In this document: positions 1-28,362 of the stretch, piece by piece
Numbering within the stretch: the first letter of the stretch is position 1
Layout: the number at the start of each line of letters is the position of its first letter
Origin: Candidatus Iainarchaeum sp.
GTDB lineage: Archaea > B1Sed10-29 > WALL01 > JAGHAM01
Assembly: GCA_021161465.1 (NCBI GenBank)
Contig: JAGHAM010000009.1
Span: 1-28,362, forward strand
Direction: 5' to 3'
DNA: 28,362 nt
The notes under the pieces: generated by a model
What the model was told of the DNA's origin: nothing
Databases searched by the model: none
Seen by the model: the letters and a program-made list of their open reading frames with translations, nothing else
Position numbers and translations under genes: made by a program

Positions 1-33
1 AGGGAGTTCTTTGTAAGAGGGAAAAAGTAAGGA

Positions 34-43
34 ACTTATATTA
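34..43 (+). promoter_or_regulatory. TATA box of the first surface-protein gene
   Basis: The sequence acttatatta matches the archaeal TATA consensus and follows a purine-rich stretch that could be the BRE. Its centre lies about 28 nt before the GTG at 67, the spacing seen at the other first genes here. This argues for a leaderless mRNA starting at 67, because the GTG at 46 would almost touch the TATA box. Confidence 0.6.
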
Positions 44-66
44 ATGTGGTATGTGTTTTAAAAAAG

Positions 67-3000
67 GTGGGTACGAGTAGTCGGTTTGTGGTTGCTATTT
101 TGTTTGTTTTTTTATTGCTAGAGCTATCTAGGGGCGAGATTATATACCCAAAGAACTGCCCGGATGATAAGGGTTTTCAGAGTTTTGACTGTGGCCTTGA
201 TGGATGGACTGGTGAATATTTCAAACTTGTCGAAGGGCGAGTTTGTGCCGGCTGGTTTAACAACAATTGTGAGATATGCTCAGGTGCCACAGAAGATACT
301 TTTTGGCCAATTGGTGGATACCATATCCGTTTGAGATATGAAGGGACGAGAGAAAATGGAATGGCATACATCGAAAGGAGCATCTCAACTAAAGGATTTA
401 AAAATATCAAACTCAAATATGCAAGAGCTGTGCGTGATGTTGAAGGTAGTAAGAATGAATGCCTATTGGTACAATACTACAACGGAACCACATGGAACAC
501 CGTACCAGGCGGTAAATATTGTGGTATTTACTACTATTTTGATGGTTGGACAATAACTAAAGATCTAAAAAGTAGAAAAGATGCTAATGATAATCCTAAG
601 TTTAGGATTCGGTTTATCTTGACCAATGTAGAGTGTGATGAATCTGCCTTTGTAGATAGAGTGAAGCTTGAAGGAAATCGGTGCAACAGTACAGGGGAGG
701 TATGTACAAAAAACGAGAGTTGTTGCTCGGATTTGTGCAACAAACGTTGCTGTAAAGTGGGGGTAGACTGTTCTGGAACAGGTTGCGATGATGAAAATAA
801 GCTCAGAAACAAAGTCTGTGACACAAAGGGTGACTGTGTATTAGACATGAGTAGCGAAGCGGGTACGGATACTGATGGGGATGGTGCAGACTTTGGTTGT
901 GACTATAATGACAGTGACCCCTGTTCTATCACCGGAAACGAAGATAATTGCGACAACTGCAACCACTGCAACGATGGTACCCAAAACTGTGATGAGACTG
1001 GGACCGATTGTGGGGGTAGTTGCGAACCATGCGGAGGCTACAGCGATGGCCACTCTTGCCAATCCGAGAACGACTGCGAAAACCACTGCGATCTTGAGAA
1101 CAAGACGTGCTTCTCGTGTACTCCGTGCTCTGGTGTGGATAGGTGCAGCAATCAAGAACCTAATGAATGCGAATTACAGTGTGGCGCAAACAAAACCTGT
1201 GATGATAAACAGGTAGACTCACACTGGATTTCCGACCAGGCGTGTAGAAGTTGTAAGGATTGCTTGTATAGCAGTGATGACACTGTTGGATCGTGTGAGT
1301 GCAGTGGGGATTGCATAAAAGGTTACTGTGAGAATGACAACAACTGTTACTATGGGGTAAGCTGTACCCTTAATGGTTGGGACTACAGCGACAAGTGTTC
1401 TACAGCAGATTCATGTGATGCTAATACGCTTGTAACAGGGAAGACCTGCGGTGCTGGTGGTTGCAGCTCTGGAGCTACGTACACTTGTGACGACACAACG
1501 CACACAAACTGCCAGAAGGTAAACTGCAACGGGTCGGATTACTACTGCACTTACGATGGTTCAAGCTGGGAGTGGAGAACAAGCAAGCCTGAGGAAAGTA
1601 TTGCAGCTGGTAACTGTGAGGATGATGTCGACAATGACTGCGATAGTGATGCAGACGAAGAAGATATGGATTGCGGTGGTACGGGGTGTAATCCTGGAGA
1701 AAAAAAACCCTGCGACAAACAGGATGGTGTTTGTGCTGGCTCATTTATGGTATGCCTAGATGATAAAAATTGGGGAGAGTGCAGTTATACTAACTTATCC
1801 AACTATGAAGATGGAAAAGAAACCCAGTGCGGCGATGGCGCAGACAACGATTGCGATAACAAAACGGATTGCGATGATGAAGATTGTTTGGATACATCTA
1901 CCTGCAAGTCTCAGATATGCTCACCAATTGGGTCTGTTGAACCTTGTGGACCCGGCGTATGTTCAAACTACAACAAAACATGTCTTAAAGCATGGGAAAA
2001 CGAAGAGCACGGCAAGTGGTTCTGCAACTATTCTGAAATTCAGAACTATGAGAAACCAGAAACTAGCTGTAATGATGGGTTGGACAATGATTGTGATGGG
2101 GCTGCTGACTGCGGTGATCCAACTACGGGGGAGCCGGAAGACACTGACTGCGTTGACCCAAGCATTCAAACCCGTGGATGTTATAATGGAAATGTGTACC
2201 TGTATGACTCATGCGGGTGGCCGGCAAGCAACCCAACCACAATATGTGCTGACGACGACCTCTGCACAATTGATGAATGTATGAATGGCGAATGTGTCTA
2301 CAGCGAGCCAGATTGCATAACTGGAGATGGGTGTTGTCCTACTGGGTGCACACCAGAAAACGACAATGACTGCAAAACATGTCTATCTGATTCAGACTGT
2401 GATGACAACATAAACTGCACTGTGGACACGTGCTCAGGAACACCAGAGGCCTGTCATCATGTACGGGTAACCTCTTGTGCCTCCGGCGATGGTTGTTGTC
2501 CTGCTGGGTGCAACTACACCACTGATAGCGACTGTCCACTAGAACCAACCAATACCCCACCAACTGTAGAGTTGCTGGAACCGGCGAGAGATGGCTACTA
2601 TTCTGTATGGGGCATCTCAACAGGAGTTCCAGTAGAGTTTAGAGCTATAGACCCTGACACAGAAAACCTAGATTGCTACTATGAAATTGATGGTATCCTA
2701 AAGAAGTTGCCAAAAGCAAAATCCGGTGAGATTGTAACCATCAACCTTCCAATGAACTGGAGCAATGATAGCCAAAAAGTAGAGAAAACGATAATGATAA
2801 ACTGTACCGATGGGATAAGTTACGCCACGAATTCCTCTAACTTTCATATTGTAGGAAAACCACCTACGGCAGACCAGGATGAGACAGAAGGTAAGCCTAA
2901 AAGTGAAGTTGAAAGGTTCATAAGGACATTCACCCCTATCCCAGACTCTTACTATGATTACATCCCAATACCAGTAAGGGAGAACCTTGACCTAATTTTC

Positions 3001-3459
3001 GCTGCACTGATTGGTTTCGCGTTGCTGGTCTTCATCGTGACATCTTATCTTTCAAGAGCTCAAAGTAGGGAAGTCATAGAGAAAAAACTCAGGGAAGAAA
3101 GAGAGAAAGAGAAAAAAATAACGTTTAGAAGACTGAAAGATAGAAGAGCAGAGATTAGAAGCAAACTGGCGAAGATAAAGAAAGCAGAGGTAGGTGGCCT
3201 GTCGAAAGCCCTGCTGAAGAAGAAAAAAGCATATGAGAATGAGCTTATTTTACTCCAAGAAGACTTGCTGAAAAATGATTTATATCTTAAGGAACTGAGT
3301 GATAAAGCTGACGAAGCTCTCGAGCAAGCTAAAAAAGGCATCCCGAGCAAGGAAATCATGAAGCAACTTGTTGAAGAAGGCTACACCAAGAAAGAGATTG
3401 AAATCATAAAGAGGGCCTTCCAGAGGAGACTGATAAAGGGTGGGTTTTTAAAAGATTAG
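67..3459 (+). CDS. Membrane-anchored Cys-rich surface protein with metal-binding-like motifs
   Basis: Predicted secreted protein (1130 aa from GTG 67; GTG 46 would add 7 residues) held by one C-terminal membrane helix. Order: signal peptide (about 1-24); a region (about 32-203) resembling jelly-roll carbohydrate-binding domains, with YIERSIST near its start and FVDRVKLEG at its end; a long Cys-rich region (about 204-825); an Ig-like domain (832-932); a transmembrane helix (about 976-996); a basic, coiled-coil-like cytoplasmic tail. Three acidic motifs around DNDCD (near residues 520, 590 and 670) resemble MopE-type metal-binding repeats; GDGCCPxGC motifs also recur. Start 67 is chosen from TATA spacing. 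The tail is homologous to those of the genes at 3538 and 14366, which strongly suggests a shared inner partner. Ligand and function are unknown. No sortase-type anchor is seen. Confidence 0.88.
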   Translation: MGTSSRFVVAILFVFLLLELSRGEIIYPKNCPDDKGFQSFDCGLDGWTGEYFKLVEGRVCAGWFNNNCEICSGATEDTFWPIGGYHIRLRYEGTRENGMAYIERSISTKGFKNIKLKYARAVRDVEGSKNECLLVQYYNGTTWNTVPGGKYCGIYYYFDGWTITKDLKSRKDANDNPKFRIRFILTNVECDESAFVDRVKLEGNRCNSTGEVCTKNESCCSDLCNKRCCKVGVDCSGTGCDDENKLRNKVCDTKGDCVLDMSSEAGTDTDGDGADFGCDYNDSDPCSITGNEDNCDNCNHCNDGTQNCDETGTDCGGSCEPCGGYSDGHSCQSENDCENHCDLENKTCFSCTPCSGVDRCSNQEPNECELQCGANKTCDDKQVDSHWISDQACRSCKDCLYSSDDTVGSCECSGDCIKGYCENDNNCYYGVSCTLNGWDYSDKCSTADSCDANTLVTGKTCGAGGCSSGATYTCDDTTHTNCQKVNCNGSDYYCTYDGSSWEWRTSKPEESIAAGNCEDDVDNDCDSDADEEDMDCGGTGCNPGEKKPCDKQDGVCAGSFMVCLDDKNWGECSYTNLSNYEDGKETQCGDGADNDCDNKTDCDDEDCLDTSTCKSQICSPIGSVEPCGPGVCSNYNKTCLKAWENEEHGKWFCNYSEIQNYEKPETSCNDGLDNDCDGAADCGDPTTGEPEDTDCVDPSIQTRGCYNGNVYLYDSCGWPASNPTTICADDDLCTIDECMNGECVYSEPDCITGDGCCPTGCTPENDNDCKTCLSDSDCDDNINCTVDTCSGTPEACHHVRVTSCASGDGCCPAGCNYTTDSDCPLEPTNTPPTVELLEPARDGYYSVWGISTGVPVEFRAIDPDTENLDCYYEIDGILKKLPKAKSGEIVTINLPMNWSNDSQKVEKTIMINCTDGISYATNSSNFHIVGKPPTADQDETEGKPKSEVERFIRTFTPIPDSYYDYIPIPVRENLDLIFAALIGFALLVFIVTSYLSRAQSREVIEKKLREEREKEKKITFRRLKDRRAEIRSKLAKIKKAEVGGLSKALLKKKKAYENELILLQEDLLKNDLYLKELSDKADEALEQAKKGIPSKEIMKQLVEEGYTKKEIEIIKRAFQRRLIKGGFLKD

Positions 3460-3503
3460 CAGGTAGTGCATATCCTCTACTATTGCGGCATCTTAACAGG
3501 CAA

Positions 3504-3514
3504 AAGATTAAATA
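3504..3514 (+). promoter_or_regulatory. TATA box of the 1743-aa surface-protein gene
   Basis: The run agattaaataa is centred about 28 nt before the ATG at 3538 and no Shine-Dalgarno site precedes that ATG, so a leaderless transcript is likely. The gene is separated from its upstream neighbour by only 78 nt but appears to have its own promoter. Confidence 0.55.
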
Positions 3515-3537
3515 ACTGAATTGGCTTTTAATAACTG

Positions 3538-6500
3538 ATGAAACGCTCAGCGCTTATTGCTGCCATACTACTTTTCTCAACGATTTTTGTAACCTTTGCT
3601 TTCTTTGTTCCTGAAGCCCATGCAGGCACCAATCCAAACGTCACAACCTGCTGCCACAGTGGACAGTCGTGCAGCTGCTCTGCGTCTGGCTGTTGTTCTG
3701 GATTACACTGTTGTAGTGGAACCTGCAAAAGTTCATGCACATACTGTGGGGATGGCAGCTGCAATGGTGGTGAAACCTGCCGAAGCTGCAAGACTGACTG
3801 TGGATGCTGTTCAAACGGTCACAGCTGCTCCTCTGGTAGTCAGTGTTGTTCCGGTAATTGCCAAGGTGGTGTTTGCACAAGTTCATGCACTAGTAATGGT
3901 GAAAGTTGCTCTGCTGACGATGACTGCTGTTCGGGGCACTGTTGCAGTGGGACATGTAGCGAGTCCGAGTGCTGTACTGGGAGAGGTGGTTCATGTAGTC
4001 ATACTTCGGATTGTTGTGGCAATCTTCTATGTTGTAGTACCTTCGGCGGCACGGGAATGAGTTGCCAAGATGTGTGCAGCTGTAAAGAGAATGGAGAAAG
4101 CTGTAATTTTGACGCTGGATGTTGTTCGGGGCATTGCTGTGGAGGTATGTGTAAGGACTCCTGCGAGAGTTGTAAAAACAACGGTGGCAGCTGTGCGTAC
4201 AATGAAGATTGTTGCTCAAACCACTGTTGTAACGGCGTATGCAAAGACCAGTGCTGTGCATCAAACGGGAATAGCTGCTCGGTTGATGGTGATTGCTGTT
4301 CGGGGCACTGTTGCAGTGGGACATGCAAAGATGAATGTGGATGTTCCTCTTGGGGGTGCTGTAATAGCGAAGGAGAAAACTGTGGCATAGGCCAACCTTG
4401 TTGTGCCGGCTTGACTTGTTGTAGCGGAACTTGCAAACCAAATTGTGGGTGTAATACAGACGGGAGCACATGCACAGGTAATTCCGATTGCTGTTCTGGA
4501 CATTGTTGTAGCGGGACATGCAAATCAAGCTGCTGTATGGGGGATGGAAGTACCTGTTCTTCAGGTAGTCAGTGTTGCTCAGGAAAATGTTGTGATGGTG
4601 TCTGCAGCTCATCCTGTTGTCAGGAAACCGGAAGCTATTGCCAGATGGACAGTGATTGTTGCTCTGGCTCATGTTGCAACAATGTATGTAGCCTATCCTG
4701 TTGTAAACAGGATGGGGATAGTTGTTCGACAGATAGTGATTGTTGCTCTGGGGTCTGCCAAGGTGGAACCTGTGGCAGCTCGTGTTCTGGTAATGGAGAT
4801 GGCTGTTCGGTTGATGGTGATTGTTGTTCGGGGCACTGCTGCAGTGGAACGTGTGAGAGCTCCTGTGGGTGCTCAACCAATGGCATGGATTGTGCATCCA
4901 ACAGCCAATGTTGTTCTGGGCATTGTTGTGATGGAACGTGCGAGAGTTCTTGTGGTGGGAGCTGTACGCAAGTTGGGGGTGTGTGCTCCTCTGATGAAAG
5001 TTGCTGCACAGGTATTTGCTGTAATGGCTATTGCGCGTCTTCATGCCCATTAACCATAAGTAACATTGCATGTAGCAGCACAGAAACGTCAATGACCTTC
5101 GCGTGGGACACCAGCAGAAGATCGAACTCATCTGTCGAATATTGCCTCCCATCAGCGTGCACGGGAACTGTCACCAGCCCGGCGTATGTCACACACCACA
5201 CACTAACAGCAACTGATAATGTTGTCCCTGGCACTGCTTATACTTACTATATACATTCCACATCAACAGATGGCCAAGTGGTTTCTTCAGGAGCCAACTA
5301 CTGCACGACACAGGTAGGTGGCTGCACACAAACTGGTGGGTATTGCATATCCAGTGATAGTTGTTGCTCTGGCTATTGCTGTGACAATACCTGCTCAGCC
5401 GTCCCATGTTGCAGTGCGAACAACAATAATTGCAATGAAGATGAGGATTGTTGCTCAGAGCATTGCTGCAATGGCGTTTGCAAGGATTATTGTGACTGTG
5501 GGCCAACAGGGAGTATCTGCTCCTTCGATAAGCAATGCTGCTCGGGGTATTGCGCCAATAACACATGTAAGACTAATTTGGGCAGCTCAGACTATGTGCC
5601 TCCTGAGGTGTCTATATCTGGCGCAATTGGTGTATGGGGAAAAGAGCCACTCTCAGCCAAGATAGTCTGCACAGACGAAAGTGGCTGCGATGCAAGCACA
5701 TACAGGTTTAAGTCCTATACGAACAATCCATTATCCTGTCCAAATGTTTATTCCCTATACAATATATCTGCTTCATCTCCAGAAGAGGTATACAATCATC
5801 AATGGTTATGCGGGGCTGCCATGGATAACAACGAGAATGTAGGCTTCACTGAGCATCCCACAGAATTTAGAATAGATAGTGAAGCTCCAATAACCTCCAT
5901 AATCAGCCCTGGAGAAGGCTCAATCCAGACAAAGGATTTCCAATTATCCCTTGGTGATGAGGATACAGGAGGGAGCGAACTACAGTTATGTTATTACCAG
6001 ATACAAGCAAAAAATGGTGACCAGTGGCTGACAACAAAAGGTTGGACTGCTAGGACATGCTCCATTCCAATAACCGTGTCACTTAGTGGTGGAGATTGCC
6101 CATATTCTGGCGATAGGCCGGCATGCAAGATAAGGGCCTATGCCACTGACATGGCAGGTAACATAGGAAACATTGCGGAAAGGAATTTCATAATCTCCCC
6201 AGACCACCCAGATGAAAATCCGCCAACACGCGGAAGTTACAATCCAATGGAAAACACACTTCAGAGAAGTGAATTTGACCTAAGTTTCAATCTGAATGAG
6301 AAAGGTAATTGCAAGTGGGGATTAGAAAACGCAGACTATGATAATCTAGCGAAGAGCTGTGATGGGGACGGAACAACAATTATCTGCCATGTATCCAACC
6401 TCCCACATGGTTTAGTCACTATCTATGTTGGTTGTGAAGACGCACTAGGAAACAAAGATACAAAATCAACAACAAGCTCGCTCAAGTATCTCATACAGGA

Positions 6501-8769
6501 TGATGTCATGAAAATAGACATAGTCTCCCCAGAAAACAACAGTAAGATAGCAGCTGGTTGGGCCAAAGTATTGTTCAAGACTGAAGATACAAACACTCAG
6601 AAATTCCAATACAGTTATGACGGGATTGTCTGGAGTGATATGGATATACCATTCCAGGCTCAGGAAGACGTATACTCTTATAATTTCACGTCCCTGCATA
6701 CAGGTAAAAATACATTATACATAAGGGGCTACGGTATTGGGGGTGTTGGAACACCATCAAAGGTGGTGGTTGACGTCACGGTTGATGTTAATCTTGCACC
6801 ACAGGTTACTATAGACTATCCTGGCTACTATGAGTTTTATTTTGCAGTAGATGAAGTGGAATTCACCGCAACAGATGAAGAAGCTACTAATATGGACTGC
6901 AAATACCGGGTAGACAATCTGGAGTGGATTGACACCACAGCCGAGAATGGTGTGAAAAAAACAGTTCCAATAACTATACCAGAAGGGTGGCACGATGTAA
7001 GTGTAAAATGCTCAGATGGCTCAAAATGGACGAATCCGCCAGTTATCCATACCTTTTACGTACACTCATCGAATTCAGAAAATATAACCAATATGCCTCC
7101 AGAGGTAATCATCAAATACCCCAAATACAACGGAAACTATGAATCTATCGATAAAATTACGTTCCTGGCTACAGATGATAAGGCAGACGAAGTAGACTGC
7201 AACGCTGAAATAGACTCAAATGGCATGTCAAGTAAAAAAGTTCACACAGGGATAGAGGAGAGTATAGACGTAAGTGCTGTGGGAGATGGGTGGCACACAG
7301 CAACAGTTTCTTGCTTTGATGGAAAGAATTGGACATTGAACCCACCTGTTGTGTTCTTCTATATACAGACCAATAAAAGTAGCAAAGGAAACAGCCCGCC
7401 GGCAGTATCCATAGAGTACCCCACCAATGGTGGCACATACAATAACATTAACAGTTTCTTGTTTAAGACAGTTGATGACAGCTCTTCTGACTTATCGTGC
7501 ATGTATTCCATAGATTCCTTGGATTGGAAAAGTGTTGGTGCAGTAAACAACACTAAAACCAAAGTTGACATAGTGGTAGGTAGAGGGGGGCATATGCTCA
7601 CAGTCAGGTGTTACGACGGCTCCTCCTGGACGCCAAATCCACCAACGTATTATTTCTTTGTGGAGAGGGGAGAGCTACCAAAGGGAGCCTTCCTAACTGG
7701 GGGTAGTTTCATACTAACACCAAAGGAAGAATCACCACATGAAGTTGTCCTGGACATCAGGTTGTCACCAGATGCTAGTGTCCCTGCTTATTTAGTTAGT
7801 ATAAACTTTAGCAATCCACCAAAAGGAGTACTACTACAGGACACGTACTTGAAGAAAGCAGCTGTGTTCCTTTCGCCGGGTGACTCTTCAAAGCTCAGCT
7901 GGAAGGTGATGGCTCCAGCAACCTACAATGTAAACCCATCAGATTTTGAAGTGCAGTGGGATGACGAGGTAAAACTTGAACTAGACAGCATTCCAAGGAG
8001 AACAACTAACATTGAACTAAACATTAGTGGTAAAACAGATCCTGATGTCTGTGAAAAGTATAATATAACCAGCATTAAGGGAGAAAATGATAAATGCAGG
8101 ACCAAAATAGTCGTCAACAAGGAAGAGCCAATATATGCTGATGTAGACGGGAGATTCTCAAAAACTGTTTTCCTGGAGCCTGGTGAGAACCTTGTGACTG
8201 TCACTGCGGTAGACCCAGGTGGAAATAGGGTATTTGAAAACTTTAAAGTAGAATACACCCCTCCTTTGAGTGCATTGATAATCAAGAACCTATTCCCAAT
8301 AATAGCATTACTAGTGCTTGCTATTGTGTTAACTGTTGTTGTTGTATTTCACAATATAAATAGAAGTAAAACAGAGATAAAAAAGGAACTTGAGAAAAAG
8401 GAAATTGAGAAAGCAAAAGAACGACTTAAAATGCTTAAAGAAAGAAGGAAGTATATCACAAAAAGGCTTTCCAAACTGGCAACTAAGGAATCGGCAATAG
8501 GCCTATCTGCCGATGAAGAGGCCCAGAAGAAGGCTTACAAGGAAGAATTAGTTGGGATACAGGAAGAGTTACTCAGCAACGAGGACTTCCTTGAGGAGTT
8601 GGCAAAGAAAACAAATGAGGTTGTCGAACTGGCTAGGAGAGGAGTGCCAAGCAAGGAAATAAGGCAAAAACTGATAAGTGAAGGGTATACCAAGAAGGAG
8701 ATTGGGATAATACGGAAGCTATTCGACGAAAAGAAGAAAAGCATAAAGAAAAACAAGAACGAAAAATGA
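3538..8769 (+). CDS. Giant membrane-anchored surface protein with an 18-unit Cys-knot-like array
   Basis: Predicted 1743-aa type I membrane protein. Signal peptide 1-29 (cut after EAHA). Residues about 37-500 hold 15 units of roughly 26-36 residues built around DCCSGHCCSGTC; an FN3-like domain follows (503-594), then three more Cys units (595-678). After that come Ig-like domains (about 685-993), an FQYSYDG-type module (994-1085), three two-Cys Ig-like modules (1087-1381), a membrane-proximal domain (1385-1578), a transmembrane helix (1585-1607) and a 136-residue tail. The first unit is followed by a CGDGSCNGGETC motif familiar from other archaeal surface proteins. The array resembles knottin or Dickkopf-like disulfide folds in cysteine pattern only; homology is not claimed. 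Near-identical DNA between units indicates recent duplication. The tail matches the genes at 67 and 14366. A role in adhesion or binding is inference. Confidence 0.9.
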   Translation: MKRSALIAAILLFSTIFVTFAFFVPEAHAGTNPNVTTCCHSGQSCSCSASGCCSGLHCCSGTCKSSCTYCGDGSCNGGETCRSCKTDCGCCSNGHSCSSGSQCCSGNCQGGVCTSSCTSNGESCSADDDCCSGHCCSGTCSESECCTGRGGSCSHTSDCCGNLLCCSTFGGTGMSCQDVCSCKENGESCNFDAGCCSGHCCGGMCKDSCESCKNNGGSCAYNEDCCSNHCCNGVCKDQCCASNGNSCSVDGDCCSGHCCSGTCKDECGCSSWGCCNSEGENCGIGQPCCAGLTCCSGTCKPNCGCNTDGSTCTGNSDCCSGHCCSGTCKSSCCMGDGSTCSSGSQCCSGKCCDGVCSSSCCQETGSYCQMDSDCCSGSCCNNVCSLSCCKQDGDSCSTDSDCCSGVCQGGTCGSSCSGNGDGCSVDGDCCSGHCCSGTCESSCGCSTNGMDCASNSQCCSGHCCDGTCESSCGGSCTQVGGVCSSDESCCTGICCNGYCASSCPLTISNIACSSTETSMTFAWDTSRRSNSSVEYCLPSACTGTVTSPAYVTHHTLTATDNVVPGTAYTYYIHSTSTDGQVVSSGANYCTTQVGGCTQTGGYCISSDSCCSGYCCDNTCSAVPCCSANNNNCNEDEDCCSEHCCNGVCKDYCDCGPTGSICSFDKQCCSGYCANNTCKTNLGSSDYVPPEVSISGAIGVWGKEPLSAKIVCTDESGCDASTYRFKSYTNNPLSCPNVYSLYNISASSPEEVYNHQWLCGAAMDNNENVGFTEHPTEFRIDSEAPITSIISPGEGSIQTKDFQLSLGDEDTGGSELQLCYYQIQAKNGDQWLTTKGWTARTCSIPITVSLSGGDCPYSGDRPACKIRAYATDMAGNIGNIAERNFIISPDHPDENPPTRGSYNPMENTLQRSEFDLSFNLNEKGNCKWGLENADYDNLAKSCDGDGTTIICHVSNLPHGLVTIYVGCEDALGNKDTKSTTSSLKYLIQDDVMKIDIVSPENNSKIAAGWAKVLFKTEDTNTQKFQYSYDGIVWSDMDIPFQAQEDVYSYNFTSLHTGKNTLYIRGYGIGGVGTPSKVVVDVTVDVNLAPQVTIDYPGYYEFYFAVDEVEFTATDEEATNMDCKYRVDNLEWIDTTAENGVKKTVPITIPEGWHDVSVKCSDGSKWTNPPVIHTFYVHSSNSENITNMPPEVIIKYPKYNGNYESIDKITFLATDDKADEVDCNAEIDSNGMSSKKVHTGIEESIDVSAVGDGWHTATVSCFDGKNWTLNPPVVFFYIQTNKSSKGNSPPAVSIEYPTNGGTYNNINSFLFKTVDDSSSDLSCMYSIDSLDWKSVGAVNNTKTKVDIVVGRGGHMLTVRCYDGSSWTPNPPTYYFFVERGELPKGAFLTGGSFILTPKEESPHEVVLDIRLSPDASVPAYLVSINFSNPPKGVLLQDTYLKKAAVFLSPGDSSKLSWKVMAPATYNVNPSDFEVQWDDEVKLELDSIPRRTTNIELNISGKTDPDVCEKYNITSIKGENDKCRTKIVVNKEEPIYADVDGRFSKTVFLEPGENLVTVTAVDPGGNRVFENFKVEYTPPLSALIIKNLFPIIALLVLAIVLTVVVVFHNINRSKTEIKKELEKKEIEKAKERLKMLKERRKYITKRLSKLATKESAIGLSADEEAQKKAYKEELVGIQEELLSNEDFLEELAKKTNEVVELARRGVPSKEIRQKLISEGYTKKEIGIIRKLFDEKKKSIKKNKNEK
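3644..5045 (+). repeat. Tandem Cys-rich coding repeats, 15 units
   Basis: In-frame units of about 80-105 nt each encode a pattern like C-x-x-NGxSC-x(4)-DCCSGHCCxGTC-x(3)-C. Some are nearly identical in DNA: positions 3925-3956 and 4294-4325 share 32 identical bases, and 4279-4295 equals 4807-4823. Other units have diverged strongly, so the array mixes old and recent duplications. Three further units follow the FN3 domain at about 5320-5570. Confidence 0.85.
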
Positions 8770-8779
8770 CGGCAACAAG

Positions 8780-8790
8780 TTTATTAAATA
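8780..8790 (+). promoter_or_regulatory. TATA box of the class III pilin-like gene
   Basis: The run tttattaaata lies about 25 nt before the ATG at 8811, directly after the stop of the preceding gene. No Shine-Dalgarno site is seen, so leaderless initiation is likely. Confidence 0.6.
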
Positions 8791-8810
8791 GATAAGAGTT
8801 ATTTTAGCTG

Positions 8811-9731
8811 ATGGGTGGCAAAGGACAGACCTCACTGGAATACTTGATTTTAGTAAGTATGATAATTTTCATAGGCGCTGTTCTAGCGGCTTTTGTTTAT
8901 ACCTATTTTCTGGTTCCACAAAAAAGTACGATACCTGTAACTAAAGACAAACAGAATTGCCAGATTGGAAATGAAAAGTGGATTGGCTTCGATGAGATTG
9001 AACTCATAAACTATAACACTCCTTATGATGGAACAGCCACCACAAAGCCTCAGGCTATAAAGCGTGGTAGTGCCATATTTGAATATGACACCACAGGAAG
9101 CCCACCAACCATTAACAACAAAACTATAGCTGAAGTCTGCAGGCTTCAGAACGAGTATCCACTTATCTATGACATTAAAGGCAGAGCAATATATTTACAA
9201 AACAAGAATAGCCAGTACTATGTTTACAAGGTAAGTGGAGGGACAACTGGTTCCACAACTATCACGGTATCAGCAGAGAGCACATGGAGCTCTAGCCAAT
9301 CTGCAACTTCATCTTGCAGTTCAGGCTCCAGTGCCCAGACTTCAAAAGATGATGAATACCAGATGAAATTTGATATTGATTCAGCATTATCATCAGCTGG
9401 GAAAAGCAGAAGCGATATAACTGCTCTGAAGTTGAGTGTGGACCAAACACTTTGTACTGGTGGGTGTGGTGCAACCGATGGGGAAGTGGGACAGATAGAT
9501 GAAACTGGTTTTAAACATTCCAGTGCCACAATGAAAAACACTGGTAGTTTTGACCTATCTGGGTCGTTGCCTACCACTAGAGAAATCACCCTTAACAACA
9601 ACATATTGAGCAACGTTTCAGACCCTGTAAGTTCCGGGCAAAATTTGTATATCGCCATCAAAAAAAGCGATTCAGTTACCGGTTATGCTTACTATTGCAA
9701 TGAATCGCAGCTGCTCATTACTGTATCCTAG
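8811..9731 (+). CDS. Class III signal peptide (type IV pilin-like) protein
   Basis: Predicted 306-aa pilin-like protein. The N-terminus MGGKG is followed by QTSLEYLIL, an exact fit to the QXSXEXXXL signature of archaeal class III signal peptides, then a hydrophobic helix (about residues 12-35). Family knowledge: such prepilins are cut after the Gly by an EppA-type GxGD peptidase and the hydrophobic N-terminus packs into a filament. A candidate peptidase lies at 23536-24426. The mature part is large for a pilin: residues about 40-140 are unassigned, a Ser-rich linker follows near 145-175, and the last 120 residues look beta-rich with a CTGGC pair, as in a jelly-roll tip domain. It sits among four large surface proteins, so it could be a tip or minor pilin displaying a binding domain. 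Start ATG 8811 is supported by the TATA box. Confidence 0.88.
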   Translation: MGGKGQTSLEYLILVSMIIFIGAVLAAFVYTYFLVPQKSTIPVTKDKQNCQIGNEKWIGFDEIELINYNTPYDGTATTKPQAIKRGSAIFEYDTTGSPPTINNKTIAEVCRLQNEYPLIYDIKGRAIYLQNKNSQYYVYKVSGGTTGSTTITVSAESTWSSSQSATSSCSSGSSAQTSKDDEYQMKFDIDSALSSAGKSRSDITALKLSVDQTLCTGGCGATDGEVGQIDETGFKHSSATMKNTGSFDLSGSLPTTREITLNNNILSNVSDPVSSGQNLYIAIKKSDSVTGYAYYCNESQLLITVS

Positions 9732-9758
9732 TTCGCTTATTGCAAAAAAACTACAACA

Positions 9759-9769
9759 TTTATAAATAT
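9759..9769 (+). promoter_or_regulatory. TATA box of the 1509-aa secreted-protein gene
   Basis: The run tttataaatat is centred 26-27 nt before the GTG at 9790 and lies between the pilin gene and this one. The ATG at 9799 would be 9 nt further down. The spacing favours a leaderless GTG start. Confidence 0.65.
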
Positions 9770-9789
9770 AGCTCCCCTATATTTATCCT

Positions 9790-12700
9790 GTGGGGGGTAT
9801 GACTGGATATAAGTCAAAATTATTGTTGGTGCTAACTTTAGTGTTGTTTATTCCAGGCTATGCCCTCGGCGGATCCTGCTCGACAGAAGCTGGTGGTATG
9901 TGCGAGGGTTATGACAAAGCAATATGCATGTATGACATGCCAGGGGGAACTTTCCATCCAAGCACAAATTTCTGCATGCAAAACGTAAGAATGTACAACT
10001 TTAAATACAAAGGTGAGGCTGAATCGCCAATAGAGTGCAAACTACGGGATTTTGCTTGTTACTGCTTCAACACAGACCCATGCCCAAAACCCTTTGAGGT
10101 AAAGAACATCCAGCACACGGTAGGTTCAACAACAGCAACCATAAGCTGGAATACCAAATGGGCAGAACAGACAGGTTCCATAAAGCCAGGGACGGATTGG
10201 CCAACAAACGCAACAATTTACTATGGAACAACCGAAGAGTACTCTCACTCAGTCACAACTGATGAAACCAACGGGACGCACACGGCCACAATAACTGGTT
10301 TGCAGCCTGGGTCTACATATCACTTTAAGATTTCCGCAGAGGACGAGCTTGAAAATCTTGTAAACTCCACTGATTTAACGTTCACCACAGAGCAACTACC
10401 AAACACGCCACCAACCGTGCCAACACCAGAAGAGCCAGCAGATGGCGCGATGGTGGAAACCAGCCCAACTATCAGATGGAGTAGTTCATACGATAACGAC
10501 GGGGATACCATCACCTATGAGCTACAGGTTGACGACAAACAACAGTTTGATTCACCAACAACCAGAAGCACACAACTAACCTATATTGATGACCTGACAC
10601 TCGTACCAGGAACATATTATTGGAGGGTTAGAGCATACGATGGTAAAGATTACTCTAACTGGAGTGAAGTATGGAGCTTCACAATAGAAGAGCAGGACAC
10701 AACACCACCAACGTCCAACCACCCAACAGATATAACAGTAGAACAAGATGGTGAGGCAACTGTCAATTGGATACTCCATGATGAAACACTTCCTGGTAAA
10801 TACAAGGTTACAAAAGATGGAAGCACATACGTGAATTGGACCCCATGGGAGAATGGAACACAAATCAACGTGCCAATAGACACCGGTGAAGTAGGAACGC
10901 ACCAATACACTATCTACTTCGATGATGCCGCTGGAAATGCCGGAACACCAGATACTGTAGTAGTTGAAATAATTTTAGGGCAGCAGCCACCAACTATCCC
11001 AAACCTCATATCACCAAAAAACGGGGCTAGTATGTATGAAAATCCTCAGGTCAGCTGGGAAGAGTCAATTGACCCAAACGGAGACAGCATTACATATGAG
11101 CTTCTCGTGGATAACGCCCCCGGCTTCTCATCACCTGAAATCCACAAAAGTGGCTTAACGACCACTGGCTATCAAACAGAAGGTTTATCAATAGACACCT
11201 ACTACTGGAAGGTCAGAGCCTATGACGGTAAAGACCATTCCAACTGGAGTGAGGTACGGCAATTCACAATCACTAACAAGCCTTCACCACAGGGACAACT
11301 CACTGAGTTGCCATCTGGGAACTGGGATGAAACTTATCCGGCCCAAACTATCGTCTCATGCAGCTTAACAGCGGGTGATGCTGGCACTCCTCTTGAACTT
11401 CAGAGAGATGGGGAAACTGTGGCCGTAGGGACCACACCCTCCGAAACCACAACCATGGCTGCTGGTAGCTATAGCTACTCATGCCATTACCCGGAAACAG
11501 AGAATTACTCCAGCGCTGTTCTAGACACAAAGACATTAAATGTAGAGAAAGGCTCAAGAACTGTAAATGTAACTTTTGATAAGGAAAGCCCAGTACAATA
11601 CGGCACACCACTAACTGTAAACTGCGATGTTTCGAGTACCCCCAGTGATGGACAGATTCACCTTTACATGAATGGGACGGATATATCCGGGCTAGCTGGG
11701 AAAGAGCATGTTTATCCTGCAGGTTACTGGATTTTTGCCTGCAATGTTTCAGAGGGTGAAAACTATACTGGCGCACAGGACACCAAACCATTCAAAGTAA
11801 AACCACCCAACAATAGGCCTGTAGCCACAATTACATACCCAAAAAATGGTGTTTACTATCCACATTTAGACAGCTTTAACTTCACTGCAATCGACGACGA
11901 TGCTTTTGAGATGATATGCAACTACACGGTAGACGGAGCAAACGGTCAAACAAACGCGGAAAATGGTACTGTAACTATAGTGCCAGTAAGCCCGATGGGA
12001 ACTGGGGAACATACAATAAGCATTAGTTGTTTTGACGGTGAAACCTGGTCAGAGCCATCTACAGTTGACTTTTTCATTGATTCTGCTCCTCCTGATATAC
12101 AAATAACCCTTCCAGAAAACAACAGCTACATAAACTCATCCATTCTAGCTTACGTAGGTTATGATAACGTTGGTATAGACCATTATGAAGTCAAGGAAGA
12201 TGACGGCATGTGGATAAACAACGGTCTTTCCACAAGCTATGAGTTCTCTTTGACTAATGGTGCACACACGCTTTGTGTAAAAGCTGTTGATGATGTTGGG
12301 AATAGCAACACCTCTTGTGTCACTGTCGTTTACGATACAATTCCACCAGAGATTACCATACACTCCCCAGAAAACCAGACTGTTTTTGGCACTAACGAAA
12401 TAACAATCACTTACTCTTCCACTGCAGCTGATATTGCCTACTCACAGTACAAAGTAGATGAAGGGGAATGGTTGACGGATGATAACGGAAGTCCAACAAC
12501 AGTAACTGGGCTAAGTGATGGTTGGCATTACATTTATGTTAGAAGTGTTGACTTAACGGGAAATATTGGTCCTGCACAGGTTGTGTATGTACGTGTCGAC
12601 ACCACGAGACCAACCGTCATCGTAGAATCTCCAGAGAACAACAGTGAATACAACGTTGATTGGGTTGTCGCTGAATTTAACTCACCAGATGAAGATGTGA

Positions 12701-14319
12701 AGGGTTTTGAGTACAGCTACGATAACGAAGAATGGATGAATATGGGGATAGAGGAGCCACAAGCCGATGAAACCTACTCATTCAACTTTACAAATTTACC
12801 CGAAGGGGTAGACTCTATATACATACGCGCTTATGATTCTGTTGGGCTGGGAGAACCTGCTTTGTTGCTAGTTAACATAAGCCTACCACATATCCCTCCA
12901 TCTGTAACAATCACGTACCCAACTAATGACACTTACTACGTATCCATGACTGCATTTAGATTCATACCAACAGATGACAAAGAAATTAGCCTTGTGTGCA
13001 ATTACAGCGTGGACTCTGGCGCTTGGCAAACTGCTGTGGCAGCAAATGGTAGTGAAAGGGTTGTCTCCATATCCATTGGTGAGGGGTATCACGAGATTAG
13101 AGTTAAGTGTTTTGATGGTGGGTTCTGGTCAAATGAAAGCATGGTTTATTTCTATGTAGACACAAGTGGGCCAATTGTCACCATAACCAGCCCAGAGAAC
13201 TATACATATCAGAATGAGGCCCACTTCGAATATACTGCAACTGATAACGGTGGGAGTGGTATTGATTACTACGAAGTCAAAACTGGGGCTGGCGCGTGGA
13301 TTCAGACCACAGAACCATCACACACCTTCAGCTTGTCTGATGGGCAGCACTGGCTTTATGCTAGGGCAGTGGATAAATTGGGTAACGTAGGACCAATAGC
13401 AAAAGTCGCAGTAAATATAGACACGCAGCCTCCAGAGATAACCATGATAGCCCCTATGAACAATACAAACACAACAGCAACCGATGTTGATATTTATTAT
13501 ACCAGTAGCTCGTCAGATCTAGACCACTATGAAGTTAAGCAAGATAACGGTGGGTGGATAAACAAGGGAACCATAGATTGGCATATGTTTTATAGCCTAT
13601 CAGATGGCACCCACAATTTATACGCAAAAGCTGTTGATGTCGCTGGTAACGAAAAAGTAGTATTCCTCATTGTCAATGTTAACACTTACGGACCAACAGT
13701 AATCATCACAGCCCCAGCCAACGGCTCATATTACGAAGTTGATGACATAAACGTCACGTTTTACTCAAACGATAGTGACGTAACAACATTCCAGTACTCT
13801 TTCAACGGCGCGAACTGGTTTGACACGGGGATAAACGCACAGCCGGATGAAGCCTACACCTACACCGTGCACAATGTCCCTGATGGCAACTCAAGCATTT
13901 ACATAAGGGGCAAAGATACTGCAAACAACTATGGTGTTCCAGATGTTGTAAACGTTAACATTGATTCAATATTCACGAGTCTGCTTGTGTGGATAGACAT
14001 AGACGACTCTATCTATGGGTATACAGAAACTAACGCCTTCGGGATAGTTGGCAACAACAATGAAGAGAACATACCAGGTGGTTATGTTGAAGTGAATCTA
14101 ACGTTCGACGACTCTCTTTGTTACACAATATTAGGTGGCGACTCCAACCCCGTTTCACTACCAGAGATAAAGTCTGGCGAGATGGAGGATGCTGAGTGGA
14201 TGTATACATGTGATAACGTTGCAGAACCCACATATGTAAATGCAACTGTTTGGATGACTTATCTTCCAAATGGTAAGAAGAATCATGCATCCAAGGTTGT
14301 AGAAGTCGTCCCTCTGTAA
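9790..14319 (+). CDS. Large secreted FN3/Ig-like repeat protein without a membrane anchor
   Basis: Predicted 1509-aa secreted protein. A signal peptide (about 1-28, ending near YALGG) is followed by a small Cys-containing domain (29-100) and an FN3 domain (103-202). Two related FN3-like domains (206-302 and 399-496) both carry the motif YYW[RK]VRAYDGKD. Then comes a chain of about a dozen Ig-like domains, including two two-Cys modules (676-765 and 1036-1127) and two FQYSYDG-type modules (939-1032 and 1301-1392), which also occur in the 1743-aa protein. The last 115 residues are a distinct domain with two Cys. There is no C-terminal hydrophobic helix, sortase-like signal or cytoplasmic tail, so it is either released or bound to another surface component; the neighbouring anchored proteins and the pilin are candidates. 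GTG 9790 is chosen from TATA spacing; ATG 9799 is the alternative. Ligand unknown. Confidence 0.88.
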   Translation: MGGMTGYKSKLLLVLTLVLFIPGYALGGSCSTEAGGMCEGYDKAICMYDMPGGTFHPSTNFCMQNVRMYNFKYKGEAESPIECKLRDFACYCFNTDPCPKPFEVKNIQHTVGSTTATISWNTKWAEQTGSIKPGTDWPTNATIYYGTTEEYSHSVTTDETNGTHTATITGLQPGSTYHFKISAEDELENLVNSTDLTFTTEQLPNTPPTVPTPEEPADGAMVETSPTIRWSSSYDNDGDTITYELQVDDKQQFDSPTTRSTQLTYIDDLTLVPGTYYWRVRAYDGKDYSNWSEVWSFTIEEQDTTPPTSNHPTDITVEQDGEATVNWILHDETLPGKYKVTKDGSTYVNWTPWENGTQINVPIDTGEVGTHQYTIYFDDAAGNAGTPDTVVVEIILGQQPPTIPNLISPKNGASMYENPQVSWEESIDPNGDSITYELLVDNAPGFSSPEIHKSGLTTTGYQTEGLSIDTYYWKVRAYDGKDHSNWSEVRQFTITNKPSPQGQLTELPSGNWDETYPAQTIVSCSLTAGDAGTPLELQRDGETVAVGTTPSETTTMAAGSYSYSCHYPETENYSSAVLDTKTLNVEKGSRTVNVTFDKESPVQYGTPLTVNCDVSSTPSDGQIHLYMNGTDISGLAGKEHVYPAGYWIFACNVSEGENYTGAQDTKPFKVKPPNNRPVATITYPKNGVYYPHLDSFNFTAIDDDAFEMICNYTVDGANGQTNAENGTVTIVPVSPMGTGEHTISISCFDGETWSEPSTVDFFIDSAPPDIQITLPENNSYINSSILAYVGYDNVGIDHYEVKEDDGMWINNGLSTSYEFSLTNGAHTLCVKAVDDVGNSNTSCVTVVYDTIPPEITIHSPENQTVFGTNEITITYSSTAADIAYSQYKVDEGEWLTDDNGSPTTVTGLSDGWHYIYVRSVDLTGNIGPAQVVYVRVDTTRPTVIVESPENNSEYNVDWVVAEFNSPDEDVKGFEYSYDNEEWMNMGIEEPQADETYSFNFTNLPEGVDSIYIRAYDSVGLGEPALLLVNISLPHIPPSVTITYPTNDTYYVSMTAFRFIPTDDKEISLVCNYSVDSGAWQTAVAANGSERVVSISIGEGYHEIRVKCFDGGFWSNESMVYFYVDTSGPIVTITSPENYTYQNEAHFEYTATDNGGSGIDYYEVKTGAGAWIQTTEPSHTFSLSDGQHWLYARAVDKLGNVGPIAKVAVNIDTQPPEITMIAPMNNTNTTATDVDIYYTSSSSDLDHYEVKQDNGGWINKGTIDWHMFYSLSDGTHNLYAKAVDVAGNEKVVFLIVNVNTYGPTVIITAPANGSYYEVDDINVTFYSNDSDVTTFQYSFNGANWFDTGINAQPDEAYTYTVHNVPDGNSSIYIRGKDTANNYGVPDVVNVNIDSIFTSLLVWIDIDDSIYGYTETNAFGIVGNNNEENIPGGYVEVNLTFDDSLCYTILGGDSNPVSLPEIKSGEMEDAEWMYTCDNVAEPTYVNATVWMTYLPNGKKNHASKVVEVVPL

Positions 14320-14331
14320 AATCAACTATAG

Positions 14332-14342
14332 GTTATAAATAG
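14332..14342 (+). promoter_or_regulatory. TATA box of the 376-aa anchored-protein gene
   Basis: The run gttataaatag is centred about 29 nt before the ATG at 14366. No Shine-Dalgarno site precedes the start, so leaderless initiation is likely. Confidence 0.6.
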
Positions 14343-14365
14343 GCTTTCTTCTTCTCTAAACTACG

Positions 14366-15496
14366 ATGAGAAAGTGCCTGATACTAGTGGTCATGCTGAT
14401 AATCTCACAGAGCGCTCTAGGGATAAGCGCAACCAAAATTGAGGGTTTTGAACTTGAGGGCATATTTGTAACCAAAAATGAAACTACAATTATGATAAGT
14501 AATGATGTAGCACCAGTATATGGTCTTTCTGTTGAAGTAATTGATTTGCCGAAATGTGCTAACTTGACGGGTTCTCAAGTAAAAAACATAAAGTTTCTTG
14601 GAAAAACAAAGGTTAGCTTAAGTTGGAATATATCATCTAATGGTAGCTGCAATTTAACCAAAGATAATTTCAAAATAGTTTCATGGGATGACTCTGTCCT
14701 ATTGCAGGGTTTGCATGTCAATGGTCAGCTTGTGAAAAACAATAGTTTTTTGAAAGTTAACACTCCAGAAATCCACATAGGGGGGTACACTGACTCAGCA
14801 AATTTCTGTAAGCAAATGCAAAATAAGAACAACGCAAGTTTCTGGAGGGATATAAACCATTGTAACACAAAAGCCAGGATAAACAATCAACTATGGTTTT
14901 ACGCTGACGATGAAGGTTATTTTGCATCTAATAAGATAAGGCTAAAAGAGGGGAACAACACTTTCACCGTAGAGGTCATGGATCCCGGCCAGAACACAAA
15001 CTCAACTAGTTTTGTAGTTGAATACAAACCAACCCCTGGTGACTGGATAAAGATACGGGCAACAGAAAACTGGTATTATATACTGGGGTTGTTGGTTGTT
15101 CTTTTCATTCTTGGTAAAGCTATATCAGCAATTCGCGCCAAGCACAAGAGAGCAGTAGGGAAGAAGAAAGAATTTGAGGATATGAAAAAAAGAAGAGCTG
15201 AACTCAGGAAGAAACTAAGCGAGCTTGTTAAGAAAGAACCCCTTGTAGGCCTCACCCATGAGGAAACAGTTATGAAGAAAAACTACGAGCAGGAACTACT
15301 TGCTCTACAGGAAGAGCTGCTCGAGAGGCCTGAATTCCAGCGGGAATTGAGTAGAGTCGCTGGAAAGGCAGTAAAATGGGCAAGAAGTGGAGTAGCTAGC
15401 AAGGAGATAAGGCAAAGGCTTGTTGAGATGGGTTATACGCAGAAAGAGATTGCAATAATCCAGAGAGTGTTTAAAGAGAAACTGGGAAATAGTTAA
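14366..15496 (+). CDS. Short membrane-anchored protein with the shared cytoplasmic tail
   Basis: Predicted 376-aa type I membrane protein. A signal peptide (about 1-19) is followed by an outer domain of about 215 residues rich in N-x-S/T sequons, a transmembrane helix (237-257) and a basic tail (258-376). The outer domain matches the membrane-proximal domain of the 1743-aa protein in order and spacing: SLSWN against KLSWK, SWDDSV against QWDDEV, YADDEGYF against YADVDGRF, and EVMDPGQN against TAVDPGGN. The tail carries QEELL, ASKEIRQRL and GYTQKEIAII, shared with the two larger anchored proteins. It therefore looks like the common stalk, membrane helix and tail without a display region. It may be a core, adaptor or assembly partner; this is inference. 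It closes the plus-strand surface cluster and faces a convergent operon. Confidence 0.87.
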   Translation: MRKCLILVVMLIISQSALGISATKIEGFELEGIFVTKNETTIMISNDVAPVYGLSVEVIDLPKCANLTGSQVKNIKFLGKTKVSLSWNISSNGSCNLTKDNFKIVSWDDSVLLQGLHVNGQLVKNNSFLKVNTPEIHIGGYTDSANFCKQMQNKNNASFWRDINHCNTKARINNQLWFYADDEGYFASNKIRLKEGNNTFTVEVMDPGQNTNSTSFVVEYKPTPGDWIKIRATENWYYILGLLVVLFILGKAISAIRAKHKRAVGKKKEFEDMKKRRAELRKKLSELVKKEPLVGLTHEETVMKKNYEQELLALQEELLERPEFQRELSRVAGKAVKWARSGVASKEIRQRLVEMGYTQKEIAIIQRVFKEKLGNS

Positions 15497-15587
15497 TCAC
15501 CAATGGACGGTACCTGAATAACTCCCATACATCCGAAACAAAGAAGAGTGGTAGTTAATCAACGATAAAATGTTAACTGCACATGCC

Positions 15588-15944
15588 TCAGCAGCTAACA
15601 TGTATTATCGCGGTAACTCCCGGCTTTCTACCTTTTCTTTTCATTAGTTTGTTGTAAGCCTTGATTGCCTCCTGTGTTTTCCTGGCTATCAGTTTTATCT
15701 TGTTTCTCTTGCAGTAGCTTCTTGCATCCTTTGATATCTTAACAATCCCATACTCGCCTGTCCCAATCACAAACACTTTGGTTTTGTCATCAATACTTCT
15801 CTCAAGTTCTTTTTCTGTTATAAGGTGCTCGTCCTCGTCCTGCCTTGGAAAAATCTCGCCAAACGTGCTAACTATAAAATCCTTATCCAGGACTTCATCA
15901 CCATACTTGACTTTCCCCAATGTCGCCCAACCAAATAAAGGCAT
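15588..15944 (-). CDS. MTH938-like domain protein, downstream paralogue
   Basis: 118-aa protein of the MTH938/NDUFAF3 (DUF498) family: FGWATLGKV near the start and AIIHVSC at the C-terminus, matching the family's usual His-x-x-Cys end. Family members adopt a small alpha/beta fold; the biochemical role in archaea is not settled. The start at 15944 is preferred over the in-frame ATG at 15962 because an AGGAGG site (15951-15956) sits 6 nt before it and overlaps the stop of the preceding gene, the classic layout for coupled translation. It is the last gene of a three-gene minus-strand operon with a close paralogue directly upstream, suggesting tandem duplication and perhaps a heteromer. Confidence 0.82.
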   Translation of the reverse strand: MPLFGWATLGKVKYGDEVLDKDFIVSTFGEIFPRQDEDEHLITEKELERSIDDKTKVFVIGTGEYGIVKISKDARSYCKRNKIKLIARKTQEAIKAYNKLMKRKGRKPGVTAIIHVSC

Positions 15945-15950
15945 AATATC

Positions 15951-15956
15951 CCTCCT
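15951..15956 (-). promoter_or_regulatory. Shine-Dalgarno site deciding the start at 15944
   Basis: A perfect AGGAGG on the minus strand lies 6 nt upstream of the ATG at 15944 and touches the stop codon of the upstream paralogue. It argues against the ATG at 15962, which would place this site inside the coding region. Confidence 0.7.
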
Positions 15957-16297
15957 CAACATGTCGAATGAATTATGGCAAGCACTCCTTTTTTATCTTT
16001 CTCTGAATTATAGAGCTCGATTGCCTTTTTTGAGTCGGTTACCACCAGCTCAATGTTATTTTCAGCAAGGAACTTTCTGGCATCCTGCGAAACCCTAAGC
16101 GCGCCCATAAAACCATTCCCTACCACTACCTTCCTTGTGCCACTTTTCAGATAGCTTTTTAACTCGCTTAAAGTTATGAGGTGGTTATCCTCCCTAGGGC
16201 CTCTAGGATATGCCTCACCATTAGAAACCACTAAATCTTCCCGAAACTCCTTGTCTCCAAACACCAACCTTCCAAACTCTGCCTCTTTAAACTTCAT
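15956..16297 (-). CDS. MTH938-like domain protein, upstream paralogue
   Basis: 113-aa member of the MTH938/NDUFAF3 (DUF498) family, complete and of normal length. It begins with FGRLVFGDKEF and ends with AIIHSTC. It aligns with the gene at 15588-15944 throughout: YPRGPREDNHLIT here against FPRQDEDEHLIT, and VVGNGFMG here against VIGTGEYG. The start ATG follows the stop of the DJ-1-like gene by 4 nt, and the next gene's ribosome binding site overlaps its stop, so the three are almost certainly co-transcribed. Function unknown; a redox or assembly-factor role, suggested by the eukaryotic relative and the redox-type neighbour, is only inference. Confidence 0.85.
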   Translation of the reverse strand: MKFKEAEFGRLVFGDKEFREDLVVSNGEAYPRGPREDNHLITLSELKSYLKSGTRKVVVGNGFMGALRVSQDARKFLAENNIELVVTDSKKAIELYNSEKDKKGVLAIIHSTC

Positions 16298-16301
16298 GTT
16301 C

Positions 16302-16919
16302 TCAACCTAGCATACTAGCTATGGTTTTTCCAAATTTTCTAGCTGCATGCGGGCCATTAGCAGTGATTATCTTTCCGTCCACTGTAACGTCTTCTCTGGT
16401 GTAGGTTGCACCGCCTTCCTCAACAACAGATTTGAAAGTGCCATCCCCACTGTCCCATATGGTAGCCTTCTTACCTTTTATGACTCCTGCCTTAGCTAGT
16501 ATACCAGGAGCAATACAGATTGCCCCAAGGACCTTGCCTTGTTTGTAGGCTTCCTTAGCTATGTTTAATGCCTCATCATCCGTGTAGTACACCTGCGCGC
16601 CTGAACCCCCAACAAACACTATCGCATCGTAGTCAGAGACGTTAACTTCGTTTAAACCTATCTGTGCGGTAGCTTTTCCACCTAACATCCCTGTCTTTTC
16701 CCCCGGTGTTTTACTGGCCACTGTCACTTCAACTCCTGCGTTTTCAAGTTCTTTTTTTGTGTCGAAAAACTCCTCATCCCTAAAATTCTCCGGGGCAATT
16801 ACCATCAAAGCTTTCATAACCTTCCCTCCATTATAGTGGTTCACATCATTCTGTGGTGCCTGAACACACCCGGTAATAACTAAACCAATAGCTAGCAAAG
16901 CCCACCACAAGAATTTCAT
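16302..16919 (-). CDS. DJ-1/PfpI-family protein with lipoprotein signal
   Basis: 205-aa DJ-1/PfpI (class I glutamine amidotransferase-like) protein. The family fold is visible from MKALMVIAPENFRDEEF onward, with the nucleophile-elbow Cys at residue 135 in GAICIAPG. PfpI proteases have His after this Cys; here it is Ile, as in several archaeal and DJ-1-type members, so protease activity is doubtful. Upstream, residues 1-18 (MKFLWWALLAIGLVITGC) form a typical lipoprotein signal with a lipobox Cys, implying an extracellular lipid-anchored protein. The start is chosen at 16919, 27 nt downstream of a TATA-like run; the longer in-frame ATG at 16988 would overlap the helicase gene. A second ATG at 16817 has its own strong ribosome binding site and would give a cytoplasmic 171-aa form of normal PfpI length. 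First gene of the operon with the MTH938-like pair. Confidence 0.82.
   Translation of the reverse strand: MKFLWWALLAIGLVITGCVQAPQNDVNHYNGGKVMKALMVIAPENFRDEEFFDTKKELENAGVEVTVASKTPGEKTGMLGGKATAQIGLNEVNVSDYDAIVFVGGSGAQVYYTDDEALNIAKEAYKQGKVLGAICIAPGILAKAGVIKGKKATIWDSGDGTFKSVVEEGGATYTREDVTVDGKIITANGPHAARKFGKTIASMLG
16824..16829 (-). promoter_or_regulatory. Internal Shine-Dalgarno site before the second DJ-1 start
   Basis: GGAGGG on the minus strand lies 6 nt upstream of the in-frame ATG at 16817. Initiation there would omit the lipoprotein signal. The same bases encode Gly-Gly, so coincidence cannot be excluded. Confidence 0.45.
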
Positions 16920-16941
16920 AGTTAGATTATGGGTAGCGCGC

Positions 16942-16953
16942 TTAAAATTTTTA
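16942..16953 (-). promoter_or_regulatory. TATA-like box of the DJ-1/MTH938 operon
   Basis: On the minus strand the run taaaaattttaa is centred about 28 nt before the ATG at 16919. It overlaps the 3' end of the helicase gene, so the operon promoter would lie at the very end of the upstream coding region. Confidence 0.5.
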
Positions 16954-19056
16954 ATCCTGACCAAGCTGCTTCTTAACGGATGACGCAACCTTTGGTCCGA
17001 GTATATGCGTTAAATCACTTAAAGGCGCTTTCTCCAAATCACGTATCCTCCTTAAAGACGCCCTATGCAACTTCCTGGCTCTTACACGCCCTATACCCCT
17101 TAACTCAACCAATGGTAAAAGCTCTTTCTTGACACCATACTTTATACGCTTCTGCATTTTCCTGAACTCGCTCCCATCAGCTCCAATCACCTTACAAAGC
17201 TCACTTCCAGCATAAGCAATCCACTCGGCATTGGACAGCCTAGCTCGTAGTATTCCGGGGGCAATACCATAATCCTCAAGCACTTTCTCCTCGCTTTTTT
17301 CGTTAATCCAGTCCCAAAGCAAAAGCGTCGTCTTGTATTTCTCCAGAAAATCATACTCGGAGTAGCCAATGTTCACTGTATCCACACCAAGCTCCCCCTC
17401 GCGTGCATGAGCCGATACCCAGATATCTGCCTCCTCACCACGCTTAACGCGCAAATATGGTTTCAATTCTTCTGTGTTGGTTATATCATAAAGCCAACCA
17501 AGTTCTCCCTTCTCCCTGCCAAGGCCATCTATAATCTTGTAAGCTGAGAGGGGGTCTATGTAAAGCTCTGCTACTCTCATACCAAGCCGCGTGGCTTGCA
17601 ATTCATCCTCAACCACAATGAAACCCATGTCTTTAAGCTCACGAAGGATTCTTGTAGCTTGGTTATTAAGCGAATCCACCACACCAAAGGTGAAAGCATA
17701 GTAAGTATGCATCAAAAACTCTGCCAGTTTTTCGAGTGTCGGGGTGAAGTGCAATGCTATTGACGCCAGTAGCTGCGCCCGCATGACTGACTCTATGCCA
17801 AATTGGGACCTCACTTGCTCAGGCTTACCGTAAATATAATGTGCCATATACTCCTCTTTTTGCGATTCGTTCTTCGCTACCAGGATTGCAAGCCCGTCTT
17901 TACCGTAATTTGGTCGACCAGCACGACCAGCCATTTGATAGTATTCCCTCACGGGTATCCCGACTAGACCATGAACTGTGTATCGCGCGGCGTCTCTTAT
18001 GACCACAACATCCGCAGGCGTGTTCACTCCGGCTGCAAGGGTAGGTGTTGCGGCAATGACACGAATTTGCTCCTTTCGGAAAGCAGTTTCTATGAGTTTT
18101 CTTTGAGCCTGAACGAGACCAGCGTGGTGAAATGCCACACCATGTCTAACGCAATCGGCAAGTTTTCTGCATTGTTTCGTTGGAGACTCCAGCACGTTTA
18201 AAACCTTCTCGGCCAGAAGTGCAAGCTTTTTTGTATCCGCATACTTCTCAGTCAAGGGCTTAAGTCGCTCTGCTTCTGCCTCCGCACTTCTACGGGTGTT
18301 CACGAAGACCAGTGCTTCACCACCTTTCTCCAATGCACTTCTGCATAAGTCATATACAGGCGTCTTCATAGTTTCAATCTCAATGGTCCCATCCGTGGTT
18401 TCCAGCATGCCCTCGTGATAAACACCTTTCACGAGTTTTGTAGGCCGCCAGTTGCTCTCAATAAGTTCAGCATCAAGCCAGTCAGCCAGCTCTTTCGCGT
18501 TTGGTATTGTTGCACTCAATGCTATAACTTGTATATCAGGAAACAGTTGCCTGAAGCGCGTTATAACTGTCTCAAGTGTTGGTCCTCTGTCAGAATCAAG
18601 GAGGTGCACTTCATCAACCACAAGCAGCCCTATCTCAGGTATAATTTTCGAACGATGACGCATAAGAGAATCCGCCTTCTCGTTGGTGGTAATAATCCAA
18701 TCATATTTTGTAAGCCATGGGTCAGCCGAATCATAGTCCCCAATAGAAAGAGCAACTTTAATACCCAAAGACCGGTAGCTGTTGAACGTATCCCGATGCT
18801 CTGACGCCAAGGCGCGCAGTGGACAGGTATAAAGGACACGTTTGCCCTGGGATATTGCGCGCAAGGCAGCAAGCTCGGCTATCAAAGTCTTACCAGAACC
18901 TGTGGGACTGGCAATGACTAAATTAGCGTTATTTTCCAGGAAGCTGGTTTTCAATGCTTTCTCCTGGACTGGATTTAACTGAGTTATGCCCCTCTTCTTC
19001 AGCAAACCGACCAGGTTTTCTGGGAAACCATAGCTGACTAGCTCTTCAATATTCAT
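16951..19056 (-). CDS. hel308: Hel308-type superfamily 2 DNA helicase
   Basis: 701-aa Ski2-like SF2 helicase, close to the usual Hel308 length. Visible motifs: NPVQ (Q motif region), ASPTGSGKT (motif I, 49-57), TCPLRALA (Ia), DEVH (148-151, motif II), ALSATIPN (III), and QMAGRAGRP (VI). A winged-helix and ratchet region follows, then a C-terminal helix-hairpin-helix with ELRGIGRVRARKL. Family knowledge: Hel308 unwinds lagging-strand DNA 3'-5' at stalled forks and takes part in replication restart and recombination. An in-frame ATG at 19074 also exists; 19056 is preferred because it lies about 28 nt from a TATA-like run and gives MNIEELVSYGF, a normal Hel308 N-terminus. Its last bases carry the promoter of the next operon. 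Confidence 0.92.
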   Translation of the reverse strand: MNIEELVSYGFPENLVGLLKKRGITQLNPVQEKALKTSFLENNANLVIASPTGSGKTLIAELAALRAISQGKRVLYTCPLRALASEHRDTFNSYRSLGIKVALSIGDYDSADPWLTKYDWIITTNEKADSLMRHRSKIIPEIGLLVVDEVHLLDSDRGPTLETVITRFRQLFPDIQVIALSATIPNAKELADWLDAELIESNWRPTKLVKGVYHEGMLETTDGTIEIETMKTPVYDLCRSALEKGGEALVFVNTRRSAEAEAERLKPLTEKYADTKKLALLAEKVLNVLESPTKQCRKLADCVRHGVAFHHAGLVQAQRKLIETAFRKEQIRVIAATPTLAAGVNTPADVVVIRDAARYTVHGLVGIPVREYYQMAGRAGRPNYGKDGLAILVAKNESQKEEYMAHYIYGKPEQVRSQFGIESVMRAQLLASIALHFTPTLEKLAEFLMHTYYAFTFGVVDSLNNQATRILRELKDMGFIVVEDELQATRLGMRVAELYIDPLSAYKIIDGLGREKGELGWLYDITNTEELKPYLRVKRGEEADIWVSAHAREGELGVDTVNIGYSEYDFLEKYKTTLLLWDWINEKSEEKVLEDYGIAPGILRARLSNAEWIAYAGSELCKVIGADGSEFRKMQKRIKYGVKKELLPLVELRGIGRVRARKLHRASLRRIRDLEKAPLSDLTHILGPKVASSVKKQLGQD

Positions 19057-19079
19057 CTTTCGTATTATGGTCATGAAAC

Positions 19080-19088
19080 CTTAAAAAC
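19080..19088 (-). promoter_or_regulatory. TATA-like box of the helicase gene
   Basis: On the minus strand the run gtttttaag is centred about 28 nt before the ATG at 19056 but only about 10 nt before the ATG at 19074. This supports the shorter start and leaderless transcription. Confidence 0.45.
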
Positions 19089-19145
19089 ACTGTGAGTGTG
19101 ATTTTCCGATAGTCCGCCACAGCCAATTTTCATGCCATAACAAAG

Positions 19146-19155
19146 GTTTTTTATG
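19146..19155 (+). promoter_or_regulatory. TATA-like box of the small membrane protein gene
   Basis: The run gttttttatg is centred about 27 nt before the ATG at 19178. It shares the divergent intergenic region with the helicase promoter. Confidence 0.45.
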
Positions 19156-19177
19156 TCAAAACTGATATCAATTAGTC

Positions 19178-19408
19178 ATGGCCCTTGGATTTATTATAAG
19201 TTGGCTTTTGAATTTTGTGTCAATCTCAATCATACTCGCAGTGGTTGATGAATACAAAAACTATTATCTAGAAAAGAAACCGTGGTTCTTATTCACTGTG
19301 GCAATAGTGTTACCGACCATCTTAGAGTTGGTATCCTTCTTGTTGAACGGTAAGCCGTTCCTGTCTCTTTTGCTGCCCAGTGAGTTATGGGGATGGATAT
19401 TCGGTTAA
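19178..19408 (+). CDS. Small two-helix membrane protein of unknown function
   Basis: A 76-aa predicted membrane protein, not recognised. Two hydrophobic stretches (residues about 4-22 and 36-57) flank a charged loop containing DEYKNYYLEKK; the C-terminus is aromatic (ELWGWIFG). It is divergent from the helicase gene, with a TATA-like run at the right distance. Neither neighbour suggests a function. A real gene is likely from the clean membrane topology and promoter, but a protein this short needs homologues to be sure. Confidence 0.55.
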   Translation: MALGFIISWLLNFVSISIILAVVDEYKNYYLEKKPWFLFTVAIVLPTILELVSFLLNGKPFLSLLLPSELWGWIFG

Positions 19409-19560
19409 ATTTCCGTTCACTGTACCCACTCAATGGACACAGCTACGGCAAACTACGAAAAGAGCAGGTATCTTTTTTTGTCTCAGAGAGTTCTGGGGGT
19501 CTCGAAGGAAAAACAGGATGAAAGATGTCAGCTTCTTCCAGGATGTAGCTATCAAAGAAT

Positions 19561-19589
19561 AAAGAAAAAGGGTGCGGGTAAAAACCCGC
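19561..19589 (-). terminator. Hairpin plus T-tract after the small lipoprotein gene
   Basis: On the minus strand a perfect 6-bp stem (GCGGGT / ACCCGC, loop of 4) at 19574-19589 begins 3 nt after the lipoprotein stop and is followed by ACCCTTTTTCTTT. This looks like a bacterial-type intrinsic terminator; in archaea the T-tract alone may suffice. Confidence 0.6.
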
Positions 19590-19591
19590 TC

Positions 19592-19837
19592 CTAAACCAC
19601 ATTGGAGAGTTCTTTTTCTATTTCTTCGTCTGAAACGTTCTCCAGTGCCTTGTTCAGCTCGTTCTCAATTTCAGAGGATGCTGCATTCTCAACTTCCTCA
19701 ATAGGCGGCGATGTTGGTGGTGTGGTAATATTGGTGTTGTTTACAGTTGTTGTCTGGTTCCCAATTGGCTTTTGCCCGACACACCCTATGAACGCTAGTG
19801 AAAGGACCAGTAGGGCGAGTGCCATTGATTTTATCAC
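19592..19837 (-). CDS. Small predicted lipoprotein
   Basis: An 81-aa secreted lipoprotein, not recognised. Residues 1-19 form a signal ending in the lipobox FIGC. A Thr/Asn/Pro-rich stretch with N-glycosylation sequons follows (about 26-44), then an acidic, helical segment with EIENELNKAL. The GTG at 19837 is chosen because an AAGGAGGTG site lies just upstream and overlaps the stop of the preceding gene; the ATG at 19825 is too far from it. It is co-transcribed with the Cys-repeat protein and is followed at once by a terminator-like hairpin, so the two form a closed unit. It may tether or assist the partner protein; this is inference. Confidence 0.75.
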   Translation of the reverse strand: MIKSMALALLVLSLAFIGCVGQKPIGNQTTTVNNTNITTPPTSPPIEEVENAASSEIENELNKALENVSDEEIEKELSNVV

Positions 19838-19842
19838 TTTTA

Positions 19843-19851
19843 CACCTCCTT
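19843..19851 (-). promoter_or_regulatory. Shine-Dalgarno site of the small lipoprotein
   Basis: AAGGAGGTG on the minus strand is a near-perfect anti-16S match, 5 nt from the GTG at 19837, overlapping the stop codon of the upstream gene. It decides the GTG start. Confidence 0.75.
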
Positions 19852-21211
19852 AATGCCAGCCATGCAACCCTGTGGATGTATTGTTCATGTTTGGGATCTG
19901 TGACGTTACTGTTCCATTGGATATGTTGCTTACAACCCCAGACACTATCGTTGTTGGCGACTCCGGTTCTATCTCGACCACCTGTGGTTCAGATGCCTCA
20001 CACTTACGCGGGAACTTCTTGCAGAACACCTGGCATGTAACAACATCCTTGTGCTTAGCACAATAGCTCCCCATATCTGTGACCACCTTTCTACAAGCGA
20101 ATGGGTGCTCCTTGCAATAGTTCACACACCGTGGATTGTCCGAGTTCCCTATACAGAAATCCGCCAGCTCCCTGCTGACAACCTTACATGCAACCGGGTG
20201 GTTTATACAATATTCTTTACATTTTGGGTCACTTGGGCTTTTCACACAGAAATCTGCTAGGTCTTTCGTCAAATTACCACATGCTTTCGGATGTTCCTTA
20301 CAATAGCTCAAGCATTGTGCTTGCTTGGGGTGGTCCACACAGAAATCAGCAATACTCTTTATGACCCGTTGGCATTTTTCAGGGTTGTCAGCACAGTATT
20401 CCCTGCATCTCTTATGGTTTGGGTTCTTCATGCAAAATTTAATCAGGTCTTGTTTCAAGCGTGCACAGATAAGTGACTCGGGATGCTCCGCACAGAACTT
20501 CTTGGCCCTGCTCAAGGAATACAACCTACAGTTATCTATCTCTGGGTGCTCCTTACAGTAACTGCTGATAAAGTTCCTGCATCTGGCGTCAACCATATGG
20601 GTGCTGCAGTAGTCCTTGAAAATCTCCTTGCACTTCTTATTATCCGGGTTCTTCTGGCAGAAATCGGCTGTTTTATTAGCGCATCTTGTGTCATTGGTGT
20701 GTATCTTACAATAGTTTACTATCTTGTTCTTCAACTCCAAGGGTTTTATGGGCCTTGGGAGTCCAACCAGGTATAGGTACTGTGTCTTACCATTAATTAT
20801 CAGTGCCCCGGCCCATACCTCCACAGAGCCTTTGTCAACCGAAGACACGTTGAACGAACCAACTTCTGTGTTGTTGGTATCCAAGACTTTACCTGAAGCA
20901 GCCCCGTCTTCTACAGTAACTCCTCTGAGCTTGTATTTCACATCGTCCAAGAACAAAACGCCAACCTTATACTCTGTCGAGTTAGAGTGGGTAGGAACTA
21001 CAAAAACACCAAGGCCTGCCTTGACTATCTCAAAATCCATCGGGTCAGATGGTGAAACTGCAATTCCTTTTCCAAGGAACCCCAAAACTTTTAATGTGGG
21101 TTTAACTGCCGGTACCGGACTAGCTGTCGTCACTGGAGTCTGCGCAACGGCAAAAGTTGATGCTAACAGGATTAATCCCATAACCAATAGTAATTTCTTC
21201 ATATTGAACAC
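19850..21211 (-). CDS. Secreted Cys-repeat protein of unknown family
   Basis: A predicted secreted protein of 453 aa, not recognised. A signal peptide (about 1-24, ending FAVAQ) is followed by a beta-rich domain (about 35-160). Residues about 168-408 form a repeat array of about ten units starting [DKNS][FY]C, each with the spacing C-x(2)-[HN]-P-x(4)-C; the later units alternate DFC and YC half-repeats to give a four-Cys unit of about 31 residues ending in a helical [ED]LA segment. The tail (409-453) is rich in Asn, Thr and Ser with sequons. There is no membrane anchor. GTG 21211 fits the TATA spacing; ATG 21202 with an upstream GGTG is equally possible. It pairs with a lipoprotein gene 12 nt downstream. 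The regular Cys spacing suggests stacked disulfide-linked helical hairpins. Confidence 0.82.
   Translation of the reverse strand: MFNMKKLLLVMGLILLASTFAVAQTPVTTASPVPAVKPTLKVLGFLGKGIAVSPSDPMDFEIVKAGLGVFVVPTHSNSTEYKVGVLFLDDVKYKLRGVTVEDGAASGKVLDTNNTEVGSFNVSSVDKGSVEVWAGALIINGKTQYLYLVGLPRPIKPLELKNKIVNYCKIHTNDTRCANKTADFCQKNPDNKKCKEIFKDYCSTHMVDARCRNFISSYCKEHPEIDNCRLYSLSRAKKFCAEHPESLICARLKQDLIKFCMKNPNHKRCREYCADNPEKCQRVIKSIADFCVDHPKQAQCLSYCKEHPKACGNLTKDLADFCVKSPSDPKCKEYCINHPVACKVVSRELADFCIGNSDNPRCVNYCKEHPFACRKVVTDMGSYCAKHKDVVTCQVFCKKFPRKCEASEPQVVEIEPESPTTIVSGVVSNISNGTVTSQIPNMNNTSTGLHGWH
20000..20710 (-). repeat. Array of about ten Cys-Pro coding repeats
   Basis: In-frame repeats encode FC-x(2)-[HN]P-x(4)-C units. 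The four at the C-terminal end are the most regular and longest, with a four-Cys form, while the earlier ones are shorter two-Cys forms. DNA identity between units is low, so the array is old or under protein-level selection. Confidence 0.7.
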
Positions 21212-21235
21212 CTATTTCTTAATTAGTTACTGCCT

Positions 21236-21246
21236 GTTAATAAAGG
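21236..21246 (-). promoter_or_regulatory. TATA-like box of the Cys-repeat protein operon
   Basis: On the minus strand the run cctttattaac is centred about 30 nt before the GTG at 21211 and about 39 nt before the ATG at 21202. It faces the divergent phosphoesterase promoter. Confidence 0.5.
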
Positions 21247-21278
21247 TACCCCACACTGCAAGCCACGTTGCTGTATTG

Positions 21279-21289
21279 TATATAAATAA
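21279..21289 (+). promoter_or_regulatory. TATA box of the metallophosphoesterase gene
   Basis: The run tatataaataa is a strong archaeal TATA match centred about 26 nt before the GTG at 21310. The ATG two bases earlier runs straight into a stop, so GTG is the start. Confidence 0.65.
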
Positions 21290-21309
21290 TTGAATTCAAC
21301 AATTATCAT

Positions 21310-21999
21310 GTGATAGGTGTTATCTCTGATGTGCATAGCAATCTAGAAGCTCTGGAAGCTGTCATAGATGATTTGAAAAACAGGCACGTAAATGAAATAT
21401 TTTGCGTTGGAGATATTGTAGGCTATGGCGCGAACCCAAACGAATGTTGTGATATAATCCGCCAATTGGAGATTCCTTGTGTCCTTGGAAATCATGATTT
21501 TGCAGCGGTAACTGGAAAGCTAGTTGACTGGTTCCAGCCCTCTGCAAGAGAAAGCCTTAAGTGGACAAGTGAAAAACTAACACGGGAAAACAAAATATTT
21601 TTAGCCGAGCTTCCCCGAAGGCTCATCGTCAAGACAGATGGTGTAAAACTTGGATTAGTCCACGGGAGCCCATGGGATGAATTATTTGAGTATGTTAGGC
21701 CAACCACCAGTGAGAGCGTCTTGAAGAAATTTCTCAAAGAGATGAAATGCAACGTGCTTGCCCTTGGGCATACACACTTGCCATTTGCTAAGAAAGTTAA
21801 AACAGGGATTGCCTTTAACCCTGGTTCTGTTGGCCAGCCAAGAGATGGTAACTGGATGGCAAGCTATGCTCTCCTGAACACCGAAGAAATGAAAGTTAAG
21901 ATAGTCAGAGTTAAATATGATGTTGAGACTGCGGCTATGAAAATAAAATCAGCGGGCCTCCCTGCTTTCTTGTGGGAGAGACTTTACGAAGGCGCTTAG
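21310..21999 (+). CDS. Calcineurin-like metallophosphoesterase
   Basis: 229-aa metallophosphoesterase of the YfcE/ApaH-like superfamily. All dimetal-site motifs are visible: D-x-H at residues 7-9, GD at 34-35, GNHD at 60-63, H118 in VHGS and GHTH at 153-156. Such enzymes hydrolyse phosphodiesters or dinucleoside polyphosphates; the substrate cannot be read from sequence. The start is GTG 21310. The gene is alone on the plus strand, divergent from the Cys-repeat operon, and its last 51 nt overlap the 3' end of the convergent gene at 21949. The motifs are intact, so it should be active. Confidence 0.9.
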   Translation: MIGVISDVHSNLEALEAVIDDLKNRHVNEIFCVGDIVGYGANPNECCDIIRQLEIPCVLGNHDFAAVTGKLVDWFQPSARESLKWTSEKLTRENKIFLAELPRRLIVKTDGVKLGLVHGSPWDELFEYVRPTTSESVLKKFLKEMKCNVLALGHTHLPFAKKVKTGIAFNPGSVGQPRDGNWMASYALLNTEEMKVKIVRVKYDVETAAMKIKSAGLPAFLWERLYEGA

Positions 22000-22569
22000 G
22001 TGTTCCCTGGGCTTTCGTAACCTTAGACCTTTCTTGTAAATTTTCTTTTTGGAGAGATGGTCTACATCTAATTTGTACATGGTTTTTAAGCGCTTCTCAA
22101 GTTCGGGCGAGAAAACATCATGCAGCTCATCGGGAGGTATAAAATAAACCATTTTCTTGTTTCCTGACGGCACATTGAAAAAATCGTTATCTGGCAGAGC
22201 AGAGCTAATTTTCACGTGGTTGGTTATATTTAGTGGCAGGTGGGGCAAGATATCTTTCAAGGCAGTGACAAGGTTTACCCCAATCTCCCTGCCATTCTTC
22301 TTTTGTGATTTAAATGATTTTCTGGAAATGCGTATGATATTAGCTGTGGAGTTCTCTCTCAAGAGGTCTCTTACCAATCTAGAGCTTGTTACCGCCCTGT
22401 TTTGGTCGTACCAATGATCATAAACCTTCTTCACTGCCTTTTTAAGATTATCGCGTGATGCTGGTGTCAGGTCATGAAAGGATGCCACCTCCTCGTGGTC
22501 ATCTACCCTGAATGTTATCTTTAGTCCACTTAAGGTTTCTTCAAGTTTCTCTTCATCCATTTCCACCAT
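21949..22569 (-). CDS. Unknown protein coupled to YjbQ
   Basis: 206-aa soluble protein of no family I recognise. Visible features: an acidic N-terminus (MDEEKLEETL), a basic helical middle (RISRKSFKSQKK), a hydrophobic patch (LPHLPLNITNHVKI) and a Lys/Arg-rich C-terminus (KKKIYKKGLRLRKPREHL) that could bind nucleic acid. The start ATG directly follows the stop of the YjbQ gene (TAAATG) with a GGTGAT site inside the end of that gene, so translation is coupled. Its 3' end overlaps the convergent phosphoesterase gene by 51 nt. The strong coupling suggests a function linked to YjbQ, but this is inference. Confidence 0.75.
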   Translation of the reverse strand: MVEMDEEKLEETLSGLKITFRVDDHEEVASFHDLTPASRDNLKKAVKKVYDHWYDQNRAVTSSRLVRDLLRENSTANIIRISRKSFKSQKKNGREIGVNLVTALKDILPHLPLNITNHVKISSALPDNDFFNVPSGNKKMVYFIPPDELHDVFSPELEKRLKTMYKLDVDHLSKKKIYKKGLRLRKPREHLSAFVKSLPQESREAR

Positions 22570-22983
22570 TTAATCACCAATTAAAGTTAATTCTAGTTTT
22601 CTACTATCAGCCCTGCAAAGCTCAAAGAAGAGCACCCTCTGCCATGTCCCCAGATGGAGCTTGCCCTCCCTAACAGGCAGTGTAACTTCCGCTCCCAATA
22701 ACTGGTTTTTTATGTGCGCGGTTGCGTTTAAAGGCCCCTCCAAGCTGTGCCTGTAGTGCTGGTTCAAAGGCAACAGGCGCTTCAGTGCCTCAATGGTATC
22801 TTCATGCATTGCTTTGTCACCCTCCTGTACAACCACAGCGGCAGTAGTATGCGGGCAGAATATGTTGGCAATGCCTGTCCTAACCTTTGTTCTGGCTATA
22901 AACCTGTTAAGCTCATCAGTTACATCAACATAGCTATGGTCAGCTGATGTAGCTATATCGATGTTGCCTGTATGCACTTCCAT
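22570..22983 (-). CDS. YjbQ / UPF0047 family protein
   Basis: 137-aa member of the UPF0047 (YjbQ) family, normal length. Family signatures are complete: FCPHTTAAVVV with His45, EGPLNATAHIKN and LGTWQRVLFFELC. Members bind a metal near the conserved His residues; the E. coli homologue has weak thiamine-phosphate synthase activity and the physiological role is uncertain. The start at 22983 has a TATA-like run upstream. It is first in a two-gene operon with the unknown 206-aa protein. Confidence 0.9.
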   Translation of the reverse strand: MEVHTGNIDIATSADHSYVDVTDELNRFIARTKVRTGIANIFCPHTTAAVVVQEGDKAMHEDTIEALKRLLPLNQHYRHSLEGPLNATAHIKNQLLGAEVTLPVREGKLHLGTWQRVLFFELCRADSRKLELTLIGD

Positions 22984-23000
22984 CCTTAATGCCCCGTTTC

Positions 23001-23011
23001 ATTATAATTTT
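23001..23011 (-). promoter_or_regulatory. TATA-like box of the yjbQ operon
   Basis: On the minus strand the run aaaattataat is centred about 23 nt before the ATG at 22983, slightly closer than at other genes of the window. Confidence 0.45.
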
Positions 23012-23070
23012 GCAAATAGGGATTAAAATAATATGTGGAAGGGTAAGTCTTAAATGAACCTGTAGGTATA

Positions 23071-23487
23071 CTATAGATTTCTCATGAGTAACCACCCGTC
23101 CTCATCAGAGTAGTAGTGTGAAAGTTTTTCTTTTTTCGTGAACCTGTGTTTCATGTAGAAGTTGATAACTTTTCCGTTGCTTTCCCTAACATGGGCAAAA
23201 ACCTTTTTTGTTCCTTTCTTCCTGAAAATTTTAATAGTTTCCTCGAGTAGCTTGGAACCAATACCTCTGCCGCGGTACTTCGGGTCCACAGCTACAAGCA
23301 TCAGAAGGCCTGACCTATCCGAAACCGAAAAACCAACTATTCCTTTGTCCTCAGCCACGAGGAAAAAGTCTCTATTTGTTTCATACTGCTCAAGAAAGCG
23401 GGGGAACGTCCACGGAGCTTTAAACGCTGCATTGCTTATCCTCGCAACATCCCAGAGGTCCCTTGCCACCACTGGTCTGATTCTCAT
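23071..23487 (-). CDS. GNAT-family N-acetyltransferase
   Basis: 138-aa GNAT acetyltransferase of the RimI/Ard1-like type. The acetyl-CoA loop is clear in KYRGRGIGSKLL, preceded by the usual strand (MLVAVDP) and followed by HVRESNGKVINFYMKHRF, the conserved motif B region. In archaea such proteins often acetylate protein N-termini, but the substrate cannot be told from sequence. The start ATG 23487 is about 28 nt from a TATA-like run. It stands alone between the peptidase gene and the YjbQ operon. Confidence 0.85.
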   Translation of the reverse strand: MRIRPVVARDLWDVARISNAAFKAPWTFPRFLEQYETNRDFFLVAEDKGIVGFSVSDRSGLLMLVAVDPKYRGRGIGSKLLEETIKIFRKKGTKKVFAHVRESNGKVINFYMKHRFTKKEKLSHYYSDEDGWLLMRNL

Positions 23488-23510
23488 GTTATTGCTTATT
23501 GCATTCTTCC

Positions 23511-23520
23511 GTTAAAAAGT
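23511..23520 (-). promoter_or_regulatory. TATA-like box of the GNAT gene
   Basis: On the minus strand the run actttttaac is centred about 28 nt before the ATG at 23487. As a T-rich stretch just after the end of the upstream operon it may also help end that transcript. Confidence 0.45.
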
Positions 23521-23535
23521 TTGCTAGGAAACCAG

Positions 23536-24426
23536 TCACAAAGCAAGCATCCAAAGAAACGCATCACCAAAAGCCAAGTTTATCAGAAGTGACACAAACA
23601 CATATGGAACAAACTTTGGTAGGTATTCACTAACCACTATCTCTTTTATCCTGTTCTTCTTTGCAGCTTCCTTTATCTTATCCAGCTCCACATTGAAGAA
23701 GGTCTTCCTAGATGATAACCCTAATTTCTCCTTCACCTCATCATCCAGCAACTCTATCGCTATCACATCATCGTCATTCAAATCTTTCACTTTTTTCTTG
23801 ATTGTGATATACTTTTCCAACAAAGTTCTCTTGAAAGGTATGAGAAAAGAACCGAAAACTAGAGGCACGATTATAAGCATCATAACGGGTTTCAGATAAA
23901 GCCAGATAGCAAACAGTGGCAAAAATAGCAAACAAAGCATAACTCCTTTTAGCGCGTTGCTCTTGAAGTCCTTTATCTCAGCCATATCCCTGACAATTTT
24001 AACTATATACTGCAATGAAACAAAGAAGACTGCTATGACAGCTGCTACGAAGAAAACTGAAATCAGGAAGGGATAGGGGGCAACCACTGGTTTGAGTGGG
24101 TTAATCTTAAATAAGAATGAAGGATACCATGGTATTAGTAAAACAAAAGCTGTAAATAGTTTCACATCCCCGCCACCAAATTGGCCAAAAGTGTAAGCCA
24201 AAAGTCCAAGCAGAAAAATTGCAGCTGCAACACCATAGACCAGGAGCATGCCGCTCAGATCGAACCTCAGGAAAACTAGGAGAGCACCAGTTGCAATAAG
24301 CACATAATTAAGCTTGTCTGGTACTATACCCCATTTGTAGTCTGTAATAGCAGCAGCCAAGCAACCAAGCACACCAATCAGCACGGAAACCATCTCAAGC
24401 TGCACAGAAACACCAGTTAAGAACAC
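23536..24426 (-). CDS. GxGD prepilin peptidase (A24 family, archaeal type)
   Basis: 296-aa polytopic membrane protein of the A24 (GxGD) aspartyl peptidase family. The two catalytic Asp are D29 in AITDYKWGIVPDKL and D87 in GGGDVKL. About seven hydrophobic helices are seen, and a soluble stretch (about 205-265) resembles the extra C-terminal domain of archaeal A24 peptidases. Such enzymes cut class III prepilins (EppA) or archaellins and pilins (FlaK/PibD); the class III prepilin at 8811 makes an EppA-like role likely. The GTG start at 24426 is preferred because a GGAGGGGTGA site lies just upstream; it almost touches the stop of the Pus10 gene. Last gene of the SRP54 operon. Confidence 0.87.
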   Translation of the reverse strand: MFLTGVSVQLEMVSVLIGVLGCLAAAITDYKWGIVPDKLNYVLIATGALLVFLRFDLSGMLLVYGVAAAIFLLGLLAYTFGQFGGGDVKLFTAFVLLIPWYPSFLFKINPLKPVVAPYPFLISVFFVAAVIAVFFVSLQYIVKIVRDMAEIKDFKSNALKGVMLCLLFLPLFAIWLYLKPVMMLIIVPLVFGSFLIPFKRTLLEKYITIKKKVKDLNDDDVIAIELLDDEVKEKLGLSSRKTFFNVELDKIKEAAKKNRIKEIVVSEYLPKFVPYVFVSLLINLAFGDAFLWMLAL

Positions 24427-25680
24427 TCAATCACCCCTCCGGATGTGGACCTTAAGCACGTTCAGCTCGGTAACCTCGCACGGGCCAACAATATCCGAAA
24501 AACTGGGTACGGTCCTCCCACCATCTCCATGTGTCAGTTCTTTTACGTACAGACCAGACTCGGCACGCACCACAACCTTGAATTTCTTAGCACCAAGCTT
24601 CTCGCATTTCACGGATTTGACCTCCCTCTTCCTCACTAAATCAGCCCTTCTCTGTAAAACCCTTGTTGGTGTCTTTTGCGCTATCTCCTTGCCTGTGAAC
24701 TCTTTTTCTATCTTGGCAAGCTTTTCATCGTCTATGTCATTGGCACATTTTACTATAAGCTCATATGTCTTGTCATATTTTATCGTTTTCAGGAGCCGCA
24801 TTTCCTCCTTATCTGAAGCCCTGAGCCCATAAACCTTAACTTTACCTTTGGCGCGCTTATTTATTTCCTTCTCTAGCTTCTTGAGATTGATGCTGCGTTT
24901 TATTGGTCTAATCATCTCTATGACAAAGGGTCTCTTCCCAAGCATCCTTGCATTTATATCCTCTCTGCCAGCTCCATGGAACTTCTCATTCTCAGAGCCT
25001 GTTGCTTCGAGCAGTGGGCCAGCTATCAATTCCTCAACACTCTCGTCATACATTTTACCGGTGAAGTTGCACTTCTCGCAACCCTTGCCCCTACACCAGC
25101 GGCAAAACCATTTCGTTTGGGGAATGCCTGCCTTCAGCTTGCTGTATTCGCCGTATATGAAAAGCGAGTTTAGCTCTAGGTTTATTTTTATTGGCTCATG
25201 GGTGAAGTCAACCAGCACAGTTATGTCTGGATTTTTGAAATCAACACCCTTCCCTGTTTTTTTCTCAATCCTCTGCCCGATGAGTCTCTTAAGGTCCTTT
25301 TTCAAAGGCTCACACTGTGAAGCGCCAATCTCGGACCACATCTGCTCTTCAATAGCCATTAGCTCATTTTGTATGTGCACGCCAACAAGAAAGCTGTTAA
25401 AGTCAAAATTCATGATTAGCTCTATTGCCTTATCTGCGGCAGTATCCACTTTGAGAAAAAGCCCGTTACAGAAAGGGCATTCGCCAGAAAGTTTTACCTT
25501 CAGTTTCTCCGGCTTTGATAATTTCTTTCGCGCACCCTCGATAGAATCAGAAGCTCTGACAGCCGCACCTATCAGCCCATTATCACCTTTAAACAGTCCA
25601 TGGAACTGCCTGCCCAAGCATCTGTCACAAGCGCCTTTATCCAAGAGCCATTTTTTAGTCGCACTATAATCAAAGTTCAT
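24427..25680 (-). CDS. pus10: Pus10 tRNA pseudouridine synthase
   Basis: 417-aa Pus10, normal archaeal length. The N-terminal zinc-binding pair CxxC (18/21) and CxxC (68/71) and the central THUMP-like region are present, with a further Cys cluster CRWCRGKGCEKC. The catalytic Asp is D241 in GAGREDINARMLG, and the C-terminal GLYVKELTHGDGGR region is typical. Family knowledge: archaeal Pus10 makes pseudouridine at tRNA positions 54 and 55. The ATG at 25680 is preferred over the GTG at 25689 because it gives MNFDYSATKKWL; either start overlaps the preceding gene. It sits in the SRP54 operon directly before the prepilin peptidase. Confidence 0.92.
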   Translation of the reverse strand: MNFDYSATKKWLLDKGACDRCLGRQFHGLFKGDNGLIGAAVRASDSIEGARKKLSKPEKLKVKLSGECPFCNGLFLKVDTAADKAIELIMNFDFNSFLVGVHIQNELMAIEEQMWSEIGASQCEPLKKDLKRLIGQRIEKKTGKGVDFKNPDITVLVDFTHEPIKINLELNSLFIYGEYSKLKAGIPQTKWFCRWCRGKGCEKCNFTGKMYDESVEELIAGPLLEATGSENEKFHGAGREDINARMLGKRPFVIEMIRPIKRSINLKKLEKEINKRAKGKVKVYGLRASDKEEMRLLKTIKYDKTYELIVKCANDIDDEKLAKIEKEFTGKEIAQKTPTRVLQRRADLVRKREVKSVKCEKLGAKKFKVVVRAESGLYVKELTHGDGGRTVPSFSDIVGPCEVTELNVLKVHIRRGD

Positions 25681-26197
25681 ATGTTTCACTCTCTTCTTTA
25701 CTGTCTGTTATCTTCCTAACCAGTAGTGTGTTCCCTTCCAACTCGAGAATTACAAATGTCTGTGGACCACCTTCTGAAGAGCCACCCCAAACACCAGTCG
25801 CACTTCCAGGATTTATGAAAAGCACGCCCCCTTGCTCCTGAATGCTCATTTTGTGTGTGTGACCATGAATGAGTACGCGCGATTTCATTCGTTTAGCGTA
25901 CTTTGCGAGTTGGTTCAAATCGCCCCTTGGGACTATACCAGACCCATGGATGACTCCTACGTTAAATCCATCCATCTTTAAAACAGCATGCTCCGGCAAA
26001 TCAACCCAGTCCATATTGCCTTTAACGGCAACCAGCTCCCCCAATTTCTGCACTTCCCTCAGGGTTTTCTCACTCGTGAAGTCTCCTGTGCAAACCAACT
26101 TATCAGGATTCTCCTCCTGTATTTTCTTTCTCACCCAGCTAGGTATTTTCCCAGCCCTGTCAGGAACGTGGAAGTCCCCAATGCATACTATCTTCAT
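25670..26197 (-). CDS. YfcE/Vps29-like metallophosphoesterase
   Basis: 175-aa phosphoesterase of the YfcE/MJ0936 (Vps29-like) type. Metal-site motifs: GDFH at 7-10, TGDF around D39, GNMD at 60-63, IHGS and HGHTH. The short length and the GNxD form without His are usual for this branch. It overlaps the preceding gene by 4 nt (ATGA) and its end overlaps the Pus10 start, so the operon is tight. It is a different subtype from the 229-aa phosphoesterase at 21310. Confidence 0.9.
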   Translation of the reverse strand: MKIVCIGDFHVPDRAGKIPSWVRKKIQEENPDKLVCTGDFTSEKTLREVQKLGELVAVKGNMDWVDLPEHAVLKMDGFNVGVIHGSGIVPRGDLNQLAKYAKRMKSRVLIHGHTHKMSIQEQGGVLFINPGSATGVWGGSSEGGPQTFVILELEGNTLLVRKITDSKEESETYEL

Positions 26198-26688
26198 CCT
26201 TCCACCCTCTCAAGGGGTATGTCCCCTATGTGTATCTTCTGCAAGTCTGTAATGACATAATAAGGCACATCAACCTCCTGTAACCCAGCATCCCCATAGT
26301 CAAGAGCCACACTCCTGTTCTTCAGCTTAAACCCATGTTTCTCAAGCGCCCTCCTAGCAAAATCTTCTTTTCCAACAGAGGGAAAGAATATTGTTATGAC
26401 TCCCTGGACTCCCTCTTTCTTAAGCTCTTTTAGTGACACCTTCAGCAGAGACTCGAAGAGCTTCTTGTTCGAAAATTCCTTCTTTGTTTTGGCGCGTGTG
26501 TGAATCGATGCCATGTTTCCCATTACCTCAAAGCCAAGCTGTGAACAGGTTTTACCTTTCTCATCCCTGAACTCATAGTAAACCTGCTTCTTAGTCTTGA
26601 ATGATTCCTCACGCCTGTGTAGTGAGACTATACGCTTATCGGCCAACCGATAATTTCCCAGAGGCTCCCACTTACGCTCCAAGACCAT
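26194..26688 (-). CDS. Probable GNAT-fold protein, unknown function
   Basis: 164-aa soluble protein, not confidently assigned. The middle resembles a divergent GNAT acetyltransferase: a strand (MGNMASIHTRA), a helix (LFESLLKVSLKELKK), a strand (GVQGVITIFF) and FARRALEKHGFKL, close to the common GNAT ending. The acetyl-CoA loop RxxGxG/A is absent, so it is either inactive or binds something else. The start overlaps the end of SRP54 by 17 nt and the stop overlaps the phosphoesterase start by 4 nt. The operon position suggests a translation or targeting-linked role, which is inference. Confidence 0.75.
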   Translation of the reverse strand: MVLERKWEPLGNYRLADKRIVSLHRREESFKTKKQVYYEFRDEKGKTCSQLGFEVMGNMASIHTRAKTKKEFSNKKLFESLLKVSLKELKKEGVQGVITIFFPSVGKEDFARRALEKHGFKLKNRSVALDYGDAGLQEVDVPYYVITDLQKIHIGDIPLERVEG

Positions 26689-28003
26689 CTAAACTCATCC
26701 CCTTGAACATCTTTTGGAATTTCCGCGGCAGCCTCTTTCCCTTAAACTTTGACACCATTTTCTTCGTCAACTTGTACTGCTTAAGTAAATCTCTAACATC
26801 TTTCTCAGAGCGGCCAGAACCCGTTGCAATCCTCCTTATCCTGTTCTTGTTTATTATGCTTGGGTCCTCCCTTTCTTTCTTGGTCATGCTATCCATAATG
26901 TACTTGAAGGCCTTCATTTTCTCCTCGCTCTCCTCAACAATTTCAGGTGGTAACTTTGCACTCAAGCCAAGCTGCTCCATTATCTTCCTGAAGGACCCCA
27001 TCTTCTTTGTTGCTTCAAGCTGTTTATAGAATTTGTTGAGAGTAAACTCGCCCTCAAGGAGCTCCTCTGGGGTCATCTTCTCCTCTTCCATAACCTCCTT
27101 GGCTTTTTCCATCAAGGCGGGCAAGTCCCCATACCCAAGCAATTTTGAGATGAATCGCTCGGGGTCATAAATATCAAGGTCTTCCATCTTCTCACCAGTG
27201 CCTATAAAAGTTATAGGCACCCCAGCAGCAGCACAAGCACTAAGCGCGCCGCCACCTTTAGCAGAGGAATCCATGCGTGTTACAATAACCCCAGAGAGGC
27301 CAACAGCTTTGTTGAATTCTTCTGCTTGCTTCCTGGCTGTCTGTCCCATATCAGCGCCAAGAACCAAGTAGGTCTTATCTGGCTTCAGGACTTTGGACAA
27401 TTCCTTTATCTCACCTATCAACTCTTTGTTTAAGGAATCCCTCCCAGCAGAATCCACTATTATTAATTCCCTCTTGCCAAGCTCCTTAAGACCGTCTTTT
27501 AGTATGCTGACAGCATCTTTCTTCTTAGGGTCACCATACACGGGAACACCAAGCTTTTCACCAAGCTGGCGCAACTGCTCAAACGCGGCTGGACGGTAGG
27601 TATCTGTTGAAATCGCCCCAACAGCCAGGCCCCTTTTCATGAAAAACTTTGCAAGCTTGATTGTAGTTGTTGTTTTCCCATGGCCATACGTTCCCACTAG
27701 TAATATCTTCTGTGGCTTGATTTCGGGCTCATACCTTTCACCCATTAACTTGACAAGTTCCTCATAAACTGTTTTGATGAAGAATTCCTTTTGCGAGAGC
27801 CCTTTCGGAAGTTTCTCCTTCTTCAGGCGGTCCCTTATGTTGTTTGTAAAATCTAGAACCAATTTTACATCCACATCGCCCATGATAAGGGCGCGCTGAA
27901 GCTCCTTAAGGCTGCTCTCGCGAAGCTCATCGCTCATTATAGGCGCTCTCGTTATTTTGTTGAAGATATTCCTTAAGCCATCAGCTAAACCAGAAACTAC
28001 CAT
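26672..28003 (-). CDS. srp54: Signal recognition particle GTPase SRP54 (Ffh)
   Basis: 443-aa SRP54, complete with N, G and M domains. The N domain is residues 1-95. The G domain carries G1 GTYGHGKT (104-111), DTYRPAA (134-140), G3 DSAGRD (184-189), G4 TRMD (242-245) and GTGEKMEDLD. The M domain ends in RIRRIATGSGRS and KMVSKFKG. Family knowledge: it binds signal peptides and 7S RNA at the ribosome and docks with FtsY. Two motifs are unusual: His in the P-loop where Ser is common, and Arg in the G4 motif where Lys is the rule. First gene of a five-gene operon, with a TATA box about 29 nt upstream. FtsY lies directly upstream on the same strand. Confidence 0.95.
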   Translation of the reverse strand: MVVSGLADGLRNIFNKITRAPIMSDELRESSLKELQRALIMGDVDVKLVLDFTNNIRDRLKKEKLPKGLSQKEFFIKTVYEELVKLMGERYEPEIKPQKILLVGTYGHGKTTTTIKLAKFFMKRGLAVGAISTDTYRPAAFEQLRQLGEKLGVPVYGDPKKKDAVSILKDGLKELGKRELIIVDSAGRDSLNKELIGEIKELSKVLKPDKTYLVLGADMGQTARKQAEEFNKAVGLSGVIVTRMDSSAKGGGALSACAAAGVPITFIGTGEKMEDLDIYDPERFISKLLGYGDLPALMEKAKEVMEEEKMTPEELLEGEFTLNKFYKQLEATKKMGSFRKIMEQLGLSAKLPPEIVEESEEKMKAFKYIMDSMTKKEREDPSIINKNRIRRIATGSGRSEKDVRDLLKQYKLTKKMVSKFKGKRLPRKFQKMFKGMSLDGLGA

Positions 28004-28027
28004 GGGTTTAATTATTAGACAAACCGC

Positions 28028-28037
28028 TTATATAAAA
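28028..28037 (-). promoter_or_regulatory. TATA box of the SRP54 operon
   Basis: On the minus strand the run ttttatataa is a strong archaeal TATA match centred about 29 nt before the ATG at 28003. It separates the operon from ftsY upstream. Confidence 0.65.
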
Positions 28038-28104
28038 TGTTGTCCAAAAATTATATTGGAAAAATGCACCAGCTGAGGAAAGCGTAAAAACGTATAGAAA
28101 GTAG

Positions 28105-28362
28105 TTAATCAAGTATTTTGTTGACTATCTCTTTTGGCTTAAATTCCTTCAGGTCCTCATAGTTTTGCCCTGTACCTAAGTACAGTATGGGAACACCAGT
28201 GACATAGGAAATGCTAATCGCACCTCCGCCCTTAACATCCGCATCCATTTTTGTGAGTATAACGCCATCAAGGCCAACAGCTTCCTTGAAAGCAAGGGCA
28301 CGCTCAGGAAGAACATTCCCGGCTAAAGCCTCATCCACGTATATGTGAAGGTCAGGCTCAAC
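28105..28362 (-). CDS. ftsY: SRP receptor GTPase FtsY, C-terminal part (cut by window edge)
   Basis: The last 85 residues of FtsY; the frame is open to the window edge, so the true start lies outside. Visible: DEALAGN, the G4 motif LTKMDAD, KGGGAISISYVTGVPILYLG (G5 region) and YEDLKEFKPKEIV at the end. FtsY is the membrane-bound SRP receptor that forms a GTPase complex with SRP54. The separation from srp54 is about 100 nt with its own promoter, so the two are adjacent but not obviously one operon. Confidence 0.92.
   Translation of the reverse strand, partial: VEPDLHIYVDEALAGNVLPERALAFKEAVGLDGVILTKMDADVKGGGAISISYVTGVPILYLGTGQNYEDLKEFKPKEIVNKILD

Follow-up and report, generated by a model that had tools for sequence, protein, structure and literature searches.

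How are large surface proteins anchored and organised on the inner side of the membrane in archaea with small genomes? To our knowledge, little has been described on this point. The window studied here (the whole stretch of 28,362 nt that was analysed) raises the question in a concrete form, as three of its surface proteins end in what appears to be the same cytosolic tail. The surface genes form a single co-directional run with intergenic gaps of 41-78 nt, in which the following features were placed.

46..3459, plus strand: surface protein 1 (up to 1137 aa; GTG start at 46 or 67), with a signal peptide, then a Cys-rich ectodomain, a membrane helix and the shared tail.
2974..3060, plus strand: membrane helix of protein 1 (residues 977-1005, Kyte-Doolittle scan).
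3061..3456, plus strand: shared cytosolic tail, copy 1 (alignments; profile E 1.2e-44).
3309..3429, plus strand: 121-bp near-identical tract in tail copy 1 (97.5% identity to contig C36, L011 3063-3183).
3538..8769, plus strand: surface protein 2 (1743 aa), with a signal peptide, disulfide-rich CC repeats, Ig-like domains, a J domain, a membrane helix and the shared tail.
7756..8262, plus strand: juxtamembrane J ectodomain of protein 2 (residues 1407-1575), common to protein 3.
8284..8349, plus strand: membrane helix of protein 2.
8350..8766, plus strand: shared cytosolic tail, copy 2 (alignment; AlphaFold2 model).
8581..8766, plus strand: C-terminal three-helix module of copy 2, motif G.PSKEI...L...GYTKKEI..I...F.
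8811..9731, plus strand: class III signal-peptide (pilin-like) protein of the same co-directional run.
9790..14319, plus strand: Ig/FN3-repeat surface protein of 1509 aa, without a C-terminal membrane helix.
14366..15496, plus strand: surface protein 3 (376 aa), with a signal peptide, J ectodomain, membrane helix and the shared tail.
14438..15046, plus strand: J ectodomain of protein 3 (alignment with protein 2, residues 42-222; profile search).
15068..15142, plus strand: membrane helix of protein 3.
15122..15493, plus strand: shared cytosolic tail, copy 3; as aligned, it starts within the end of the predicted membrane helix.

Are the three tails related? The preliminary description had proposed an alignment with several named motifs, and this was borne out. 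Past the membrane helix the tails (about 117-133 residues each) align end to end without large gaps, with BLOSUM62 local scores of 231-253 against shuffled means of 45-56 (z 20.7, 24.6 and 27.9), and the motifs stand at fixed columns. The three tails are one homologous domain. Fifteen copies are known from the searches described below; all match over the full length, end in G..S..I...L...GY[TS]..E...I...F and lie directly behind one membrane helix. In the numbering of the protein 2 tail, counted from base 8350, G98, L108, Y113, I121 and F125 are invariant in all 15, and S101, I104, G112 and E117 are kept in 14. A generic Lys/Glu coiled coil was considered as the source of the match, and the earlier view that the tail is more than this was upheld. 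The SKEI and GYT columns are fixed, and a profile of nine reversed tails, of like composition, gave zero matches at E<=0.1 in 19 genomes of the phylum; together these rule the coiled coil out.

How widespread is the tail? It had been expected to occur beyond this locus, and a profile search found eight copies on four contigs of the same genome and seven in a genome of a sister genus of the same family. The count of eight is a lower bound: these genes are repetitive, and contigs of this assembly (976 kb in 40 contigs, 93% complete) end within them. Among 394 archaeal genomes (252 genera), the full tail was found in these two only, both in one family; the sole further match at E<=1e-4 (G002) covers the last 45 residues only. 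A profile of the end module gives the true copies E<=1e-21; the next protein follows at 9e-7, and the remainder fades into noise. The tail profile had no match in viral contigs. The description of the tail as undescribed also stood: no covering family exists in Pfam, NCBIfam or PHROG, nor was there a sequence-level PDB match beyond noise. A search of the accessible literature for a shared cytoplasmic tail on archaeal surface proteins found nothing relevant. As a protein domain of archaeal surface anchors, the tail is new and of narrow distribution, limited to one family.

Two contig ends bear on the copy number. The end of contig C36 (L011 10521-11964) holds a partial Cys-rich gene like 46-3459, directly behind a J-tail gene. 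It is probably a ninth tail copy cut by the contig end, because its relative in the sister genus (L030 603-3404) has the shared tail. In addition, window positions 3496-3851, the start of the CC-repeat gene, are 92% identical to L009 1-356 at the end of contig C3. From this copy, at least one further CC-repeat gene exists, and the repeat breaks the assembly.

Which proteins carry the tail? Leaving aside an ectodomain-less pair and copies cut at contig ends, the carriers are type I membrane proteins with a signal peptide, an ectodomain, a single membrane helix and the tail. The tail is rich in Lys and Arg and has at most one Cys, in contrast to several strongly Cys-rich ectodomains. This composition, together with its place behind the membrane helix, fits a cytosolic location. 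As the preliminary description had held, one inner tail is found under several different outer parts: at least five ectodomain types and one ectodomain-less protein. The J domain is the only ectodomain in protein 3 (14366), C3_418, C36_403, C26_399 and C57_371. Protein 2 (3538) combines CC repeats and Ig-like domains with J. Cys-rich ectodomains without J are found in protein 1 (46), C26_933 and C21_1162, and a CGNG-type Cys-rich ectodomain in C36_1066 and C21_1076. C2_388, cut by a contig end, appears FN3-like as judged by eye. The ectodomain-less gene (C3_201 and C26_246) occupies the same locus in both genera, beside a J-tail gene and close to the genes for DNA polymerase D. On contig C39, the genome of the window also has a related Cys-rich protein that stops without a membrane helix and tail, so the tail marks a subset of these proteins. 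The further statement that the outer parts differ strongly is wrong for proteins 2 and 3, which have a common juxtamembrane ectodomain, J, of about 170-180 residues (z 25.6).

The outer part of protein 2 consists mostly of CC-containing knottin-like repeats, which the conotoxin I2 model matched in 15 stretches (E 3.4e-38). This match most likely reflects convergent disulfide spacing, and no toxin.

The J ectodomain has a wider distribution than the tail. In a profile search, J proteins also turned up in three further families of the order, in six genomes (G002, G003, G004, G006, G007 and G010). Each of these proteins has a membrane helix and a cytosolic tail that looks helical, and a signal peptide is present wherever the gene start is in the sequence. 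These sister-family anchors thus share the J ectodomain and membrane helix with the window proteins, and in G003, G004 and G007 similar surface-protein neighbours as well, but their tails are not recognisably related to the window tail (hhalign probability 0.35%). Descent of the window tail from these J tails found no support in this value, although a relation could go undetected in helical sequences so short and divergent. In the two genomes examined for this (G007 and G006), the tail of the J protein is single-copy.

The neighbourhood of Ig-repeat, class III and J genes recurs in part in the sister families. In G003, J is found together with a pilin-like protein (z 13 against window 8811) and with an Ig-like protein whose match to 9790 is weaker (z 5.9). 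In G007, the C-terminus of a 9790 homolog (z 16-19) lies upstream of J with an opposite-strand gene in between, and Ig-repeat proteins (z up to 41) adjoin J in G004. Overall, the J genes of G001, G007 and G004 have a 9790 homolog upstream, and 8811 homologs adjoin tail or J genes in G001 and G003. Since J occurs in sister families with unrelated tails, in some of them beside Ig or pilin-like neighbours, the order has an older surface module, to which one family joined a different tail that then spread.

What does the tail look like? AlphaFold2 modelled copy 2 from a 15-row alignment with pLDDT 91 and pTM 0.71, predicting helices at residues 3-49, 54-76, 78-96, 101-110 and 115-138. In this model, the first helix extends the membrane helix, helices 1 and 2 form a long antiparallel hairpin, and the last three form the C-terminal module. 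The hairpin is supported by solved hairpins that match it, among them the CpxA dimerisation domain (4bix_A, Z 8.4, rmsd 1.6 over 75 residues), which resembles this part of the tail only. Identity as a CpxA-like histidine kinase was rejected: the tails have no conserved His, end without an ATPase domain and have no Pfam match.

A fold search with the whole tail gave only generic two-helix coiled-coil look-alikes, and the module was therefore folded (pLDDT 84) and searched alone. The nearest shape is the Pex14 N-terminal domain (PF04695; 5aon_E, Z 6.4, rmsd 1.7, 46 residues), a domain of three short helices; this Z is under 8, below the level that separates small helical bundles, and the Foldseek E is above 1. 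The Pex14 N-terminal domain is a docking domain for short helical motifs. It differs from the module in being eukaryotic and N-terminal and in having no hairpin. Even at E<=5, PF04695 is not one of the 19 Pfam families listed with matches to the 15 modules; it was matched only by an unrelated archaeal protein, weakly (E 0.011). RecX (PF21982, PF02631) comes next (3e3v, Z 5.3, rmsd 2.0 over 51 residues), and its Pfam models match 4 of the 15 modules weakly (best E 0.006). RecX membership was rejected as below the Pfam cut-off (14.1 bits against 26 for member 1), and RecX is a soluble tandem of three-helix domains without a membrane anchor, whereas a single module here ends the tail of a membrane protein. 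The modelled module is thus loosely like both domains, at shape values too low to claim a relation. Among the PDB matches of the module profile, those to IcmE/DotG were discarded because they add up very short GYT-E stretches, and most of the remaining ones are designed proteins.

The last part of the tail had also been likened to short two-helix tails of other archaeal membrane proteins. This is true in part: the last ~45 residues weakly resemble short G[YW]xxE-type modules in unrelated archaeal proteins (for example on contig C14 of the same genome and in G002, G014 and G051), but the full tail of ~130 residues is found in one family only. The other matches mostly consist of the end module alone, often N-terminal. 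The G..S..I...L...GY pattern is that of a generic small helical module, which comes back weakly elsewhere and explains the likeness; the whole tail does not recur. One secreted protein of G051 (L035 3604-4617) has several head-to-tail GY/GF-x2-E two-helix units before its membrane helix, apparently the module as a repeat outside the cell.

How has the tail evolved? In the tree of the tails, copies from both genomes interleave completely, with seven label changes, the maximum. Bootstrap trees show 6-7, of which at least two are forced by well-supported branches, most branches being weakly supported. The interleaving indicates that the tail duplications predate the split of the genera. With orthologs assigned by position and best match, identity between the genera is 36-52% for tails, 28-46% for ectodomains and 64-69% for housekeeping proteins. 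The proposal that the inner part is kept while the outer part varies therefore holds to a modest degree: tails stand somewhat above ectodomains and below housekeeping proteins. Within the tail, the C-terminal module is best kept (mean top-residue frequency 0.65, against 0.36-0.53 in the preceding helices). The tails of protein 1 and C36_1066 share the 121-bp tract at 97.5% identity, which spans the module almost exactly, and outside it have 38-60% identical bases in 20-codon blocks. The simplest reading of these sequences is a recent gene conversion between the two genes, bounded at the domain.

What does the tail do? A common tail under several outer types suggests that one internal partner or assembly handles all these surface proteins. 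Starting from the observed homology, topology and ectodomain spread and from the predicted structure, we infer partner binding and assembly: we see about an even chance that the tail serves docking and assembly in the cytosol, as a domain that is specific to this family and attached to type I membrane anchors. In the model, the membrane helix would continue into a hairpin stalk able to pair tails with each other, and hairpins would stand side by side beneath the membrane. The end module may bind one putative cytosolic or membrane-peripheral partner, or the modules of neighbouring chains. Different outer proteins could thereby be gathered in one surface assembly with the Ig-repeat and pilin-like proteins of the run, and the ectodomain-less protein would be a spacer, cap or adaptor of the same inner lattice. 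Counted for this reading are the 8 + 7 copies in two genera of one family, the at least five ectodomain types and the ectodomain-less protein kept at the same locus in both genomes, the confident compact model, the best-kept C-terminal module exchanged nearly intact between diverged genes, the duplications older than the genus split, the co-directional run and the recurring sister-family neighbourhood. Against it, most of the positions kept in the module (G, S, I, L, Y, T, I, F) look like helix caps and core, and so speak for a fold rather than for a binding surface. Conservation of orthologous tails exceeds that of ectodomains only modestly, and the resemblance to Pex14-N is weak (Z 6.4, with a Foldseek E above 1). 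As the J outer domain works with unrelated tails in sister families, a partner, should there be one, is not kept throughout the order.

The main rival is passive inheritance, since helix caps and core make up most of the conserved residues and the tails change fairly quickly. Here, duplicates of an ancestral J-type anchor would have had their N-terminal part exchanged or lengthened, and the tail would be a generic helical anchor with coiled-coil packing and no specific partner. Several carriers also have J beside the membrane helix, and whole-gene duplication explains those copies; the moderate identity of ortholog tails (36-52% against 64-69% in housekeeping proteins) and the structural look of the conserved positions point the same way. 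However, four carrier types without J (three with other ectodomains, one with none) still keep the tail, the ectodomain-less carrier is conserved in both genera, and the best-kept part is the most C-terminal module, farthest from the membrane. We consider this rival possible, though clearly less probable than docking. Two further explanations are less likely. A signalling tail, in which the ectodomains sense contact and the hairpin or a nucleic-acid-binding basic last helix passes the signal, would draw on the membrane helix continuous with the hairpin (the shape also seen in 4bix_A) and on weak HTH-like and RecX-like sequence matches. Yet any two-helix coiled coil commonly gives hairpin matches, there is no catalytic or phospho-acceptor domain and no significant regulator match in Pfam or NCBIfam, and in the loci read none of the neighbour genes was recognised as regulator-like, which makes signalling improbable. 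Equally doubtful is a sorting or retention tag that works without a lasting complex and is recognised in the course of secretion or afterwards, whether by the translocon, by a platform of the pilus/archaellum type or by a quality-control factor: tail carriers do adjoin class III signal-peptide genes in G000 and G001, as the J protein does in G003, and the C39 relative shows that the tail marks a subset, but ~130 residues in five helices are large for a tag, and the archaeal sorting tags known to us are short and lie at or outside the membrane.

The docking and assembly reading can be extended. A common adaptor system, in which a tail domain was added to an old anchor or took the place of its tail, spread over adhesin-like ectodomains, has its docking module homogenised by gene conversion and serves a single inner partner or lattice, is offered more tentatively than docking itself. 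If true, outer parts would be exchangeable with the inner connection unchanged. A similar arrangement is found in the vertebrate clustered protocadherins, where many ectodomains are combined with a common cytoplasmic domain from a constant exon and gene conversion homogenises parts of the genes. The likeness is an analogy without homology, and the tails here belong to separate paralogous genes. The tail also gives experimental access: produced as a soluble domain, it can serve as bait for a partner, and it is a guide for listing the surface proteins of the family. Within one order, the same J ectodomain with different tails is a natural example of an anchor protein whose tail was replaced.

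Two minus-strand features of the window complete the picture of its genes. A secreted 453-aa protein (19850-21211) has many short Cys repeats of the FC-x2-[NH]P-x3-C type and no Pfam match above noise. Nearer to the run, 15588-15962 and 15956-16297 are overlapping tandem paralogs of 124 and 113 aa, and single genes similar to them are present in sister-family genomes (L034 1066-1434; L088 3862-4215).
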